Virus record (IMG/VR): IMGVR_UViG_3300025585_000032
Coordinates: 78,042-142,041 of that record
Reading direction: 5' to 3' (one strand)
DNA: 64,000 nucleotides
Source: a virus
In this document: positions 1-64,000 of the stretch, one piece after another
How positions within the stretch are numbered: the first letter of the stretch is position 1
Layout of the letters: the number at the start of each line of letters is the position of its first letter
Notes under the pieces: generated by a model
The model's input: the letters and a program-made list of their open reading frames with translations, nothing else
What the model was told of the DNA's origin: nothing
Database searches by the model: none
Program-made: the position numbers and the translations under genes

Positions 1-2
1 CA

Positions 3-827
3 TCAAATAATTATTTTGATGAGATAAATGTCATTACTAACCCTGTTCCTATAGCAATTACTGATTCTCCATATTTGGTTCTTGAAACTGTAGCAACTTA
101 TCTTAGAGACTACTTAAGCACAAGTTTAAGAACTCCAAACTTCAATGCATATAGTCTTGATGGACCATCATCGTTTACAACATATGAAATTAGTCCATAT
201 TTTATTCTTGATGGTGGTGGTGACATGTTTGATAGTGGAAATTATACTGCACCATGGCTATATTCAAACACAAATTATACCTCAAGTTCAGCAATTCCTA
301 CCAATTTGTGTATAAACTACGGTAATACAAAATCAAACATTACTGATACTAATTTTTACTACACAAGTTTGGGATATTCGAATACCGCCAGACCTCTGAC
401 AGTTATTGGTGCTAGAAGCAACACCGGTTCTCCTGTGGGATTTCAAAAAGCAGGAAATAGTGGTGCGGATGGTGCCGGCCTAAGAGCAAACGGTGAAATT
501 TATGCGGGCAATACAGTAAACGGATTTACTGTATATGCAACATATACACAGAGTTATAATACAACTGATCCTATCGTTTGTGATGTTTTTATTCTTTTAG
601 GTCATTCATATTGGAACTCTACATTTGATAAAATTAGAAGAATTGAAGTTTCGGGTACTGGTGCTCAAAGTGGAGCACTTGTTGCTTTTGGAGCAAACAC
701 AGCAAACGTTATGGCTATCACGACATTGATTTCAAAGCCGGCAACTACACAAATACCAGTTGGCGACATACAAAATCTAGTAAATACTTACACTACTCTT
801 GTTGGACAATCGCTAAACTTTTTCTAA
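3..827 (+). CDS. Tail fibre/virion structural protein, C-terminal part (5' truncated by window)
   Basis: The reading frame is open from the first bases of the window and the first in-frame start-like codon (TTG at 75) has no ribosome site, so this is the 3' end of a gene that begins upstream. The visible 274 residues are rich in Asn, Thr, Ser, Tyr and Gly and have no catalytic motif, as expected for a beta-rich virion protein. It ends 31 bases before the large repetitive fibre gene and shares its orientation, so a tail or fibre role is inferred from context. I do not recognise a named family. Confidence 0.6.
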   Translation, partial: SNNYFDEINVITNPVPIAITDSPYLVLETVATYLRDYLSTSLRTPNFNAYSLDGPSSFTTYEISPYFILDGGGDMFDSGNYTAPWLYSNTNYTSSSAIPTNLCINYGNTKSNITDTNFYYTSLGYSNTARPLTVIGARSNTGSPVGFQKAGNSGADGAGLRANGEIYAGNTVNGFTVYATYTQSYNTTDPIVCDVFILLGHSYWNSTFDKIRRIEVSGTGAQSGALVAFGANTANVMAITTLISKPATTQIPVGDIQNLVNTYTTLVGQSLNFF

Positions 828-833
828 TAAATA
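826..833 (+). promoter_or_regulatory. Possible late promoter (7/8 match to TATAAATA)
   Basis: AATAAATA overlaps the stop of the upstream gene and lies 25 bases before the large fibre gene. T4-type late promoters consist of a TATAAATA element read by gp55, and gp55 is encoded in this window at 31005. One mismatch makes the call tentative. Confidence 0.35.
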
Positions 834-858
834 GTAAAAATATTTTTTGGGCAAATAA

Positions 859-3800
859 ATGGCATTACTTAAAGACGGCACGCGAATATTTGGTACGTTG
901 AATGTAAACACCGAAATTGTGGTAAGCAATACATCTATTCTTGCTACAGTAAATAGTGTTTTTATTCTTGCGAATAATACAAATACAATCACAATTTCTT
1001 CATTTTCAAAAGCAAACTCCGCCTTTGATATTGGCAATGCTGCGTTTAATCAAGCAAACACATCTTATAATGTTTCAAATTCAGCTTTTGACAAGGCAAA
1101 TGTATCGACCAGCATTGCAAGCGCAGCTTTTAACGCTGCCAATTCGGCATCCGGCGGTAGCATAACTGATGCATATGATCAAGCAAATACGGCAAGAAAT
1201 CAAGCCAACGCGGCATATGATGCCGCAAATAATTTTAGCGCAATAACATCATCATCTTTCGACAAGGCAAATAGCGCAATCACAGTTGCAATATCATCAT
1301 ATGATTATGCAAATACCAGATTATCAGCCAATGGTGGTACAATATTTGGTAGTTTGATTGTTTCTGGTAATCTTACTATTTCTGGAAATACAGTATTCAA
1401 TAATGTTCAATCATATAGAATTGATGACCCATTAATTTATCTTGCAGCGAACAACTATACAGCAGATCTAGTAGATATAGGATTTATTGCAAATTATGTA
1501 AATACGACAGGATCTAATGTTCATACTGGTTTGATGCGTGATGCCGGATCTAAAGAATACTATCTATTTCAGGGATACGATCAAGAACCCCAAAATAATC
1601 ATATAGATCCTTCAGGTAATAATTTTACGATTGCATTCCTAAATGCAAATGTTCGTTCAACTAATATTATATTAAATGGAATAAATGTTTCTAGTATATT
1701 GATATCTTCATATGATCAAGCAAACATAGCAAGATCACATGCAAATGCTGCTTTTGTAAATTCAAACTCTTCTGGTATAATTGCTTCAGCATCATTTGAT
1801 CAGGCTAATGTATCAAGAACACACGCCAATGGTGCATTTGGTCAAGCCAACGTAACTGCTGCCATAGCAAACGCGGCATTTGATAAGGCCAATTTAGCGT
1901 CAACAATTGCATCCGCATCATATGATCAAGCAAATACAGCTTCGTTAGCATTTAATAAAGCAAATGATTCATCTTTAATTTCTTCTTCCGCATTTAATCA
2001 AGCCAATACCGCAAGAGATCAATCAAACACTTTTTCAATTGTTGCTCAAGCAGCATTTAATCAAGCAAATACTGATCTTTTAATTGCTAATCTTGCGTTC
2101 GATAAAGCAAATAGTGCAAGTGTTATAAGTAGTGCTGCATTTGGTCAAGCCAATACGGCAACAGATAACGCCGCAGGTTCATTAATTGTTGCCATAGCTG
2201 CTTTTGACAAAGCAAATCTGGCTTCGGCTAATGCGGGTACCGAATTAGCAACTGCAGCGTACAATCAAGCCAATACTGCAAGATTACACGCCAATGGTGC
2301 ATTTGCAAATGCAAATAGTGCTGGAATTATTGCGTCGGCAGCTTTTGATGCTGCTAATGCTGCTGGTTCATCTGCTACAGTTGCTGCAGCATTTGATAAA
2401 GCAAATAGTGCAAATATTATTGCGTCGGCAGCTTTTGATGCTGCTAATGCTGCTGGTTCATCTGCTACAGTTGCTGCAGCATTTGATAAAGCAAATAGTG
2501 CAAATATTATTGCGTCTAATGCATATGATAAAGCAAATACGGTCAATACAACTGCAGATTCGGCTTATGCACAATCAAATACTGCAAGATCACACGCCAA
2601 TGGTGCATTTGCAAATGCAAATAGTGCTGGAATTATTGCGTCGGCAGCTTTTGATGCAGCCAATACTTCATCAACAATTGCATATGCATCATTTGATCAG
2701 GCTAATGTATCAAGATCACACGCGAATGGTGCATTTGGTCAAGCCAATGTAACTGCTGCCATAGCAAACGCGGCATTTGATAAATCTAACGCAGCATCCA
2801 CGATAGGATCAGCCGCATTTGATCAAGCAAATACAGCCAGAAATTTAGCAAATACGTCTACTGTTAATGGCGGTGCGTCATTTGATCAAGCAAATACGGC
2901 AAGAGATCAAGCAAATGCTGCATCCACGATAGGATCAGCCGCATTTGATCAAGCAAATACAGCAAGAACACACGCCAATGGTGCATTTGGTCAAGCCAAC
3001 GTAACTGCTGCCATAGCAAATGCTGCATTTGACAAGGCTAATTCTGGATCAACAATTGCATCTGCATCATTCGATCAAGCAAATACAGCAAGAGATTTGG
3101 CAAATACATCGACAGTAAATGGTGGTGCATCATATGATCAGGCTAATACAGCCAGAGATCAAGCCAATACAGCAAGAACACATGCAAACTCAGCATTTGA
3201 CAAGGCTAATTCTGGGTCAACAATTTCATCTGCATCATATGATCAAGCAAATACAGCAAGAACACATGCTAATGGTGCATTTGGTCAAGCCAATGTAACT
3301 GCTGCCATAGCAAATGCAGCATTTGATCAAGCCAACACAGCTAGAACACAAGCCAACACAGCTAGAACACATGCCAATGGTGCATTTGGTCAAGCCAATG
3401 TAACTGCTGCTATAGCAAACGCGGCATTTAACAAAGCCAATACTGCAAATACAATTGCTGTCTTGGCATATGATCATGCTAATATAAAATTAAATATTAG
3501 CGGTGGCATAATTACTGGCGATTTAACTGTTTCTGGTAATCTTACTATTTCTGGAAATACAGTATTCAACAACGTTACGACGTATCGCATTGATGATCCA
3601 TTAATTTATCTTGCGGCAAACAACTATACAGCAGATCTAGTAGATATAGGATTTATTGCAAATTATGTAAATACGACAGGATCTAATGTTCATACTGGTT
3701 TGATGCGTGATGCTGGATCCAAGGAATATTATCTATTTTTTGGATATGATAAAGAACCAGAAAACAATCATATAGATCCTAATGCAAACAATTTTACCAT

Positions 3801-4659
3801 TGCATTCCTAAATGCAAATGTTCGTTCAACTAATATCATACTTAATAATACACCAGTATCAAGTTGGATAAAATCATCATATGATCAAGCAAATACGGCA
3901 AGAGATTTAGGAAATACATCTACTATAAACGGTGGTGCATCATACGATCAAGCAAATACAGCAAGAACACACGCCAATGGTGCATTTGGTCAAGCCAATG
4001 TAACTGCTGCTATAGCAAATGCAGCATTTGATAAGGCCAATTTAGCGTCAACAATTGCATCTGCATCATTTGATCAAGCAAATACAGCAAGAACACATGC
4101 TAATGGTGCATTTGGTCAAGCCAATGTAACTGCTGCTATAGCAAACGCGGCATTTGATAAGGCTAATTCTGGATCAACAATTGCATCTGCATCATACGAT
4201 CAAGCAAATACAGCAAGAACACACGCCAATGGTGCATTTGGTCAAGCCAATCTAGCATTTGATCGTGCAAATACGGCTAATCTACTTCCAGTTCAGAAGT
4301 CGGGTACTATAATTGGAACTAGAAATGCCCTAAACTTTATTGAAGGCGGAAATGTAACGTTAACGATTACTGATGATAGTATCGGCAATAGGATCAATGT
4401 TACAGTAGCAGCTGCCGGTGGTGGCGGAACTTCTACAAATTCTGTCGTGTTTATTTCGGATACGGCACCAAGTGATGTTGCAAACGGAACACTATGGTGG
4501 AATTCAGATGATGGCTCACTATATATTAAATATCCAGATAGTAATAGCACTCAATGGGTTGTTACGTCTTCTGGTGGTGATGGTGGTGGCGGTAGCAGTG
4601 GTGGCGGTGGAGTCACTACAGGTAAAGCAATAGCAATGGCAATAGTTTTCGGAGGATAA
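859..4659 (+). CDS. Large repetitive tail fibre protein
   Basis: A 1266-residue protein built largely from degenerate repeats of the type 'FDKANSA', 'FDQANTAR' and 'THANGAFGQANVTAAIANAAF'. The heptad-like spacing of small and polar residues suggests a long trimeric fibre shaft. Two nearly identical globular modules (about residues 165-275 and 886-996, marked by 'SGNLTISGNTVFNN' and 'YRIDDPLIYLAANN') interrupt the shaft. The C-terminus holds a short 'SDTAPS..NGTLWWNS' module that recurs in the fibre genes at 6245 and 11754, followed by a Gly/Ser-rich tail. No intramolecular chaperone or enzyme domain is seen. The structural role is inferred from composition, repeats and location just upstream of the neck genes. 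Confidence 0.85.
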   Translation: MALLKDGTRIFGTLNVNTEIVVSNTSILATVNSVFILANNTNTITISSFSKANSAFDIGNAAFNQANTSYNVSNSAFDKANVSTSIASAAFNAANSASGGSITDAYDQANTARNQANAAYDAANNFSAITSSSFDKANSAITVAISSYDYANTRLSANGGTIFGSLIVSGNLTISGNTVFNNVQSYRIDDPLIYLAANNYTADLVDIGFIANYVNTTGSNVHTGLMRDAGSKEYYLFQGYDQEPQNNHIDPSGNNFTIAFLNANVRSTNIILNGINVSSILISSYDQANIARSHANAAFVNSNSSGIIASASFDQANVSRTHANGAFGQANVTAAIANAAFDKANLASTIASASYDQANTASLAFNKANDSSLISSSAFNQANTARDQSNTFSIVAQAAFNQANTDLLIANLAFDKANSASVISSAAFGQANTATDNAAGSLIVAIAAFDKANLASANAGTELATAAYNQANTARLHANGAFANANSAGIIASAAFDAANAAGSSATVAAAFDKANSANIIASAAFDAANAAGSSATVAAAFDKANSANIIASNAYDKANTVNTTADSAYAQSNTARSHANGAFANANSAGIIASAAFDAANTSSTIAYASFDQANVSRSHANGAFGQANVTAAIANAAFDKSNAASTIGSAAFDQANTARNLANTSTVNGGASFDQANTARDQANAASTIGSAAFDQANTARTHANGAFGQANVTAAIANAAFDKANSGSTIASASFDQANTARDLANTSTVNGGASYDQANTARDQANTARTHANSAFDKANSGSTISSASYDQANTARTHANGAFGQANVTAAIANAAFDQANTARTQANTARTHANGAFGQANVTAAIANAAFNKANTANTIAVLAYDHANIKLNISGGIITGDLTVSGNLTISGNTVFNNVTTYRIDDPLIYLAANNYTADLVDIGFIANYVNTTGSNVHTGLMRDAGSKEYYLFFGYDKEPENNHIDPNANNFTIAFLNANVRSTNIILNNTPVSSWIKSSYDQANTARDLGNTSTINGGASYDQANTARTHANGAFGQANVTAAIANAAFDKANLASTIASASFDQANTARTHANGAFGQANVTAAIANAAFDKANSGSTIASASYDQANTARTHANGAFGQANLAFDRANTANLLPVQKSGTIIGTRNALNFIEGGNVTLTITDDSIGNRINVTVAAAGGGGTSTNSVVFISDTAPSDVANGTLWWNSDDGSLYIKYPDSNSTQWVVTSSGGDGGGGSSGGGGVTTGKAIAMAIVFGG
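1353..1680 (+). repeat. Intragenic duplication, copy 1
   Basis: A stretch of about 330 bases recurs nearly identically at about 3516-3843 in the same fibre gene. The longest shared run covers the codons for 'ADLVDIGFIANYVNTTGSN' and neighbours. The near-identity at the DNA level, not only protein level, points to recent duplication or gene conversion. Confidence 0.85.
2326..2505 (+). repeat. Perfect tandem repeat, 2 x 90 bp
   Basis: Bases 2326-2415 and 2416-2505 are identical, and a third copy starts at 2506 but diverges after about 11 bases. The unit is 30 codons, so gain or loss of a copy keeps the fibre gene in frame. Flanking shaft repeats are similar but not identical. Confidence 0.9.
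3516..3843 (+). repeat. Intragenic duplication, copy 2
   Basis: Second copy of the globular module at 1353-1680. Differences are mostly silent or conservative, for example 'YLFQGYDQEPQ' against 'YLFFGYDKEPE'. Confidence 0.85.
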
Positions 4660-4662
4660 TAT

Positions 4663-5022
4663 ATGGCGGCGCCAAATATAGTAAATGTAGCAACAATAAA
4701 TGGTAAAACTGCGGTGGCTAATGTGTCTACTATTGCAGCCGATATTGTAACCAATTCTGCTGCCAGTGGTAAAGTTTTCAAGATAAATTCATTGGTTGTT
4801 TCAAACATTGATGGTTCAGCAGCTGCGGATATAACTGCAAGTGTATACAGATCTACTGTAGAATATAAACTTGCACACACAATTGCAGTACCAGCTGATG
4901 CTGCATTGGTTGTAATATCTAAAGACACATCAATTTATTTGGAAGAAGGTGATTCAATTAGATTAACTGCTAGTGCAAATGGTGATTTGCAAGCTGTATG
5001 TTCTTATGAGGAAATTAGCTGA
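4663..5022 (+). CDS. Small conserved structural protein
   Basis: A 119-residue protein starting 3 bases after the previous stop with a GGAGG site at 4651-4655. It is beta-rich, with alternating hydrophobics ('FKINSLVVSNIDGSAAADI', 'DTSIYLEEGDSIRLTAS') and no Cys-rich or catalytic motif. Similar small proteins are common among virion genes of environmental T4-like phages, so a virion or fibre accessory role is likely from context, but I cannot name its function. Its stop overlaps the start of the next gene by one base. Confidence 0.65.
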   Translation: MAAPNIVNVATINGKTAVANVSTIAADIVTNSAASGKVFKINSLVVSNIDGSAAADITASVYRSTVEYKLAHTIAVPADAALVVISKDTSIYLEEGDSIRLTASANGDLQAVCSYEEIS

Positions 5023-5810
5023 TGCGTAATAACTCAGGAATTATTGGTTCAAGACAAACTCCTTCTACATCTGCTGCTTCTGGTTTTTTTTCTTTAATTG
5101 ATCAACAGGTAATTCGTGGCGCAGGGCTTTGGCCGTCAGCGCCGTCACAAGATCCTGCATACAGCATTTTTTTTGATGGTACTGCCGATTGGATAGAATT
5201 TCCGGCATCAGGTGATTTTGCTAAAGATACTTTTTTTGGTTCGGGAAAAACATTTACTATTGAAACCTGGATCTACCCTACGTCTTTGGTTACTGCAACA
5301 AATTATGCTAGCATAGTACTTGGAGATGGAGCCCCTACCAGTTTTCAAATGTGTTGGAGTGTAGGCATGAGTGATGCCAGAAAACCACATTTTTTCTGGT
5401 ATGATGGTAGTTCTAGATCTGCATCTGTTAGCACAGCACTTACTTTAAACACCTGGACACATTTGGCTTGGGTGGCATCGGCGGGTTCGGTATCTATCTA
5501 CGTCAATGGAGTTAGCCAGGCTCTTACGGGAACTACATCATTAACCAATGCCAGTGAAACTATAAAAATGGAGATTGGTGTAGATCGTAGCCAAACTTGG
5601 GCCGGGTATCTATCCAATCTGCGAGCTGTCAGAGGAACTGCAATATATACCAGTAATTTTACACCACCAACTACAACTCTTCAAGCAGTAACAGGTACTT
5701 CATTACTATTAGGAACAACTAATTCGTTAACTGACGCAAGTTCACCACCAAAAACGCTTACGATTCAGGGTCAGGTTGCCATTTCAGCAAATGTTGTTCC
5801 ATGGGTTTAG
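5022..5810 (+). CDS. LamG/concanavalin A-like tail fibre protein
   Basis: A 262-residue protein with a laminin-G/ConA-like lectin fold across about residues 45-225. Diagnostic stretches are 'DWIEFPASGDF', 'FTIETWIYPT', 'NTWTHLAWVAS', 'SIYVNGVSQ' and 'YLSNLRAVRGTAIY'. Such domains in phage tails commonly bind carbohydrate, so this is a plausible receptor-binding or adhesin component. It follows the small structural gene with a one-base overlap and precedes a chaperone-like gene. Confidence 0.75.
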   Translation: MRNNSGIIGSRQTPSTSAASGFFSLIDQQVIRGAGLWPSAPSQDPAYSIFFDGTADWIEFPASGDFAKDTFFGSGKTFTIETWIYPTSLVTATNYASIVLGDGAPTSFQMCWSVGMSDARKPHFFWYDGSSRSASVSTALTLNTWTHLAWVASAGSVSIYVNGVSQALTGTTSLTNASETIKMEIGVDRSQTWAGYLSNLRAVRGTAIYTSNFTPPTTTLQAVTGTSLLLGTTNSLTDASSPPKTLTIQGQVAISANVVPWV

Positions 5811-5819
5811 GAGTAAAAA

Positions 5820-6239
5820 ATGTATTACACAAAAAATGGCGAATATCCAAAACTACTACCAAATAGAATAAGATTGTTAAACGGTCAAACTAGAACTTTG
5901 CCTTTTACCGAAGAAGACATTAGTTTTGCTGGTTATAGATTAGTAGATCCACCGCCAAACGTAGATATTTCACAAAAACTAGAATGGACAGGTGTCAATT
6001 GGTTAGTATCAAACAAGTCACAGCAAGAAATTGACTCTCATTGGAATGAAGTAAGAAGACAACGTGATGAAAAAATCAAAGAAGTTGAATGGCGTTACAA
6101 TAGATTTTATAGACATGAAAGATTAGGTCTTGCTCAAGTTGATTCTATACAAAATCTAGATGCATATGTACAGGCTTTGGCAGATATTACGAAACAAGAA
6201 AATCCTTTTAGCATAGTTTGGCCGAGTTTACAGGATTGA
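5820..6239 (+). CDS. Putative tail fibre assembly chaperone-like protein
   Basis: A 139-residue protein. The C-terminal half ('WNEVRRQRDEKIKEVEWRYNRFYRHERLG' region, then 'LADITKQENPFSIVWPSLQD') resembles the helical part of phage tail-fibre assembly proteins, where an 'R..RD..L...DW...' helix precedes a short 'LR..P..I.WP' tail. It sits between fibre genes, the usual position for such chaperones, which bind fibre ends and assist trimerisation. Compare the gene at 11282, which ends in a similar 'YSSWPVLEPK'. Confidence 0.6.
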   Translation: MYYTKNGEYPKLLPNRIRLLNGQTRTLPFTEEDISFAGYRLVDPPPNVDISQKLEWTGVNWLVSNKSQQEIDSHWNEVRRQRDEKIKEVEWRYNRFYRHERLGLAQVDSIQNLDAYVQALADITKQENPFSIVWPSLQD

Positions 6240-6244
6240 CATAG

Positions 6245-7468
6245 ATGGCAATTAATTTTCCTAATTCACCAATAGCAGGAGAGTATTTTGTAACTGGTAA
6301 TTTGACATACCAGTATACAGGAACAGTTTGGGTATCAGTAAATACAAAGACAAACAATGCTTTCAATCAAGCAAATACTGCATTTGATAAAGCAAATACT
6401 GCAAATGTAATTGCGTCGGCTGCTTTTAATAAAGCGAATGGTGCTGCTCAACTATCATTTACTACTATAGTTGCAAATGGCACATCACTTGTAGCTGATT
6501 CTAACGCAGACACATTGACAATTAGAACGACAGGAAACGTTGCCATAACTGCCGACGCATCTGGTGACAATCTAACATTTGATTTGACAACTACTGGTGT
6601 TACTGCTACCACATATGGTAATGCAACAATAATACCTGTTATTACAGTTGATTCACGCGGTCGTTTAACTTCTGTAAGCAATGTTACAGTTGTTAGTTCT
6701 ACACCAACAAATTCAATAGTATACGTTTCTGATACAGCACCAAGTGGTGTTTCAAATGGTACTCTGTGGTGGAATTCAAATAGTGCTACCCTATACATAA
6801 ACTATGGAGATGGAGATACAACGCAATGGATCTCAACATCTGAAGGTGCTTTTGGTACTATAACAATTAGTTCAAATGCAATTGCTGTTGCCGCATTTGA
6901 TAAAGCAAATGCCGCGGTATTGAAAACAGGAAATACCATGACAGGAAATCTTGTCATGTCGAGTGCAAACATTGCTTTTGCTACGTCAGTCAATAATGGT
7001 ATATACTGGAATGGCACTTCGTTTATTCATTCACCAGAGGCAAATGTATTAATATTTGGAACTTCTGCAGTTGAAGATTTTCGTATTGATTCTAACGGAA
7101 ATTTAAATGTTGCAGTTGGTTTGTATGTTACAGGTACAGTTAGTGATTCAAAAGCAAATGTTTTATCACAAACATTGTCTGATAGCGCATCAATTTCATG
7201 GGATGCATCTTTAGGTAGAATAGCAATAGTAACATTGGGTGGCGCAAGAACGCTTGCAAACGCAACCAATATTCGTGTGGGCACATACGTTCTTAAAGTA
7301 CAACAAAATACTACTGGTAATAGCACTTTGACTTTTGGAACACAATATAAGTTTACTGCAAACGTAACACCAACTTTGACATCGGCTGCAAATAGTGTAG
7401 ATATATTTTCGTTTGTTTGTGATGGAACAAATATGTATGGCGCAATGATACCAGATGTTAGATCATAA
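6245..7468 (+). CDS. Modular tail fibre protein
   Basis: A 407-residue fibre. It opens with 'MAINFPNSP', a start shared with the genes at 7480 and 11754, has a short 'FNQANTAFDKANTAN' shaft stretch, then the 'SDTAPS..NGTLWWNS' module, the 'KTGNTMTGNLVMSSANIAF' module with 'FIHSPEANVL', and a C-terminal 'LGGARTLANATN...DGTNMYGAMIPDVRS' domain. The last domain is almost the same as the end of the 11754 protein. This gives a clear modular build, probably from duplication and recombination within the fibre locus. Confidence 0.8.
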   Translation: MAINFPNSPIAGEYFVTGNLTYQYTGTVWVSVNTKTNNAFNQANTAFDKANTANVIASAAFNKANGAAQLSFTTIVANGTSLVADSNADTLTIRTTGNVAITADASGDNLTFDLTTTGVTATTYGNATIIPVITVDSRGRLTSVSNVTVVSSTPTNSIVYVSDTAPSGVSNGTLWWNSNSATLYINYGDGDTTQWISTSEGAFGTITISSNAIAVAAFDKANAAVLKTGNTMTGNLVMSSANIAFATSVNNGIYWNGTSFIHSPEANVLIFGTSAVEDFRIDSNGNLNVAVGLYVTGTVSDSKANVLSQTLSDSASISWDASLGRIAIVTLGGARTLANATNIRVGTYVLKVQQNTTGNSTLTFGTQYKFTANVTPTLTSAANSVDIFSFVCDGTNMYGAMIPDVRS

Positions 7469-7479
7469 TAGGTAAAAAA

Positions 7480-8214
7480 ATGGCAATCAATTTTCCCAAT
7501 TCACCAAACGTCGGAGATGTTTTTACAGTCAATGATTTGCAATATGAGTGGAATGGATCCGCATGGATTTCAATCAATTTAGTTCTACAATCCTCATTTG
7601 ATAAAGCAAACTCAGCTAATATTTCTGCTGATGCTGCTGTAAAAAAAGTTGGCAATACCATGACAGGAAATCTTGTCATGTCAGGTGCCAATATTGCATT
7701 TGTTGATGCAACTAATTCTGGAATATATTGGAGTGGAACTGGTTCTTCTTTTATACATTCACCATTAGCAAATACGTTAGTATTTGGTACAGCATTTGCT
7801 GAAGATATGAGATTAGATTCTAGTGGTAGACTTGGTATTGGAGTATCTTCTCCTCGCTCAAAATTTGACATCATAGGCGCTGCTGCTGGCGGCGTAACTA
7901 CATTGACTGATGGCGCAACGATTACACCAGACTTTGCATCAAATAACAGCTTTACAGTAACATTGGGCGGTAATAGAACATTGGCAAATGCAACAAATAC
8001 GACTATAGGTCAATCTGGTGTGATATATGTTGCACAAGATGGCACTGGTAGTAGAACATTATCGTTTGGGCTAGCATACAAGTTTGTGGATAATTCAGCA
8101 CCAACATTGACAACGACTGCAAATGCTGTTGATGCGATCATATATTCTGTGCGTACAACGAATTCATATGTATGTCAAGTTCTATTGAATGTTGGTAATA
8201 TAAATGATACTTGA
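7480..8214 (+). CDS. Modular tail fibre protein (short)
   Basis: A 244-residue relative of the 6245 and 11754 products. It keeps the 'MAINFPNSP' N-terminus, the 'KKVGNTMTGNLVMSGANIAF' module, 'FIHSPLANTLVFGTAFAEDMRLDSSG' and a C-terminal domain with 'LGGNRTLANATN'. Its end differs ('VCQVLLNVGNINDT') and lacks 'MYGAMIPDVRS', so the tip may bind a different partner. It also lacks the 'TLWWNS' module. Confidence 0.78.
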   Translation: MAINFPNSPNVGDVFTVNDLQYEWNGSAWISINLVLQSSFDKANSANISADAAVKKVGNTMTGNLVMSGANIAFVDATNSGIYWSGTGSSFIHSPLANTLVFGTAFAEDMRLDSSGRLGIGVSSPRSKFDIIGAAAGGVTTLTDGATITPDFASNNSFTVTLGGNRTLANATNTTIGQSGVIYVAQDGTGSRTLSFGLAYKFVDNSAPTLTTTANAVDAIIYSVRTTNSYVCQVLLNVGNINDT

Positions 8215-8223
8215 GGTTATGAA

Positions 8224-11200
8224 ATGATTCCGGGCAGTGTTCATCCTCTTCTTGCAGGTGGAACGAGTTATTCTATAGCATATTCAATGCGTTTTAGACC
8301 AGGCAGTAGTGTTTTGTCTAGAAGTTTGGCTGCAAGTGGAAATCTTGATAAATGGACATGGAGTTGTTGGATCAAGCGAGGTGGTCCTTTTGCAACTTTT
8401 TATCCTTTATTAGCTGGAACAATAGGTGGAAGCACATATTATCAATCTGTTTTTGGTATAAATTCATCAGATCAACTTTGGTATTATCAATTTACAAATG
8501 CTGTTGGTTACTATGTAAACGTAACAAGCACTGGAGTTTTACGGGATCCATCAGCTTGGTATCATATCGTTTTGAAGTATGATCGTCTTGGATCAAATAT
8601 GGTGGCTTGGGTAAACAATCAAGAATATATAAACACATCTTCATATACCACAACAGTTCAGTATATAAATTCTTCTTCAGCCACTCAATATTATGGTAAC
8701 TACACATATCAGAGTAATCCTGGCGGTGTTTATGATGGCTATATGTCTGATTTACATTTCATTGATAATCAAGCATTGACGCCGTCTTCTTTTGCTGAAA
8801 CAGATCCCGTAACTGGTGTTTGGAGACCAAAAAAATATCTTGGAACTTATACAGGAACAAGTCATAGACTAGAGTTTGCAAATAGTTCAAACTTTGGCGT
8901 AGACACCAGCGGAAATGCAAACAATTGGACTCAAAGTGCTGGTGTTGCATCAACTGATCAAATGACTGATACACCCACATTGAATTATGCTATTTTAAAC
9001 GTTGTAGATAAAGGTACTAGCATAACAACAGCGAATGGTAATTTACAAGTAAAAAATTCTAGTGGTGGTTCCTTTGAAAGAATAAGATCGTCTATTGGTA
9101 TGACCACAGGAAAATGGTATGCTGAGTTTGTAATTAATTCAGAAGGTAATCCGAGTAGAATTCAGTCAGGTTTAATGTCGGGTTCGGCCAGTATTACTAT
9201 AAGTTATCTTGGCAACGGCGATGCTCTATCCTGGTCAATATTGGAAAGCGTCGGAAGTCTTTATAAAATAACTAATAGTACTACAACATTGTATGTTTCT
9301 GGAGGAACTTTAGATCCTGGAGATATACACATGTTAGCCTATGACGCGGATGCTGGAAAATTTTGGTACGGAAAAAATGGCTCTTGGTTTGCTAGTGGAA
9401 ATCCCGCCGCAGGAACTAATGAAATGTTTTCTGGTGTTTCTGTTTCAGGTCAAGCCATATTTTTTGCATCAAGTGCTTATAATACATCGGACTCTGGTAC
9501 TTGGAATTTTGGTCAAAGACCCTTCGTTTATACCCCACCAACAGGATTTGTGGCACTAAATTCAAATAATCTTTTAGCACCAACAATCAAAAAAGGCAAT
9601 ACATATTTTGATGTAATCACATATACAGGTAATGGATCAACATCAAATGTTAGTATTACAGGTACAGCTTTTACACCAGATTTTATTTGGTTCAAGAGAA
9701 GAAATTCAACAACGAATGGTGATCATGTAATAATAGACAGTTCACGTTTTAGTGGATTGACTGCAGCAAATACATTTATTTCTAATACAGGATTGAATTG
9801 GGCTGGTGATACTGCAAATTGGCAATGGGGTATTGACACAGCAAATTCTGGTGTGAGAGGTGGCGGATCTCTTGGAACAAATGTAAGAACTGGCATATAT
9901 TATGATGTTGATATTGATGCAAATACTCCATTTGAAGTTGAATATCAATTAAGAGGTATTGACGCAGCAAATTCTGCGGGTATAGTTGCAATTTATAGAA
10001 AAGAAGATCAGGGAAATATAGGAACTACCGGTAATCGCTTTGCATTAGGCATGTTTTCTCAAACATCTACTCATTGGGTCGGTGGTGTAGATCCTGCGCC
10101 AACTATTGGACTTTCATTTCAGCATTCAAGTACACCAGCGGCTGAAGCAGCTGAAGAAAAGTACGCAAATGTTGTCTCGTTGACATCAAATGTCGCAACG
10201 ACTAACGTGTTTGTACTTACTCGCGAAGCCGATGGTAACTTGAGAGCGTATAGAACAAACTCATCCGGAAATCGTATTTTGGTCAAGACACATTATGAAA
10301 AAACAAATTCAGCAATGAGGGTTGCCATAGGATCTGGTTCAGAAGGTAATTTCTTAGGTCTTCAATATCTAAAAATAAATCTAGTTGGTGCAAGTTCTAC
10401 GGCCACAAGATATTCTTCTCAATACACAAATCTTACTACATTTGACAAGATTGAAGAAGAGTTTGTTTCATTTAACTCAAATGGATTTACAATTAAAAAT
10501 AATGGAATTAATGCTGCAGCTGATGGTGCTAGAATAACTTCACGATTAAATATAAACACAGCAACTATGGTGTCGTGGGCATGGAAAAAAAGTCCTACAT
10601 CAGGATTTGACATTGTCACATATACGGGAACTGGGGCAAACACAAATGTAAGTCATTCTCTTGGTGTTGCACCATCAATGATAATTGTCAAACAACGCGC
10701 ATCAAATACAACAACTAATTGGGCTGTTTGGCACACCAGCATTGCAAACACAAATTATCTTTTGTTGAATGGCACTGCTGCAGCAGCCGCGGGAGCGACA
10801 TATTGGAATAATATAACTGCAAATTCTACAACGTTTAGTCTAGGTACTCATCTTGATGTAAATTTCAATAATGCCAGATATGTTGCTTATCTTTGGTCTG
10901 AGGTTGCAGGATTTAGTAGATTTGGATCATATGTTGGAAATAATAGTACAGATGGTCCGTTTGTTTGGTGTGGATTTAGACCAAGATTTTTACTTCTTCG
11001 CACAAACGCATTGGCAAATTGGGTTTTAGTTGATGCTGTAAGAAGTACAACAAATCCTATATCATTGTCTCTACAAGCCGATAACACTACTGTAGAGACA
11101 AGTTTCGCATATTTAGATATTTTATCTAATGGATTTAAAATTAAAAGTACATCTGGTGGCGGAATAAATTCAGCATCAACAACAACATTTTTTGCAGCAT

Positions 11201-11238
11201 TTGCTGAGACACCATTCAAATATGCAAGAGCAAGATAA
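8224..11238 (+). CDS. Large multidomain tail protein with LamG-like and SPRY-like domains
   Basis: A 1004-residue protein. Residues about 20-200 form a LamG-like domain ('DKWTWSCWIKRG', 'PSAWYHIVLKYDR', 'YDGYMSDLHFIDNQALTPSSF'). A 'LEFANSSNFGVDTSGNANNW' linker follows, typical of this phage lectin family. Residues about 280-430 look like a SPRY/B30.2-type module ('GKWYAEFVINSEG', 'YDADAGKFWYGKNGSWF', 'WNFGQRPFVY'). The rest has repeated 'FDVITYTGNGSTSNVS' / 'FDIVTYTGTGANTNVSHSLG' units. This is probably a host-recognition or side-fibre protein. No peptidase or lyase motif was seen. Confidence 0.75.
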   Translation: MIPGSVHPLLAGGTSYSIAYSMRFRPGSSVLSRSLAASGNLDKWTWSCWIKRGGPFATFYPLLAGTIGGSTYYQSVFGINSSDQLWYYQFTNAVGYYVNVTSTGVLRDPSAWYHIVLKYDRLGSNMVAWVNNQEYINTSSYTTTVQYINSSSATQYYGNYTYQSNPGGVYDGYMSDLHFIDNQALTPSSFAETDPVTGVWRPKKYLGTYTGTSHRLEFANSSNFGVDTSGNANNWTQSAGVASTDQMTDTPTLNYAILNVVDKGTSITTANGNLQVKNSSGGSFERIRSSIGMTTGKWYAEFVINSEGNPSRIQSGLMSGSASITISYLGNGDALSWSILESVGSLYKITNSTTTLYVSGGTLDPGDIHMLAYDADAGKFWYGKNGSWFASGNPAAGTNEMFSGVSVSGQAIFFASSAYNTSDSGTWNFGQRPFVYTPPTGFVALNSNNLLAPTIKKGNTYFDVITYTGNGSTSNVSITGTAFTPDFIWFKRRNSTTNGDHVIIDSSRFSGLTAANTFISNTGLNWAGDTANWQWGIDTANSGVRGGGSLGTNVRTGIYYDVDIDANTPFEVEYQLRGIDAANSAGIVAIYRKEDQGNIGTTGNRFALGMFSQTSTHWVGGVDPAPTIGLSFQHSSTPAAEAAEEKYANVVSLTSNVATTNVFVLTREADGNLRAYRTNSSGNRILVKTHYEKTNSAMRVAIGSGSEGNFLGLQYLKINLVGASSTATRYSSQYTNLTTFDKIEEEFVSFNSNGFTIKNNGINAAADGARITSRLNINTATMVSWAWKKSPTSGFDIVTYTGTGANTNVSHSLGVAPSMIIVKQRASNTTTNWAVWHTSIANTNYLLLNGTAAAAAGATYWNNITANSTTFSLGTHLDVNFNNARYVAYLWSEVAGFSRFGSYVGNNSTDGPFVWCGFRPRFLLLRTNALANWVLVDAVRSTTNPISLSLQADNTTVETSFAYLDILSNGFKIKSTSGGGINSASTTTFFAAFAETPFKYARAR

Positions 11239-11249
11239 AAACAATTCAT

Positions 11250-11257
11250 TATAAATA
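11250..11257 (+). promoter_or_regulatory. Late promoter (TATAAATA)
   Basis: A perfect TATAAATA octamer lies 25 bases upstream of the 11282 start in the 43-base gap after the large tail gene. It matches the T4-type late promoter recognised by gp55, whose gene is in this window. Confidence 0.6.
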
Positions 11258-11281
11258 TAAAAAGAAATAAAAAGGTAAAAT

Positions 11282-11737
11282 ATGTTTGTATTAGATGGAA
11301 AACCGCTACAAGTTGATGTTCCTTTCATACACAATGGTATTCAATATCCAGCAAATTGGCTAAGACTTACCACATGGGAAGAAAAATCAGCAATTGGTAT
11401 TACTGAAGTTTCAGATCCTGTAAGACCCGATGATCGCTTTTATTATGTTAGTATGCAAGGTGATCCTGTACCAAAAGACCTAGATTCATTGAAAGAAACT
11501 TTTAAAAACCAAGTAAATACTACTACATACGCAATATTACAAACAACTGATTGGTATGTAATTAGAAAGCAAGAAACAGGAGTTGAAATACCAGAAAAGA
11601 TTGCAACTCATAGAAGTGCTGTTAGAGCTGCTTCAGAAGCAAACAAAACTGCGCTAAACGCAGCAACGAATCTAGAAGAGTTTATTGCTGCCGTTGAACA
11701 GATATATTCATCTTGGCCTGTTTTAGAACCAAAGTAA
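11282..11737 (+). CDS. Putative tail fibre assembly chaperone-like protein
   Basis: A 151-residue protein. Its N-terminal half is a small domain ('LDGKPLQVDVPFIHNGIQYPANWLRLTT'). Its C-terminal half is helical and ends in the chaperone-like 'NLEEFIAAVEQIYSSWPVLEPK', with 'TTDWYVIRKQETGVEIPEKIATHRSAVR' before it ('DW..IR....G..IP......R..VR'), a pattern well known from tail-fibre assembly proteins. It sits between two fibre genes. It probably assists folding or attachment of neighbouring fibres. Confidence 0.65.
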   Translation: MFVLDGKPLQVDVPFIHNGIQYPANWLRLTTWEEKSAIGITEVSDPVRPDDRFYYVSMQGDPVPKDLDSLKETFKNQVNTTTYAILQTTDWYVIRKQETGVEIPEKIATHRSAVRAASEANKTALNAATNLEEFIAAVEQIYSSWPVLEPK

Positions 11738-11753
11738 AAAAGAAAAATGACAC

Positions 11754-12620
11754 ATGGCAATTAATTTCCCTATTAATCCTGTAGACGGTGATAGATTTAC
11801 TCAGAGCGGTTTATCTTTCACATATAGTGCTACAATCGGAGCATGGGAAAAAACCCCTAAGATTTTGATATCCGACGAAGCACCTGCCAATACATCAAAC
11901 GGCACATTATGGTGGAATTCAAATGATGGTGCATTATATATTAATTATAACGATAGCAATAGTTCACAATGGGTTGTGACATTTCCGCGAGGTAGCGGAT
12001 CAACATCAAATAGTCCTAATTCAAATGGAGTCTATTTGACTGTTTCTAGTGCGGTATTAAAGACAGGCAACACCATGACAGGTGATCTTGTCATGTCTTC
12101 TGCAAACATCACATTTTTAACAACATCAAATAGCGGTGTATACTGGAATAATACTTCATTTATTCATTCACCTTCGGCAAATGTAGTAGTTTTAGGAACA
12201 TCTTCTACCGAAGACATTAGAATAGATTCAACAGGTAATGTTGGCATAAAAACATCATCACCTGCCGCAAGTCTTGATGTAGTTGGATCAATATCTGATG
12301 CGAAAGCCAATAACATATCTCAAACCTTGACGGATGGTGTGTCAATAACATGGGATGGTTCCCTAGGCAGAATAGCGACTGTAACATTAGGCGGAAATAG
12401 AACACTTGCAAATGCAACAAACCTGAGAGTTGGTACATACATTCTTCATGTTATACAAGATTCAGTTGGTAGTCGAACATTAACATTTTCAAATCAATAC
12501 AAGTTTACTGCAAATGTTCAACCAACTTTGACAACTGCAGCAAATAGTAGAGATCTTTTCTCGTTTGTTTCAGACGGAACAAACATGTATGGCGCAATGA
12601 TACCAGACGTTAGATCTTGA
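11754..12620 (+). CDS. Modular tail fibre protein
   Basis: A 288-residue fibre that combines 'MAINFPINP', the 'SDEAPANTSNGTLWWNS' module, 'LKTGNTMTGDLVMSSANITF', 'SFIHSPSANVVVLGTSS' and a C-terminal 'LGGNRTLANATNLRVGTYIL...MYGAMIPDVRS'. It is a close paralogue of the 6245 protein, lacking its shaft and the middle domain. It is followed after 13 bases by the glycine-rich adhesin-like gene. Confidence 0.78.
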   Translation: MAINFPINPVDGDRFTQSGLSFTYSATIGAWEKTPKILISDEAPANTSNGTLWWNSNDGALYINYNDSNSSQWVVTFPRGSGSTSNSPNSNGVYLTVSSAVLKTGNTMTGDLVMSSANITFLTTSNSGVYWNNTSFIHSPSANVVVLGTSSTEDIRIDSTGNVGIKTSSPAASLDVVGSISDAKANNISQTLTDGVSITWDGSLGRIATVTLGGNRTLANATNLRVGTYILHVIQDSVGSRTLTFSNQYKFTANVQPTLTTAANSRDLFSFVSDGTNMYGAMIPDVRS

Positions 12621-12633
12621 GGTTAAACCCACA

Positions 12634-13548
12634 ATGTTTGTAACGATAATATCAAGACCTTATGCACTACTGAATATAACATCAACTTCAAATAATTATA
12701 ATCTTAGGTCGGCAACAGGAACTGCGATAGGAGTACCTCATCCTAATTTTCCAATAAATGTAATTTCATTTATTACTGCAAATGTTTCGGGAAATTCAAA
12801 TACAGTTCCCGCATATAGAACGGCAAATGGTTGGCATGGCGGAACTTCAATATTTGTTAGAAATAGAGCAACAATAACTGGAGCAACGGGACCAACTGGA
12901 GTTGCTGGCACAGGCGGTGCCGGAGGCGGTGGATCTGGTTATCCTACTAATCCAGGTTCAGCAGGTTCATCTGGTGGTACTGGTGGAATTGGAAATTTAG
13001 GCGGATCTGCTTTTACTGCTGATGCTGCAAATAATGTTAAAATTATAGTTGATAATTTGGGAACAATTACAGGAGGTGCCGGTGGTCCAGGCGGTCCTGG
13101 TGGTGGCGGTGGCGGTGGCGGCGGTGTTTTGGGATATCTATTGGTTCCTAGTAAAGGCGTGCCATATTATAACTATTATGGCGGTGGCGGTGGTGGTGGC
13201 GGTGCTGGTATTCCTGGTGGAACTGGTGGCGTTGGCGGAGGTTCTTTATTTGTACCAAATGGATCGACAGGATCAAACGGAACGGCATCACTAGGTGGTG
13301 CAGGTGGTGCAGCGTCTCCAGGCGGAAGTCCTGCTGCTGGTGCTGGCGGCCCTGGTGGTAATACAGCACAAGCAGGATTTGGTGGTGCAAATGGCGGTGG
13401 TGGTTACGCATTCAATACAACATACGGTGCAAAACCTGGAGGTGCCGCAGGAGCAACTGGTAACATAGGCGATACAGGATTTGCTGTTACAGGTAACACA
13501 AATATCATTTACATTACTTTAGGAACAAGAAACGGACCAGTTTCTTAA
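12634..13548 (+). CDS. Glycine-rich adhesin-like protein (possible gp38-type tip)
   Basis: A 304-residue protein. Residues 1-80 form a beta-type head ('SRPYALLNITSTSNNYNLRS'). Residues about 85-285 are dominated by runs such as 'GGAGGGGSG', 'GGPGGPGGGGGGGGG' and 'GGGGGGGGAGIPGGTGGVGG' with short variable loops between them. This layout matches the polyglycine sandwich of T2/S16-type gp38 adhesins at the tip of long tail fibres, where the loops between Gly runs contact the receptor. Position at the end of the fibre cluster supports this. The family match is by pattern only. It is not collagen-like because there is no G-X-Y periodicity. Confidence 0.6.
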   Translation: MFVTIISRPYALLNITSTSNNYNLRSATGTAIGVPHPNFPINVISFITANVSGNSNTVPAYRTANGWHGGTSIFVRNRATITGATGPTGVAGTGGAGGGGSGYPTNPGSAGSSGGTGGIGNLGGSAFTADAANNVKIIVDNLGTITGGAGGPGGPGGGGGGGGGVLGYLLVPSKGVPYYNYYGGGGGGGGAGIPGGTGGVGGGSLFVPNGSTGSNGTASLGGAGGAASPGGSPAAGAGGPGGNTAQAGFGGANGGGGYAFNTTYGAKPGGAAGATGNIGDTGFAVTGNTNIIYITLGTRNGPVS

Positions 13549-13556
13549 AATAAATA
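13549..13556 (+). promoter_or_regulatory. Possible late promoter (7/8 match)
   Basis: AATAAATA lies just after the glycine-rich gene and 3 bases before the small gene at 13559. If used, transcription would start inside that small gene and serve gp13 and the head/tail genes downstream. Confidence 0.3.
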
Positions 13557-13558
13557 TA

Positions 13559-13705
13559 ATGAAAAATAAAATTGTAATTGAACTTTCGATAGAAGAACTA
13601 AACCAGATATTGGGTGCTTTGGCTAAATTACCATATGAAGTATCCGTAAGTATTATAAACAAATTAGTAAAAATAGCACAAGAGCAACTAAAAAACAATG
13701 AATAG
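13559..13705 (+). CDS. Small hypothetical protein, 48 aa
   Basis: ATG at 13559, stop TAG at 13703-13705. The product begins MKNKIVIELSIEELNQILGA and continues with 'LAKLPYEVSVSIINKLVKIAQEQL'. A short beta strand followed by two amphipathic helices is predicted by eye. Codon use resembles the neighbours, it fills the gap between the adhesin-like gene and gp13 exactly, and small proteins of this kind recur near fibre genes in T4-like phages. Function unknown. Confidence 0.65.
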   Translation: MKNKIVIELSIEELNQILGALAKLPYEVSVSIINKLVKIAQEQLKNNE

Positions 13706-13713
13706 GTAATAAA

Positions 13714-14673
13714 ATGGCAACACCAAGTTCTCGTACCGCACTCATAGATTATTGCAAGCGTCGTCTTGGATTTCCCGTCATTGAAATCAATGTTGATGAC
13801 GATCAAGTTGAAGATCGTATTGATGATGCACTACAATACTTTCAAGATTATCACTACGATGCAATTCAAAAAGTCTATCTAAAGCATCTTGTAACTCAAA
13901 CGGATGTTGATCGTCAATATATTGACATGACTCAAGCATCTGGTGCTGCTACAGTTGTTTCTGGAAATGCAACAGTTACTGGTTCGGGTACAAATTTTGC
14001 CGCAGAATTTACCGCAGGTGTAACACAGCTTACGATCAACGGTGAAACAAAAACCGTGTCTACAATAAATGACAAGGGTTCAATGGTGATGAACTCCGTG
14101 TTCTCATCAAGTGCAAATTCAGTTCCTATTACAATTTATGGCGCGTCTGATCTAATTACAGGTGTAACAAGAATATTTCCGTTGTCATCAACAAATGCAA
14201 CTGTCAATATGTTTGATCTTCGTTATCAGCTTCGCCTACACGAACTATATGACTTCACATCAACATCATATGTCAATTATGTATTGACGCAGCAACATCT
14301 TCGCACGTTGGATATGCTATTTTCTGGCGAGCAACCAATTCGCTTCAATCGTCATCAGAATAGATTGTATATCGATCTTCAATGGGGAACGGATATACAG
14401 ACAAATGAATACTTGATCATAGAAGCATATAGAATTGTTGATCCGGATTCATATAATGATGTATATAATGATCGTTGGTTGAAGAGATACTCAACCGCAT
14501 TGATCAAGCGTCAATGGGGATTGAACTTGAAGAAGTTTGGTGGTATTCAATTACCCGGTGGTGTTCAGTTGAATGGTCAGCAAATATATGACGAAGCTGA
14601 ATCTGAAATTGCTACACTAGAACAAGAGATGCAAGACAAGTACGAAGTTCCACCAGAGTTTATACTGGGCTAA
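13714..14673 (+). CDS. 13: Neck protein gp13
   Basis: A 319-residue homologue of T4 gp13, which with gp14 forms the neck ring that closes the filled head before tail attachment. The N-terminus ('LIDYCKRRLGFPVIEINVDDDQVEDRIDDALQYF') and the C-terminal region ('YLIIEAYRIVDPD', 'WLKRYSTALIKRQWGLNLKKF', 'EIATLEQEMQDKYE') are characteristic. Residues about 70-135 look like an inserted Ala/Thr/Val-rich beta domain. It heads the conserved order gp13-gp14-gp15-gp16-gp17, with gp14 starting 8 bases downstream. Confidence 0.9.
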   Translation: MATPSSRTALIDYCKRRLGFPVIEINVDDDQVEDRIDDALQYFQDYHYDAIQKVYLKHLVTQTDVDRQYIDMTQASGAATVVSGNATVTGSGTNFAAEFTAGVTQLTINGETKTVSTINDKGSMVMNSVFSSSANSVPITIYGASDLITGVTRIFPLSSTNATVNMFDLRYQLRLHELYDFTSTSYVNYVLTQQHLRTLDMLFSGEQPIRFNRHQNRLYIDLQWGTDIQTNEYLIIEAYRIVDPDSYNDVYNDRWLKRYSTALIKRQWGLNLKKFGGIQLPGGVQLNGQQIYDEAESEIATLEQEMQDKYEVPPEFILG

Positions 14674-14681
14674 GGCACTCG

Positions 14682-15566
14682 ATGGCAACCAATCATTATT
14701 TTCATAACTATCCTGGTGTTGTTACACCCGAACAGCTTCTTGTAGAAGATTTGATAATAGAATCAATCAAGCAGTATGGTTCTGACGTTTATTACATTCC
14801 AAGAAAATCTTTAAGTGATGAAGATGGAATATACGGTGAAGATCCTGTAAAATTATATGATGCTGCATATCCTATGGAAATGTATTTGCAGTCAGTTGCT
14901 GGATTTGAAGGACCTGGTGAATTCTTTAGTAAGTTTGGTCTTGAAATTCGTGACTCCATGCGTGTTGTTGTTGCAAGACGAGTATATGAAAAGTATGCAC
15001 CAACTTCTGTTTATCCAAGACCACGTGAAGGAGATCTTGTTTATATTCCGGCTCTTTCAAACATGTTTGAAATAAAATATGTGGAAGAAGAAAGAAATTT
15101 CTACACATTAGGTCGTCGTCCACCTTTATTCTATTATTATGAACTATCTCTTGAACTATATAAATTTTCTAATGAAAGATTTAATACTGGTGTGAATGAG
15201 ATTGATGAAATTGCTCGTAAATATTCTTATACACAAAATATGGCAATGACTGCTGGTGGAACAGGTGCATTTACACAAGGTGAAACGGTATATCAAGGTG
15301 CAAATCTTTCTTCGTCTTCTGTTACTGCAATTGTCAAAAATTGGTTTCCTGCCAATAATACACTACAACTAATAAACATGAAAGGCATCTTCTCTACAGC
15401 AACAGCTATTCGTGGCGCAACATCAAATGCAAACTTTACATTGTCATCGTTTGATAGACAGAACTTTGATGGCATATCTGATGAATTGACAAACAATCTT
15501 GAAATACAAACAGATGCAAATGGCATCATTGACTTTACGGAAACCAATCCGTTCGGAGAACCTTGA
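14682..15566 (+). CDS. 14: Neck protein gp14
   Basis: A 294-residue homologue of T4 gp14, the second neck protein needed to complete DNA-filled heads. The N-terminal half carries the family pattern 'QLLVEDLIIESIKQYGSDVYYIPR', 'MEMYLQSVAGFEGPGEFFSKFGLEIRDSM' and 'RPREGDLVYIPALSNMFEIKYVE'. The C-terminal part is more variable. It is coupled to gp15 by a one-base overlap (TGATG). Confidence 0.9.
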   Translation: MATNHYFHNYPGVVTPEQLLVEDLIIESIKQYGSDVYYIPRKSLSDEDGIYGEDPVKLYDAAYPMEMYLQSVAGFEGPGEFFSKFGLEIRDSMRVVVARRVYEKYAPTSVYPRPREGDLVYIPALSNMFEIKYVEEERNFYTLGRRPPLFYYYELSLELYKFSNERFNTGVNEIDEIARKYSYTQNMAMTAGGTGAFTQGETVYQGANLSSSSVTAIVKNWFPANNTLQLINMKGIFSTATAIRGATSNANFTLSSFDRQNFDGISDELTNNLEIQTDANGIIDFTETNPFGEP

Positions 15567-16624
15567 TGTCAGGTGTATTCGGTAATCATTTCTATCATCG
15601 CATAACACGCAAGATTGTTGTTGCATTTGGTTCACTATTCAATGACATTCAGTTGATAAGATATAACAAAGCAGGAACAACTGAACTTGAACGTATGCTT
15701 GTTCCAATCGTTTATGCACAAAAGGAAAAATTTTATAATCGTATCAAAGGTGATCCAAATTTGACTAAGGATATTCAGGTTACTTTACCTAGAATTTCTT
15801 TTGAAATCATTGGCGTTGAATATGATCCGACAAGAAAACAAAATAGTTTGATACGCAATACAAACATAGCCACTGCTACAAGTACAACGCAAAAAACTCA
15901 ATATATGGGTGTTCCATACAACTATGAGTTTAGTTTGTCAATTTATGTTAGAAACATTGAAGACGGATGGCAAATAGTTGAACAAATACTTCCTATTTTC
16001 AATCCTGATTATACATTGACTTTGGATCTTGTGAGCACAATGGGAATCAAAAAAGATGTCCCAATCATGTTGAATTCGGTCGCATATACTGTTGATTATG
16101 AAAGTTCACACGACGAAGATACTACAAGAATGGTAATATTTGATCTTACGTTTACTGTAAGAGCAATGCTATTTGGACCAATTTCAGATTCAAAGATCAT
16201 CACAAAAGCAAATACAAATATCTATGGATCATTCAATTCAGGTACTTCTGGTGGACTACCAATATACGTTCTTGATCTTCAATCTGGTGGATTTAGTGTG
16301 TTTAAGGAAGGAGAGTTGATATGGCAAGGTGGCACATATCAGTTTCCTGATGCAAAAGCTGAGGTCATTGAACACGATACGTCAAATAGAAAACTCTATA
16401 TAAAAGATGTTTATGGTTCAAAAAATGGTCTTGGTGCATTTAGGTCAAACGTAGAAATAACTGGAGCATCTTCTGGTGCATCATGGAATGTTGCAAGTTC
16501 ATATGTTTCAAATATCAAACTTGTTATTGGATCAGTTACACCAGATCCATTGACTGCAAATGTAAATAGTGACTTCGGCTTTACCGAAACAATTATAGAA
16601 TTTCCAAATACGTTAGGTCAGTAA
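15566..16624 (+). CDS. 15: Tail completion / sheath terminator protein gp15
   Basis: The ATG at 15566 overlaps the gp14 stop and gives 352 residues. The N-terminal about 200 residues match T4 gp15, the hexameric terminator that caps the sheath and joins tail to neck: 'HFYHRITRKIVVAFGSLFNDIQL', 'PIVYAQKEKFYNRI', 'LPRISFEI'. It is about 80 residues longer than the T4 protein, with a C-terminal extension of Ser/Gly-rich beta-type sequence. The start beats an upstream TTG because ATG is coupled to the gp14 stop. Confidence 0.88.
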   Translation: MSGVFGNHFYHRITRKIVVAFGSLFNDIQLIRYNKAGTTELERMLVPIVYAQKEKFYNRIKGDPNLTKDIQVTLPRISFEIIGVEYDPTRKQNSLIRNTNIATATSTTQKTQYMGVPYNYEFSLSIYVRNIEDGWQIVEQILPIFNPDYTLTLDLVSTMGIKKDVPIMLNSVAYTVDYESSHDEDTTRMVIFDLTFTVRAMLFGPISDSKIITKANTNIYGSFNSGTSGGLPIYVLDLQSGGFSVFKEGELIWQGGTYQFPDAKAEVIEHDTSNRKLYIKDVYGSKNGLGAFRSNVEITGASSGASWNVASSYVSNIKLVIGSVTPDPLTANVNSDFGFTETIIEFPNTLGQ

Positions 16625-17034
16625 TGAGCAAAATTGATGATAATCTAAGTGAAATATTGAATATAGAACCAATAACAAAAACAAGTCAAGAAGTTGTTCC
16701 AGTTATTGAGCCAACTAACGACGCACAAACCGATTATGATTTGACACGACAAACCATTCGTAGTCTTATGCGTAAAGGTGAAGAAGCACTTGATGAATTA
16801 CTCTTTGTAGCAAAACAAAGCGAATCACCTAGAGCATACGAAGTCGTTGCTGGTATGATCAAGAACATTTCAGAAGTGACAAAAGAACTTATAGATCTAC
16901 AAAAGAAAATGAAAGATCTAAACGAAGAAACTTCAAAGTCTTCTTCTGGTGTAAATGTACAAAATGCAGTATTTGTTGGATCAACTGCAGAATTGCAAAA
17001 GCTGCTAAGACAAAGCAAAGAACAAGATGGCTGA
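16624..17034 (+). CDS. 16: Terminase small subunit gp16
   Basis: A 136-residue largely helical protein coupled by ATGA to gp15. Position directly before gp17 and the central helical region ('TRQTIRSLMRKGEEALDELLFVAKQSESPRAYEVVAGMIKNI') fit the T4 gp16 family, which recognises DNA for packaging and stimulates the gp17 ATPase as an oligomeric ring. It overlaps gp17 by 8 bases, suggesting coupled translation. Confidence 0.85.
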   Translation: MSKIDDNLSEILNIEPITKTSQEVVPVIEPTNDAQTDYDLTRQTIRSLMRKGEEALDELLFVAKQSESPRAYEVVAGMIKNISEVTKELIDLQKKMKDLNEETSKSSSGVNVQNAVFVGSTAELQKLLRQSKEQDG

Positions 17035-18694
17035 AATTACCTCATACATGTCTAATCCCAATCTAAAACGCGCAGGCGTAAAGATTGAGTGGACACAAGA
17101 TCAAATCAAGGAATATGTAAAGTGTTCGGAAGATCCCGTATACTTTGCATTGAACTACATGCGTATCGTCAATGTAGATACTGGTCTTGTTCCATTTAGA
17201 ATGTGGGACTTTCAAAAACACATGTTGGAAACATTTCACAAGAATCGTTTCGTCGTGTGTAAGATGCCTCGTCAGGTTGGTAAGTCAACGACAATCATTG
17301 CATATCTCCTACATCAAATTCTATTTCGCGATAATACAAGCGTTGCGATGCTTGCAAACAAAGGATCAACTGCAAGAGAATTATTGAGTCGCCTACAGCT
17401 CGCATATGAAAATCTACCTATTTGGTTGCAACAAGGTATCGTGACTTGGAACAAGGGTAACATTGAACTAGAGAACGGGTCCAAGGTTCTTGCAGCTGCA
17501 ACATCATCAAGTGCAGTTCGTGGTGGTTCATATAATATCCTGTTCCTTGACGAATATGCATTCGTGCCAAACAATCAGGCAGACCAGTTCTTCAATTCGG
17601 TTTATCCTACAATTTCTTCTGGTAAGACATCACAGGTTCTTGTCGTTTCTACACCAAACGGTTTGAATCATTTCTATCGCATGTGGTCTGATGCAACGAA
17701 TAAGAGAAGCAATTATGTGCCTATTGAAGTTCATTGGTCACAAGTTCCCGGTCGTGACGAGAGATGGAAAGAAGAAACGATACGCAATACGTCGCTTGAT
17801 CAATTCCGAGTTGAGTTTGAAACAGAATTTGTTGGTTCGTCTCACACATTGATCTCTGGTGCTAAACTCAAAACACTTGTATTCAATAACCCAATTCGTC
17901 AAGACAATAAACTTGACATTCTTGAAGAGCCACAAAAAGACCACACATATGTCGTGACTGTTGACGTTTCTCGTGGACAGGGTCTTGATTATTCGGCATT
18001 TTCAATTATGGATGTGACAAGCATACCCTATAAACAAGTTGCAAAGTATCGCGATAAAGATATATCACCTCTTCTTTATCCTACACTAATATTCAATGCA
18101 GCTACGGCTTATAACAATGCTTACATTTTGGTTGAAATCAATGACATTGGTCAACAGATAGCTGACATTCTACATCATGAACTTGAATACGAAAATCTAG
18201 TCAAGATACAGATAAAACCGCGCCAGGGTCAGCAGATGTCTTACGGACACACAAAAAAGATTCAGTTTGGTGTCAAGACATCTGTGGCTACAAAACGAAT
18301 TGGGTGTTCAAACTTGAAAACTCTTGTCGAGAGCGATAAGTTACTAATAAATGACGCTGATACGATCATGGAATTGATGACTTTTGTTGCTTCCCGTGAA
18401 TCGTTTGCTGCCGAAGAGGGTAGTCATGATGATCTAGCCATGACACTTGTTCTATTTGCATGGTTCATTGCACAGAGAAACTTTAGGGAATCATTGAATG
18501 GGGATATACGATCTGTGCTACAAAGAGAGCAATTGAACATTGCTCAAGAAGATTTGGTGCCCTTTGGGGTCATTGATGATGGTATAAATGATAGAGATAT
18601 GGAAGTGGTCGATATAGAAAGACAGTGGCTTGAGGAAAGAAAATTGAAAGCGCCATTGGATAGTTATGATTATGACTGGAGAAGTCGTTTTTGA
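17027..18694 (+). CDS. 17: Terminase large subunit gp17
   Basis: A 555-residue packaging motor. The N-terminal ATPase has a Walker A-like 'PRQVGKST' at residues 81-88 and Walker B 'ILFLDEYAF' with Asp175/Glu176. The C-terminal RNase H-like nuclease begins near residue 309 with 'VTVDVSRG' (Asp313) and has the late acidic motif 'SHDDLAMTL' near residue 465. It translocates DNA into the prohead through the portal and cuts the concatemer at headful. It lies between gp16 and gp18, as in T4. Confidence 0.97.
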   Translation: MAEITSYMSNPNLKRAGVKIEWTQDQIKEYVKCSEDPVYFALNYMRIVNVDTGLVPFRMWDFQKHMLETFHKNRFVVCKMPRQVGKSTTIIAYLLHQILFRDNTSVAMLANKGSTARELLSRLQLAYENLPIWLQQGIVTWNKGNIELENGSKVLAAATSSSAVRGGSYNILFLDEYAFVPNNQADQFFNSVYPTISSGKTSQVLVVSTPNGLNHFYRMWSDATNKRSNYVPIEVHWSQVPGRDERWKEETIRNTSLDQFRVEFETEFVGSSHTLISGAKLKTLVFNNPIRQDNKLDILEEPQKDHTYVVTVDVSRGQGLDYSAFSIMDVTSIPYKQVAKYRDKDISPLLYPTLIFNAATAYNNAYILVEINDIGQQIADILHHELEYENLVKIQIKPRQGQQMSYGHTKKIQFGVKTSVATKRIGCSNLKTLVESDKLLINDADTIMELMTFVASRESFAAEEGSHDDLAMTLVLFAWFIAQRNFRESLNGDIRSVLQREQLNIAQEDLVPFGVIDDGINDRDMEVVDIERQWLEERKLKAPLDSYDYDWRSRF

Positions 18695-18707
18695 AAAACT
18701 GCTTTTC

Positions 18708-18715
18708 TATAAATA
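18708..18715 (+). promoter_or_regulatory. Late promoter (TATAAATA) for sheath gene
   Basis: A perfect TATAAATA lies 46 bases before the gp18 start in the gap after gp17. A strong Shine-Dalgarno (AAGGAG, 18750-18755) then serves gp18. A high-copy structural gene with its own late promoter is expected. Confidence 0.65.
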
Positions 18716-18761
18716 TTATCATATAAGTATCAAAATTCTCTACTTCTGAAAGGAGTAAACA

Positions 18762-20513
18762 ATGCCATTTCAATTGAGTCCGGGCGTAGTTACTACTGAA
18801 ATTGATCTAACAACCGTCATTCCTGCCGTTTCTACTACAAACGGTGGCTTCGTAGGCGATTTTCCTTGGGGTCCAGCAAATACGGTAGTTACTGTAGATA
18901 GCGAAAACACTCTTGCTGCTATTTTTGGCAAGCCAGACAATACGACATTTATTCCATTCATGACTGCAGCAAGTTTCTTGGCTTACGGAAACAATTTGAA
19001 ACTTGTTCGTGCAATCAATACAAGTTCTAAGAATGCAACTGCAAATGGAACTGGACTATTGATCGAAAATAACGATTCTTGGTTCAACAATTATAGAACT
19101 TCCGTAACTGCAAATAGTGGTTGGGCAAGCACTAATTTCTTGGGTGTTGCAGCTAAACATCCTGGTACGCTAGGAAACTCAATTAAAGTTGCATATGTTT
19201 CAGCAGGAAACGCTGCTGTGTTCTCCTCATGGGCTTACGCATCATTCTTTGATGATGCTCCAGGAACATCTCTATATGCAAGTTCTCGTGGTGCATCAAA
19301 TGACGAAATTCATATTGCGGTGATTGATGCTACAGGAACGATTGCCCAAGGTGGTACACCAGCGGGAACAAATGCTGCCGGAGCAGTTCTAGAAACATTT
19401 CCAAATCTATCAGTAGCATCTGATGCAAAGAATTCTGATGGTTCACCAAACTTCTACGTTGATGTTCTTGCCACACGTTCAAATTGGATTCGTTGGCTTG
19501 CACATCCAGCTAACACATCAAACTGGGGTGTTGCTACAGCGAACGGTGTAACGTATGTTGGTGTTGGTGGAATGAGTCCAGCTGTTGCAAACGGAACAAC
19601 GCTTTCTGGCGGTGCATATACAGCAGCGACTGATGCAGACAAGCAAACTGCTTGGGGTAAACTAAGAAATGCTGATGAAGTTGATGTTTCCTTACTTGTT
19701 ACCGGAGATGCAAGCGGAACTCTAGCACAATACATTATCGATAATGTTGCTGAATATAGAAAAGATTGCGTTGCTTTCATTTCTCCAGCCTCAGCAAACG
19801 TTGTTAATAATCCAGGTAACGAAGTAACAGCGATAACAACGCAAAAGAATACAAACATTAATCGCTCAAGTTCTTATGCAGTATTTGATTCTGCATGGAA
19901 ATATATGTTTGACAAGTATAATAACACGTATCGTTATGTTCCTCTAAATGGAGATATTGCAGGTCTATGTGTTCGCACAGACAATACAAATGATCCATGG
20001 TTCTCTCCTGCAGGATTGAATAGAGGACAAATTAAAAATGTTGTCAAGTTGTCTTGGAATCCAAATAAGACAAATAGAGATGATCTCTACAAGGTTGGAG
20101 TAAATCCTGTTGTGTCCTTCCCTGGTGAAGGTACTGTATTGTTTGGCGATAAAACAATGTTGACAAAACCTAGCGCGTTTGACCGCATCAATGTTCGTCG
20201 TCTATTCATTGTACTTGAAAAGGCAATTGCAACTGCAGCAAAGTATTCACTGTTTGAGTTCAATGACGAATTTACACGTTCACAGTTTGTATCTCTAGTA
20301 GATCCATATCTTCGTGACGTTCAAGGTCGTCGCGGAATCTTTGACTATAGAGTTGTCTGTGACGAAACAAACAATACTCCAGAAATAATTGATCGCAACG
20401 AGTTTGTAGGTGACATCTATATTAAACCAGCACGTTCAATCAACTTTATTCAGTTGAACTTTGTTGCTGTAAGAACTGGTGTTTCATTTGACGAAATTGT
20501 TGGAAGATTCTAA
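18762..20513 (+). CDS. 18: Tail sheath protein gp18
   Basis: A 583-residue contractile sheath subunit. The N-terminus 'LSPGVVTTEIDLTTVIPAV' and 'GGFVGDFPWGP' and the C-terminal domain ('DRINVRRLFIVLEKAIATAAKYSLFEFND', 'SLVDPYLRDVQGRRG', 'GDIYIKPARSINFIQLNFVAVRTGVSF') are the canonical conserved parts of phage sheath proteins. Subunits stack around the gp19 tube and contract on infection. It is the first gene after a perfect late promoter. Confidence 0.96.
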   Translation: MPFQLSPGVVTTEIDLTTVIPAVSTTNGGFVGDFPWGPANTVVTVDSENTLAAIFGKPDNTTFIPFMTAASFLAYGNNLKLVRAINTSSKNATANGTGLLIENNDSWFNNYRTSVTANSGWASTNFLGVAAKHPGTLGNSIKVAYVSAGNAAVFSSWAYASFFDDAPGTSLYASSRGASNDEIHIAVIDATGTIAQGGTPAGTNAAGAVLETFPNLSVASDAKNSDGSPNFYVDVLATRSNWIRWLAHPANTSNWGVATANGVTYVGVGGMSPAVANGTTLSGGAYTAATDADKQTAWGKLRNADEVDVSLLVTGDASGTLAQYIIDNVAEYRKDCVAFISPASANVVNNPGNEVTAITTQKNTNINRSSSYAVFDSAWKYMFDKYNNTYRYVPLNGDIAGLCVRTDNTNDPWFSPAGLNRGQIKNVVKLSWNPNKTNRDDLYKVGVNPVVSFPGEGTVLFGDKTMLTKPSAFDRINVRRLFIVLEKAIATAAKYSLFEFNDEFTRSQFVSLVDPYLRDVQGRRGIFDYRVVCDETNNTPEIIDRNEFVGDIYIKPARSINFIQLNFVAVRTGVSFDEIVGRF

Positions 20514-20521
20514 TCTAAATA
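20514..20521 (+). promoter_or_regulatory. Possible late promoter (TCTAAATA, 7/8)
   Basis: TCTAAATA lies 24 bases upstream of the gp19 start in the 31-base gap after gp18. One mismatch to TATAAATA. Confidence 0.35.
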
Positions 20522-20544
20522 GATAAAAGATAGGAGTATCTTAG

Positions 20545-21111
20545 ATGGCTTTTAATATCACGGATTTTCGTTCAACGCTAACTAGAGATGGTGCTAGACC
20601 AAATCTATTTGAAGTTACGATGAATTTTCCTACTAATGTCGTTACAAATGGCGCGATTGCATCAAGAAAATTTACTTTCATGTGTAGATCTGCACAACTA
20701 CCAGGATCAAGTATTGGATCTGTAGTAGTTCCATACTTCGGAAGAGAAGTAAAACTTGCAGGTAATCGCGTATTTGCTGACTGGACCGTAACAATCATAA
20801 ATGATGAAGATTTTGCTATCAAAAATGCATTTGAATTGTGGATGAATGGAATCAATAGTCATTTTGGAAATAGAAGAAATGGTTCTTTTGCATCGGCAAC
20901 TTCTTACACCAGTGATGCTACTGTCAAACAGTATGGAAAAACTGGAAGTAGAATAAAAGATTATCAGTTTGTTGGTATGTTTCCGATTGATCTTGCTCCA
21001 ATTGATCTTGATTGGGGTGCAAATGATGCGATTGAAGAATACGCAGTAACATTCCAATATCAGTATTGGTTGTCAAATACTACAGATAGAAGATCTTCGG
21101 TTTTTGGCTAA
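20545..21111 (+). CDS. 19: Tail tube protein gp19
   Basis: A 188-residue tube subunit. It shares the T4 gp19 pattern: 'RDGARPNLFEVTMNFP', 'FTFMCRSAQLPGSSIGSVVVPYFGREVKLAGNRVFADWTVTIINDED', then 'EYAVTFQYQYWLSN' at the end. Hexamers stack to form the inner tube through which DNA passes. A paralogous tube-fold protein is encoded at 28106. Confidence 0.95.
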   Translation: MAFNITDFRSTLTRDGARPNLFEVTMNFPTNVVTNGAIASRKFTFMCRSAQLPGSSIGSVVVPYFGREVKLAGNRVFADWTVTIINDEDFAIKNAFELWMNGINSHFGNRRNGSFASATSYTSDATVKQYGKTGSRIKDYQFVGMFPIDLAPIDLDWGANDAIEEYAVTFQYQYWLSNTTDRRSSVFG

Positions 21112-21129
21112 GATATAATAAAAAGTTTT

Positions 21130-21141
21130 ATATCATGATAT
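21130..21141. other. 12-bp perfect palindrome in gp19-gp20 gap
   Basis: ATATCATGATAT reads the same on both strands and lies 19 bases before the portal gene start. It may bind a regulator or be chance in AT-rich sequence. No TATAAATA element is present in this gap. Confidence 0.3.
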
Positions 21142-21159
21142 TTTTGAAGGGAAAAGTAA

Positions 21160-22929
21160 ATGGCTAATTGGAAGTTATTTGGATTCCAGATAACGAACGA
21201 AAAAACCAAGAAGCAGGAAGGGCAACAGGACGCCAAGAATATAACAGAAAAGTCCTTTGCCCTTCCTCAAAACGACGATGGTGCCGTTACGCTTCAGACC
21301 GGAGCGTATTTTGGCACCTACGTTGATTTGGAAGGTGTTGTTCGTAACGAAATAGAACTCATTACACGTTATCGTGAAATGGCAATGCAGCCTGAACTGG
21401 AGACTGCAATTGACGATATTGTCAATGAAGCCATTGTCATGCAAGGACACACTCAACCACTAACAATCAATCTTGATGATCTCAAGCAACCAGATTCAAT
21501 CAAGAAAAAGATTCGCGAAGAATTTTCAAACGTTCTCAAGATGTTGAACTTTGGTAACATGGGTTCAGAACTATTTCGTCGTTGGTACATTGACGGAAGA
21601 ATGTTCTATCATGTGATCATTGATGAATCTAGACCAAGAGATGGTATCAAGGAACTCCGTTATATTGATCCAAGACGCATTCGTAAAGTGCGTGAAATTC
21701 AAAAGACAAAAGATGCAGCAACTGCTGCAGATATTATCAAGACAGTAAGAGAGTATTATCTCTACAATGAACGCGGTATCATTGGCGCACACTCAAACTT
21801 GGGCATGAGAATTGCTCCAGACTCTGTCATCAATGTGAATTCTGGATTGATGGATTCTCGTCGTGCAATGGTTCTATCATACTTACACAAGGCAATCAAG
21901 CCATTGAATCAGCTTCGTATGGTTGAAGATGCTACAGTCATCTATCGTCTATCAAGAGCACCAGAACGTCGTGTATTCTACATCGACGTTGGTAATCTAC
22001 CAAAGGTCAAGGCTGAGCAATATCTTCGTGACTTGATGGTCAAGTATCGTAACAAACTTGTGTATGATTCAAGCACAGGTGAAATCAGAGATGATCGCAA
22101 GCATCTATCAATGCTTGAAGACTTTTGGCTACCCCGCCGTGAGGGTGGCAAAGGTACCGAGATCCAAACTCTTCCAGGCGGACAGAATCTTGGTGAAATG
22201 GAAGATGTCAAGTACTTTGAACGCAAACTATACAAGTCATTAAGCATTCCTATTTCTCGTCTTGAGATGCAACAGGGCTTCTCAATTGGCCGCACATCGG
22301 AAATTACTAGAGATGAATTGAAATTCTCAAAGTTTGTGTTTAGGCTTCGTAACAAGTTTTCCACACTATTTGACGAAGCACTCCGTGTTCAATTGTCACT
22401 AAAAGGTATTTGCACAGTTGAGGAGTGGGAAGACTTTAAAGAAAACATCTATTATGATTTCATTACGGATAACAACTTCGATGAGTTGAAGAAGGCAGAA
22501 CTTATCCAGAATCGTATCACGGTTCTACAATTGGCAGATCCATACATTGGCAAATACTTCTCGATTGAATGGGCTCGCAAGAACATTCTCAATCAAACAG
22601 ATGATGAAATTGCTGAAATCAAGAAGCAAATTGAAGAAGAACAAGAAGAAATGATGGTAATGGCGCAGAAACAAGCCGAATTAGCACAAGCAGCTACGCC
22701 ACAAGATCCTCAAGCACAACAGCAACAACAAGCTGATCCAAACAATCCTATTGCACCACAACAAGATGGTCAACAACAGCAGCTTGATGTAGACACAGCA
22801 TTTCAAAACACGACATCTCCAGGAGTCTCTCCATTGGATGATGCGGCATCTCAGCAATTGAAAGTTGAGAATAAAACCAATCTAAATAATATACTAAGAA
22901 TAATCAAAGATCGGAGAAATGTTCTATGA
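21160..22929 (+). CDS. 20: Portal protein gp20
   Basis: A 589-residue portal vertex subunit, slightly longer than T4 gp20. Family stretches are visible: 'LITRYREMAMQPELETAIDDIVNEAI', 'ELFRRWYIDGRMFYHVIID', 'GIKELRYIDPRRIRKVREI', 'LPGGQNLGEMEDVKYFERKLYKSLSIP' and 'FSKFVFRLRNKFSTLFDEALR'. The dodecamer is the DNA entry channel and docking site of gp17. The C-terminus has a Gln-rich, low-complexity tail (about residues 500-560). It overlaps the next gene by ATGA. Confidence 0.96.
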   Translation: MANWKLFGFQITNEKTKKQEGQQDAKNITEKSFALPQNDDGAVTLQTGAYFGTYVDLEGVVRNEIELITRYREMAMQPELETAIDDIVNEAIVMQGHTQPLTINLDDLKQPDSIKKKIREEFSNVLKMLNFGNMGSELFRRWYIDGRMFYHVIIDESRPRDGIKELRYIDPRRIRKVREIQKTKDAATAADIIKTVREYYLYNERGIIGAHSNLGMRIAPDSVINVNSGLMDSRRAMVLSYLHKAIKPLNQLRMVEDATVIYRLSRAPERRVFYIDVGNLPKVKAEQYLRDLMVKYRNKLVYDSSTGEIRDDRKHLSMLEDFWLPRREGGKGTEIQTLPGGQNLGEMEDVKYFERKLYKSLSIPISRLEMQQGFSIGRTSEITRDELKFSKFVFRLRNKFSTLFDEALRVQLSLKGICTVEEWEDFKENIYYDFITDNNFDELKKAELIQNRITVLQLADPYIGKYFSIEWARKNILNQTDDEIAEIKKQIEEEQEEMMVMAQKQAELAQAATPQDPQAQQQQQADPNNPIAPQQDGQQQQLDVDTAFQNTTSPGVSPLDDAASQQLKVENKTNLNNILRIIKDRRNVL

Positions 22930-23309
22930 GCAATGCAGTTGTAAGAACAATCGTAGAAAATATTGTCAATGACAAGTTTGAAAGTCTAAAAGAAGATCTT
23001 TCCAAAGCAGTTTCTGCCAAAGCAGTAAATGTTCTTGAAAGCAAGAAAGCAATGATTGGTAAAACATTCTTTGAAGAAAAAAAAAAGATAAATGAAGGCT
23101 TTAAGATAGGTGACAATGTAAAAATTCATCAAGATTTGAACGACACTGGTAAAATTGTAGGATCTGATGATCACAATTATCATGTTGATGTTGGTTCAAA
23201 ATTGAGAAGACATTTTGTTGGAGATCCGCGTAGCAACGTTATACACATGCCAAAAAATAATATTCATCAATTAAATAAATATCGCGCAGGAATTCCGCAT
23301 AATAATTAA
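22926..23309 (+). CDS. Hypothetical protein between portal and prohead protease
   Basis: A 127-residue protein coupled by ATGA to gp20. Residues 1-55 are helical and charged ('VENIVNDKFESLKEDLSKAVSAKAVNVLESKK'), followed by a small beta module with a KOW-like pattern ('FKIGDNVKIHQDLNDTGKIVG'). T4 encodes the prohead core proteins gp67 and gp68 in this interval, so a head-assembly role is possible by position. I see no clear gp67 signature. Confidence 0.6.
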   Translation: MSNAVVRTIVENIVNDKFESLKEDLSKAVSAKAVNVLESKKAMIGKTFFEEKKKINEGFKIGDNVKIHQDLNDTGKIVGSDDHNYHVDVGSKLRRHFVGDPRSNVIHMPKNNIHQLNKYRAGIPHNN

Positions 23310-23327
23310 GATAGAAGACTATAAGAA

Positions 23328-23825
23328 ATGAAGACACTAAGCAAATTTTTTTCTGAAACCGAGCAATCAAATATTGATGATTCTATAGTCATGGAAGATC
23401 TTTCTTTCAAGTCAGATCCCCCAAACATCATTATGTTGAAACGCAAGGCTATTCGCGTTTTTCCGGACGGAAGAAAAGTTGCTTTATATTATGCAGATAA
23501 GATTCATCAGTATGTAACAATACCTTATTCTGACATGATGCACGGAAATAAAGGCATTGTTCAAGTGCATGAAGCAAAACAAGATCGTAGAGGCAACATG
23601 CCTGCTCTTCAAGATATAGTTCAAAAAGGTAATCCTGGAATGTTGACATTTGATAACGGCGGTCAACAAAAAGTTGATGTCATGACTGCACAAGCAATCA
23701 TCAATGTTTACAACAAAGTAAATTTGACCAATCGCTACAAGATTGAAAGAATGATTAATAAAGATCAAAATAACTTTGCCAAAGTTGCAGCATTTGCACA
23801 TGGCGCACATACGGATGGAATGTAA
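23328..23825 (+). CDS. Conserved hypothetical protein (head region)
   Basis: A 165-residue protein of unknown function in the gp20-gp21 interval. It has a mixed alpha/beta pattern, with 'MLKRKAIRVFPDGRKVALYYADKIHQYVTIPYSD' in the middle and a conserved-looking 'INVYNKVNLTNRYKIERMIN' near the C-terminus. No membrane segment or enzyme motif was seen. It probably takes part in head formation or is a virion component, by location only. Confidence 0.6.
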   Translation: MKTLSKFFSETEQSNIDDSIVMEDLSFKSDPPNIIMLKRKAIRVFPDGRKVALYYADKIHQYVTIPYSDMMHGNKGIVQVHEAKQDRRGNMPALQDIVQKGNPGMLTFDNGGQQKVDVMTAQAIINVYNKVNLTNRYKIERMINKDQNNFAKVAAFAHGAHTDGM

Positions 23826-23827
23826 AG

Positions 23828-24298
23828 ATGGCAAATACATCACAGAAACTTGTGGATTCTGAAAGAAGAGTTGTATACAAGTGGACAGGTAATACTGCTG
23901 AATCTGCTGTATTAAAAATTGATGCGGGTGCGTTGAATTTTTCATTGAATGCAAACAATCAACTTCTTGGCAGTGGCACGGATCGTAAAACAGCATATAG
24001 ATTATCATTGAAAAAAGTTATCTATGATGTTGTAGCAGGTCAAGCAGGAAATGGTTACGTTGAACTTTATTGGACCGGTACACCAAATCAAACTTTGGTA
24101 ACTTTGTCTGGTCAAGGTCAAATGGATTTTGCTGAAGGTGGTGATGGCATCATAATATTGAACAACGCATCTGGTGCTGGTTCAAATGGAAATGTAGGAT
24201 TGCAAACTGTAAATTTTGCTGCTACAGGTTGCTCTTATACAATTGTTGCTGATTTTAGAAAACATTCTGAAGACTATTCAACCTTTGATAGGGACTAA
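23828..24298 (+). CDS. Putative virion structural protein
   Basis: A 156-residue, beta-rich protein with patterns such as 'ERRVVYKWTGNTAESAVLKIDAG' and 'YVELYWTGTPNQTLVTLSGQGQMDF' and the ending 'CSYTIVADFRKHSEDYSTFDRD'. It starts 2 bases after the preceding stop. The jelly-roll-like alternation suggests a structural or decoration protein. This is an inference from composition and location among head genes. Confidence 0.6.
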   Translation: MANTSQKLVDSERRVVYKWTGNTAESAVLKIDAGALNFSLNANNQLLGSGTDRKTAYRLSLKKVIYDVVAGQAGNGYVELYWTGTPNQTLVTLSGQGQMDFAEGGDGIIILNNASGAGSNGNVGLQTVNFAATGCSYTIVADFRKHSEDYSTFDRD

Positions 24299-24302
24299 AT
24301 AA

Positions 24303-24767
24303 ATGTCATCAACTAAAAAAATAATAGAATCTATCATACTAGATGACTTTAATAGCGCAAATGAAAGTCTTTCAGAATCATTTGTTGAAATTTTGAAAGA
24401 CAAACTTTCAGAGGCAAAGAAGATTGTTGCTGCAAAGTATGGTGTAGCTGAACTTGCTGAAGCACTAGAATCAATTGATGAAGAAAATCTTGATGAAGGA
24501 ACAAGAATTAGAATTGTAAAAGCGCGTTTGCGTAGAAAAAATGGAAAAATTGTTGTACAACGTCGCAAAAAAGTTCTTGGTTCTGGTTTGAAAGGCAAAG
24601 GCTACAAGATGGGGCCAGATGGTAGACCAGTTCGCATGTCTGCCGGCGAAAGACTTCGTCGTCGTCGCGCAAGACTAAAGGCCGAAAGAAAAAGAAAAAG
24701 TATTCTTGCCAGAATACGAAGAAATAGAAAAATGACTATGAGAAAAAGAACAGGTATGGGACTATGA
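24303..24767 (+). CDS. 68: Prohead core protein, gp68-like
   Basis: A 154-residue protein with an acidic helical N-terminal half ('FNSANESLSESFVEILKDKLSEAKKIVAAKYG') and a strongly basic C-terminal half rich in Arg and Lys ('RLRRRRARLKAERKRK'). Position just before gp21, size, and acidic-then-basic build match T4 gp68, a minor core component controlling head length and shape. The basic tail could also contact DNA. Assignment rests on position and composition. It overlaps gp21 by ATGA. Confidence 0.6.
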   Translation: MSSTKKIIESIILDDFNSANESLSESFVEILKDKLSEAKKIVAAKYGVAELAEALESIDEENLDEGTRIRIVKARLRRKNGKIVVQRRKKVLGSGLKGKGYKMGPDGRPVRMSAGERLRRRRARLKAERKRKSILARIRRNRKMTMRKRTGMGL

Positions 24768-25411
24768 AACTCATAAAAGAAGTCGTAGAAGAAGTTCGTT
24801 ATTTGACTGAAGAAGGTCCTGCAGGAAATAAAGAACACTTCATTGAAGGTGTTTTCTTGCAAGCCGAGCGTCAAAATCGTAATGGTAGAGTATATCCAAT
24901 GGATATCCTACAAAGAGAAGTATCTCGTTATACTACAAACTATATCATGCAAAATCGTGCATTTGGTGAACTGGGTCATCCAGATACACCAACAATCAAT
25001 CTTGATCGTGTATCACACATGATCAAGGATTTGAAACAAGAAGGCACAAATTATGTGGGTAAAGCCAAGATTTTGGATACTCCTTATGGAAAGATTGTGA
25101 AGAATCTAATTGATGAGGGCGCCAGATTGGGCGTATCTTCTAGAGGACTGGGATCGCTAAAGCCTAAGAATGGTGTAAATCTCGTACAGGATGATTTTTA
25201 TTTGGCTACAGCGGCAGACATAGTTGCAGATCCTTCTGCACCTGATGCTTTTGTTAGAGGTATCATGGAAGGCAAAGAATGGATTATTGAAAATGGTCAA
25301 TGGAAAGAAGTTGACTACGATCATGCAAAAAAGGCTTTGAATGAGGCTAATAGAAGAGACATGGAAGATGTCAAACTTCGCCTATTCAAAAATTTTCTCT
25401 CAAAACTCTAA
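24764..25411 (+). CDS. 21: Prohead core scaffold protease gp21
   Basis: A 215-residue homologue of the T4 prohead protease, which cleaves scaffold and capsid proteins during head maturation. The catalytic His lies in 'FGELGHPD' (His72) and the Ser in 'LGVSSRGLG' (Ser125/126), with the herpesvirus-assemblin-like order His then Ser. 'GVFLQAERQNRNGRVYP' near the N-terminus is typical. It sits before scaffold gp22, its main substrate. Confidence 0.93.
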   Translation: MKLIKEVVEEVRYLTEEGPAGNKEHFIEGVFLQAERQNRNGRVYPMDILQREVSRYTTNYIMQNRAFGELGHPDTPTINLDRVSHMIKDLKQEGTNYVGKAKILDTPYGKIVKNLIDEGARLGVSSRGLGSLKPKNGVNLVQDDFYLATAADIVADPSAPDAFVRGIMEGKEWIIENGQWKEVDYDHAKKALNEANRRDMEDVKLRLFKNFLSKL

Positions 25412-25415
25412 AATA

Positions 25416-25423
25416 TATAAATA
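25416..25423 (+). promoter_or_regulatory. Late promoter (TATAAATA) for scaffold/capsid genes
   Basis: A perfect TATAAATA lies 27 bases before the gp22 start, right after the gp21 stop. An AAAGGAG ribosome site (25433-25439) follows. This would drive gp22 and gp23 at high level. Confidence 0.65.
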
Positions 25424-25449
25424 GTCTAATATAAAGGAGCAAAAACAAA

Positions 25450-26655
25450 ATGGCAAAGAAAAATCTAGCAGAAGCAGCTGCCGCAATTCTTTCAGGCAAC
25501 ATGGCTTCTCTAAAACCAATGTCAAAGGGTGGCGAGGCTTTCGGTCAAGCCGGTGCTACACCAGCTGTAGCCACACCTGGTCAAGAAGGTTCACCACAAA
25601 CAATTCAGCCTGCTATTGCATCAGCTGACGAAGCCGGCGTATCAAAGGCTACCGCTGCTGCTCCAACAGCAACTCCTCCAGGAGCAAAGCCAGCTCCAGC
25701 TGAGCCAATGCAGAAGGCTCCACCTCAAGTCAATGAAGAAGACGATGAGGAAGAAAAGAAAATGCATAATGAAGAATCTGATGATATGAAAAAAGAAACA
25801 TATCACATGAAAAATGAAGAGAAAGACGAAGACGAGGAAGAAGAGAAGTCTGAAAAAGACGAAGACGAGAAAGAAGACGATGAAGACGACAAGAAGGCCA
25901 TGAAAGAAGATCTTGACGCTCTTTTCCACGGCGAAAATCTTTCCGAAGATTTCATGAACAAGGCTGCAACCATTTTTGAAGCTGCTGTAACTGCAAGAGT
26001 CAATTCTCTTGAAGAGAAGATCCAGGAACAGTATGCTGAAATCCTTGAGCAAGTAACAGAAGAACTCAAGGAAGAACTAACAACAAAGGTTGACGACTAT
26101 CTAAATTATGTCGTTGAAGAATGGGTTAAGGAAAACGAATTGGCAGTAGAGTCTGGTCTACGTTCAGAGTTGACCGAAGACTTCATTGCTGGTCTCCGCA
26201 ACCTATTCGTTGAACACTACATTGACATTCCAGAAGAGAAAGTTGATGTAGTTGAGGAAATGACCTCAAAGGTCGTTGAACTTGAAAGCAAATTGAATGA
26301 ACAGATCTCTTCTGCAGTTGAGATGAGAAAACTAATCATCGAATACGCAAAGAGAGAAGCATTCCATGATATTTGTGAAGGACTAACATCAACTCAAGTT
26401 GAGAAGATGAAGTCATTGTCTGAAGGTGTTGAATTCTCAACAGTTGAAGACTACACACAAAGTCTCTTGACTCTTCGCGAAAATTATTTCCCAACAAAGT
26501 CTCCAGCAAAGTCAAACAACGAAAGACTTGATGAAGAAACTGATGTTGTGGAAGAGACACAGAGAACGAGTCTTGAAGAAGCAAAGGCTAACAAGATTGC
26601 TGACCCAGTAATGGAAGCATATGTTAAGTCAATCAGTCGCACAATAGTAAAATAA
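25450..26655 (+). CDS. 22: Prohead scaffold (core) protein gp22
   Basis: A 401-residue scaffold. Residues about 1-95 are Ala/Pro/Gly-rich, about 96-155 are extremely acidic with alternating Lys (runs of 'DEDEEEEKSEKDEDEKEDDEDD'), and about 165-330 are predicted coiled coil ('EEKIQEQYAEILEQVTEELKEEL'). This fits T4 gp22, which forms the internal core and is chopped by gp21. It is longer than T4 gp22 (269 aa), mostly through the N-terminal and acidic regions. Confidence 0.9.
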   Translation: MAKKNLAEAAAAILSGNMASLKPMSKGGEAFGQAGATPAVATPGQEGSPQTIQPAIASADEAGVSKATAAAPTATPPGAKPAPAEPMQKAPPQVNEEDDEEEKKMHNEESDDMKKETYHMKNEEKDEDEEEEKSEKDEDEKEDDEDDKKAMKEDLDALFHGENLSEDFMNKAATIFEAAVTARVNSLEEKIQEQYAEILEQVTEELKEELTTKVDDYLNYVVEEWVKENELAVESGLRSELTEDFIAGLRNLFVEHYIDIPEEKVDVVEEMTSKVVELESKLNEQISSAVEMRKLIIEYAKREAFHDICEGLTSTQVEKMKSLSEGVEFSTVEDYTQSLLTLRENYFPTKSPAKSNNERLDEETDVVEETQRTSLEEAKANKIADPVMEAYVKSISRTIVK

Positions 26656-26678
26656 ATTTTTTAAAGGAGTTAACTTAA

Positions 26679-28016
26679 ATGCAACTTACTGAACAATTAG
26701 TACAAAAGTGGGGTCCAGTTCTGGAACATCCAGATCTCCCAAAGATTGCCGATCCGTATAAGAGAGCTGTTACGGCTATGGTACTTGAGAACCAACAGAT
26801 TGCTTCTGCTCAGCAGGCAGCATTCATGGGTGGTGATCGTAGTTTCCTAGCAGAATCAGCACCAACAAACGCAACCGGCGCATCAATCAGCAACTACGAT
26901 CCAATCCTAATCTCATTGGTTCGTCGTGCGCTTCCAAACTTGATCGCATACGATATCTGCGGCGTTCAGCCAATGACAGGCCCAACAGGCTTGATTTTCG
27001 CAATGCGCGCAAAGTACGATTCACAGACTGGTACAGAAGCCCTGTTCACAGAAGCAAATACCAAGTTCTCTGCTGCTAACAAACTTGGTGCAAATGGTGC
27101 ATCTCAGAATCATCAGTCTTCTGGTGGCGAAGGTTATGTTGACTATACTCTTGCCAACACAGGTAACGGTATGACAACAGCCCAGGGTGAAGCACTAGGT
27201 GACTCTGGTACAAATCTATTTGCTGAAATGGCATTCTCAATCGAGAAAGTTACAGTAACTGCTCGTGAGCGTGCATTGAAGGCAGAATACACTCTAGAAC
27301 TTGCACAAGACTTGAAGGCAATTCATGGTCTTGATGCTGAGACAGAACTTGCAAACATTCTGTCAACAGAAATTCTAGCAGAAATCAACCGTGAAGTTAT
27401 CCGCACAATCTATGCAACAGCAAAGTTGGGCTGCTCTTCAGGTACAACAACTGCCGGTACATTTGACTTGGATACCGACTCAAATGGTCGTTGGTCAGTT
27501 GAAAAGTTCAAGGGTCTTATCTTCCAGATCGAACGCGAAGCAAACGTAATTGCTCGTGCAACTCGTCGTGGCAAGGGTAACATCGTAGTATGCTCATCTG
27601 ACGTTGCTTCTGCAATGGCAATGGCTGGCGTTCTACAGTACACCCCAGCACTTCAGGCCGATCTACAGGTAGACGACACAGGTAACACATTTGCTGGTCT
27701 TCTACACAACCGTATCAAGGTCTACATTGATCCTTACTACGGTCAGACATCTGGTGCAACAAATGCAGCAGAACTTGTAACAGTTGGTTATAAGGGAACA
27801 TCACCTTATGACGCTGGCTTGTTCTACTGCCCATACGTTCCACTACAGATGGTTCGTGCAATCGGACAAGACACATTCCAGCCACGTATCGGATTCAAGA
27901 CACGTTACGGAATGGTAGCAAATCCGTTCGCAGAAGGTGCAACAGCAGGTTTGGGCGTGCTTTCAAATCGCTCAAACAACTACTATCGTATCTTCAGAGT
28001 TACAAACTTGATGTAA
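26679..28016 (+). CDS. 23: Major capsid protein gp23
   Basis: A 445-residue HK97-fold capsid protein. Typical T4-superfamily stretches are 'YDPILISLVRRALPNLIAYDICGVQPMTGPTGLIFAMR', 'MAFSIEKVTVTARERALKAEYTLELAQDLKAIHGLDAETELANILSTEI', 'VCSSDVASAMAMAGVL' and 'GFKTRYGMVANPF'. The N-terminal about 60 residues probably form the delta-domain removed by gp21. Codon use is visibly biased toward C-ending codons compared with neighbours, consistent with very high expression. A strong terminator follows. Confidence 0.97.
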   Translation: MQLTEQLVQKWGPVLEHPDLPKIADPYKRAVTAMVLENQQIASAQQAAFMGGDRSFLAESAPTNATGASISNYDPILISLVRRALPNLIAYDICGVQPMTGPTGLIFAMRAKYDSQTGTEALFTEANTKFSAANKLGANGASQNHQSSGGEGYVDYTLANTGNGMTTAQGEALGDSGTNLFAEMAFSIEKVTVTARERALKAEYTLELAQDLKAIHGLDAETELANILSTEILAEINREVIRTIYATAKLGCSSGTTTAGTFDLDTDSNGRWSVEKFKGLIFQIEREANVIARATRRGKGNIVVCSSDVASAMAMAGVLQYTPALQADLQVDDTGNTFAGLLHNRIKVYIDPYYGQTSGATNAAELVTVGYKGTSPYDAGLFYCPYVPLQMVRAIGQDTFQPRIGFKTRYGMVANPFAEGATAGLGVLSNRSNNYYRIFRVTNLM

Positions 28017-28050
28017 TTCTAAGAACAAAAAGAAAGCAAGACTACAACTT

Positions 28051-28079
28051 GAGGGGGAACTTCGGTTCCCCCTCTTTTT
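28051..28079 (+). terminator. Rho-independent terminator after gp23
   Basis: GAGGGGGAAC (28051-28060), loop TTCG, then GTTCCCCCTC (28065-28074) form a perfect 10-bp stem with a UUCG tetraloop, followed directly by TTTTT. This is a textbook intrinsic terminator ending the capsid operon. Confidence 0.95.
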
Positions 28080-28082
28080 GTT

Positions 28083-28090
28083 TATAAATA
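28083..28090 (+). promoter_or_regulatory. Late promoter (TATAAATA)
   Basis: A perfect TATAAATA lies 4 bases after the gp23 terminator and 15 bases before the 28106 start, giving terminator and promoter back to back. It resets transcription for the tube-like gene. Confidence 0.65.
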
Positions 28091-28105
28091 TCGTAGAGGT
28101 AAAAC

Positions 28106-28624
28106 ATGGCAAAACTAAACAAGCAACCAGAAAATACAAGTTTTCTACAACCAACAAAATTTCAGTTGACATTCACAAGAATGCCACACTTGACTTATTT
28201 TTGCCAAACGTTCAATCTACCTGGTTTGTCAATGTCAGAAATTGTGCAAAACACTCCATTTGTAGATCTATATGTACATGGTGACAAAGTTCAATATGAA
28301 CCATTGGATTTGACTTTCATGGTAGATGAAGATCTTCGTTCGTGGTTGGAGATGCACAACTGGATAACTGGACTTACATTTCCTAAAAACTTTGAACAGT
28401 ATCGTCGTCTATTGAAAGACAATCAAGACTATGGTGGCACTGTATCAGATGCAATCATGACGATAATGTCAAATAAGAATACACCGAATATTCGTATAAC
28501 ATTTAGAGACTGTTTTCCTACCATGGTATCTTCAGTCTCATTTGATTACACGATGGATGCAAGCATGACACTAACAGCTTCTGCAACATTCCGATATAAC
28601 TATTTTGATGTTGACATTCTTTGA
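28106..28624 (+). CDS. Tail-tube-fold virion protein (gp3/gp48/gp54-type candidate)
   Basis: A 172-residue protein with the tube-protein layout: 'PTKFQLTFTRMPHLTYFCQTFNLPGLSMSEIVQNTPFVDLYVHGDKVQYEPLDLTFMVDEDL' parallels the gp19 order of strand, 'CQ..NLPG', 'P....G.K..Y..L...F.VDED'. The end 'SFDYTMDASMTLTASATFRYNYFDV' also fits. In related phages a tail completion or tube protein gene often follows gp23. Which tail position it occupies (terminator, initiator or tube variant) cannot be told from the sequence alone. A late promoter precedes it. Confidence 0.65.
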   Translation: MAKLNKQPENTSFLQPTKFQLTFTRMPHLTYFCQTFNLPGLSMSEIVQNTPFVDLYVHGDKVQYEPLDLTFMVDEDLRSWLEMHNWITGLTFPKNFEQYRRLLKDNQDYGGTVSDAIMTIMSNKNTPNIRITFRDCFPTMVSSVSFDYTMDASMTLTASATFRYNYFDVDIL

Positions 28625-28648
28625 TTTATAGTGTATAGTCACTATATT
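28621..28648 (+). promoter_or_regulatory. Candidate promoter with overlapping inverted repeat before uvsY
   Basis: TTGATT (28621-28626) and TATATT (28643-28648) are spaced by 16 bases. TATAGTG (28627-28633) and CACTATA (28640-28646) form a 7-bp inverted repeat across the spacer and -10, which could be an operator or a small hairpin. A GGTGG-like site at 28658 serves uvsY. Confidence 0.4.
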
Positions 28649-28665
28649 TCCAAGAATGGTGGATT

Positions 28666-29109
28666 ATGATCAGAAACATTGATGACTTGATGGAAGCATG
28701 GAAGAAAGATTCACAGATTGATAGCACCGAGTTGGGCACAGAGTCCATTCGTCTATCGTCTCTACATGCCAAATACATAGAAGTATATAAGCATCAGAAG
28801 ATGCGCGAACAGAAACTTCAGTTTGATCTCAACAAATTGACCAAGTTGAAATGGAGATATTATGATGGCAAACTCAATGGCACAGAAGAACTTGAGCAAC
28901 TTGGTTGGGAACCCATGCGTGAAAAGTATCTTCGCGCCGACATTGGCACCATGATTGATGGTGACGATGACGTTCTTGAGATCAAGAACAAGTTATCATA
29001 TACGGAACTTTTCGTTGACTGTTGCGAAAAGATCATCAAGGAAATCCACCAGCGTTCATTCAATTTGAAGAATGCTATAGAATGGCAGAAGTTTACGCAA
29101 GGTGTCTGA
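28666..29109 (+). CDS. uvsY: UvsY recombination mediator
   Basis: A 147-residue helical protein aligning with T4 UvsY: N-terminal 'LMEAWKKDSQIDSTELGTESIRLSSLHAKYIEVY', middle 'KWRYYDGKLNG' (T4 'RLDYYSGRGDG'), and C-terminal 'YTELFVDCCEKIIKEIHQRSFNLKNAIEWQKF'. UvsY loads UvsX recombinase on gp32-coated ssDNA. It overlaps uvsW by 8 bases, as an operon. Confidence 0.92.
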   Translation: MIRNIDDLMEAWKKDSQIDSTELGTESIRLSSLHAKYIEVYKHQKMREQKLQFDLNKLTKLKWRYYDGKLNGTEELEQLGWEPMREKYLRADIGTMIDGDDDVLEIKNKLSYTELFVDCCEKIIKEIHQRSFNLKNAIEWQKFTQGV

Positions 29110-30589
29110 GAAAATAATCGTTGCAAAAAAGAATGAAGCATACATAATGATCTCTTGCGAGCGTAGTGTCGCACGGGAAATTTCTGACTACTTCACATTC
29201 TATGTTCCAGGATATCAATTTACTCCAGCGTTTCGCAATCGTCTCTGGGACGGCAAGATACGCATGTATGACACTAGAGATTCTACTCTCTATTATGGTC
29301 TAATACCGCATCTACAATCTTTTGCCGAAGAACGCAACTACAAGATTATCTTTGATGACAAGGTTCTTCAAACAACTTCTTTCTCTTTGCATGAAGCAAA
29401 AGAATATGCTGAGTCTTTGCAAATACAAAGCCGCAACAAGGATATTGAGGCTAGAGATTATCAAATAGAAGCATTTGCACATTGTATTCGTAATCGTAGA
29501 CAAATGTTGATATCTCCAACAGCATCAGGTAAATCACTTATTGCATATCTTATCACGCGACATATGACAGATCAAGATAAAAAAGGATTGATCATTGTTC
29601 CTACGACATCTCTAGTTGAGCAGTTATATACAGATTTCCAAGATTACTCAACGAAAAATGGTTGGAGTGTTGAAGATAATATTCATAGAATCTATTCTGG
29701 TCGTGAAAAGTCTTCCGATAAACTTGTGACAATATCTACTTGGCAATCTCTATATACTTTGCCAAAAAACTATTTCAATTATGAATGGGTTATCGGAGAC
29801 GAAGCACATAACTTCAAGGCCAAGTCGCTCACAACGATCATGACCAATCTAGACAATGCTTCTCTACGCATTGGCATGACTGGAACACTTGATGGAACAA
29901 AGACGCACAAACTTGTTCTTGAAGGTCTGTTTGGTCCTGTACGCAAGACAGTAACCACAAAAGAACTTATTGACAAGAAACAACTGTCCGACTTTGAGAT
30001 CAAGTGTCTCGTCCTAAAATATCCAGAAGAGATCTCTCGTCTTCTCAAGGATGCAAAATATATTGACGAGATGAAATATATCGTGACGAGCGATGCACGA
30101 AACAAGTTCATTCGGAATCTTGTTCTATCGCTTGAGGGCAATACTCTCATTCTTTTCCAATATGTTGACAATCATGGAAAAGGATTGCATAAATTGATTG
30201 AAGAAAAAGCTGAAGGTAGAAAAGTCTTTTTTGTCCATGGTGGAACAGAAACGGAAACCAGAGAAGAGATTCGTGCAATCGTTGAAAAGGAAAACAATGC
30301 AATCATAGTTGCATCATATGGCACATTCTCCACTGGTATCAATGTTCGCAATCTTCACAACATCATCTTTGCCTCACCATCCAAGAGTCGCATTCGCAAT
30401 CTGCAGTCCATTGGTCGTGGATTGAGACTTGGTGACAACAAGAAAAAGGCTGTACTTTTTGATATAGCTGATGATCTACGATACAAGAAACATGAGAACT
30501 TTACCTTGAAACATTTCCGGGATCGTGTTAGAATATACAATGAAGAGCGTTTTGAATACAAACTATATAACATAGAACTCAAGGTATAA
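29102..30589 (+). CDS. uvsW: UvsW DNA/RNA helicase
   Basis: A 495-residue SF2 helicase starting at GTG 29102. That start aligns with T4 UvsW ('FTFYVPGYQFTPAFRNRLWDGKIRMYD' against 'FSFEADGYRFNPRFRYGNWDGRIRLLD'). Walker A 'SPTASGKS' lies at residues 138-145 and DEAH at 233-236. Motif III/V/VI patterns 'GMTGTLDG', 'VASYGTFSTGINVRNLH' and 'LQSIGRGLR' are visible. UvsW unwinds R-loops and branched intermediates, switching off origin-dependent replication. Confidence 0.94.
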   Translation: MSEKIIVAKKNEAYIMISCERSVAREISDYFTFYVPGYQFTPAFRNRLWDGKIRMYDTRDSTLYYGLIPHLQSFAEERNYKIIFDDKVLQTTSFSLHEAKEYAESLQIQSRNKDIEARDYQIEAFAHCIRNRRQMLISPTASGKSLIAYLITRHMTDQDKKGLIIVPTTSLVEQLYTDFQDYSTKNGWSVEDNIHRIYSGREKSSDKLVTISTWQSLYTLPKNYFNYEWVIGDEAHNFKAKSLTTIMTNLDNASLRIGMTGTLDGTKTHKLVLEGLFGPVRKTVTTKELIDKKQLSDFEIKCLVLKYPEEISRLLKDAKYIDEMKYIVTSDARNKFIRNLVLSLEGNTLILFQYVDNHGKGLHKLIEEKAEGRKVFFVHGGTETETREEIRAIVEKENNAIIVASYGTFSTGINVRNLHNIIFASPSKSRIRNLQSIGRGLRLGDNKKKAVLFDIADDLRYKKHENFTLKHFRDRVRIYNEERFEYKLYNIELKV

Positions 30590-30591
30590 CC

Positions 30592-30951
30592 ATGGAAATA
30601 CTTTATATAAAACTAAAGAATGGTACGGATCTCATCTCCAATACCTCAATAAAGGGAAAGAATGTTACCCTTGAGAATCCTATGGCTGTGCGTCAATATG
30701 CAGATCAGACTGGACGTATTTCTCTTTCATTTCATGAATGGGTACCATCTGATTTCGTGGATGTATCTTCCTTTGTTATTGATAAGGAAGAAACGCTCAT
30801 CATCTGCAGCACCTCTGTTAGAATAAAGGAATTCTACAAGGAGTGTATCAAGCCAGCAGATACAACAGATGAAGACGGTGAAGAAGCATCAACCGATGCA
30901 TATTCAAGTCTCATGAAGTTACTGAGTAGTAATAGAAAACTATTGCATTGA
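30592..30951 (+). CDS. Conserved hypothetical protein, Sm-like beta fold suspected
   Basis: A 119-residue protein right after uvsW. The N-terminal 60 residues ('ILYIKLKNGTDLISNTSIKGKNVTLENPMAVRQ') look like a five-strand Sm-like barrel, a pattern seen in small proteins of T4-like phages at similar places. The C-terminus is acidic then basic ('TDEDGEEASTDAYSSLMKLLSSNRKLLH'). Function unknown. The Sm resemblance is by eye and would need structure prediction. Confidence 0.55.
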   Translation: MEILYIKLKNGTDLISNTSIKGKNVTLENPMAVRQYADQTGRISLSFHEWVPSDFVDVSSFVIDKEETLIICSTSVRIKEFYKECIKPADTTDEDGEEASTDAYSSLMKLLSSNRKLLH

Positions 30952-31004
30952 GCTGAACATTACAAATGTACCGCTTTGTCAAGTGAAAGTCAAGAGAAAT
31001 CGTC

Positions 31005-31580
31005 ATGAAAAAAACCCCATCCAATCACTACATAGATAACAATGAGTTCCTAGCAGTTCTGGTCAAGTACCAGAAAGATGTGCGAAGAGCAAAACGCAAT
31101 AAGGAAAACAAACCGCCCATACCAAACTACATAGGCGAATGTTTCATGAAGATTGCGGAACATCTATCGTATCGTCCCAACTTTGCGAACTATTCGTATC
31201 GTGATGAGATGATAGCCGATGCGATTGAAAATTGTCTCATGTATTTCGAGAACTTTGATCCAAAGAAATCAAAGAATCCTTTTGCATACTTCACGCAAAT
31301 AGTGTATTATGCATTCATTCGTAGAATATCTAAAGAGAAGAAACAACAGTATGTGAAATACAAGTCTTTGGAGAACTCAAGAATATTTGATGAAATTACT
31401 GGTGAGGATCTTGAATTATTGGGATCTGAACTCAAATCTAATATCGTCAAAGGTCAAGAGATCTACGACAACATGGCAGAGTTCATAGAGAACTTTGAAC
31501 AGACACGCAAGGTAAAGAAAGAAAAGTCGTCCAAGAAAGTAGGAATAGAAAAGTTTTACGAAGGAGATACCAATGGCTGA
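31005..31580 (+). CDS. 55: Late-transcription sigma factor gp55
   Basis: A 191-residue homologue of T4 gp55, which binds host RNA polymerase and recognises TATAAATA late promoters. The centre carries the sigma region 2-like stretch ('CFMKIAEHLSYRPNFANYSYRDEMIADAIENCLMYFENFDPKKSKNPFAYFTQIVYYAFIRRISKEKKQQ'). Four perfect TATAAATA elements in this window are its expected targets. It overlaps the next small gene by 8 bases. Confidence 0.93.
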   Translation: MKKTPSNHYIDNNEFLAVLVKYQKDVRRAKRNKENKPPIPNYIGECFMKIAEHLSYRPNFANYSYRDEMIADAIENCLMYFENFDPKKSKNPFAYFTQIVYYAFIRRISKEKKQQYVKYKSLENSRIFDEITGEDLELLGSELKSNIVKGQEIYDNMAEFIENFEQTRKVKKEKSSKKVGIEKFYEGDTNG

Positions 31581-31779
31581 ACAGGAGCCACTACCAGCAT
31601 CAATAGAATACTTGATCAAGAACATGTTGGATTCAAACCAAGATGTGTGGCGTCGTCAACCGTTTCGTCAACGTCTTGCCAGAATGCGCGATTTGATTGA
31701 TGAAAAGATCGTCAAGTATGATGCTGAATATACAAAAGCAAATAAAAATGTGACTCCGTTCAAGAGAGTATCTAAGTGA
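31573..31779 (+). CDS. Small hypothetical protein between gp55 and gp47
   Basis: A 68-residue charged, helical protein ('MLDSNQDVWRRQPFRQRLARMRDLIDEKIVKYDAEY'). It has a good ribosome site (AAGGAG at 31561) and overlaps both neighbours, gp55 by 8 bases and gp47 by 4. Such placement supports it being real. No known function. By position it might relate to the T4 gp47.1/46.1-type small genes. Confidence 0.65.
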   Translation: MAEQEPLPASIEYLIKNMLDSNQDVWRRQPFRQRLARMRDLIDEKIVKYDAEYTKANKNVTPFKRVSK

Positions 31780-32843
31780 AGATTGCCATCATCAACGATA
31801 CTCATGCAGGCGCAAGAAATGACTCTCTTGCGTTTGATGATTATTTTTTTCGTTTTTGGGATAATGTTTTCTTTCCATACTTGAAAGAGAATAATATCAC
31901 CACTGTGTTTCATCTTGGCGATATCGTTGATCGGCGCAAGTTCATCAATTATGTGATTCTCAATCGCTGGAGAAACAAGTTCTTTGGTCGCATGAAAGAC
32001 ATGGATCTCAAGCTGCATGTCTTGGTGGGAAATCACGATGTGCCATACAAGAACACGAACGACATCAATGCGATTGAAGAATTGTTTGAACAGAATGAAT
32101 ACATTCAAGTTTATAAAGAACCGCGCGACATAGTTGTCGATGGTGTTGAGATTTGTTTATTGCCATGGATCAATGTCGAGAATCATCAGAGAACAGTTGA
32201 GCATATCAAGTCCAGTAGAGCACAGATAGCATTTGGGCATCTGGAGATTGCTGGATTTGAAATGGATCGTGGTAATATTTGCCATGATGGCATGAGTCGT
32301 TCCGTGTTCGACAAGTTTGAAACTGTATTGTCTGGTCATTTTCATCACAAGTCATCAGATGGTCATATCACATATCTCGGAAATCAATATCAAATGACAT
32401 GGGCAGACTATGGTGACAAGCGTGGCTTTCATGTGTTTGATACAAACACCAGAGAGTTGTCATTTGTAGAAAATCCATATCAGATGTTCTACAAGATATC
32501 ATATGACGACAAGAGTGATTTGGACTTTGATAAGTTGAAGACGATTGATTTTTCACAATATTCTGGAACATATGTGAAAGTATTGGTGCTAAACAAGACC
32601 AATCCATTTCTATTTGAGAGATTCATGCAGAAGTTGACTGATGCTGCACCATTGGACATAAGCATCGTGGAAGACTTTTCCGAATTGACAAATGGTGCTG
32701 ATGACGATATAATAAATGAAGGTGAAGATACGATGACCATACTAGACAAGTATGTAGACGGTCTTCAAATGGAATCATCGGACAAACTCAAGTCTATTCT
32801 TAGAGAGTTGTATCTTGAAGCGGTAAATTTGGAAAAAGTATGA
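31776..32843 (+). CDS. 47: Recombination nuclease subunit gp47 (Mre11-like)
   Basis: A 355-residue calcineurin-like phosphoesterase starting at GTG 31776 (overlap GTGA). Metal-binding motifs occur in order: 'NDTHAG' (Asp8, His10), 'LGDIVDRR', 'VGNHDVP', 'FGHLEI' and 'SGHFHHKS'. It forms the Mre11/Rad50-type complex with gp46 that resects host DNA and phage DNA ends for recombination-dependent replication. Confidence 0.95.
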   Translation: MKIAIINDTHAGARNDSLAFDDYFFRFWDNVFFPYLKENNITTVFHLGDIVDRRKFINYVILNRWRNKFFGRMKDMDLKLHVLVGNHDVPYKNTNDINAIEELFEQNEYIQVYKEPRDIVVDGVEICLLPWINVENHQRTVEHIKSSRAQIAFGHLEIAGFEMDRGNICHDGMSRSVFDKFETVLSGHFHHKSSDGHITYLGNQYQMTWADYGDKRGFHVFDTNTRELSFVENPYQMFYKISYDDKSDLDFDKLKTIDFSQYSGTYVKVLVLNKTNPFLFERFMQKLTDAAPLDISIVEDFSELTNGADDDIINEGEDTMTILDKYVDGLQMESSDKLKSILRELYLEAVNLEKV

Positions 32844-34555
32844 TCTTCTTTGAAACCATCCGTTGGAAGAACTTTCTCAGTACGGGAAACGACTTCACGG
32901 AGATAAAACTCAACAAGTCATCCACGACATTGATCGTGGGTAACAACGGTAGCGGAAAGTCAACACTCTTGGATGCGTTGACTTTCGCGCTATTTGGTAA
33001 GCCATTTCGTGGCATCAACAAACCAGGGCTATTGAATAGCGTCAATGAAAAAGACTGTGTTGTAGAGATTGAGTTCAAGATCGGAAAAAAGTCATACAAG
33101 ATTGTTCGTGGCATAAAGCCGGGGAAATTTGAAATCTATTGCGACGATCAACTTGTCAATCAGGATGCTTCATCCAGAGACTACCAAGAACACCTGGAGA
33201 AGTTCATTCTCAAGATGAATTTCAAATCGTTCACGCAGATCGTTGTTCTTGGCTCATCTACATTCGTGCCATTCATGCAGTTGTCTGCATCTGATCGTCG
33301 TGCAATCATTGAAGATCTTTTGGATATTCAAATCTTTTCGTCCATGAATGCTGTGCTCAAGCAGAAACTTGTTGCACTCAAGGACATGATGAATGATGTC
33401 TCACATCGTCGTGAATTGACTAAGGTGAAGATTGAATCGACCAAGAAGTTGATTGAAGAATTGGACAATACAAATGTTATTCAGATTGAAAAGATCAATC
33501 GTGATATTGCAAATAGCAATGTTCAAATAACAACATTGACAACTGAATACAATGATCTTCAGGCTGAGATTGAAGAATTGAGCAAGTCAATCTCTGACGA
33601 GAGAAAGACAAACAACAAGTTGTCCAAACTAAATGATCTATCGGTCAAGATCAACTACAATATCTCAAAGACTCAAACCGATATTGATTTCTATCATGAA
33701 AATGATAATTGTCCAACATGTCGTCAATCAATTGAAGAAGACTTCAAGGCCGAACAAATCAAGTCGTATGACGAGAAGATTCTGGAGTACAAAAGAGGTC
33801 TCGGCGATATTGACAAGGAAATGAAGAAGGTCAATGATAGGATTGACGAGATAAAGAAGATTGCAAAGAAGATAGTTGACAAGTCGTCGGAAATGCACAA
33901 GAAAACTGCAACCATAACTGCTGTTCGTGGTTATATTGATCGTCTTGTCAAGGACAAGGAAAACATTGAAACCAATAGAACGATTGATACTACGCACACG
34001 GATGACTTGAAGAACTTGGAAAACAAGTTGTTGGAACTTGATGAAGAAGAAAAGAAGATCGTGAATGACAAGCATCATCACGAACAAGTTGCCATTCTTC
34101 TAAAAGATAGTGGCATCAAGACAAAGATCATCAAGCAATATTTGCCAATCATGAACAAGCTGATCAACAAGTATTTGGCTTCGATGGAATTCTTTGTCAA
34201 CTTCAACATCAATGAGAACTTTGAGGAAGTCATCAAGAGTCGTCATCGTGACGAATTCTCCTATGAGAATTTTTCTGAAGGCGAGAAGCAGAAGATTGAT
34301 TTGTCGCTATTGTTCACTTGGCGCGCGATAGCAAAGATGAAGAATAGTGTTAGCACCAATCTTCTTGTGTTGGACGAGATCTTTGATAGTTCTCTGGATT
34401 CAAATGGTACGGAAGAACTTCTAAAGATCTTGAATTCCATAAGCACGGATACGAATGTATTTGTGATCTCACACAAGGGTGATATTCTTTTTGACAAGTT
34501 TAGATCAGTTGTTAGATTTGAAAAGGTAAATAACTTCTCAAGGATAATGAAATGA
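32840..34555 (+). CDS. 46: Recombination nuclease subunit gp46 (Rad50-like ATPase)
   Basis: A 571-residue SMC/Rad50-type ATPase. Walker A 'GNNGSGKST' lies at residues 34-42. Long coiled coils (about 170-280 and 310-400) flank a zinc-hook 'CPTC' at about 291-294. The ABC signature 'FSEGEKQKIDLS' is near 477 and Walker B 'LLVLDEIFD' near 510. It pairs with gp47 immediately upstream (ATGA overlap). Confidence 0.95.
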   Translation: MIFFETIRWKNFLSTGNDFTEIKLNKSSTTLIVGNNGSGKSTLLDALTFALFGKPFRGINKPGLLNSVNEKDCVVEIEFKIGKKSYKIVRGIKPGKFEIYCDDQLVNQDASSRDYQEHLEKFILKMNFKSFTQIVVLGSSTFVPFMQLSASDRRAIIEDLLDIQIFSSMNAVLKQKLVALKDMMNDVSHRRELTKVKIESTKKLIEELDNTNVIQIEKINRDIANSNVQITTLTTEYNDLQAEIEELSKSISDERKTNNKLSKLNDLSVKINYNISKTQTDIDFYHENDNCPTCRQSIEEDFKAEQIKSYDEKILEYKRGLGDIDKEMKKVNDRIDEIKKIAKKIVDKSSEMHKKTATITAVRGYIDRLVKDKENIETNRTIDTTHTDDLKNLENKLLELDEEEKKIVNDKHHHEQVAILLKDSGIKTKIIKQYLPIMNKLINKYLASMEFFVNFNINENFEEVIKSRHRDEFSYENFSEGEKQKIDLSLLFTWRAIAKMKNSVSTNLLVLDEIFDSSLDSNGTEELLKILNSISTDTNVFVISHKGDILFDKFRSVVRFEKVNNFSRIMK

Positions 34556-34896
34556 CATCAAATATTGATTGGACTTCGCCCCGGGCGACACTTCAAACTT
34601 ATCAAGACTTTGCTAAAGGCAATGATCGGTTTGAGTCTTTGACTGTCGACACAAAGATGATTACTGTTACGCACAAGGTTACTGAATTTGAAGATATAAC
34701 AAAAGATGAAAAGCGTTATGAACAATACATCAAGGAAAAAATGGCACTTGAGATTGCCAATTTGATCTTGAAAGACGATCTTGTTTTGTTTACGAAACAA
34801 AACGATGTTGCAACATACACAAAAACATATCGTGCGCGAGCATTCTTGGCAAACAAAGATATTGTATCTATTCTCGTAAAGTCCGATATAAAATAA
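34552..34896 (+). CDS. Hypothetical protein downstream of gp46
   Basis: A 114-residue protein coupled to gp46 by ATGA. It is rich in Thr, Lys and Asp with alpha/beta alternation ('ITVTHKVTEFEDITKDEKRYEQYIKEKMALEIANLILKDDLVLFTKQ'). No domain recognised. The operon position links it to recombination or to the following deformylase only weakly. Confidence 0.55.
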   Translation: MTSNIDWTSPRATLQTYQDFAKGNDRFESLTVDTKMITVTHKVTEFEDITKDEKRYEQYIKEKMALEIANLILKDDLVLFTKQNDVATYTKTYRARAFLANKDIVSILVKSDIK

Positions 34897-34909
34897 AGGA
34901 AAGTAAAAA

Positions 34910-35485
34910 ATGATAGAAGGTGGTATGCTAAAAATCAATACGGCGGCGCAAACGATTCGTCCGTATGAAATCTATGATCTTGTGAAATCAACTGATCCAG
35001 TTCTCAAGCAAATCTGCAAGCCATTTGATTTTGCAAATCCCCCTATTGATCCAATTCATCTCTCATCGTCTTTGTTTGAGACGATGTTCAAGCATAGTGG
35101 TCTTGGATTGTCTGCGCCACAAGTTGGAATACCATATCGTGTATTTGTCATTGGATATGATAACACGAACAAGCAAGTGTTTTTCAATCCAGAGATCATT
35201 GAGAAATCAGAGCGTGAAGACGATCATCTTGAAGGATGCTTATCATTCAAAAGATTGTTTTTCAAGATTTCTCGTCCGCAAGAAATCAAGATCAAGTATC
35301 AGCATGTTAGCGGCAAATGGGATGAAACTAAGTTCGTAGGCTTGACCGCTAGATGTATTCAGCATGAGATGGATCATCTTGATGGCATTTGTTTTACGGA
35401 TAGAGTTGGTAAGACAACTCTTATGATGGCAAGAGAAAAAGAACGCAAATTGAGAATAAAGATGACCAGAGATGCTAGAAAGTGA
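34910..35485 (+). CDS. def: Peptide deformylase
   Basis: A 191-residue deformylase with all three signature motifs: 'GLGLSAPQ' (64-71), 'EGCLS' (108-112, metal ligand Cys110) and 'QHEMDHLDG' (151-159, ligands His152 and His156, catalytic Glu153). It removes the N-formyl group from nascent proteins. Phage deformylases are known in environmental T4-like phages and are thought to support late protein output. The first motif has Ser for the usual Ala (GLSAPQ), a common variation. Confidence 0.93.
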   Translation: MIEGGMLKINTAAQTIRPYEIYDLVKSTDPVLKQICKPFDFANPPIDPIHLSSSLFETMFKHSGLGLSAPQVGIPYRVFVIGYDNTNKQVFFNPEIIEKSEREDDHLEGCLSFKRLFFKISRPQEIKIKYQHVSGKWDETKFVGLTARCIQHEMDHLDGICFTDRVGKTTLMMAREKERKLRIKMTRDARK

Positions 35486-35678
35486 TTGGAGATACTGGGA
35501 GAAGCATGACATGAAAGATAGTGAGTTTCTTTTTTGGTTGAGAGATAGACTCATCAATGTCTACGGTGAAGATCCACATATCGACTATGTTCAAAAACTA
35601 TATTCCATAGCCAGAAAAGTGGAAGATGATGAGAACTATTGGAATAGAGTAATAGATAGTTCTAGACAAACAGACTAA
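35472..35678 (+). CDS. Small hypothetical protein
   Basis: A 68-residue acidic protein overlapping the end of def by 14 bases. It contains 'FLFWLRDRLINVYGEDPHIDYVQKLYSIARKV', a pattern of short helices often seen in small phage accessory proteins. It ends just before the promoter of the DNA methyltransferase gene. No function recognised. Confidence 0.55.
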   Translation: MLESDWRYWEKHDMKDSEFLFWLRDRLINVYGEDPHIDYVQKLYSIARKVEDDENYWNRVIDSSRQTD

Positions 35679-35691
35679 ATCATGTTATGAT
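35663..35691 (+). promoter_or_regulatory. Sigma70-like promoter for the DNA-modification cassette
   Basis: TAGACA (35663-35668), 17-base spacer, TATGAT (35686-35691). The expected start is near 35698, leaving a leader of about 18 bases with an AGGA site before ATG 35716. A weak hairpin (AATCAT/ATGATT) overlaps the -10. Confidence 0.5.
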
Positions 35692-35715
35692 TGTTTTTTA
35701 TCATAGGATATCGTG

Positions 35716-36948
35716 ATGTACCAAAAATATACCGTTGATGATGTAAAGAAGTCTTCCGCTCGTAAATTGTTCAATGTGATTTCCACGTTTGCTGGCGGCG
35801 GTGGCTCTTCTACTGGATATCGTCTTGCTGGTGGTAATATCATCGCAATCAATGAATTCGTTGAAGAAGCAATCAAGACATACTCAACGAACTTTCCTGA
35901 CACCAAGATCATACCCGGCGACATCAAGAAATTGACTGCAAAAGACTTTCTTGATACAGCTGGACTCAAGCCTGGCGAACTTGATATTCTTGATGGATCT
36001 CCACCGTGTTCAGCATTCTCTGTTGCAGGTAAGCGCGAGAAGGGTTGGGCTGGACATGTCACAGATACACGCAAGTCATACTTTGACGATGATGGTAATA
36101 TCATTGAAGAAGGCGAACTTCTTGTTCAAGAAGGTATCAAGAAGTACTCTGATGGCAAGACCGTAGAAGCCATTGAAGATCTATTTTTGGAATTCATTCG
36201 TATCGCAAAAGAGATCAAGCCAAAGGTAATCGTTGCCGAGAACGTCAAAGGCATCACGTTTGGTGAAGCCAAAAGCAAACTATATGAGTTTGTCAATTCG
36301 TTTGAAAAGATTGGATATCAAGTTACATATCAGGTATTGAATGCAGCAGATTTTGGTGTGCCACAAGCAAGAGAGCGTACTCTATTTGTCTGCATACGCG
36401 AAGATGTATGTGATGCAATTGGCTTGAACTTCCTCAATATTCACTCTACTGTTTTTCCTAATGCAACATATGCAAAGCACATATCTTTGCGCGAGGCAAT
36501 TGAAGACATAGAGAATGATCCGAACGAATTGCAGGAACTCTATGACTATGTGCAAAATGGCTTTCAAAAAGATTGGATCACGAAACTACCTTTCAATCCA
36601 ACAAGACATACAAAGCCATCGGACAAGGAATTTCGCGATTGGAATCCCAAGGCATCATGCTTCAACATGATTCGCCCATGTCCAGATCTTCCGTCTCCAA
36701 CTTTGACTCAGCGCGGACAACAGAAGTCCGTATCTGGCGTGTTTCACTATGCCGAGAATAGAAAGTTCACGATCAAGGAATTGAAGCGTATCATGAGTCT
36801 ACCCGAAGACTTTGTTCTTACAGGCACGTTTGATCAACAGGCTGAGAGAATTGGACGCATGGTTGCACCAAAGATGATGGCTGCTCTTGCAGGTAGCATC
36901 TATGAAAATGTTTTGAAGCCATATAATGATAGCCAAGTTACTAAGTGA
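35716..36948 (+). CDS. C5-cytosine DNA methyltransferase family, predicted carboxymethyltransferase
   Basis: From ATG 35716 (410 residues; GTG 35713 is a poorer choice because AGGA sits too close to it). Motif I 'TFAGGGGSSTGY' (about 24-35), motif IV 'GSPPCS' with catalytic Cys98, motif VI 'ENVKG' (175-179), motif VIII 'QARERT' (217-222), motif IX-like 'PSPTLTQRG' and motif X 'IGRMVAP' (379-385). In nearly all C5-methyltransferases motif X reads G-N-(S/A)-V. Here the Asn is Arg (Arg381), next to the cofactor site. About 77 residues separate motifs IV and VI, roughly twice the M.HhaI spacing, so there is an insert at about 105-150. The next two genes are an AS-like PP-loop ATPase and a CmoA-like enzyme. 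I infer use of carboxy-SAM to make 5-carboxymethylcytosine. Plain 5-methylcytosine formation is the fallback. Confidence 0.85.
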   Translation: MYQKYTVDDVKKSSARKLFNVISTFAGGGGSSTGYRLAGGNIIAINEFVEEAIKTYSTNFPDTKIIPGDIKKLTAKDFLDTAGLKPGELDILDGSPPCSAFSVAGKREKGWAGHVTDTRKSYFDDDGNIIEEGELLVQEGIKKYSDGKTVEAIEDLFLEFIRIAKEIKPKVIVAENVKGITFGEAKSKLYEFVNSFEKIGYQVTYQVLNAADFGVPQARERTLFVCIREDVCDAIGLNFLNIHSTVFPNATYAKHISLREAIEDIENDPNELQELYDYVQNGFQKDWITKLPFNPTRHTKPSDKEFRDWNPKASCFNMIRPCPDLPSPTLTQRGQQKSVSGVFHYAENRKFTIKELKRIMSLPEDFVLTGTFDQQAERIGRMVAPKMMAALAGSIYENVLKPYNDSQVTK

Positions 36949-37717
36949 AGAAATAGAAAAAGCATCAAACGATATCAACGTCGCTGTACTTTTGTCTGGC
37001 GGCGTTGATAGCATTTCTGTGGCATTAGCAGCACATCGTGTTGGTAAGAAGATTACTGCATACACGTTTCATCTAAAAGACCAGCCGACATATGATGCAA
37101 GTAAAGCACAAGAAATAAGTAAGATCATGGGTTGGTCGTGCAAGACGATTGAAATTCCTGTTGACAATGTTATACGGGATTTCATTCGCCTTCGTCGTGA
37201 AGTAGATTGTCAGAAGAAGACACACTATGAATGCTGCTTTCCTTTTCTATATGTCTATCCGCAAATAGAAGAGAAAGAAGTGCTTAGTGGATGGGCTGCC
37301 GATGGTTACTATGGCGTATCCAAGAAAGCCAATCTACACTACAAGCATACGATGGAAAAGTTCAACGAATTTCGTGAAGATTATTTTCTGCTTGATCACT
37401 GTGCTGGCTATCTTTGGCACAAGAGGATTGCTGATATGCACAACAAGATCTTTATCACACCATATCTAACCGAGCCAGTAAAACAGTTTTTTTGGACCAA
37501 AGACTGGTATGAATTGAATCAGCCATTTCAGAAACACCATGTAGTAGAAGCATTTGATGAATTTTCTAGATTTGGTGCCGTAAAGAAACACATCAATCTG
37601 CAATTGGGCTCAGGTGTTGACAAACTGTTTGAATCTGTTATAATACCTGACAAGACGATCAACTATCGTAATAGAAAACGCATCATGGATATTTGCAAGG
37701 ATTGGAGAAATAGATGA
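36926..37717 (+). CDS. PP-loop ATPase, asparagine synthetase C-domain-like
   Basis: A 263-residue protein with the pyrophosphatase-loop 'SGGVDS' at residues 24-29, as in asparagine synthetase and related AMP-forming ligases. There is no N-terminal Ntn glutaminase domain, so ammonia or another amine would have to come from elsewhere. A Cys-rich patch 'DCQKKTHYECCFPFLY' (about 92-107) and 'SGWAADGYYG' (about 118-127) follow. Enzymes of this fold adenylate a carboxylate or a base carbonyl and attach an amine. The gene overlaps the methyltransferase by 23 bases and the CmoA-like gene by 4, so the three are one operon. I infer amidation of a carboxymethylated base in DNA. QueC/TilS roles are less likely because their partner genes and zinc motifs are missing. 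Confidence 0.75.
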   Translation: MIAKLLSEEIEKASNDINVAVLLSGGVDSISVALAAHRVGKKITAYTFHLKDQPTYDASKAQEISKIMGWSCKTIEIPVDNVIRDFIRLRREVDCQKKTHYECCFPFLYVYPQIEEKEVLSGWAADGYYGVSKKANLHYKHTMEKFNEFREDYFLLDHCAGYLWHKRIADMHNKIFITPYLTEPVKQFFWTKDWYELNQPFQKHHVVEAFDEFSRFGAVKKHINLQLGSGVDKLFESVIIPDKTINYRNRKRIMDICKDWRNR

Positions 37718-38400
37718 CACAAAAATTTACATTTGCCCAGCGCGAAGAGGGTTTTGACAATCACATTAGCCAGTCCATTCGCGGATACAACGACTTGATT
37801 GGTGATGTCATCAATCTCTCGCAGTATTTTGTAGAGAACGATACTGTCGTCTATGATATCGGCTGTTCAACTGGCAAGATGCTTCGTGCAATGATTGGTC
37901 AGAACGAGAAAATTGCACCTCGTGCCAATTATGTAGGAATTGAGATTGAAGAAGATTTCTTCAAGTTCTTTGATGAGAATGTTCAGAGTAATTTGGAGTT
38001 CATTCGGAATGATGTGCGTGATGTAAGTTTTGCTGTCAATACATCTTTGATCACTTCTATTTTCACTCTTCAGTTCATGCCCAGACAAGATCGTCAGGAT
38101 GTCATCAATCAAATCTATAACTGTTTGATTCCCGGTGGGGCGTTCATCTTTGCCGAGAAGACGATTGGCAACAATCCGATGATTCATGAGATGCGTACAT
38201 TCACCTACTATGATTTCAAGAAACTCAGTTTCACCTATGACGATATCATGACGAAGGAAAAGAAACTGCGTTCCATGTTGAAGTCCAATAGTCGTCAGGA
38301 ATTGATTGAAATGTGTGAGATTGCTGGATTCAATCCCAATTCAATTGATTCGTTCTGGCAAAACTTTGCGTTTACTGGATTCATTGCAATCAAGAACTGA
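37714..38400 (+). CDS. cmoA-like: CmoA-like carboxy-S-adenosylmethionine synthase
   Basis: A 228-residue class I SAM-binding protein that follows bacterial CmoA over its whole length: 'FDNHISQSIRGYNDLI' (CmoA 'FPDMIQRSVPGYSNII'), 'VYDIGCSTG' (CmoA 'VYDLGCSLG'), 'FTLQFM' (CmoA 'FTLQFL'), 'YNCLIPGGAFIFAEK', and 'LRSMLKSNS' near residue 186 (CmoA 'KRSMLENVM'). Arg186 aligns with E. coli Arg199, which salt-bridges the carboxylate of carboxy-SAM and marks the CmoA group among SAM enzymes. CmoA makes carboxy-SAM from SAM and prephenate; its usual user, the tRNA enzyme CmoB, is not in this window. The operon with a DNA methyltransferase suggests a DNA-directed use. Confidence 0.85.
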   Translation: MTQKFTFAQREEGFDNHISQSIRGYNDLIGDVINLSQYFVENDTVVYDIGCSTGKMLRAMIGQNEKIAPRANYVGIEIEEDFFKFFDENVQSNLEFIRNDVRDVSFAVNTSLITSIFTLQFMPRQDRQDVINQIYNCLIPGGAFIFAEKTIGNNPMIHEMRTFTYYDFKKLSFTYDDIMTKEKKLRSMLKSNSRQELIEMCEIAGFNPNSIDSFWQNFAFTGFIAIKN

Positions 38401-38429
38401 TTGGGAATTCCAATATACATATGTGGTAG

Positions 38430-38448
38430 ATGCATAGCTGCTATGCAT
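38430..38448. other. Perfect inverted repeat after the modification cassette
   Basis: ATGCATAG (38430-38437), CTG, CTATGCAT (38441-38448) form an 8-bp perfect hairpin in the gap after the CmoA-like gene. No U-run follows, so it is a poor terminator. It lies about 20 bases upstream of the -35 of the next promoter and could be an operator. Confidence 0.45.
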
Positions 38449-38468
38449 TGGGAAAACAAAGATTGTCC

Positions 38469-38497
38469 TTGTTTCCAAGAAACGATCAGAGTATACT
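38469..38497 (+). promoter_or_regulatory. Sigma70-like promoter, apparently leaderless
   Basis: TTGTTT (38469-38474), 17-base spacer, TATACT (38492-38497). The predicted start falls at about 38504, the A of the next ATG, and there is no Shine-Dalgarno, so the transcript may be leaderless. Confidence 0.45.
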
Positions 38498-38503
38498 GAC
38501 CAC

Positions 38504-40762
38504 ATGATCGAGAAAAAGACACCCACCATTCACCGGGAAGCCAAGTCACAGCTTGCGCGTCTCATGGCCAACGAGAACCTCACGGTCGAGCATCGTGCAG
38601 TTCGTACAGCGTCCTTCGACACGAATAATCGTGTTCTGACGCTTCCAATCTGGACTGACATGACTGGCGATATCTATGATACGCTGGTTGGTCACGAGGT
38701 TGGACATGCGCTGGATACTCCAGCGGGTGTCGATGCCATTCTTTCCGCAATCAAGGCGATTGACGCCAACAACATGCATGGCGCCAAGATGTTCCTCAAT
38801 GTGGTTGAGGATGCTCGCATTGAAAAGATGGTGCGTCGTCGTTATCCTGGTATGCGTCGTTCCTTCTCTCTCGGCTACAAGCAGCTGTTGGATCGGAACT
38901 TCTTTGGCACGATTGGTCGTGACCTGAAGACGTACAAGCTGATTGACCGCGTCAATCTGTACTTCAAGCTGGGTTCGGCTGCGATCATTGACTTCTCTCC
39001 CAAGGAGATGGAGTTGGTTCGCATGGTTGACAACAGCGAATCCTTTGAGGACGTTGTCGCCGCAGCCAAGGCGCTCTATCAATATGCCAAGGATCATAAG
39101 GAAGACCAGCCTGATCAGGACGGCGATCAGGACGAAGACTATGACATGTATCCGGATGACGACGGAAACTATTACATGGAGAGCGAGTCTTCTGACGAAA
39201 ATGACGAGGAGGATGAGTCTGACGACGAGACTGGTTCTCCTTCCGATCGGGACGATGAGGACGACGAGTCCATGTCCAAGTCCGAGGCTGAAGATGGTGA
39301 GGATGGGTCCGATGATGAGGACTCAGATTCTGAGGATGCCTCTGACTCTGAGGATGAGCCGATTGATGATGTAGGCACTTCGGAAAACAATCCGACTTCC
39401 GAGACTCAGGAGTCTTGGGAAAACCAGAAGGACAAGCTGCTCTCTGGTGCGGTTCGCGGTTACCTTTACTGCAACATTCCCGAGATTGATGGTCATAATT
39501 GGATTGTGCCTTACAAGCAGATCCATTATGGAAATGGTAAGACTGGCGAGGGGCGCATCGACGGCCTGTCTACGGTTGTTCAAGCGGAAGGCTGGAATGG
39601 TCTTCGTGGTCCGAACGAGGCCGAGCGTTTTGCCATGCTCAACAAGTTCAAGAGCGAAAATGCACCCATCATTTCCTTCATGGTGAAGGAGTTTGAAATG
39701 CGTAAGGCTGCTGAGCAGTATGCTCGTCAGTCTATCGCCAAGACTGGCGTGATCAACACCAACAAACTCCATACCTACAAGTACAATGACGATATCTTCC
39801 GTCGCATCACCAATGTGCCGACTGGCAAGAATCATGGTCTTGTTCTTATTCTGGATTGGTCTGGTTCCATGGGTCAGCAGATTACGGGCACCATTGAGCA
39901 GCTTCTGAACATGGCACTCTTCTGCCGTCGTGTCCAGATTCCGTTTGAGGTGTTTGCATTCAGCGATGGTTATCACCCGCATCCTGAAGGGGCAAGTAAT
40001 TTCAAGTATGATAATGGCGATATGATGATCACCTATGGACTCTCGCTTCTTCAGCTTCTGTCCTCTACCATGAAGCCGAAGGAACTCAATGATGCCATGG
40101 GCAATCTTCTCGCTCTTGGAGAAAACTTCAGGCCGGGTAATCGCAATACTCGTCCCATGGGGTACTTCCATCTCAATGGAACTCCGCTTGATGGTGCGTT
40201 GCTTTGCCTTCCGAGCATCGTGAATGCTTTCCGCAAGCGTAACAAGCTGCAGATCGTCAATACGATCATCCTTACCGATGGTGAGAATTCCTATAGTCCC
40301 GAGATCAATGACAAGGAATATGCCCGTTGGGGTAATAAGGTTCTTGTGGTTCGCGACAAGGTGACCAAGGCTGAGTATACCTGTTCTATGCATGGTGGTG
40401 AAGAACTTACCAAGATTCTCCTCAAGAACCTTGAGGATCGTACCAATGCAAACGTCATTGGTTACTATCTGGTCAGTGGATCTTCTCGTACCCTGAGGCA
40501 GGCTATTAGTCCGTATTTTCCTGACGATATTGAGAATGCGTTCAATAAGTTCAATGAAAAGAGGTACGTGGAGATCACCAGTAGGGGTTACACCTACTAC
40601 TATGTGATCAAGGGTAACAATCTTCAGATTGAAACTGAGGAGCTGGATATCGGTCGTGCAACTTCTGCCAAGGCTATTGCCAAGGCATTTGGAAAGTACT
40701 CCAAGAACAAGTTGGACAATCGTGTCATGCTTTCCAGGTTCATTGAAAAGATTTCGGCTTGA
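38504..40762 (+). CDS. CobT-like metallopeptidase / VWA-domain protein
   Basis: A 752-residue protein. Residues about 60-105 carry 'HEVGHALDTP' (His64, Glu65, His68) and a downstream 'NVVEDARIE', the layout of a zinc metallopeptidase with a third Glu ligand. Residues about 196-300 are an extremely acidic Asp/Glu/Ser linker. A von Willebrand A domain starts near 445 with the MIDAS 'DWSGSM' and later 'ILTDGENS'. This matches CobT-like proteins found in T4-like phages, which pair with CobS/MoxR-type ATPases. No CobN or cobalamin gene is present, so a chelatase role is doubtful; a chaperone or assembly role is more likely. The gene is visibly richer in G+C than its 5' neighbours. Confidence 0.8.
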   Translation: MIEKKTPTIHREAKSQLARLMANENLTVEHRAVRTASFDTNNRVLTLPIWTDMTGDIYDTLVGHEVGHALDTPAGVDAILSAIKAIDANNMHGAKMFLNVVEDARIEKMVRRRYPGMRRSFSLGYKQLLDRNFFGTIGRDLKTYKLIDRVNLYFKLGSAAIIDFSPKEMELVRMVDNSESFEDVVAAAKALYQYAKDHKEDQPDQDGDQDEDYDMYPDDDGNYYMESESSDENDEEDESDDETGSPSDRDDEDDESMSKSEAEDGEDGSDDEDSDSEDASDSEDEPIDDVGTSENNPTSETQESWENQKDKLLSGAVRGYLYCNIPEIDGHNWIVPYKQIHYGNGKTGEGRIDGLSTVVQAEGWNGLRGPNEAERFAMLNKFKSENAPIISFMVKEFEMRKAAEQYARQSIAKTGVINTNKLHTYKYNDDIFRRITNVPTGKNHGLVLILDWSGSMGQQITGTIEQLLNMALFCRRVQIPFEVFAFSDGYHPHPEGASNFKYDNGDMMITYGLSLLQLLSSTMKPKELNDAMGNLLALGENFRPGNRNTRPMGYFHLNGTPLDGALLCLPSIVNAFRKRNKLQIVNTIILTDGENSYSPEINDKEYARWGNKVLVVRDKVTKAEYTCSMHGGEELTKILLKNLEDRTNANVIGYYLVSGSSRTLRQAISPYFPDDIENAFNKFNEKRYVEITSRGYTYYYVIKGNNLQIETEELDIGRATSAKAIAKAFGKYSKNKLDNRVMLSRFIEKISA

Positions 40763-40787
40763 CATTCCCAATCTTGTATTGTATTCT
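40759..40787 (+). promoter_or_regulatory. Sigma70-like promoter for the AAA+ ATPase gene
   Basis: TTGACA (40759-40764), 17-base spacer, TATTCT (40782-40787). The -35 overlaps the stop of the VWA gene. A GAGAGG ribosome site at 40801-40806 precedes ATG 40813. Confidence 0.65.
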
Positions 40788-40812
40788 TAGATCATAACCT
40801 GAGAGGAAATAA

Positions 40813-42024
40813 ATGTCTCTGACCAACAAGCAGATTGCCTTCATCAAGCTGGCAAACGCAAACGGTTTTACCAGCACGATTTCCCGCAAGGACGCAAAGG
40901 CGCTTTGCAAGGCTAATGACTTCAAGTGGCCGCGATGGATTGCGATTGACGACCAGTATCGTCACGCTCGCGGCGTCTATAGGCTTCCCAAGATTGATAG
41001 TGAGGTAAGTGTGCCTAAGGTTTCTCGGATTGATACGCCCGTGCAGCAGGCTCCTGCACCGACCATGAATCTTCAGGTTCTTGGTACGAATGTGGCGGAA
41101 TCGCTCATTCCAATGCCCAATCGCAAGTATGTGCCATTTGGCAACTTTGCCGATGTTGAGGCTATCATTTCTTCCACTCTATTCTATCCGATCTATGTCA
41201 CGGGTCTGTCTGGCAACGGCAAGACCATGATGATTGAGCAGGTCTGTGCCAAGGCTCGGCGCGAGATGGTTCGCGTCAATATCACGGCCGAGACTGACGA
41301 AGACGATCTTATCGGCGGCTTCCGTCTGATTGATGGTCAGACCGTGTGGCATAATGGTCCTGTGGTCATGGCCATGGAGCGTGGTGCTGTACTGCTCCTG
41401 GACGAGGTTGACCTTGGTTCAATTAAGCTGATGTGCCTTCAGCCCGTGCTTGAGGGTAAGCCGATCTTCATCAAAAAGATCAACAAGCTGGTTCAGCCTG
41501 CCAAGGGCTTCACGGTTGTTGCTACTGCAAACACCAAGGGTAAGGGTTCAGACGATGGTCGCTTCATTGGCACCAACGTGATGAACGAGGCTTTCCTTGA
41601 GCGTTTTTCCATCACCCTTGAGCAGGAGTATCCGCCTGCTGTAACCGAGAAGAAGATCCTTCTCAACATCCTGGATCGCTCTGCGGACAATGACAAGGAG
41701 TTTGCCGAGCTGCTTATCAAGTGGGCAGAGGCAATTCGCCGCACCTATTATGATGGTGGTGTGACCGAGATCATTTCCACTCGTCGTTTGGTGCATATCT
41801 GCGAGGCGTATAACATCTTCTCCAAGGATCGCAAGAAGGCGATTCAGCTCTGTCTCAATCGGTTTGATGCGGACACCAAGAATTCGTTCATGGATCTGTA
41901 TACCAAGATTGATGCTGAGGTCAATCCTCCTGTGGTTGCTGCGCCTGGCACCGACAGCCCGACTGTTCAGGCTGAGATGTCGCTTGAGGACAAGATCAAG
42001 GCGGCTGACGAAATTCCCTTCTGA
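40813..42024 (+). CDS. CobS/MoxR-like AAA+ ATPase
   Basis: A 403-residue ATPase. Residues 1-60 form a small N-terminal domain; Walker A 'GLSGNGKT' is at 131-138, Walker B 'AVLLLDEVD' at 192-200 and sensor-1 Asn in 'VVATAN' at 240, followed by 'GRFIGTNVMNEAFLERFSITLE', typical of CobS/MoxR proteins. It is commonly encoded next to a VWA partner, as here. MoxR-VWA pairs act as chaperones that remodel or metallate target complexes; the target in a phage is not known. G+C-rich relative to the flanks and with its own consensus-like promoter. Confidence 0.85.
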   Translation: MSLTNKQIAFIKLANANGFTSTISRKDAKALCKANDFKWPRWIAIDDQYRHARGVYRLPKIDSEVSVPKVSRIDTPVQQAPAPTMNLQVLGTNVAESLIPMPNRKYVPFGNFADVEAIISSTLFYPIYVTGLSGNGKTMMIEQVCAKARREMVRVNITAETDEDDLIGGFRLIDGQTVWHNGPVVMAMERGAVLLLDEVDLGSIKLMCLQPVLEGKPIFIKKINKLVQPAKGFTVVATANTKGKGSDDGRFIGTNVMNEAFLERFSITLEQEYPPAVTEKKILLNILDRSADNDKEFAELLIKWAEAIRRTYYDGGVTEIISTRRLVHICEAYNIFSKDRKKAIQLCLNRFDADTKNSFMDLYTKIDAEVNPPVVAAPGTDSPTVQAEMSLEDKIKAADEIPF

Positions 42025-42030
42025 AAATAC

Positions 42031-42059
42031 TTGACATTCCATTTCAACATTGATATAAT
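42031..42059 (+). promoter_or_regulatory. Consensus sigma70 promoter
   Basis: TTGACA (42031-42036), 17-base spacer, TATAAT (42054-42059): a perfect match to the bacterial consensus. It drives the small winged-helix gene with a leader of about 75 bases. Confidence 0.85.
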
Positions 42060-42139
42060 GTTGAATAATGGAGCGACGTTCTTGGTTGCTCGTCACTCCG
42101 TTTCTCTCTAGTGCAACCTTTTGTTATGGAGTAAAATAT

Positions 42140-42409
42140 ATGGCTAAGATCTCTGCTAAGACTCGTATGCTTCAGGCTCTCAAGGGCAATGGCGCATACA
42201 ACACCTTCTCGGTTGCTCAGGGTCGCAATCGTTTCGGTGTGACGAATGTTTCAGCTCGTATCGCTGAGCTGCGTCAGGATGGTCATTCCATCTATACGAA
42301 CGTTCGTCGTCGTGGCGATGGCAGCAAGGTCCGCGTCTATCGTCTTGGCACTCCGACCAAGGCCATGAAGGCTGCGGCTCGCAAGACGAAGACTCGTCGT
42401 TCTGCCTGA
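42140..42409 (+). CDS. Small winged-helix DNA-binding protein
   Basis: ATG 42140 with a TATGGAGT ribosome site at 42126-42132 gives 89 residues; an upstream ATG at 42068 lacks one. The core 'MLQALKGNGAYNTFSVAQGRNRFGVTNVSARIAELRQDGHSIYTNVRR' fits a helix-turn-helix with a following wing, as in small phage winged-helix proteins. The C-terminus is strongly basic ('KAMKAAARKTKTRRS'). It may regulate early transcription or bind DNA nonspecifically. It has the strongest promoter in the window. Confidence 0.75.
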   Translation: MAKISAKTRMLQALKGNGAYNTFSVAQGRNRFGVTNVSARIAELRQDGHSIYTNVRRRGDGSKVRVYRLGTPTKAMKAAARKTKTRRSA

Positions 42410-42433
42410 TTCAATAGTTCATATTGAGTCCAT

Positions 42434-42459
42434 GAAGGGGAAGAGAAATCTTCCCCTTC
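42434..42459 (+). terminator. Intrinsic terminator after the winged-helix gene
   Basis: GAAGGGGAAGA (42434-42444), GAAA loop, TCTTCCCCTTC (42449-42459): perfect 11-bp stem, followed by a modest T-rich run (TTCATTT). It closes the G+C-rich block. Confidence 0.8.
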
Positions 42460-42519
42460 TTCATTTGCTAACTAAATAGGAGTATGGTTTAGTAATTACT
42501 TTTTTGATTGGAGTACACT

Positions 42520-43335
42520 ATGGAAATTTCTATCTCTGTTGACGAACTACGCAAAAGAAAGTTGTTTATCGCCACACCAATGTATGGTGGTATGGCAAAT
42601 GGACTTTACATGAAGTCCTGTCTAGATCTACAGTCTATACTAAATCAATATGGCGTTGAAGCCAAGTTTTCATTTCTATTCAACGAATCCCTCATCACTC
42701 GCGCAAGAAATTATTTGACTGATGAGTTTTTGAGAAATGAACAGTTTACTCATCTTCTATTTTTGGATTCGGATATTCACTTTAATCCACAAGATGTTGT
42801 CACGATGCTTGCACTTGACAAGGACATCATTGGTGGACCATATCCCAAGAAGTCAATCAATTGGGGTAATGTTGCAAACGCCGTAAGAAGCAAGCCTGAT
42901 ATTGAGGCTGGAGAACTTGAAGGATTGGTTGGCGAATTTGTATTCAATCCTGTTGCTGGAACAAAGCAGTTCTCTATTACTGAACCACTTGAAGTCATGG
43001 AAATCGGAACAGGTTTCATGATGATCAAGCGAGAGGTCTTCAAGAAGTTTGAAGACGCATATCCAGAGTATCGTTACAAGCCAGATCATGTTGGTCAAAA
43101 GCATTTTGACGGCTCGCGATACATTCATGCATATTTTGATACGATCATTGATCGTGGACCAAATGCTCCTGGCTCATCCGAGAGATACCTTTCAGAAGAT
43201 TATTTCTTCTGTCAGATGAGCCGTAAAATCGGCATCAAGATTTGGTTGTGCCCGTGGATGAAGACGCAACACGTTGGCACATATGCGTTTACTGGTGATC
43301 TTCCAAGAATTGCACAGTATACGGGACGTATATGA
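42520..43335 (+). CDS. GT-A type glycosyltransferase
   Basis: ATG 42520 preceded by TTGGAG (42508-42513) gives 271 residues. The N-terminus 'LFIATPMYGGMANGLYMKSCLDL' and the acidic motif 'LLFLDSDIHF' (about 84-93, a DxD-type motif) indicate a metal-dependent GT-A fold. A C-terminal 'SEDYFFCQMSRKIGIKIWLCP' follows the family pattern. The sugar donor and acceptor cannot be told. It lies apart from the main sugar cluster at 49.9-62.3 kb and overlaps the kinase gene by ATGA. Confidence 0.75.
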   Translation: MEISISVDELRKRKLFIATPMYGGMANGLYMKSCLDLQSILNQYGVEAKFSFLFNESLITRARNYLTDEFLRNEQFTHLLFLDSDIHFNPQDVVTMLALDKDIIGGPYPKKSINWGNVANAVRSKPDIEAGELEGLVGEFVFNPVAGTKQFSITEPLEVMEIGTGFMMIKREVFKKFEDAYPEYRYKPDHVGQKHFDGSRYIHAYFDTIIDRGPNAPGSSERYLSEDYFFCQMSRKIGIKIWLCPWMKTQHVGTYAFTGDLPRIAQYTGRI

Positions 43336-43940
43336 TTATTGGATTTGTTGGTACTATCGGTAGCGGTAAAGGAACTGCTGGCGATATATTGGCGCAGCGG
43401 GGCTTCTTTACTGAAAGTTTCGCTGCGCCTCTAAAGGATATAACTGCAAGTCTTTTCGGTTGGCCAAGACATCTTGTCGAAGGTGATACAACTGAGTCTC
43501 GCGAATTTCGTGAAACAAGAGACGAGTGGTGGTCCAATAGATTCGGCAAAGATATCACTCCGCGTTTGATATTGCAGCTCATTGGTACTGAGTGTATGCG
43601 CGAGTGTATACACTCAGACTTCTGGGTTGCGTGTCTCGAAAGACGAATAAAGCAGAATCACGATTATGTGATTACAGATGTTCGTTTTCCTAACGAGATT
43701 GATTCCATTCACAAGATGGGTGGAAAGATTGTAGAGATTCAACGCGGAAAACCTGCGGATTGGTATGTACATGCTTGCATGTATAACAATGGCGATTCTG
43801 GTGTAAAGCCTAGTGCTCATTATTCGGAGTGGGCATGGATGGGATACAAGACTGACTACACATTGAACAATGATGGGTCTTTGGAAGACCTTGAAAATGA
43901 CATTGAATTGATGCTTGAGTGCTTGACACCACCAAGGTAA
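43332..43940 (+). CDS. 1: Deoxynucleoside monophosphate kinase (gp1-like)
   Basis: A 202-residue P-loop kinase with 'GTIGSGKGT' at residues 7-15 and the phage dNMP kinase patterns 'FAAPLKDITASLFGW', 'RLILQLIGTECMRECIHSDFWV' and 'DYVITDVRFPNEIDSIHKMGGKIVEI'. It phosphorylates dNMPs for phage DNA synthesis. T4 gp1 handles dTMP, dGMP and hydroxymethyl-dCMP; here no dCMP hydroxymethylase was seen. Confidence 0.88.
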   Translation: MIIGFVGTIGSGKGTAGDILAQRGFFTESFAAPLKDITASLFGWPRHLVEGDTTESREFRETRDEWWSNRFGKDITPRLILQLIGTECMRECIHSDFWVACLERRIKQNHDYVITDVRFPNEIDSIHKMGGKIVEIQRGKPADWYVHACMYNNGDSGVKPSAHYSEWAWMGYKTDYTLNNDGSLEDLENDIELMLECLTPPR

Positions 43941-43951
43941 AGTGATACTAT
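43923..43951 (+). promoter_or_regulatory. Sigma70-like promoter for gp45
   Basis: TTGACA (43923-43928), 17-base spacer, TACTAT (43946-43951). It overlaps the 3' end of the dNMP kinase gene and lies 29 bases before the clamp gene. Confidence 0.6.
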
Positions 43952-43979
43952 TATCTTCATACAACTATGGAGTTTTGTT

Positions 43980-44645
43980 ATGAAATTCTCACAAGAGACG
44001 ATGAATGTCTTGAAGAACTTCTCCCAAATCAATCAGGGAATCTTCTTCAAGAAGGGTGATGTAGTTTCAACTATCTCACCTCAGAAAAACATTTTGGCCG
44101 AGGCTACAATCAAGGAAAGTTTTCCAAGAGACTTCGGCATCTATGATCTTCCAAACTTTCTGAGTGTGCTTTCTCTTAGCAAGGAAGATCCAGAAGTTGC
44201 TTTTGAAGACAAGCAGCTTACCCTCATTGGCAACAATGGTCGTGCGACGATCACCTATCGTTATACTGATGCATCTATGATTGTTTGTCCGCCAGACAAG
44301 AAGCTGACTGTACCATCTGCAACGGTATCGTTTGATCTTACTGAAGTTGATCTTGCTTGGGTATCTCGTTGTGCTGCAGTACTTCAGCAGCCAAACGTAT
44401 CCATCGAGAGTGATGGTGAAAAGGTGTATGTGTCTACATTCGATTCAACAAATGATTCCACACATACACAGAAACTCACGATTGCTGATGGCAATGGTGA
44501 GACATACAAGTTTGTTCTTCGCACCGAAAACCTGAAGCTGCTGCCAGCAGATTACAAGGTTGAGGCTACCAAGGGAATTATCACATTCTCCGCGAAGAAC
44601 TCGGCAATCAAGTATTGGATTGCAACTGAAAAGACAAAGGAGTGA
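43980..44645 (+). CDS. 45: Sliding clamp gp45
   Basis: A 221-residue clamp, close to T4 gp45 (228 aa). It shares the N-terminal 'FSQETMNVLKNFSQINQGIFFKKGDVVSTISPQKNILAEA' and 'FGIYDLPNFLSVLSLSKEDPEVAF' patterns of T4-type clamps. The trimer holds DNA polymerase on DNA and, in T4, activates late transcription with gp55 and gp33. Followed by clamp loader genes. Confidence 0.94.
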   Translation: MKFSQETMNVLKNFSQINQGIFFKKGDVVSTISPQKNILAEATIKESFPRDFGIYDLPNFLSVLSLSKEDPEVAFEDKQLTLIGNNGRATITYRYTDASMIVCPPDKKLTVPSATVSFDLTEVDLAWVSRCAAVLQQPNVSIESDGEKVYVSTFDSTNDSTHTQKLTIADGNGETYKFVLRTENLKLLPADYKVEATKGIITFSAKNSAIKYWIATEKTKE

Positions 44646-44648
44646 TCA

Positions 44649-44930
44649 ATGTCTACAATTGGAAACAATAGTGGTGTTCCTTCTCTGGATCCAGAGGAGA
44701 TCAAGAAGATTGTTGATGCCGTCAATGTCATCAATGATAGCATGACGCGAGTTGCTGCCGAGCGTGATCTTGTAAAAGAGACAGTCAATAGGATTCATGA
44801 GGAAACAGGTTTTCCTAAGAAGCTGTTGCGTCGTATTGCAAAGACACATTATCAGAGATCCTTTGAAATGGATCTACAAGAAAATCGTGACTTTGAAAGC
44901 ACATACGAGACGATCACCAACAAGAAGTAA
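44649..44930 (+). CDS. dsbA: DsbA-like dsDNA-binding protein
   Basis: A 93-residue helical protein. The C-terminal half 'VNRIHEETGFPKKLLRRIAKTHYQRSFEMDLQENRDFESTYETI' resembles T4 DsbA ('DELGVDGKMFNRLLALYHKDNRDVFEAETEEVVELYDTV'), which binds dsDNA and affects late transcription. In T4 dsbA is near gp33; here it follows gp45, another late-transcription factor. Match by eye, moderate. Confidence 0.65.
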   Translation: MSTIGNNSGVPSLDPEEIKKIVDAVNVINDSMTRVAAERDLVKETVNRIHEETGFPKKLLRRIAKTHYQRSFEMDLQENRDFESTYETITNKK

Positions 44931-44935
44931 GTTCT

Positions 44936-45355
44936 ATGGCTAAACAGAGATACGCCACATGCACTTGTGAAGGTTGTTACGTCAGATTGCCAAAAAATGA
45001 GGCATATTATGATGATGTAACAGTTGAAATAGGTGGATGGGAAGGATCTTCTGAAGGCTCTTACTCTGGAAGTGGGCGTAGATCATCCAAAAATAATTAT
45101 GGTTGGTCTAGTTATGGGTCTACTCGTAGTTCCAGTTCCAGTAGAACACATTATCGGCATCGTAGATTGTGGTACTGTTTTGACTGCTACAATAATCTGC
45201 TAGAAGCAAGAGTAAAGGCCGAAGAGGAAAGAGAAGAGCGAGAAAGACGAGAAGCTGAAAGAAGAAGACTTGAAAAAGAGCAGAGAAGACCCTTTGTTAT
45301 CTTCATTTGGTTCTGTATAATAACCCTCATCATCATGTTGTTCGCAAAGCCGTAG
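44936..45355 (+). CDS. Predicted tail-anchored membrane protein with Cys-pair zinc ribbon
   Basis: A 139-residue protein of unknown function. Cys11-x2-Cys14 and Cys81-x2-Cys84 form two CxxC knuckles separated by a Ser/Gly/Tyr-rich linker. Residues about 90-117 are a highly charged helix rich in Arg and Glu, and the last about 20 residues ('FVIFIWFCIITLIIMLFA') are a single membrane segment at the C-terminus. Such a protein could tether something at the inner membrane. It sits between replication genes for the clamp and clamp loader. Confidence 0.65.
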   Translation: MAKQRYATCTCEGCYVRLPKNEAYYDDVTVEIGGWEGSSEGSYSGSGRRSSKNNYGWSSYGSTRSSSSSRTHYRHRRLWYCFDCYNNLLEARVKAEEEREERERREAERRRLEKEQRRPFVIFIWFCIITLIIMLFAKP

Positions 45356-45365
45356 GAGATTTGGA

Positions 45366-46307
45366 ATGTCTAATAATGATCAATTCTTGTGGACCGAGAA
45401 GTATCGCCCACAGAAAGTTGCAGATTGCATTCTACCAGAAAGCATCAAGAGTGCATTTCAGGAATATGTAAATCAAAAAAACATTCCAAATCTTCTTTTG
45501 ACAGGTGGTCCTGGCGTTGGTAAGACGACTATCGCCAAGGCCATGTGCAATGAAGTTGGTTGTGACTTCATGGTCATCAATGGTTCGGATGAACGAGGCA
45601 TTGATGTTCTTCGTACCAAGATCAAGACGTATGCATCTTCCATGAGTTTTTCTGGCGGCAGAAAAGTCGTCATCATTGATGAAGCGGACTATCTAACGCC
45701 AGAAGCACAAGCAGCCATGCGAGCTGCTATTGAAGAGTTTGCATCCAATTGTTCTTTCATCTTTACCTGCAATTACAAGGCTCGCTTGATTGAAGCCATT
45801 CATTCACGTTGTTCCGTGATTGAGTTCAAGATCAAGAATGGCAACAAGGTGAAGATGGCGGCTGGCTTTCTAAAAAGAATTCAGAGTATTCTTGATCAGG
45901 AAAAGATCAAGTATGACAATGGTGCTCTTGTTCAGATCATTCAAAAGCACTTTCCAGACTATCGTCGCGTATTGAATGAGTTGCAGAGATATGCCGTTCG
46001 TGGCGAGATTGACTCTGGCGTACTTGCACAAGTTGGTGATGTCAACCTCAAGGAACTTGTTGGTTTCTTGAAGGAGAAAGACTTCACGGCTATGCGTAAG
46101 TGGGTTGCGACAAACTCTGATGCTGATCAAAACAAGATCTTCCGTCAGATCTATGATGCGATGTATGATACCATGCAGCCACAGTCTATTCCACAGGCTG
46201 TGATCGTGTTGGCTGATTATCAATACAAGTCGGCGTTTGTTGCTGATCAAGAAATCAACATGGTTGCATGTTTGACAACCATCATGATGGAGTGTTCGTT
46301 TAAATAA
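45366..46307 (+). CDS. 44: Clamp loader large subunit gp44
   Basis: A 313-residue AAA+ protein. Walker A 'GGPGVGKT' (47-54), Walker B 'VVIIDEAD' (101-108) and the SRC arginine-finger motif near 147 are in place, as in T4 gp44. With gp62 it opens and loads gp45. Its stop overlaps the following start by one base. Confidence 0.95.
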   Translation: MSNNDQFLWTEKYRPQKVADCILPESIKSAFQEYVNQKNIPNLLLTGGPGVGKTTIAKAMCNEVGCDFMVINGSDERGIDVLRTKIKTYASSMSFSGGRKVVIIDEADYLTPEAQAAMRAAIEEFASNCSFIFTCNYKARLIEAIHSRCSVIEFKIKNGNKVKMAAGFLKRIQSILDQEKIKYDNGALVQIIQKHFPDYRRVLNELQRYAVRGEIDSGVLAQVGDVNLKELVGFLKEKDFTAMRKWVATNSDADQNKIFRQIYDAMYDTMQPQSIPQAVIVLADYQYKSAFVADQEINMVACLTTIMMECSFK

Positions 46308-46882
46308 TGCTAAATCCTAGACAGCTTAAAGTATTAAAGTCGTTTAATTGGAATAATATATTTTCCGATGCTCTTGCATGTGATGCCTTAAACGAGGCTC
46401 AAAATAGATTTTTGAAAGGTAGAATCATAGAGAAATCGATTGAATGGAATAGTAATGGTCATTTGACATACATTGGTGATAAGCATAAGGATTTTGATTG
46501 GGTCGAAGAGAAATTTGAAGTTGAAATGAAAAGTGTAACATCTTATAGGATTTATGGTAAAAAAGGTCAGATAAAAGGAAAATTTGAAATACTACTTAGC
46601 AGTGTGATGGGCAATAAGAAACAGACACCTATTGAATCCGAAATATGCGATCTTATATTGATACTTTATCGTGATGGTGCATTTGTTCTTGAGAAAGAAA
46701 ATGTACTTAAAAACATACAATCTTATGAGGATGGATTACGAGTTAGAGGACATACGTCATGCTTGATTCCATTGACTGGATTAATTCAAGAGAAAAATAT
46801 TGTAAAGAATCCAAAGTTTTTGAATTTTCCTATTCACTTGAATAAATTGATAGAGAGTGCTATAAAAGATTCATATGCTTGA
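46307..46882 (+). CDS. Candidate PD-(D/E)xK nuclease inserted in the clamp-loader operon
   Basis: A 191-residue protein lying between gp44 and gp62, which are adjacent in T4. The stretch 'DFDWVEEKFEVEMKS' gives Asp64-x8-Glu73-x-Lys75, the active-site spacing of PD-(D/E)xK nucleases, with an earlier Glu42 in a helix ('GRIIEKSIEW') and a following strand-rich part ('ICDLILILYRDGAFVLEK'). Restriction endonuclease-like folds share this order. Codons are more AT-rich than in gp44. I do not recognise a specific family, and the active-site call is by pattern only. Confidence 0.5.
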   Translation: MLNPRQLKVLKSFNWNNIFSDALACDALNEAQNRFLKGRIIEKSIEWNSNGHLTYIGDKHKDFDWVEEKFEVEMKSVTSYRIYGKKGQIKGKFEILLSSVMGNKKQTPIESEICDLILILYRDGAFVLEKENVLKNIQSYEDGLRVRGHTSCLIPLTGLIQEKNIVKNPKFLNFPIHLNKLIESAIKDSYA

Positions 46883-46893
46883 GGTTTATGATA

Positions 46894-47322
46894 ATGGACT
46901 TGTTTAAAGATATTTTACCATCAATTCAAAAGACAAAGAAGGATTTGTCAGATGAGCCAGACTTTAAAAAGTCGTATAATGCATTTGTGGTCAATCGTGC
47001 GCTATCATATCATGTGGATTCTATACTCCACGCCAATGAAATGAATAGTAGGCATGGATTGGACGAAAATCTACAATATCATTTTTATCTAAATAGTATA
47101 CGATCTATGAAACGCAAGTTTCAGCCGTGGGTCAAAAAAGAGAAGAATGATATTCTGGAGGCCGTAAAAGAGTACTACCAGTTTTCCAGCGCAAAGGCAT
47201 TAGAGGCGATGCGTCTTCTCTCCACTGATCAGGTTGATCATATAATAAGTATAACAAAAAAAGGTGGAGTGGGTAATGTGGAGCGTAGAAGACATGGTGG
47301 AGGTGACGCTAAAAGAGCGTGA
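46894..47322 (+). CDS. 62: Clamp loader small subunit gp62
   Basis: Start ATG 46894 lies 9 bases after a GAGG site and gives 'MDLFKDIL', like the T4 gp62 N-terminus 'MSLFKD'; ATG 46888 is an alternative. The region 'YNAFVVNRALSYHVDSILHANEMN' and 'LQYHFYLNSIRSMKRKFQPWVK' parallels T4 gp62 ('[21 protein letters not shown]', 'FNYLMAAVPRGKRYGKWAK'). It is shorter than T4 gp62 (142 against 187). It overlaps regA by 47 bases. Confidence 0.8.
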   Translation: MDLFKDILPSIQKTKKDLSDEPDFKKSYNAFVVNRALSYHVDSILHANEMNSRHGLDENLQYHFYLNSIRSMKRKFQPWVKKEKNDILEAVKEYYQFSSAKALEAMRLLSTDQVDHIISITKKGGVGNVERRRHGGGDAKRA

Positions 47323-47683
47323 TGACTTCCTAAAGGTCAAGGAAACATTGACCAGAATTGGCGTAGCCTCAAAGAAGGATCAGACACTCTATCAATCTTG
47401 TCATATTCTTCACAAGCAGGGTAAGTACTATATCGCACATTTCAAGGAGTTATTTGCACTTGATGGCAAGCCAACAAATTTCTCCGAAGGCGATATTGCA
47501 AGAAGAAACTCAATTGCAAATCTATTGGCTGAATGGGGTCTTGTTGGGCTAGTAAAGCCAGAGAGAACAGCAGATCCAGTATCGCCACTAAATCAAATCA
47601 AGATACTGGCCTTCAAAGACAAAAATGATTGGCAACTTGTAGCAAAATATAATATTGGTAAGAAAAAGATTGAAACTGAATAA
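47276..47683 (+). CDS. regA: RegA translational repressor
   Basis: A strong match to T4 RegA: 'VEVTLKERDDFLKVKETLTRIGVASKKDQTLYQSCHILHKQGKYYIAHFKELFALDG' against T4 'IEITLKKPEDFLKVKETLTRMGIANNKDKVLYQSCHILQKKGLYYIVHFKEM'. RegA binds the start regions of early mRNAs and blocks translation. The ATG at 47276 has an AGGTGGAG site 6 bases upstream; ATG 47294 would match the T4 start exactly. It follows gp62 as in T4. Confidence 0.94.
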   Translation: MWSVEDMVEVTLKERDDFLKVKETLTRIGVASKKDQTLYQSCHILHKQGKYYIAHFKELFALDGKPTNFSEGDIARRNSIANLLAEWGLVGLVKPERTADPVSPLNQIKILAFKDKNDWQLVAKYNIGKKKIETE

Positions 47684-47700
47684 TTGAAGGAGTTTATATC

Positions 47701-48246
47701 ATGGCAACAAAATTGAAGTACTACAAGATACATCCGCAAGTACAAGCACCAGTCTATTCAACGACTGATGCTGCTTGTTTTGATATCTTTCTATGTACAT
47801 TTGGTGTAATGTCGTTTGAAGGATATGATGATACGGGAAAGAAGTTTAGTCGGCTATTAACAAGCGATGGTGGTGTAACGATATGTCCAAGAGATCGTGT
47901 GCTTGCACCCACTGGATTGATCTTTGATATTCCAAAAGAATACTCAGTACGCATTCATCCTCGCTCGGGTCTTTCCTTGAAAGAGGGTCTAACGCTTGCA
48001 AATGCTGAAGGTGTAATTGATTCTGATTATATGGAAGAAACTTTCGTCATGTTGACAAACATTACAACTAGAAACATAGTTGTACCCAATCTATCTAGAA
48101 TTTGTCAAGGTGAACTTGTACGCAATAATAGAGCAGCATTTGAAGAAGTAAAGGCAAGACCAACACGCGATAACACAAATCGTAAGGGCGGATTTGGTTC
48201 TACAGGCACAAAGGTACTTGACAATCCTACTGCGAATACTATATAA
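47701..48246 (+). CDS. dut: dUTPase (trimeric type)
   Basis: A 181-residue dUTP diphosphatase, which removes dUTP and supplies dUMP. Motif 1 'STTDAACFDI', motif 3 'VRIHPRSGLSLKEGLTLANAEGVIDSDY' and motif 5 'RKGGFGSTG' are present. An extra segment between motifs 1 and 2 ('FGVMSFEGYDDTGKKFSRLLTSDGG') is longer than in small bacterial dUTPases. Confidence 0.92.
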   Translation: MATKLKYYKIHPQVQAPVYSTTDAACFDIFLCTFGVMSFEGYDDTGKKFSRLLTSDGGVTICPRDRVLAPTGLIFDIPKEYSVRIHPRSGLSLKEGLTLANAEGVIDSDYMEETFVMLTNITTRNIVVPNLSRICQGELVRNNRAAFEEVKARPTRDNTNRKGGFGSTGTKVLDNPTANTI

Positions 48247-48247
48247 T
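48218..48247 (+). promoter_or_regulatory. Strong sigma70-like promoter for hsp20
   Basis: TTGACA (48218-48223), 18-base spacer, TATAAT (48242-48247), inside the last codons of dut. Transcription should begin at about 48254, exactly where the hairpin at 48253-48275 starts. Confidence 0.7.
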
Positions 48248-48252
48248 ATACA

Positions 48253-48275
48253 GACTAGCGCCAAATGGGCTAGTC
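48253..48275 (+). promoter_or_regulatory. Hairpin at the 5' end of the predicted hsp20 mRNA (or dut terminator)
   Basis: GACTAGC (48253-48259) pairs with GCTAGTC (48269-48275), with inner CC/GG pairs and an AAAT loop, followed by GTTTTC. Because the promoter at 48218-48247 starts here, this would be a 5'-terminal stem-loop; read from dut it may act as a terminator. Confidence 0.55.
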
Positions 48276-48303
48276 GTTTTCAACTTGCTTAAAAGGAGTT
48301 AAC

Positions 48304-48756
48304 ATGACATTCGCATACGGTCGTAATCTGCTTCCTTCAACTGTTGGTTTTGATAGACTTCTATCTACTCTAGATGAAGCACTAAATATTCCCGAGAAGG
48401 TACTTACCTCTTATCCTCCATACAACATCGCTAAAGTTAGCGAAGACAAGTATGTAATTGAATTGGCAGTTGCCGGATTCAAGAGAGAAGAGATTGATAT
48501 CACTCTTGAGGATAGCAAACTAACAATTCAGGGAAACGCAAAGAAAGATGAGGACGGAAGTAAAACTTATTACCATCGTGGCATTGCTCTTCGTAATTTT
48601 ACCCGTGTATTTACTCTCGCTGATACGGTAGTAGTAAATAGTGCTGATCTTGTTGATGGAATGCTTGTAGTTGAACTACAGAATATCATTCCAGAAAGCA
48701 AGAAGCCAAGAAAGATTTCCTTGGGCGGCACACAAAAAGTTCTCGCTTCAGAATAA
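48304..48756 (+). CDS. hsp20: Small heat-shock protein, Hsp20 family
   Basis: A 150-residue alpha-crystallin protein. The core spans about residues 38-140 ('YPPYNIAKVSEDKYVIELAVAGFKREEIDITLEDSKLTIQGNA' and 'YYHRGIALRNFTRVFTLADTVVV', with 'DGMLVVELQNIIPE'), as in IbpA. Hsp20 genes are widespread in marine T4-like phages and may stabilise proteins during infection. AAAAGGAG at 48291 is a strong ribosome site. Confidence 0.93.
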   Translation: MTFAYGRNLLPSTVGFDRLLSTLDEALNIPEKVLTSYPPYNIAKVSEDKYVIELAVAGFKREEIDITLEDSKLTIQGNAKKDEDGSKTYYHRGIALRNFTRVFTLADTVVVNSADLVDGMLVVELQNIIPESKKPRKISLGGTQKVLASE

Positions 48757-48762
48757 TTTCTG

Positions 48763-48770
48763 AATAAATA
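48763..48770 (+). promoter_or_regulatory. Possible late promoter (AATAAATA, 7/8)
   Basis: AATAAATA lies 7 bases after the hsp20 stop, in the 94-base gap before the speD-like gene. One mismatch to TATAAATA. Confidence 0.3.
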
Positions 48771-48796
48771 ATCACACTTATTTCAACAACTAACCA

Positions 48797-48826
48797 GTCA
48801 CCGTGGGCAATATCGTTCACGGTGAC
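48797..48826 (+). terminator. Stem-loop in the hsp20-speD gap, likely terminator
   Basis: GTCACCGTG (48797-48805) and CACGGTGAC (48818-48826) form a perfect 9-bp stem with a 12-base loop, followed by TTTCT. It may end the hsp20 transcript, or act in the leader of the gene at 48851. Confidence 0.6.
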
Positions 48827-48850
48827 TTTCTATCTAGAAAGGATACTTTG

Positions 48851-49207
48851 ATGGAACAATACTGGGGTTATCACGCCATGCTTGATTGTCGCGCCTGCGA
48901 TATTGAGTCAATCAAGAGTTATGATAATGTCTATAATTTTGCCAAAAGTCTTGTGAATGCCATTGATATGAAAGCCTTTGGAGAACCCCAGATTGTTCAT
49001 TTTGGTGAGGGAAACAAAGCAGGATTTACTCTTGTTCAGCTCATTGAAACAAGCAATATCTGTGCTCATTTCTGCAATGACACGGGCGATGCCTACATTG
49101 ATGTATTTTCTTGCAAGCCATATGATCGTGATGTAGTTCGCGACGAGATCATCAAGTTCTTCAAGCCTCGTCAGATTACAGTAAACTATCTTGAAAGACA
49201 GGCATGA
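48851..49207 (+). CDS. SpeD-family pyruvoyl decarboxylase paralogue, divergent
   Basis: ATG 48851 with GAAAGGA upstream gives 118 residues; a GTG at 48803 would lie inside a hairpin. The family core is clear ('FGEGNKAGFTLVQLIETSNICAHF' and 'AYIDVFSCKPYD'). Aligned to bacterial SpeD it keeps the pyruvoyl-forming Ser (Ser68), the processing His (His73) and the Cys (Cys88), with the same spacing as Thermotoga SpeD, but the residue before Ser is Thr, not Glu, and the His is followed by Phe rather than 'TWPE'. SpeD homologues in phages can have changed substrate (ornithine or arginine), so the reaction is uncertain. It is followed 3 bases later by a standard SpeD. Confidence 0.75.
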   Translation: MEQYWGYHAMLDCRACDIESIKSYDNVYNFAKSLVNAIDMKAFGEPQIVHFGEGNKAGFTLVQLIETSNICAHFCNDTGDAYIDVFSCKPYDRDVVRDEIIKFFKPRQITVNYLERQA

Positions 49208-49210
49208 GAG

Positions 49211-49558
49211 ATGAGCGGTGTATCATATATGGGTCGGCATGTTATTGCTGATCTACATGATGTATCGGCTGAAGTTCTTGGCTCAATTGATTTTTGGAAA
49301 GAAATCCTAATCGATGGAGCCAAGAAATCAGGTGCAACAGTTCTAAGCGATCACTTTCATCATTTTGGTGAGGGTTATGGCATTACTGGTGTAATTGTCT
49401 TGGCCGAGAGTCATATTTCAATTCATACATGGCCTGAAAAAAACTATGCTGCAATTGATGTGTTTATGTGTGGTACTTGTGATCCTGAAGTTGCAGTAGA
49501 TCATATTACGAGCAAGATAAATACTTTTGTCAAGAAAGACTTGATTTATCGTAAGTGA
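49211..49558 (+). CDS. speD: S-adenosylmethionine decarboxylase proenzyme
   Basis: A 115-residue prokaryotic-type AdoMet decarboxylase. 'LAESHISIHTWPEKNYAAIDVFMCG' contains the self-cleavage site Glu66-Ser67, His72 and Cys87, matching Thermotoga Ser63, His68 and Cys83. The pyruvoyl group made from Ser67 decarboxylates SAM to the aminopropyl donor for spermidine. The second Met (49229) is an alternative start with a better-spaced GAGCGG site. No speE is visible in the window. Confidence 0.9.
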   Translation: MSGVSYMGRHVIADLHDVSAEVLGSIDFWKEILIDGAKKSGATVLSDHFHHFGEGYGITGVIVLAESHISIHTWPEKNYAAIDVFMCGTCDPEVAVDHITSKINTFVKKDLIYRK

Positions 49559-49569
49559 TTTGATATACT
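49541..49569 (+). promoter_or_regulatory. Sigma70-like promoter upstream of the sugar operon
   Basis: TTGATT (49541-49546), 17-base spacer, TATACT (49564-49569), overlapping the end of speD. It could start transcription of the long gene series beginning at 49595. Confidence 0.5.
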
Positions 49570-49594
49570 GCATTTGAGTTTTGGAGATTTTATC

Positions 49595-49918
49595 ATGAGA
49601 TATATTGGATACTCAGTCTCTCGTTGTATACGCGACATAGTAAAGAAGCGTGTCAATATCTACGCAGTAGAAGTTATCATTGGTCGTACCTCAATAGAAA
49701 ATGAGCAGCATGTAGCAGAAGTTGCTCGCGGATATCACAGTCTACCAAAGGGCGATTATCGTTCTTGGAATGATTTGGATTATGATGCATGTCATGGAGT
49801 TCTTCTGGAACTGTATCGTGATGGTAAGTTACATCAGCCAAGATTGTTTGGTAAGTATCCAATTCGCATGGACAATCATTGGGGTGTGATTGCTCCGTTT
49901 CCCATGAGCGCATTCTGA
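49595..49918 (+). CDS. Hypothetical protein
   Basis: ATG 49595 with GGAG at 49583-49586 gives 107 residues. It is mildly basic with several aromatics ('YIGYSVSRCIRDIVKKRVNIYAVEVIIGRTS', 'GKLHQPRLFGKYPIRMDNHWG'). No domain recognised. It overlaps the next gene by one base and opens the sugar gene series. Confidence 0.6.
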   Translation: MRYIGYSVSRCIRDIVKKRVNIYAVEVIIGRTSIENEQHVAEVARGYHSLPKGDYRSWNDLDYDACHGVLLELYRDGKLHQPRLFGKYPIRMDNHWGVIAPFPMSAF

Positions 49919-50643
49919 TGAGAGCCGTTGTTATAATTCCAACAACAGGCGACAAAAAAGTCCTAGAAGCAATCAAGAGCGTCGAAAATCAAACTTATGC
50001 TGATACGAGTTATCTCGTCGTTGTTGATGGTAACAAGTTCAAGCATAAGTTTGATGATCTGTTTGTAAATTCTGATCCATACATGCCACCTAAAGATGTC
50101 GTGTATCTAAAGCACAACACAGGTGCTGATGGATTCTACGGTCATCGCATATATGCAGGATTCTCGCATCTGGTGAATGAAGATATTGTTCTCTTTCTTG
50201 ATCAGGACAATTGGTTTGAGCCAGATCATGTTGAAAAACTTATAAGCATAATTCAAACTGAAAATCTTACATGGGCTCATAGCCTTCGCAACATCTATGA
50301 CAAAGACAACAATTTTCTTTGTCGTGATGATTGCGAAAGTTTAGGTAAATGGCCTGTGTGGAATGGTCTAGATAATTTTCATGTAGACACATCTGCATAT
50401 GCATTTCGTCGTGAATTCATATCTCAAGTCGCATCGCTTTGGCACTCTGGTTATGCTGGTGATCGTCGCTTTTTCAATATGGTTAGAACAATACCAAATG
50501 CGCCATATGGCACAAGTGGTGCATACACATTGAATTATAGACTTGATGGTAATCCAAATTCAGCGTCACCCGACTTCTTTCTTCATGGCAATAGAGTCAT
50601 GGAGCAAAAATATTATGGAAAATATCCTTGGAGAAAAGCATGA
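49918..50643 (+). CDS. Family 2-like glycosyltransferase
   Basis: ATG 49918 overlaps the previous stop and gives 241 residues. A GT-A fold is indicated by 'AVVIIPTTGDKKVLEAIKSVENQTY', 'YLVVVDG' and the acidic 'VLFLDQDNWFEPDHVEKL' (DxD-like). Residues 'DTSAYAFRREFI' follow the family 2 acceptor region. It probably transfers a sugar from a nucleotide donor. Donor and acceptor unknown; the same operon encodes GDP-fucose and dTDP-deoxysugar enzymes. Confidence 0.8.
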   Translation: MRAVVIIPTTGDKKVLEAIKSVENQTYADTSYLVVVDGNKFKHKFDDLFVNSDPYMPPKDVVYLKHNTGADGFYGHRIYAGFSHLVNEDIVLFLDQDNWFEPDHVEKLISIIQTENLTWAHSLRNIYDKDNNFLCRDDCESLGKWPVWNGLDNFHVDTSAYAFRREFISQVASLWHSGYAGDRRFFNMVRTIPNAPYGTSGAYTLNYRLDGNPNSASPDFFLHGNRVMEQKYYGKYPWRKA

Positions 50644-51218
50644 GTAACATAAAAATTGAATATATGCAACAGTATGGCTCTGGTAAGATATTTGTAGAGA
50701 CTGGAACATATCTTGGAGATACCGTTGAACTTGCATTGAATGCAGGATTTGAGTATGTACATACTATTGAAGTGGATCAAGGTATGTATGATAAGTGTCA
50801 CGCACGATTCAAGGATAATTCTAAGGTCAAGTTGTGGCTTGGTGATTCGGTAGATATCATTCCACAGATTGTTGATGAATTGATAGAACCAGCAACATTT
50901 TGGCTTGATGCTCATGCAAGTGGTCCACTTCAAGGTGGTCGTTATGCACCATGTCCACTTGTGCTGGAACTTGAAGCAATCTATGGAAAGAAGAAGTTGC
51001 GTTTTACTGAACGTGGCTCTGAAATGTTTCGCGAAAAGTCTTCAATAGATACACACACGATCATGATTGATGATCGGCGTCTATTGGGTTCTGCTGAATG
51101 GGGATATGTGCAAGAGAAGCAGATCATGGATCTTCTATTTGCAATCAATCCAAACTATAAGATTCATTATCTTGATGGTCATCAAGCCAATGATATCATT
51201 TGTGCTACGGTGAGATAA
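50640..51218 (+). CDS. Class I SAM-dependent methyltransferase-like protein
   Basis: ATG 50640 (ATGA overlap, GGAG at 50630) gives 192 residues. 'KIFVETGTYLGDTVELALNAGFEYVHTIEVD' is a SAM-binding motif I/II pattern, followed by 'WLGDSVDIIPQI' and 'FWLDAHASG'; 'HTIMIDDRR' lies further on. It may methylate a sugar or glycan made by the operon. No DNA-methyltransferase motif is present. Confidence 0.65.
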   Translation: MSNIKIEYMQQYGSGKIFVETGTYLGDTVELALNAGFEYVHTIEVDQGMYDKCHARFKDNSKVKLWLGDSVDIIPQIVDELIEPATFWLDAHASGPLQGGRYAPCPLVLELEAIYGKKKLRFTERGSEMFREKSSIDTHTIMIDDRRLLGSAEWGYVQEKQIMDLLFAINPNYKIHYLDGHQANDIICATVR

Positions 51219-51219
51219 C

Positions 51220-52083
51220 ATGAAAGATCTTATTTTAGGATGCATCACAAATTACACTTTTGACAAGATTGCAAACTGGGTCAATTCAATTGAACGTTCG
51301 GGCTTTACTGGACACAAAGTTGTCATTGCATATAATGTTGGATTTGACATTGTAGATGAACTAACAAAAAGAAACTTTACTGTAGTCACTTTCAATCGTG
51401 ATGACGCGAATAGACGATTTACATATCGTGAAAATTTCAATATTGTCGTTGATCGTTTCTATCATTCTTGGAAAGTATTGAGTGATATTGAAAACGAGGT
51501 GCGATATGTGATAGCCACGGATGTTAGAGATGTTGTTTTTCAAACAAATCCTACAGAATGGTTAGATAGTCTTTTGCCCTCAGAATTTAATACGTTAATT
51601 GCATCAACCGAAGGGATTAGATATAAGAATGAAGTTTGGGGAAACAACAATATGAAGTTGAGTTTTCCTTTCGTTCATGAATACATGATGAATAGGGGCA
51701 TTTATAATGCGGGTGTCATGGCAGGAAAAGTGTCTGTAATCAAGGATTTGTTCTTGAATATATTCATGATCTGTGCTAATATGCCTCATACTATTCCTGG
51801 TGGAGGTGGACCAGATCAAGCTGCATATAACGTATTGCTAACAATGAATCAGTATGAAAATATCACACGATTTACTATTGCCAAAGATGCATGGGCAGCA
51901 CAACTTGGAACAGTTGCTGATCCAAACAAGATAAATCAGTACAGACCATACTTGACAGACTTTGAGCCAGTCATTCAAAACGGCGAAGTCTTCAATAACG
52001 AAGGTCGTAAGTACTGCATTGTTCATCAATACGATAGAGTGCCGAATCTTCTTCCACTAATTAATTCAAAATATGGAACATGA
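51220..52083 (+). CDS. GT-A nucleotide-sugar transferase-like protein
   Basis: A 287-residue protein with a Rossmann-like N-terminus ('DLILGCITNYTFDKIANWVNSI'), 'HKVVIAYNVGFDIVDEL', and the acidic 'YVIATDVRDVVFQTNP' (DxRD at about residues 106-109), the metal site of several GT8/GT77-like transferases. 'GGGGPDQAAYNVLL' resembles the donor-site motif of the same families. It is probably a glycosyltransferase; donor unknown. Confidence 0.7.
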   Translation: MKDLILGCITNYTFDKIANWVNSIERSGFTGHKVVIAYNVGFDIVDELTKRNFTVVTFNRDDANRRFTYRENFNIVVDRFYHSWKVLSDIENEVRYVIATDVRDVVFQTNPTEWLDSLLPSEFNTLIASTEGIRYKNEVWGNNNMKLSFPFVHEYMMNRGIYNAGVMAGKVSVIKDLFLNIFMICANMPHTIPGGGGPDQAAYNVLLTMNQYENITRFTIAKDAWAAQLGTVADPNKINQYRPYLTDFEPVIQNGEVFNNEGRKYCIVHQYDRVPNLLPLINSKYGT

Positions 52084-52084
52084 C

Positions 52085-52720
52085 ATGTCAGATGTAATTA
52101 GAATCAATACTGCAACAAACGCTTTTCAAAAAGTTGAAAGACCATTAACGATTGCCGAATATAAAGAGCAAGGAAAATGGCCATTTGATTTTATTTCTGG
52201 AAAAGGTCTTGTTAGTGTAATCAACAATCTATCTGTAAGTCTAGATAGAAATGTTGTTGGACTAGAAATTGGTATTTGTAAAGGTGAAAACATTGTTCAC
52301 TTCTTTGAACAGACAAATAGAATCGACAAGATTCATTGTATTGATCCATATCTACCATACATGGATTGGGTTGGACCAGTAACGCAAGAGGATATGGATC
52401 TATGGTATGATATCACGATGAAGAATTTTGCTCCGTACATGGACAAGATCGTGATGTACAAGGACACATCAGACAATTGCGTAAGCAAGTTTAAAGATGG
52501 ACAATTTGACTACATCTTCATAGATGGCGATCATTCATATGAAGGTGTTATTAAAGACTTATATAATTATTATGACAAGTTAAGAGTTGGTGGTATTTTT
52601 TCTGGTCATGATATTAATCTTCCAGACGTTCAAAGAGCATTGAAAGAGTTTAGATCAATAAAGGGTATTGAAAAAGAAATGAAGTTTACTGATGTAAACG
52701 TTTGGTACTGGGTAAAGTAA
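52085..52720 (+). CDS. Class I SAM-dependent methyltransferase (Methyltransf_24-like)
   Basis: ATG 52085 has GGAAC just upstream and gives 211 residues; ATG 52073 is an alternative. 'VVGLEIGICKGENIVHFFEQ' is motif I, 'KIHCIDPYLPYMDWVG' follows, and 'FDYIFIDGDHSYEGVIKDLYNYYDKLRVGGIFSGHDIN' is the typical motif IV to V block of this family. Probably modifies a sugar or a small molecule. It overlaps the fucosyltransferase start by one base. Confidence 0.78.
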   Translation: MSDVIRINTATNAFQKVERPLTIAEYKEQGKWPFDFISGKGLVSVINNLSVSLDRNVVGLEIGICKGENIVHFFEQTNRIDKIHCIDPYLPYMDWVGPVTQEDMDLWYDITMKNFAPYMDKIVMYKDTSDNCVSKFKDGQFDYIFIDGDHSYEGVIKDLYNYYDKLRVGGIFSGHDINLPDVQRALKEFRSIKGIEKEMKFTDVNVWYWVK

Positions 52721-53589
52721 TGCAAAAGAAACCATTGAAACTTGGATTTGTTGACGTATGCACATCCGAGTTTTATGAGACGATTCTATCTCAAAGATAT
52801 GACTTGACGATAGATAATGAAAATCCAGATTTTCTTTTCTTTGGTGATGAAAACTTTGGAACAAAAAATCTCCAATACTCAAAAGATAAGTGCATAAAGA
52901 TTTTTCATACTGGCGAAAATCGTAGACCAGAAAATTATGATTGTCATTATGCCACGACTTTTGATCATAATCCTAATCCATGGCATTATAGATTACCTGG
53001 TTATGCTTTGGTTCCATTCTTCTATAAGAAATTTGAGTTTACACATATTTTTAATGCACACAACATCAAGCATCTAAAAACAAAGTTTTGTGTGTTTATA
53101 CATCGCAATCCAAACAACAATGTGCGAAATGCTGTATTTCATGAACTATGCAAGTATAAGAAAGTTGATAGTGCCGGACCATTATTTAATAATATTGGAC
53201 ATGTAATTAGTCCAGACTATGATGCAAAACTTGATTTTATCAAGAACTACAAGTTTGTTCTTTCATTTGAGAATAGTCCACATCCAGGATATGTGACTGA
53301 AAAGATAATGGATGGATTCTATGTCAATTCGGTTCCAATCTACTGGGGTTCATCTACGATAGATCTAGACTTCAATGAAGCATCTTTCATCAATGCGGGA
53401 AATTTTGATTCAATGGAATCATTCATCAATTATGTAATCAAGATTGATAACGATGATACACTATACAACAACATGATTTCACAACCAAAACTAAAGCATG
53501 GTCTTCCCCCTTCGTGCATGATTTATGATAATTTCTTGAATTGGTTTGATGCTATTGTATACAATAAATTATATCCGAGAGTGAAATGA
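52720..53589 (+). CDS. GT10 alpha-1,3/4-fucosyltransferase
   Basis: ATG 52720 (overlap TAATG) gives 289 residues. The GT10 motif is unmistakable at about 182-210: 'FENSPHPGYVTEKIMDGF' then 'VPIYWGSSTI'. Upstream 'FHTGENRRP' matches the first conserved block. GT10 enzymes transfer fucose from GDP-fucose, and GDP-fucose synthase lies 3 kb downstream in the same operon. Phage GT10 enzymes are uncommon; acceptor unknown. Confidence 0.92.
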   Translation: MQKKPLKLGFVDVCTSEFYETILSQRYDLTIDNENPDFLFFGDENFGTKNLQYSKDKCIKIFHTGENRRPENYDCHYATTFDHNPNPWHYRLPGYALVPFFYKKFEFTHIFNAHNIKHLKTKFCVFIHRNPNNNVRNAVFHELCKYKKVDSAGPLFNNIGHVISPDYDAKLDFIKNYKFVLSFENSPHPGYVTEKIMDGFYVNSVPIYWGSSTIDLDFNEASFINAGNFDSMESFINYVIKIDNDDTLYNNMISQPKLKHGLPPSCMIYDNFLNWFDAIVYNKLYPRVK

Positions 53590-54563
53590 AAAAGCACAAG
53601 AAGATCATTGTATGGGGTGCAAAATATGAAACGGGACACACTCATGCATTTACACATGCAGCTTTTGTCAAAGGCGCACAATACCTAAATGAAGAAGTCT
53701 ATTGGCTTGACGATACAGACAATGTTGATCCTTCATTCTTTGACGATTCGCTAATCGTATCAGAACATTGGATAGCAACAACACACCCAAGAAGTCATCG
53801 TCTACCACTAAGAAAGTCATCAACATATGTGATGAATTACTTGGGCAACAAGAAAGGCACCGACAATCCGGGCGCTTCATATTATCTTGGTAGAGTTGGA
53901 AGAATCATAGATTTTAGATTTGCAAACAATTGGTCTGACAAATATTGGGAATACAAATACGAACCTGAAAAGTATATCCCAATAAATGATGGTGTTTCTC
54001 ATCTAGAAAGAGGATCTGAATACGATAATTTCTATAGCATGTGGGCTACAGATCTCATGCCAAACGAGATCAATTTTGATGATTGCTTGACACCATGGAA
54101 AGAACCAAAGCACGTTTTCTTTTCTGGTACAATTCGTGAAGACAATCGTGATCAATTTGAGCCATTTATTCGTGCATGTTCAGAAAATAAAATGAATTTT
54201 TACTTCAATGATGTGTGGCGTCAAGTTCTAACGATTGAATCCGTTAAGAGAGCATCACTTGATGCGTTTCTTGCTCTTGAACTTCGTCCAAAGTTTCATG
54301 TTGATATTGGATACAAGTCATGTCGCGCATTCAAGGTCATTAGTTATGGGCAACTTGGCATGACAAACTCTCGCGCTGTTTATGATTTCTTTGATCAGGA
54401 AATTGCATTTCATGAAGATCCGTATCAGCTATTCCATGTAGCATCAGAGATGCGAAACAATCCAAAGACAAAAGATCTTGTTCTCAATCAAATGAAGAAG
54501 GTAAAAGAGAAGCATACATATGCTAGTAGGATGAAGGATATTATTACTGCTTGTGAAATGTGA
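53586..54563 (+). CDS. Putative GT-B-like glycosyltransferase
   Basis: A 325-residue protein. N-terminal 'KKIIVWGAKYETGHTHAFTHAAFVKGAQYLNEEVYWLDD' and C-terminal 'KFHVDIGYKSCRAFKVISYGQLGMTNSRAVYDFF' (a GT-B-like donor-site pattern with an 'R..E/K...G' arrangement) suggest a two-domain transferase. The family is not clear to me. Coupled by ATGA to the fucosyltransferase upstream. Confidence 0.55.
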   Translation: MKKHKKIIVWGAKYETGHTHAFTHAAFVKGAQYLNEEVYWLDDTDNVDPSFFDDSLIVSEHWIATTHPRSHRLPLRKSSTYVMNYLGNKKGTDNPGASYYLGRVGRIIDFRFANNWSDKYWEYKYEPEKYIPINDGVSHLERGSEYDNFYSMWATDLMPNEINFDDCLTPWKEPKHVFFSGTIREDNRDQFEPFIRACSENKMNFYFNDVWRQVLTIESVKRASLDAFLALELRPKFHVDIGYKSCRAFKVISYGQLGMTNSRAVYDFFDQEIAFHEDPYQLFHVASEMRNNPKTKDLVLNQMKKVKEKHTYASRMKDIITACEM

Positions 54564-54571
54564 GGTTTATT

Positions 54572-55513
54572 ATGGGCACCATTCTGGTTACTGGCGGCGC
54601 TGGTTATATTGGTAGTATTTTCGTAGAACAATTATTGAAAATAGGCGGTCATAGAGTTTGTGTTCTTGACAATCTATATTACAATAATCAATCATCTCTA
54701 AATCACTTGATGCATGATCCATATTTGGAAGTCAGACGCGGAGATGTTCGCAAGCCAAGTGACATAGATCCACTGCTCAAGAAAGCAGACATTATCGTCC
54801 CACTTGCCGCTCTCGTTGGCGCACCAATATGCAATAGAGATCCAGTTGCAGCATCTTCCACAAATAAAGACGCAATATTTGAAATGCTGGACAAGATTAG
54901 TCCAGAACAAACTATCATCATGCCTACGACAAATAGTGCATATGGTTCTGGTGACAAGGATAATTTTTGTACGGAAGAGTCGCCTCTGAATCCAATCTCA
55001 CTTTATGCCAGAGACAAGGTTGAAGTAGAAAAGAGGTTGATGCAGCATAAGAATGCAATTAGCCTAAGGCTTGCTACCGTGTTTGGCATGTCGCCTCGTA
55101 TGCGTCTTGATTTGCTTGTAAATGATTTCACATATCGTGCTGTGCATGATGGATTTGTCGTTCTATTTGAAAGTCACTTCAAGAGAAACTATATTCATGT
55201 TCGCGATGTATCAAATGCATTTATTCATTGCATGAATAACTTTGAAAAGATGAATGGTCAAATCTACAATGTCGGTCTTTCAAATGCAAATATATCCAAA
55301 CTTGAATTGTGCAAGATGATCAAGAGTCTTGTTCCAAAGTTTACTTTCATGGAAGCACCATATGGACAAGATCCAGATCAACGCAACTACATAGTATCAA
55401 ACGCTAAGATTGAAGCAACTGGATTCAAGCCAGAATACTATCTACAGGATGGTCTTGTTGAATTGATCAAGGGCTATGAACTTATTCGTAATACTCGTCA
55501 TGGAAATGTGTGA
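54572..55513 (+). CDS. NAD-dependent sugar epimerase/dehydratase (extended SDR)
   Basis: ATG 54572 with GAGG at 54562-54565 gives 313 residues. 'VTGGAGYIGS' binds NAD(P), 'VPLAALVG' follows, and the Tyr of 'YARDKVEVE' with Lys four residues later is the catalytic pair (preceded by Thr-Asn-Ser in 'PTTNSAYGSGD'). The substrate is a nucleotide sugar that I cannot identify; 'LYARDKVEVEK' replaces the common YxxxK form with a standard spacing. Confidence 0.82.
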   Translation: MGTILVTGGAGYIGSIFVEQLLKIGGHRVCVLDNLYYNNQSSLNHLMHDPYLEVRRGDVRKPSDIDPLLKKADIIVPLAALVGAPICNRDPVAASSTNKDAIFEMLDKISPEQTIIMPTTNSAYGSGDKDNFCTEESPLNPISLYARDKVEVEKRLMQHKNAISLRLATVFGMSPRMRLDLLVNDFTYRAVHDGFVVLFESHFKRNYIHVRDVSNAFIHCMNNFEKMNGQIYNVGLSNANISKLELCKMIKSLVPKFTFMEAPYGQDPDQRNYIVSNAKIEATGFKPEYYLQDGLVELIKGYELIRNTRHGNV

Positions 55514-56496
55514 TGATCATAATAAGAACTCCGTATAGAATTTCATTCTTTGGTGGCGGCACGGATTATCCTGCTTGGTATAGGGAGCATGGTGGCTGTG
55601 TCTTGTCCACCTCCATAAACAAGTGCAGTTTTCTTGTTCTTAGAAAGTTGCCGGAAATATTCGACTATAGATACAAGATTCGTTACTTTGCTGATGAAAC
55701 AACAAAGTGCGTGGACGACATCCAGATACCAGTCATTCGCGAGGCAATCAAATACATGAATTTTGAAGACGGATTGGACATCACACATCATGGTGATCTT
55801 CCAAATCGCACAGGCATCGGATCAAGTTCAAGTTTTACTGTATCACTAATTCACGGATTGGCTACTCTCAAGAATGAACAAATTACCAAGAGAGATCTTG
55901 CTCGCAAGTCGATCTATCTGGAGCAAAATGTTCTTCGTGAAGCTGTTGGATCGCAAGATCAAGTTGCCGCTGCATTTGGCGGTTTCAATAGAATTGAATT
56001 TGGCGGATATACGGATTTTACTTGCTACTCGTTGCATCTCAAGAAGGATATTCTACAGGAACTTGAGTCGTGGGTTCAATTATTCTTTACAGAGAAACTT
56101 CGCAATTCATTTGATATCGCCGAGAAGAAGATAACAAATATTAGTTCAAAAAAAGTTGATCTAAACATCATGAAGGACTTGACACATGAAGCAGAGCGTG
56201 TATTATATGAACATAGAATATATGACTTTGCAAATCTTCTCAATGATCAATGGAAACTAAAGAAAAGCATGGAGTCATCAATCACAAACACCGAGATTGA
56301 TGATATCTACGACAAAGGCATTCAGGCTGGTGCTGTAGGAGGAAAGTTGTTGGGTGCTGGTGGTGGTGGATTCATTCTATTCTTGACACCGCCACATATG
56401 CAAAAGAAAGTTGCTGAGAAGTTGAAACTCAGACAAGTACCATTGAACTTTGACTATCTTGGAAGTCAATTGATTTATCACGATTATCAGAATTGA
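55513..56496 (+). CDS. GHMP sugar kinase (heptose-7-phosphate kinase-like)
   Basis: ATG 55513 (overlap TGATG; GTG 55510 is an alternative) gives 327 residues. The N-terminus 'RTPYRISFFGGGTDYPAWY' and ATP motif 'LPNRTGIGSSSSFTVSLI' and 'GAVGGKLLGAGGGGFILFL' are typical of the GHMP kinases acting on D-glycero-D-manno-heptose 7-phosphate (HddA type). With the nucleotidyltransferase at 58419 it could activate a heptose or related sugar. The exact substrate is inferred. Confidence 0.8.
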   Translation: MIIIRTPYRISFFGGGTDYPAWYREHGGCVLSTSINKCSFLVLRKLPEIFDYRYKIRYFADETTKCVDDIQIPVIREAIKYMNFEDGLDITHHGDLPNRTGIGSSSSFTVSLIHGLATLKNEQITKRDLARKSIYLEQNVLREAVGSQDQVAAAFGGFNRIEFGGYTDFTCYSLHLKKDILQELESWVQLFFTEKLRNSFDIAEKKITNISSKKVDLNIMKDLTHEAERVLYEHRIYDFANLLNDQWKLKKSMESSITNTEIDDIYDKGIQAGAVGGKLLGAGGGGFILFLTPPHMQKKVAEKLKLRQVPLNFDYLGSQLIYHDYQN

Positions 56497-56503
56497 GGTT
56501 ATC

Positions 56504-57454
56504 ATGAAAAAGATTTATGTTGCTGGGCATAGCGGTCTCGTAGGGTCTGCTATTGTTAGAATGTTGCGTGAGCATGGTGAAACAAACATTGTCACACGCA
56601 CATCAAAAGAACTTGACTTGACAAATCCTATTGCAGTTGAAGAATTCTTCACGCAAGAAAAGCCAGATGAAGTCTATCTTGCTGCTGCAAAAGTTGGTGG
56701 TATCGTAGCAAATAATACTTTTCCTGCGGACATGATTAACATCAATCTACGCATACAAACGAATGTAATTGATACAGCATATCGTCATGGCGTGCAAAAG
56801 TTGTTGTTCTTGGGATCAACGTGCATCTATCCTCGCGAATGCCCACAACCGATCAAGGAAGAATATCTACTCACAGGTCATCTTGAAATTACAAATGATG
56901 CATATGCAATCGCAAAGATTGCAGGAATAAAGATGTGTCAAGCATATAATCGTCAACATGGAACTGATTATCGTGCTGTAATGCCGAGCAATGTATACGG
57001 ACCTGGCGATAATTTTCATCCAGAAAACAATCATCTCGCGGCTGGGCTAATGCGTAAGTTTCATGAAGCAAAGTTCAACGAAACAAAAGCGGTTTTATGG
57101 GGAACTGGAACACCTCGTCGCGAATTTCTATATTGCGATGATCTTGCTCGTGGATGCATTCATGTATTGAATGCTCCAAAAGATGAGTTTGCAAAGACGG
57201 GTGGATTCGTCAATCTTGGTCCGGGATACGATCTAGAGATTCGCGATTTTGCTGAGATACTTGCAAAAGTCGTTGGATATAATGACGACTTCTTGTATGA
57301 TTCATCTCGTCCTGACGGTACTATGCGTAAGCTGACGGACGTATCAAAAGCACATGCACTTGGCTGGAGACCTCAGATTTCTCTTGAAGATGGACTAAGA
57401 AGAATGTATAATTGGTACGTTGATGGTCTCAAGAATGGAACAGTAAGAACATGA
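56504..57454 (+). CDS. fcl: GDP-L-fucose synthase
   Basis: A 316-residue extended SDR close to Fcl/WcaG. 'VAGHSGLVGSAIVR' binds NADPH, 'AAAKVGGIVANNTFPADMI' and 'LFLGSTCIYPRECPQPIKEE' are diagnostic, and the catalytic Tyr-Lys lie in 'YAIAKIAG' (about Tyr135, Lys139). It converts GDP-4-keto-6-deoxymannose to GDP-L-fucose. GDP-mannose 4,6-dehydratase is not in the window, so the host or another phage gene must supply the substrate. Confidence 0.94.
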   Translation: MKKIYVAGHSGLVGSAIVRMLREHGETNIVTRTSKELDLTNPIAVEEFFTQEKPDEVYLAAAKVGGIVANNTFPADMININLRIQTNVIDTAYRHGVQKLLFLGSTCIYPRECPQPIKEEYLLTGHLEITNDAYAIAKIAGIKMCQAYNRQHGTDYRAVMPSNVYGPGDNFHPENNHLAAGLMRKFHEAKFNETKAVLWGTGTPRREFLYCDDLARGCIHVLNAPKDEFAKTGGFVNLGPGYDLEIRDFAEILAKVVGYNDDFLYDSSRPDGTMRKLTDVSKAHALGWRPQISLEDGLRRMYNWYVDGLKNGTVRT

Positions 57455-58422
57455 AGTATGTTGTGACTGGTGGAGCAGGTTATATCGGTAGTCATGTAGT
57501 TGATGAACTATTAAGACGTGGTCATGAAGTTGTGGCAATTGATAATCTATCCACTGGTCAAATGAGATTTATTGAGCATAATCTAGATAACAAGAACTTT
57601 ACATTTGTTCGGGGTGATATCAATGGGAATCTTTCTTTTCTTGGCGATACTGACGCGGTATACCATTTTGCTGCGAATGCTGACATAAGAAAGGGGTTCA
57701 AGAATCCAAATCTTGACTTCAAGAACAACATTGAAGGAACAATGAATCTATTGCAATCCATGAACTACCATGGAGTCAAGAGGATGATATTTGCATCAAC
57801 TTCGGCAGTTCTTGGAGAAGTTGATAGAGAAAGATTGCCTGCTTCCGAGAGAGTTGCCATGCCAGAGCAAACCTCGTTGTATGGCGCATCAAAGTTGGCG
57901 GGTGAAGGTTTGATTTCTGCATTTTGCGAAGGCTTTGATTTTGAAGCATATGTATTTCGTTTCGTGACTGTTCTTGGTCCAAGATATCCACACGGCTTTG
58001 CATTTGACTTCGTCAAGAAACTCTTGAATAATCCATATTATCTAGAAGTTCTTGGTGATGGCACAGGAATAAAGAGTTCCATTCATGTGTCAGATGTTGT
58101 TTCGGCCGTGACTATGATTGGTGAAGATATCAGACCAGCAAGAGACAAGAAGCGACGATATGAAGTATTCAATATTGGTAATGATGTCACATATCGAGTC
58201 TCTGATGCAGCACAATGGGTTGCGAATGCGATGGGCGTGACTCCAGACATCGTATATGGAAATACGTTAAAGGGTTGGCCTGGTGATATTCCTTATATTC
58301 ATCTGGATACATCAAAGATCAAATTGTATGGATGGAAGTCAAATTATACACCAAAGCAAGCCATACATGAAACTGTTGATTGGCTTCTTCACAATCGCTG
58401 GATATATGAGGTTCGTCAATGA
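57451..58422 (+). CDS. UDP-glucose 4-epimerase-like SDR
   Basis: A 323-residue GalE-like epimerase: 'VTGGAGYIGSHVVDELLRRGHEVVAIDNLSTG', 'VYHFAANADIRKGF', 'RMIFASTSAVLGE', catalytic 'SLYGASKLAGE' and 'LDTSKIKLYGWK'. It probably epimerises or dehydrates a nucleotide sugar for the glycan. Coupled by ATGA to fcl and to the next gene. Confidence 0.85.
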   Translation: MKYVVTGGAGYIGSHVVDELLRRGHEVVAIDNLSTGQMRFIEHNLDNKNFTFVRGDINGNLSFLGDTDAVYHFAANADIRKGFKNPNLDFKNNIEGTMNLLQSMNYHGVKRMIFASTSAVLGEVDRERLPASERVAMPEQTSLYGASKLAGEGLISAFCEGFDFEAYVFRFVTVLGPRYPHGFAFDFVKKLLNNPYYLEVLGDGTGIKSSIHVSDVVSAVTMIGEDIRPARDKKRRYEVFNIGNDVTYRVSDAAQWVANAMGVTPDIVYGNTLKGWPGDIPYIHLDTSKIKLYGWKSNYTPKQAIHETVDWLLHNRWIYEVRQ

Positions 58423-58859
58423 GCACGATTGTAATCGTGAGTGGCGGATTTGATCCGATTCACTCTGGTCATATCGAATACTTCAAGTCCGCAAGAATGT
58501 TTGGCATGAGATTGTATGTTGGTGTCAACTCTGATAATTGGTTAACACGCAAGAAGGGTAACTTCTTCATGCCATTTGAAGAGCGTTTGAAGATTGTTCA
58601 AAGCATACGATACGTTGATCAAGCAATGGGCTTCAATGACGACGACGATAGTGCTGCAAGTTTGATTAGAAACATACGCAGAGATAATCCTGATGCATTG
58701 CTAATCTTTGCCAATGGTGGTGATAGAATCGGCGGCACTCGTCAAAGTGAACTTGAAATGCAGGCGGCAGATGACAAGATTATATTTGCAGTCGGCGTCG
58801 GTGGAATCAAGAAGATAAATTCTTCTTCCGATATTCTCAAAAGATGGAAAACTTCATGA
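58419..58859 (+). CDS. HxGH nucleotidyltransferase (cytidylyltransferase-like)
   Basis: A 146-residue protein with 'GGFDPIHSGHIEYF' (HxGH at about 14-17) and 'YVGVNSDNWLTRKKG', as in sugar-phosphate nucleotidyltransferases of the TagD/HldE-C type. The usual 'ISST' motif near the end reads 'INSSSDIL'. It probably activates a phosphosugar, possibly that made by the GHMP kinase. Confidence 0.82.
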   Translation: MSTIVIVSGGFDPIHSGHIEYFKSARMFGMRLYVGVNSDNWLTRKKGNFFMPFEERLKIVQSIRYVDQAMGFNDDDDSAASLIRNIRRDNPDALLIFANGGDRIGGTRQSELEMQAADDKIIFAVGVGGIKKINSSSDILKRWKTS

Positions 58860-59593
58860 AAAAGGCAATAGTATTTGTTCCTACAGGAAATAATCCTGAT
58901 ACATTTGACGATAGATATGACAAGAATGCACATTGGCGATCAAAGCATTTAGAGAGAACATACGAGATAGTTGGATCTATTTACAAGGAGGGATTTATTC
59001 CAGATCCTAGTTCATACGATTATATCTATGATATTCGTGGTCACAAGTGGCAAATGATTCGTGAAGTATTCAAGCAATTTGATTATTCAAAGTATGATTA
59101 TGTTTGTTGTATTGATGACGATCAAATTACGGATGTATGGAATCTAAACAAAGGTCTTGAACTGGCTCGTCGTTTTGATTTTCGCATATGGCAATTGTCA
59201 ATGGCAGAAGGGTCTGACCTATTTTATAATATCTTGAGACAAGATAAATCATGTGATTTTTCTGAGACAAATTTTGTCGAGATTGGTGTTCCTTGTTTTC
59301 GTGTAGATGTCTTTGAAAAGATCCTTCGTGTTCTAGACAAATGGGATTTTACCATAGGCTATGGTCTGGACAAGGCTTTTTGTGATATAGCACAAACAAT
59401 GGCAAATGTTGTTCATTGTGCATCAATATATCATCCACCTCGTCATAGATATTATGACAAGACAAATGCAATGAGAGAACATGATCAATTTCTGTATAGC
59501 GATTATCCGAGAATATGCAGAGAATTATTCAATCGTGAACCATTAGTGATAGATAGACAATATACGACAAACAAATATAAAATTGCGGAGTGA
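58856..59593 (+). CDS. GT-A-like glycosyltransferase (DUF707-like)
   Basis: ATG 58856 (ATGA overlap) gives 245 residues. 'FDYSKYDYVCCIDDDQITDVWNLNKGLELARRFDFRIWQLSM' carries a DDD metal motif as in DUF707-type transferase-like proteins, and 'IGYGLDKAFCDI' and 'VHCASIYHPPRHRYYDK' follow the same family order. Enzyme activity of this family is not firmly known; a transfer role in the operon is inferred. Confidence 0.65.
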   Translation: MKKAIVFVPTGNNPDTFDDRYDKNAHWRSKHLERTYEIVGSIYKEGFIPDPSSYDYIYDIRGHKWQMIREVFKQFDYSKYDYVCCIDDDQITDVWNLNKGLELARRFDFRIWQLSMAEGSDLFYNILRQDKSCDFSETNFVEIGVPCFRVDVFEKILRVLDKWDFTIGYGLDKAFCDIAQTMANVVHCASIYHPPRHRYYDKTNAMREHDQFLYSDYPRICRELFNREPLVIDRQYTTNKYKIAE

Positions 59594-59598
59594 TAAAA

Positions 59599-60147
59599 AT
59601 GATTATTGATTTAGGTGCTGGTCCATGGCCAAAGGCTGATGCAACAGTATGTGTGGATGTCAACAAGTGGAGAGACAACTATATCATACACGATCTATCA
59701 TCTTTACCGTATCCATTTGAATCAAATGTAGCAGATAAGATCTACTTTGGCGATGTGATTGAACATCTCTCAAAGTTCATTGTTGATGATGTTCTAAAAG
59801 AGATTCATCGTGTTCTAAAACCAGGAGGATTTCTAGAGATCACAACACCCGACATTGAATGGGTTGCTGAGAGAATCTACAAGAAAGACTGGCATATCAT
59901 GGCAAATGTAGATTGGCTCAACAAGAACAAGGATCCATTTGAAGATGCTATGGAAGTAATTTATGCTGGATGGCTTCATGAGACGGATCACAAGATTCCT
60001 GGCATGGGTCATATCAATGGTTTCAATCAAGAAAAATTGACAAAATATTTGACTCGTGCTGGATTCAAGAGTACAATGAGAGTTCCTGATATGAGAAATC
60101 CCGAACCTGCTCGTGGTTCTGTATTGAAGATGTTGGCCTATAAATGA
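59599..60147 (+). CDS. Class I SAM-dependent methyltransferase (Methyltransf_11-like)
   Basis: ATG 59599 with GCGGAG at 59585-59590 gives 182 residues. 'IIDLGAGPWPKADATVCVDVN' is motif I, 'ADKIYFGDVIEHLSKF' and 'EIHRVLKPGGFLEITTPD' complete a typical small-molecule methyltransferase. It lies between sugar genes, so sugar methylation is the likely role. Confidence 0.8.
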   Translation: MIIDLGAGPWPKADATVCVDVNKWRDNYIIHDLSSLPYPFESNVADKIYFGDVIEHLSKFIVDDVLKEIHRVLKPGGFLEITTPDIEWVAERIYKKDWHIMANVDWLNKNKDPFEDAMEVIYAGWLHETDHKIPGMGHINGFNQEKLTKYLTRAGFKSTMRVPDMRNPEPARGSVLKMLAYK

Positions 60148-61088
60148 GAAAACTTCTTGTTACTGGTGGTGCTGGATTTATTGGCATCAACTTCATAAAG
60201 CATATACTTGATGTTGACAAAGTTGACATTGTTGTTGCTGATAGATTCACATATGCAAGTAATCCAGAAGAACTCATCAATAATATGAAGATTGACACCC
60301 ATTGCATGGACTTATCGGACGCGACATCTGTTGAAAGTCTATTCAAGATGCATGAGATTACCCATGTCGTGCATTTTGCCGCAGAGAGCCACGTTGATAG
60401 ATCAATCAAGGACTGTCAACCTTTCATACAATCAAATATCATTGCAACAGTCAATCTACTAAATGAAGCAATGAAATATAAAGTTCAAAAGTTCGTTCAC
60501 ATATCTACGGATGAAGTTTTTGGCGAAATTGCGATACCAGGTAAATTCAATGAACTTTCAAATATATGTCCAAGAAATCCATACTCTGCTAGCAAGGCTT
60601 CAGCCGAACATTTTGTAGAAGCATATGGTAATACATATGGATTTCCATATACTATAATCAATTCATCAAACAATTATGGTCCATGGCAGTATCCCGAAAA
60701 GTTTATTCCTCTAGCGATTAATCGTATTCTAAAAAAGCAAAAAGTTCCGGTATATGGAACTGGTAGTCAGATTCGCGATTGGATCTTTGTCAAGGATGCA
60801 GCTGAAGCAATTCGTCGTGTACTTCATCATGGGAACACACATGATAGATATTGCATCGGTGGCGAACAAGAAATAAGAAACATTGATCTTCTTCGCATGA
60901 TAATTCAAAAAATGAACGTAGATGAAAATCTAATAGAGTACGTTACTGATCGTCCTGGGCATGATGCAAGATATGCCACATCAATACTCAAGATTAAAAG
61001 AGAGTTGAAGTGGGTGCCAGAGTACAATCTATCTGATGGATTGAATGAAACGATAGAGTGGATAAAGAAACATGAAAATAGGATTTAA
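60144..61088 (+). CDS. rmlB: dTDP-glucose 4,6-dehydratase-like enzyme
   Basis: A 314-residue RmlB homologue: 'VTGGAGFIGINFIKH', 'VHFAAESHVDRS', 'ISTDEVFGE' (Asp and Glu at about 123-124 act in the dehydration step), 'RNPYSASKA' (Tyr/Lys pair), 'NNYGPWQYPEKFIPLAI' and 'DRPGHDARYA'. It makes the 4-keto-6-deoxy sugar from dTDP-glucose. RmlA and RmlC are absent from the window. Confidence 0.92.
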   Translation: MRKLLVTGGAGFIGINFIKHILDVDKVDIVVADRFTYASNPEELINNMKIDTHCMDLSDATSVESLFKMHEITHVVHFAAESHVDRSIKDCQPFIQSNIIATVNLLNEAMKYKVQKFVHISTDEVFGEIAIPGKFNELSNICPRNPYSASKASAEHFVEAYGNTYGFPYTIINSSNNYGPWQYPEKFIPLAINRILKKQKVPVYGTGSQIRDWIFVKDAAEAIRRVLHHGNTHDRYCIGGEQEIRNIDLLRMIIQKMNVDENLIEYVTDRPGHDARYATSILKIKRELKWVPEYNLSDGLNETIEWIKKHENRI

Positions 61089-61551
61089 TTGTAGTAGTTT
61101 TGATCTGCTTCATGCAGGTCATGTTACCATGCTAAAGATGGAAAAAGAATTGTGTGATTACTTGAAGGTCGCACTTCAGGTTGATCCTACAATTGATAGA
61201 CCCGGAATAAAGAACAAACCAATTCAAAGCATCTATGAGAGATATGTTCAGCTTCAAGCATGTAAATATGTAGATGAGATATTGGTGTATGAAACTGAGT
61301 TTGATCTACTCCAGTTGTTAATGACACAGACAATTCATGTTCGTTTTCTTTCTGATGAGTATTTGAATCGGGACTTCACAGGAAAACAGTGGTGTATTGA
61401 CAACGGTATTGAATTGCATTATCATAAACGTCAGCACATTTATGGCTCATCCGAATTGAGAAAACGCACATACGAAATGGAAAAGAAAAGACTTGATGAA
61501 GTCATCAAGAAAGAAATACCGCAACATCATCCGGAGTTGTTGAACACATGA
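61072..61551 (+). CDS. HxGH nucleotidyltransferase (glycerol-3-phosphate cytidylyltransferase-like)
   Basis: A 159-residue protein overlapping rmlB by 17 bases. 'SSFDLLHAGHVTML' (HAGH) is the nucleotide site, and 'GSSELRKR' matches the terminal 'ST.I..R' motif. It resembles TagD-type cytidylyltransferases and is longer at the C-terminus. The second nucleotidyltransferase in the operon; substrate unknown. Confidence 0.8.
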   Translation: MKIGFNCSSFDLLHAGHVTMLKMEKELCDYLKVALQVDPTIDRPGIKNKPIQSIYERYVQLQACKYVDEILVYETEFDLLQLLMTQTIHVRFLSDEYLNRDFTGKQWCIDNGIELHYHKRQHIYGSSELRKRTYEMEKKRLDEVIKKEIPQHHPELLNT

Positions 61552-62330
61552 TTACATTGATTGGGCATGGTTATATTGGACAAGCAATATGGAAGAAACT
61601 AGAATTTCATAGTTACATTTCTTCATATTGGATCTCACACAAAGACAAGATTCCAAATGACACAAGAGTAATAATCAACGCAGCAGGGTATACAGGATCT
61701 CCGAATGTTGATGCTTGCGAACTATACAAGGAAGACACGATTGCAGGAAATGTATTATGGCCAATTGAACTTGAAAGAAGAAGTCTGCACATTCCTGTAG
61801 TTCATATTTCAAGCGGATGCGTATATACAGGATATCAAAAAGACTTTACGGAAGAAGATGAGCCAAACTTCAATTTTGATAATGGTAGTTTCTATAGTGG
61901 ATCAAAGGCTTTGGGGCAAAAACTTCTTGCGCCATACATGAACAAGTCATATCTTTTGAGAATTCGTATGCCATTTGATTCAGAAAAACATCCAAAGAAC
62001 TTCTTGACCAAGTTGGAAAAATATGCGAAGTTGATAGATTTCCGCAATAGTCTAAGTCACGTTGATGATGTTGCTGATGTAGCATTATTTTTTGCTACAA
62101 ATAAGCCAAAGCCGGGAATCTATAATGTCACAAATGGTGGTAGCAAGACGACAAAAGAAATTGCCGACATGATGGGATTAAACAAGAATTGGTTTACGGA
62201 AGATCAGTTTCGTGCTGCAGTTACGGCACCAAGATCAAACTGTGTTCTTGACAATACAAAACTAAAGAACATATTTCCAATCCGTGATATAGATGTCGCA
62301 TTGAAGGATGCGATTGACAAATATCAATGA
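61548..62330 (+). CDS. dTDP-4-dehydrorhamnose reductase-like SDR
   Basis: A 260-residue RmlD-like protein: 'LIGHGYIGQAIWKKL', 'VIINAAGYTGSPNVDACELYKEDTIAGNVLWPIELE', 'VVHISSGCVYTGYQKDFTEED', the catalytic Tyr/Lys in 'YSGSKALGQ', and 'SHVDDVADVALFF'. With RmlB it could yield a deoxysugar such as rhamnose or a relative. Without RmlC the product may differ from rhamnose. Confidence 0.82.
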   Translation: MITLIGHGYIGQAIWKKLEFHSYISSYWISHKDKIPNDTRVIINAAGYTGSPNVDACELYKEDTIAGNVLWPIELERRSLHIPVVHISSGCVYTGYQKDFTEEDEPNFNFDNGSFYSGSKALGQKLLAPYMNKSYLLRIRMPFDSEKHPKNFLTKLEKYAKLIDFRNSLSHVDDVADVALFFATNKPKPGIYNVTNGGSKTTKEIADMMGLNKNWFTEDQFRAAVTAPRSNCVLDNTKLKNIFPIRDIDVALKDAIDKYQ

Positions 62331-62584
62331 AAAAAACTGCAATTGTAGCATCCAGTTTCTCAGAAAACGGAAGCAAAAGTCTTGCAAAATTGTTGACAAA
62401 GAAGTATGGATGCACTATAATCAAGGAATCTACATATGATAAAGATCGTGGTATGTGGATGCTCACATACACAGATCCATTGTTGGAGATCGTAGATGAA
62501 ATTCAAAGTTCTAAAAATGAACGCACTCGCAGAAGCACTAGACAAAGTAAAAATAAAAGACCCCGTCGCTCTTCCATGGAATGA
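62327..62584 (+). CDS. Small hypothetical protein with basic tail
   Basis: An 85-residue protein coupled by ATGA to the previous gene. The first half is a small alpha/beta unit ('KKTAIVASSFSENGSKSLAKLLTKKYGCTIIKES'); the last 25 residues are strongly basic ('RTRRSTRQSKNKRPRRS'). It overlaps the next gene by 89 bases, which is unusual. No ribosome site is seen, but the ATGA coupling may suffice. Confidence 0.5.
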   Translation: MKKTAIVASSFSENGSKSLAKLLTKKYGCTIIKESTYDKDRGMWMLTYTDPLLEIVDEIQSSKNERTRRSTRQSKNKRPRRSSME

Positions 62585-63260
62585 ATGGAAAAATTGGGAA
62601 GAAGAGCAAAAGAAAACTCGTCCAATAATGTACTTTTGTCAGCTCGTTGTTTGGCAAAAAATCAAGGACACTTGTGAGGATATTCAGCGCAAGTTCTGGC
62701 ACGATCCAATCTATGCGATAAAGTATCGCACAACACACAAGTACAATGTACTTGATACTGGACTAGAGCCAAGTTACTATGACCTGGATACTCGCATTCT
62801 TCATGGATTGTTTAATGAGTTGGTCAACTTCGTTGAATGCGAAAAGGCGTGGATGAACGTTGTGTGGGGCAAGGAACCCGGCAAGCGTGGTCTTTTTGAG
62901 AGATTTCGTTCACCTGAACTTGGAGTTCAATATCTTCAATGGGAAATTGACCTTGGGGGTGATGAAAACAAGGCTAATGCTGAGACAGCAAAGGAAACAC
63001 TTGCACTCTACAAGTGGTGGAAAGAAGTATATCTAACTCGTCCCGACCCCATGGACGCATCTGGTTGGTCCGCATATTATGACATGCGTCGTGAACAAGG
63101 TCATGATGTTCTCGATGATCATAATAATCGTTCCGAAGAAGATCAACAGAAAGACAAAATGGCAATTCAAAGACTTCATGAAATAGAAGAAGCATATGCA
63201 AGAGAAGAAGAGGAGATGCTTATTCGCTTGATCAAGATTCGTAGATATTTGTGGACATGA
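62496..63260 (+). CDS. Conserved hypothetical protein
   Basis: ATG 62496 with GGAG at 62485-62488 gives 254 residues (ATG 62517 is an alternative). Rich in Trp and acidic residues ('WNEWKNWEEEQKKTRP', 'DEDLG'-type loops), with 'FWHDPIYAIKYRTTHKYNVLDTGLEPSYYDLDTRILHGLFNELVNFVECEKAW' as a distinctive core. The C-terminal third is a charged coiled-coil-like helix. Large proteins of this general type occur in marine T4-like phages with no known function. Confidence 0.7.
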   Translation: MKFKVLKMNALAEALDKVKIKDPVALPWNEWKNWEEEQKKTRPIMYFCQLVVWQKIKDTCEDIQRKFWHDPIYAIKYRTTHKYNVLDTGLEPSYYDLDTRILHGLFNELVNFVECEKAWMNVVWGKEPGKRGLFERFRSPELGVQYLQWEIDLGGDENKANAETAKETLALYKWWKEVYLTRPDPMDASGWSAYYDMRREQGHDVLDDHNNRSEEDQQKDKMAIQRLHEIEEAYAREEEEMLIRLIKIRRYLWT

Positions 63261-63943
63261 TAACACATGCACTCTTTCCTACTCTTGTTGGAGAATTTCG
63301 CTATGACAAGAGAGAAGATTTCAAGCAAAGGTTCTTCAATAGAGTGCTTCATCACATGGATGAACATGGTTACTCCATGGAGACAACAGGAAATGTAGAT
63401 CTTCATCATGACGATGAGTTGAGCGATATCTTTGACTTTGCTGCTTCAAGTGCGTTTGAGTACATGAATACGCTTCAGCTAAATGATGAGTTTGATTTGA
63501 ATCTGGTAAAGACATGGTTGAATATCATAACAGAGTTTCACACACCAAATCATAATCATGCTGATGCACATCTATCATTCGTATATTATGTGCAGATACC
63601 AGATGAATTGGACAAGCCCGTGAATTTTCTTGTGAAGGACATACCTAATGAACTGTTTCACGGAATGACAAATGCAAGTATAAAAGAATGGAACATGTGG
63701 AATAGTCCCACTTGGTATTTCAAACCAATAGAGGGACAGATGTTCATGTTTCCAGGCAAACTATTTCACTATACGTCGGGTTATGGTTCTGGGTCTCCCG
63801 ACGCTCCAGTCAAGACTCTGGATGATCTAAAACCTAGACGCATATCAATCGCCGGTGACTTTGTTCTAACGTACAAACAAAGAATCGGCCGGGCATATGG
63901 TATCATGCCTGTTTCCAATTGGAAAGTGTATAAAGGAGTATAA
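63257..63943 (+). CDS. 2-oxoglutarate/Fe(II)-dependent oxygenase-like protein
   Basis: ATG 63257 (ATGA overlap) gives 228 residues. The metal motif HxD is in 'NHNHADAHLSFVYYVQIP' (His101, Asp103), the distal His is in 'GKLFHYTSGY' (His171), and an Arg for 2-oxoglutarate in 'RRISIAGDFVLT' follows. The layout fits the 2OG-FeII_Oxy_5 type common in marine T4-like phages. The substrate is unknown. It is not TET/JBP-like, so it is not an obvious part of the DNA-modification route. Confidence 0.8.
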   Translation: MITHALFPTLVGEFRYDKREDFKQRFFNRVLHHMDEHGYSMETTGNVDLHHDDELSDIFDFAASSAFEYMNTLQLNDEFDLNLVKTWLNIITEFHTPNHNHADAHLSFVYYVQIPDELDKPVNFLVKDIPNELFHGMTNASIKEWNMWNSPTWYFKPIEGQMFMFPGKLFHYTSGYGSGSPDAPVKTLDDLKPRRISIAGDFVLTYKQRIGRAYGIMPVSNWKVYKGV

Positions 63944-63944
63944 C

Positions 63945-64000
63945 ATGCAGAAGACTGAATTTATTCAGCGGAAGTATGATGGTAAGTGGGTTCTTTGGTC
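63945..64000 (+). CDS. Start of a gene running off the window (partial)
   Basis: ATG 63945 with AAAGGAG at 63932-63938; the visible start is MQKTEFIQRKYDGKWVLW. Too short to classify. Confidence 0.6.
   Translation, partial: MQKTEFIQRKYDGKWVLW

Follow-up and report, generated by a model that had tools for sequence, protein, structure and literature searches.

Introduction

The closest described relative of the locus reported here is the DNA-modification system of Synechococcus phage S-B43 (Yang et al., Nat Commun, December 2025; PMC12783734). In that phage, CmoA (SpCmoA) makes carboxy-SAM (Cx-SAM), CmoX (SpCmoX) moves the carboxymethyl group onto C5 of cytosine to give 5-carboxymethylcytosine (5cxmC), accepting Cx-SAM only and not SAM, and CmoY (SpCmoY), an asparagine-synthetase-like ligase, couples glycine to 5cxmC; 5gcxmC was detected in the S-B43 phage genome. 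In the crystal structure of SpCmoX (PDB 8YF3), Arg350 replaces the Asn of motif X and binds the carboxylate of Cx-SAM. The target of SpCmoX is a GC motif, and it is for this enzyme, and only against HhaI, that protection was shown. The same study listed 5,615 CmoX candidates (some of them from IMG/VR), described clusters of ligases that differ in their active sites and whose amines were not identified, and mentioned ParB-domain partners on other contigs (PMC12783734).

Here we describe a related gene cluster in a 64,000-base stretch of viral DNA (hereafter the window; bases 78042 to 142041 of a 142,041-base virus record). Judged by its sequence and by analogy with the S-B43 enzymes, the cluster very probably encodes a CmoX-CmoY-CmoA DNA hypermodification cassette in which the coupled amine would most likely be glycine and the modified cytosines would protect against restriction enzymes. 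IMG/VR holds contigs near-identical to this locus, which may therefore well be among the published candidates.

Results and Discussion

Organization of the gene cluster

An earlier reading made from the sequence alone (the sequence-only reading) had described a C5-cytosine methyltransferase, a stand-alone PP-loop enzyme and a CmoA-like enzyme, with gene overlaps of 23 and 4 bases. Family calls for the three open reading frames (Pfam, PHROGs and NCBIfam) were unambiguous, all three genes lie on the same strand (Table 1), and the overlaps are as described. By sequence comparison, each of the three proteins is an orthologue, over its full length, of its counterpart in the characterized S-B43 trio. 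An in-frame GTG at 35713 lies one codon upstream of the cmoX ATG, but the ATG is the more likely start.

Table 1. Features of the cmoX-cmoY-cmoA cluster (positions in the window)
Feature	Position	Strand	Details
Sigma70-like promoter sequence TAGACA-17-TATGAT	35663..35691	+	Ahead of cmoX; 10/12 consensus
cmoX, DNA cytosine C5-carboxymethyltransferase homologue	35716..36948 (ATG start)	+	410 aa; Pfam DNA_methylase E 6e-58
cmoY, ATP-dependent PP-loop amide ligase (by homology)	36926..37717	+	263 aa; Pfam Asn_synthase E 5e-12
Exact sigma70 consensus TTGACA-16-TATAAT, extended -10	37617..37644	+	12/12; inside cmoY 3' end
cmoA, carboxy-SAM synthase homologue	37714..38400	+	228 aa; TIGR00740 CmoA E 6e-28

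The cluster had also been credited with its own sigma70-like promoter. The sequence is present, but promoter-like sites occur in the region at chance frequency (12 versus 10.3 expected), and it is therefore weak evidence of a promoter. Across related loci (L numbers), the site ahead of cmoX is kept in the close relatives L009 and L010, diverged with TATAAT retained in L012, L016, L019 and L020, and missing in L011. The exact consensus ahead of cmoA was absent from the earlier description; it is kept in L009 to L011 and altered in L012, in a stretch that is also under coding constraint, and is a possible extra promoter for cmoA. In one close relative, a 478-aa open reading frame with a weak GmrSD_N match and an apparent HNH-type C terminus lies between cmoX and cmoY (L011:3775-5211).

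CmoX keeps the catalytic and Cx-SAM-contact residues of the S-B43 enzyme

The best PDB match to the window CmoX was SpCmoX (8YF3; E 1e-110), with HaeIII and HhaI well behind; the window CmoX and SpCmoX were 53% identical over aligned residues in a pairwise alignment. All nine residues named by Yang et al. (PMC12783734) are kept (F25, E47, F48, D69, S95, P96, P97, C98 and R381), with the SPPC motif that carries the catalytic Cys at the same numbers in both enzymes. In two alignments, R381 corresponded to R350 of SpCmoX and so replaces the motif X Asn (N304 in HhaI). Among 66 aligned sequences, the catalytic Cys and the positions of HhaI E119 and R165 (the Glu and Arg of the active site, which contact cytosine) were invariant, and motif X was Arg in 63. 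Ordinary 5-methylcytosine (5mC) writing by the window CmoX was rejected on account of the motif X Arg.

The three exceptions at motif X were M.HhaI (Asn), a divergent Staphylococcus phage enzyme (Gly) and the enzyme of Methylophilales phage Melnitz (Leu). In an SPbeta-like Staphylococcus phage (L003:5666-6670), a CmoA gene lies beside an HhaI-like methyltransferase with Gly at motif X, where the alignment is poor. The CmoX-like methyltransferase of Methylophilales phage Melnitz-3 (L100:3995-6179) has no CmoA nearby and adjoins a Tet/JBP-type oxygenase, which suggests methylation and then 5mC oxidation instead of carboxymethylation, and makes this enzyme a useful negative control.

The presumed target-recognition region of the window CmoX differs from that of SpCmoX by several insertions, so it may recognize a motif other than GC. 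At a ratio of 1.13, the window shows no depletion of GC dinucleotides, which weighs on neither side, and counts of GC dinucleotides and palindromes gave no usable signal on the target motif.

Identity of the ligated amine

The window CmoY is a stand-alone PP-loop synthetase domain that adjoins CmoX and CmoA and aligns with SpCmoY along its entire length at 51% identity; a Pfam search found no glutaminase domain in it. Because a PDB sequence search with CmoY gave no significant match, its predicted fold was compared instead. The AlphaFold2 model (built from 18 related sequences; pLDDT 91, pTM 0.89) matched the synthetase domains of beta-lactam synthetase (E 3e-10) and asparagine synthetase B (E 7e-10) with TM scores of 0.7 to 0.8. 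The protein is intact and conserved, with many invariant columns in the 18 sequences. In a SAR116 single-cell assembly (L108:4996-7134), a single 713-aa reading frame encodes a fusion of CmoY and CmoX, and the ligase and CmoX likewise share one frame in an alphaproteobacterial MAG (L132:5140-7065), in both cases with CmoA upstream. Such fusions are a strong sign that both proteins act in one pathway.

The sequence-only reading had proposed that the PP-loop enzyme couples ammonia or another amine to the carboxyl group. Orthology to SpCmoY supports the amide, whereas ammonia is an improbable amine for a ligase that has no glutaminase domain. The window CmoY and SpCmoY share the motifs C95-x-K-K-T-H-(Y/F)-E-C (Tyr in the window protein) and S-K-K (132-134). 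Neither K97 nor K133 is conserved in three ligases with a glutaminase domain, which presumably use ammonia, and both lysines are therefore candidates for gripping the carboxylate of an amino acid. Since the ligase groups with SpCmoY and has no glutaminase domain of the kind found in the putative ammonia users, the amine is, from sequence comparison, most likely glycine and not ammonia.

It is unlikely that the pathway is the same but ends in a different 5cxmC amide, the ligase attaching ammonia or an amino acid other than glycine. The distinct ligase clusters reported in PMC12783734 leave room for other amines, and 51% identity to SpCmoY falls short of near-identity. At that level, however, the protein would be expected to cluster with SpCmoY in the published network (threshold of approximately 30% identity), and its core motifs match those of SpCmoY, including the two lysines that the glutaminase-domain ligases have not kept; for ammonia in particular, the ligase has no domain of its own to supply it. 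We see a slightly smaller chance that a non-glycine amine gives this virus an undescribed cytosine side chain, possibly at a motif other than GC.

Association of CmoX with CmoA in related loci

The sequence-only reading had suggested a search for the same order of the three genes in other phage genomes. Relatives of the gene set recur in many independent viral contigs, and the cluster is therefore not a product of chance. When viral loci were collected by their CmoA, a CmoX accompanied it in 77 of 80; in the remaining three, the contig is cut short a little upstream of cmoA. Bacterial genomes in a genome collection were scanned with the CmoX alignment alone as the seed, so that there was no selection for CmoA. 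Counting the best methyltransferase per locus, a CmoA homologue was present in 20 of the 23 loci whose motif X residue is Arg and in none of the 40 in which it is Asn (Fisher P = 1e-13). Copies within a lineage are not independent, and because a few Verrucomicrobia genomes supply many of the Arg-type loci, the effective sample is smaller, although 0/40 stands. The contrast lends independent comparative support to the Arg criterion of Yang et al.: CmoA accompanies the homologues with Arg at motif X and not those with Asn.

Several Verrucomicrobia MAGs (loci L109, L119-L123, L125, L126, L128-L130 and L133) carry more than one CmoX(Arg)-CmoA pair per genome, with up to six loci in one MAG. The genes of these pairs overlap, many lie on long contigs and none has CmoY nearby; these multicopy loci of putative carboxymethyltransferases lie in apparent bacterial chromosomes.

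No CmoY could be recognized in the neighborhood of approximately half of these 80 related loci from viruses, so 5cxmC without amidation may be common. For the window virus itself, a cassette that makes only 5cxmC in vivo, with a ligase that is inactive or acts elsewhere, is very improbable. Those loci, and the CmoX and CmoA of phage S-CRM01 with no recognizable CmoY near them, are what such a reading has in its favor, but in the window cmoY is intact and conserved and overlaps both of its partners, and elsewhere CmoY is fused to CmoX.

CmoA and the carboxylate-binding Arg

TIGR00740 was by far the best model for the window CmoA (98 bits versus an NCBIfam cut-off of 193); the experimentally proven SpCmoA also falls under this cut-off (116 bits). 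E. coli CmoA (PDB 4GEK/4IWN) was matched at E 1e-20. In the E. coli enzyme, Arg199 salt-bridges the carboxylate (PMC3663124). The window CmoA does not have this residue: E182 aligns with Arg199, and R186 lies one helical turn later. This Glu/Arg arrangement recurs in SpCmoA, which is active and likewise has no Arg199, and the E. coli residue therefore does not define the family. Arg was found at E. coli position 203 (R186 in the window) in 61 of 65 aligned CmoA sequences, and Arg199 with Glu203 in three of the others (E. coli and two phage enzymes). This reciprocal swap (R199/E203 versus E199/R203) suggests that the putative carboxylate-binding Arg has moved between two positions one helical turn apart.

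Bacterial CmoA acts on tRNA, and phage homologues are annotated as tRNA methyltransferases by PHROGs and in GenBank, yet the notion that this CmoA serves the tRNA wobble base cmo5U with a host CmoB, while the methyltransferase makes 5-methylcytosine and the two are neighbors by chance, is barely credible given the motif X Arg (in place of Asn) that co-occurs with CmoA, the recurring gene overlaps and the biochemistry of the S-B43 orthologues. A search of the whole record found no CmoB; the search was sensitive, because the control was found in all 14 of 14 genomes. No tRNA genes were found in the window, and on both counts a role in tRNA modification was rejected.

The virus and its genomic setting

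The window carries T4-like genes for the gp23 major capsid protein, a gp22-type scaffold, UvsW, sliding clamp, clamp loader and late sigma factor. The capsid protein is nearest to those of Stenotrophomonas phage DLP_6 and of Methylophilales and Pelagibacter phages, and a search for psbA-family genes found none, so this large T4-like virus is probably one of a heterotrophic bacterium and not a cyanophage. A near-identity DNA search of a phage collection turned up only a gene annotated in porphyrin biosynthesis (approximately 73%). An Rfam search of the window gave no matches, and ParB-domain partners were absent from the whole record.

Two further regions of the window were noted. A long cluster of glycosyltransferase, fucosyltransferase-like, GDP-mannose dehydratase-like, epimerase and GHMP kinase genes (49879 to 62330) is a probable phage set for sugar-nucleotide and glycan synthesis. 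A T4 gp1-like deoxynucleotide monophosphate kinase is encoded at 43332 to 43940; in T4, the gp1 kinase accepts a modified nucleotide.

Proposed pathway

Gene content, active-site residues and orthology can be read from the DNA itself, and it is from the S-B43 enzymes that we infer the reactions and the product in this virus. CmoA would convert host SAM and prephenate to Cx-SAM. CmoX would then flip a cytosine out of duplex phage DNA, Cys98 attacking C6, and transfer the carboxymethyl group to C5 while Arg381 holds the carboxylate, by which we propose that Cx-SAM is selected over SAM. CmoY, with ATP, would adenylate the carboxyl of 5-carboxymethylcytosine and couple the amine, most likely glycine, to give 5-glycylcarboxymethylcytosine, and the modified cytosines may protect the phage genome against restriction enzymes; evasion of Cas nucleases, which the sequence-only reading also proposed, would be a further prediction. 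Taken together, the three genes almost certainly enable the virus to put carboxymethyl groups on cytosines in its own DNA, to which glycine is then probably added.

Comparison with known systems

The route put forward in the sequence-only reading, from CmoA through Cx-SAM and a C5-methyltransferase homologue to a PP-loop amide ligase, matches the chemistry demonstrated for the S-B43 orthologues (PMC12783734), whose diagnostic residues are kept in the window proteins. It had been offered as a candidate for novel chemistry, which it is not, the system having already been published for S-B43. If the amine or the target motif should differ from that of S-B43, the locus would supply a new enzyme with which DNA could be given carboxyl or amide handles.

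Among single enzymes, M.MpeI N374K, an engineered methyltransferase as cited in PMC12783734, likewise has a basic residue in place of the motif X Asn and accepts Cx-SAM; it is described there with an engineered Lys and a CG target, whereas the window CmoX has a natural Arg. The window CmoY shares its fold and the PP-loop SGGVDS with the synthetase domains of asparagine synthetase B and beta-lactam synthetase (PDB 1CT9 and 1MC1), but has no N-terminal glutaminase-type domain and is only 13 to 16% identical to these enzymes. The window CmoA has the fold and the SAM-binding residues Y39 and D62 in common with E. coli CmoA but, like SpCmoA, has Glu in place of Arg199 and an Arg at position 203, one turn further on. 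The cmoA-cmoX pair of Synechococcus phage S-CRM01 encodes a CmoA 50% and a CmoX 51% identical to the window proteins but, unlike the window, has no cmoY near it.

The nearest system remains that of S-B43, with the same three stand-alone enzymes in one gene cluster, a single-domain PP-loop ligase in both, and identical catalytic and Cx-SAM-contact residues in CmoX. Identity between the two sets is 53% for CmoX, 51% for CmoY and 46% for CmoA. The window CmoX is 38 residues longer than SpCmoX, with insertions around 111-140 and in the presumed target-recognition region; the gene order is cmoX-cmoY-cmoA in the window versus cmoA-cmoY-cmoX in S-B43; and the window virus, unlike S-B43, is probably not a cyanophage. 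The window trio is thus a further example of the published DNA-modification system and not a new system, and it widens the range of the 5-carboxymethylcytosine pathway to include a T4-like virus, probably not a cyanophage, with a different gene order.
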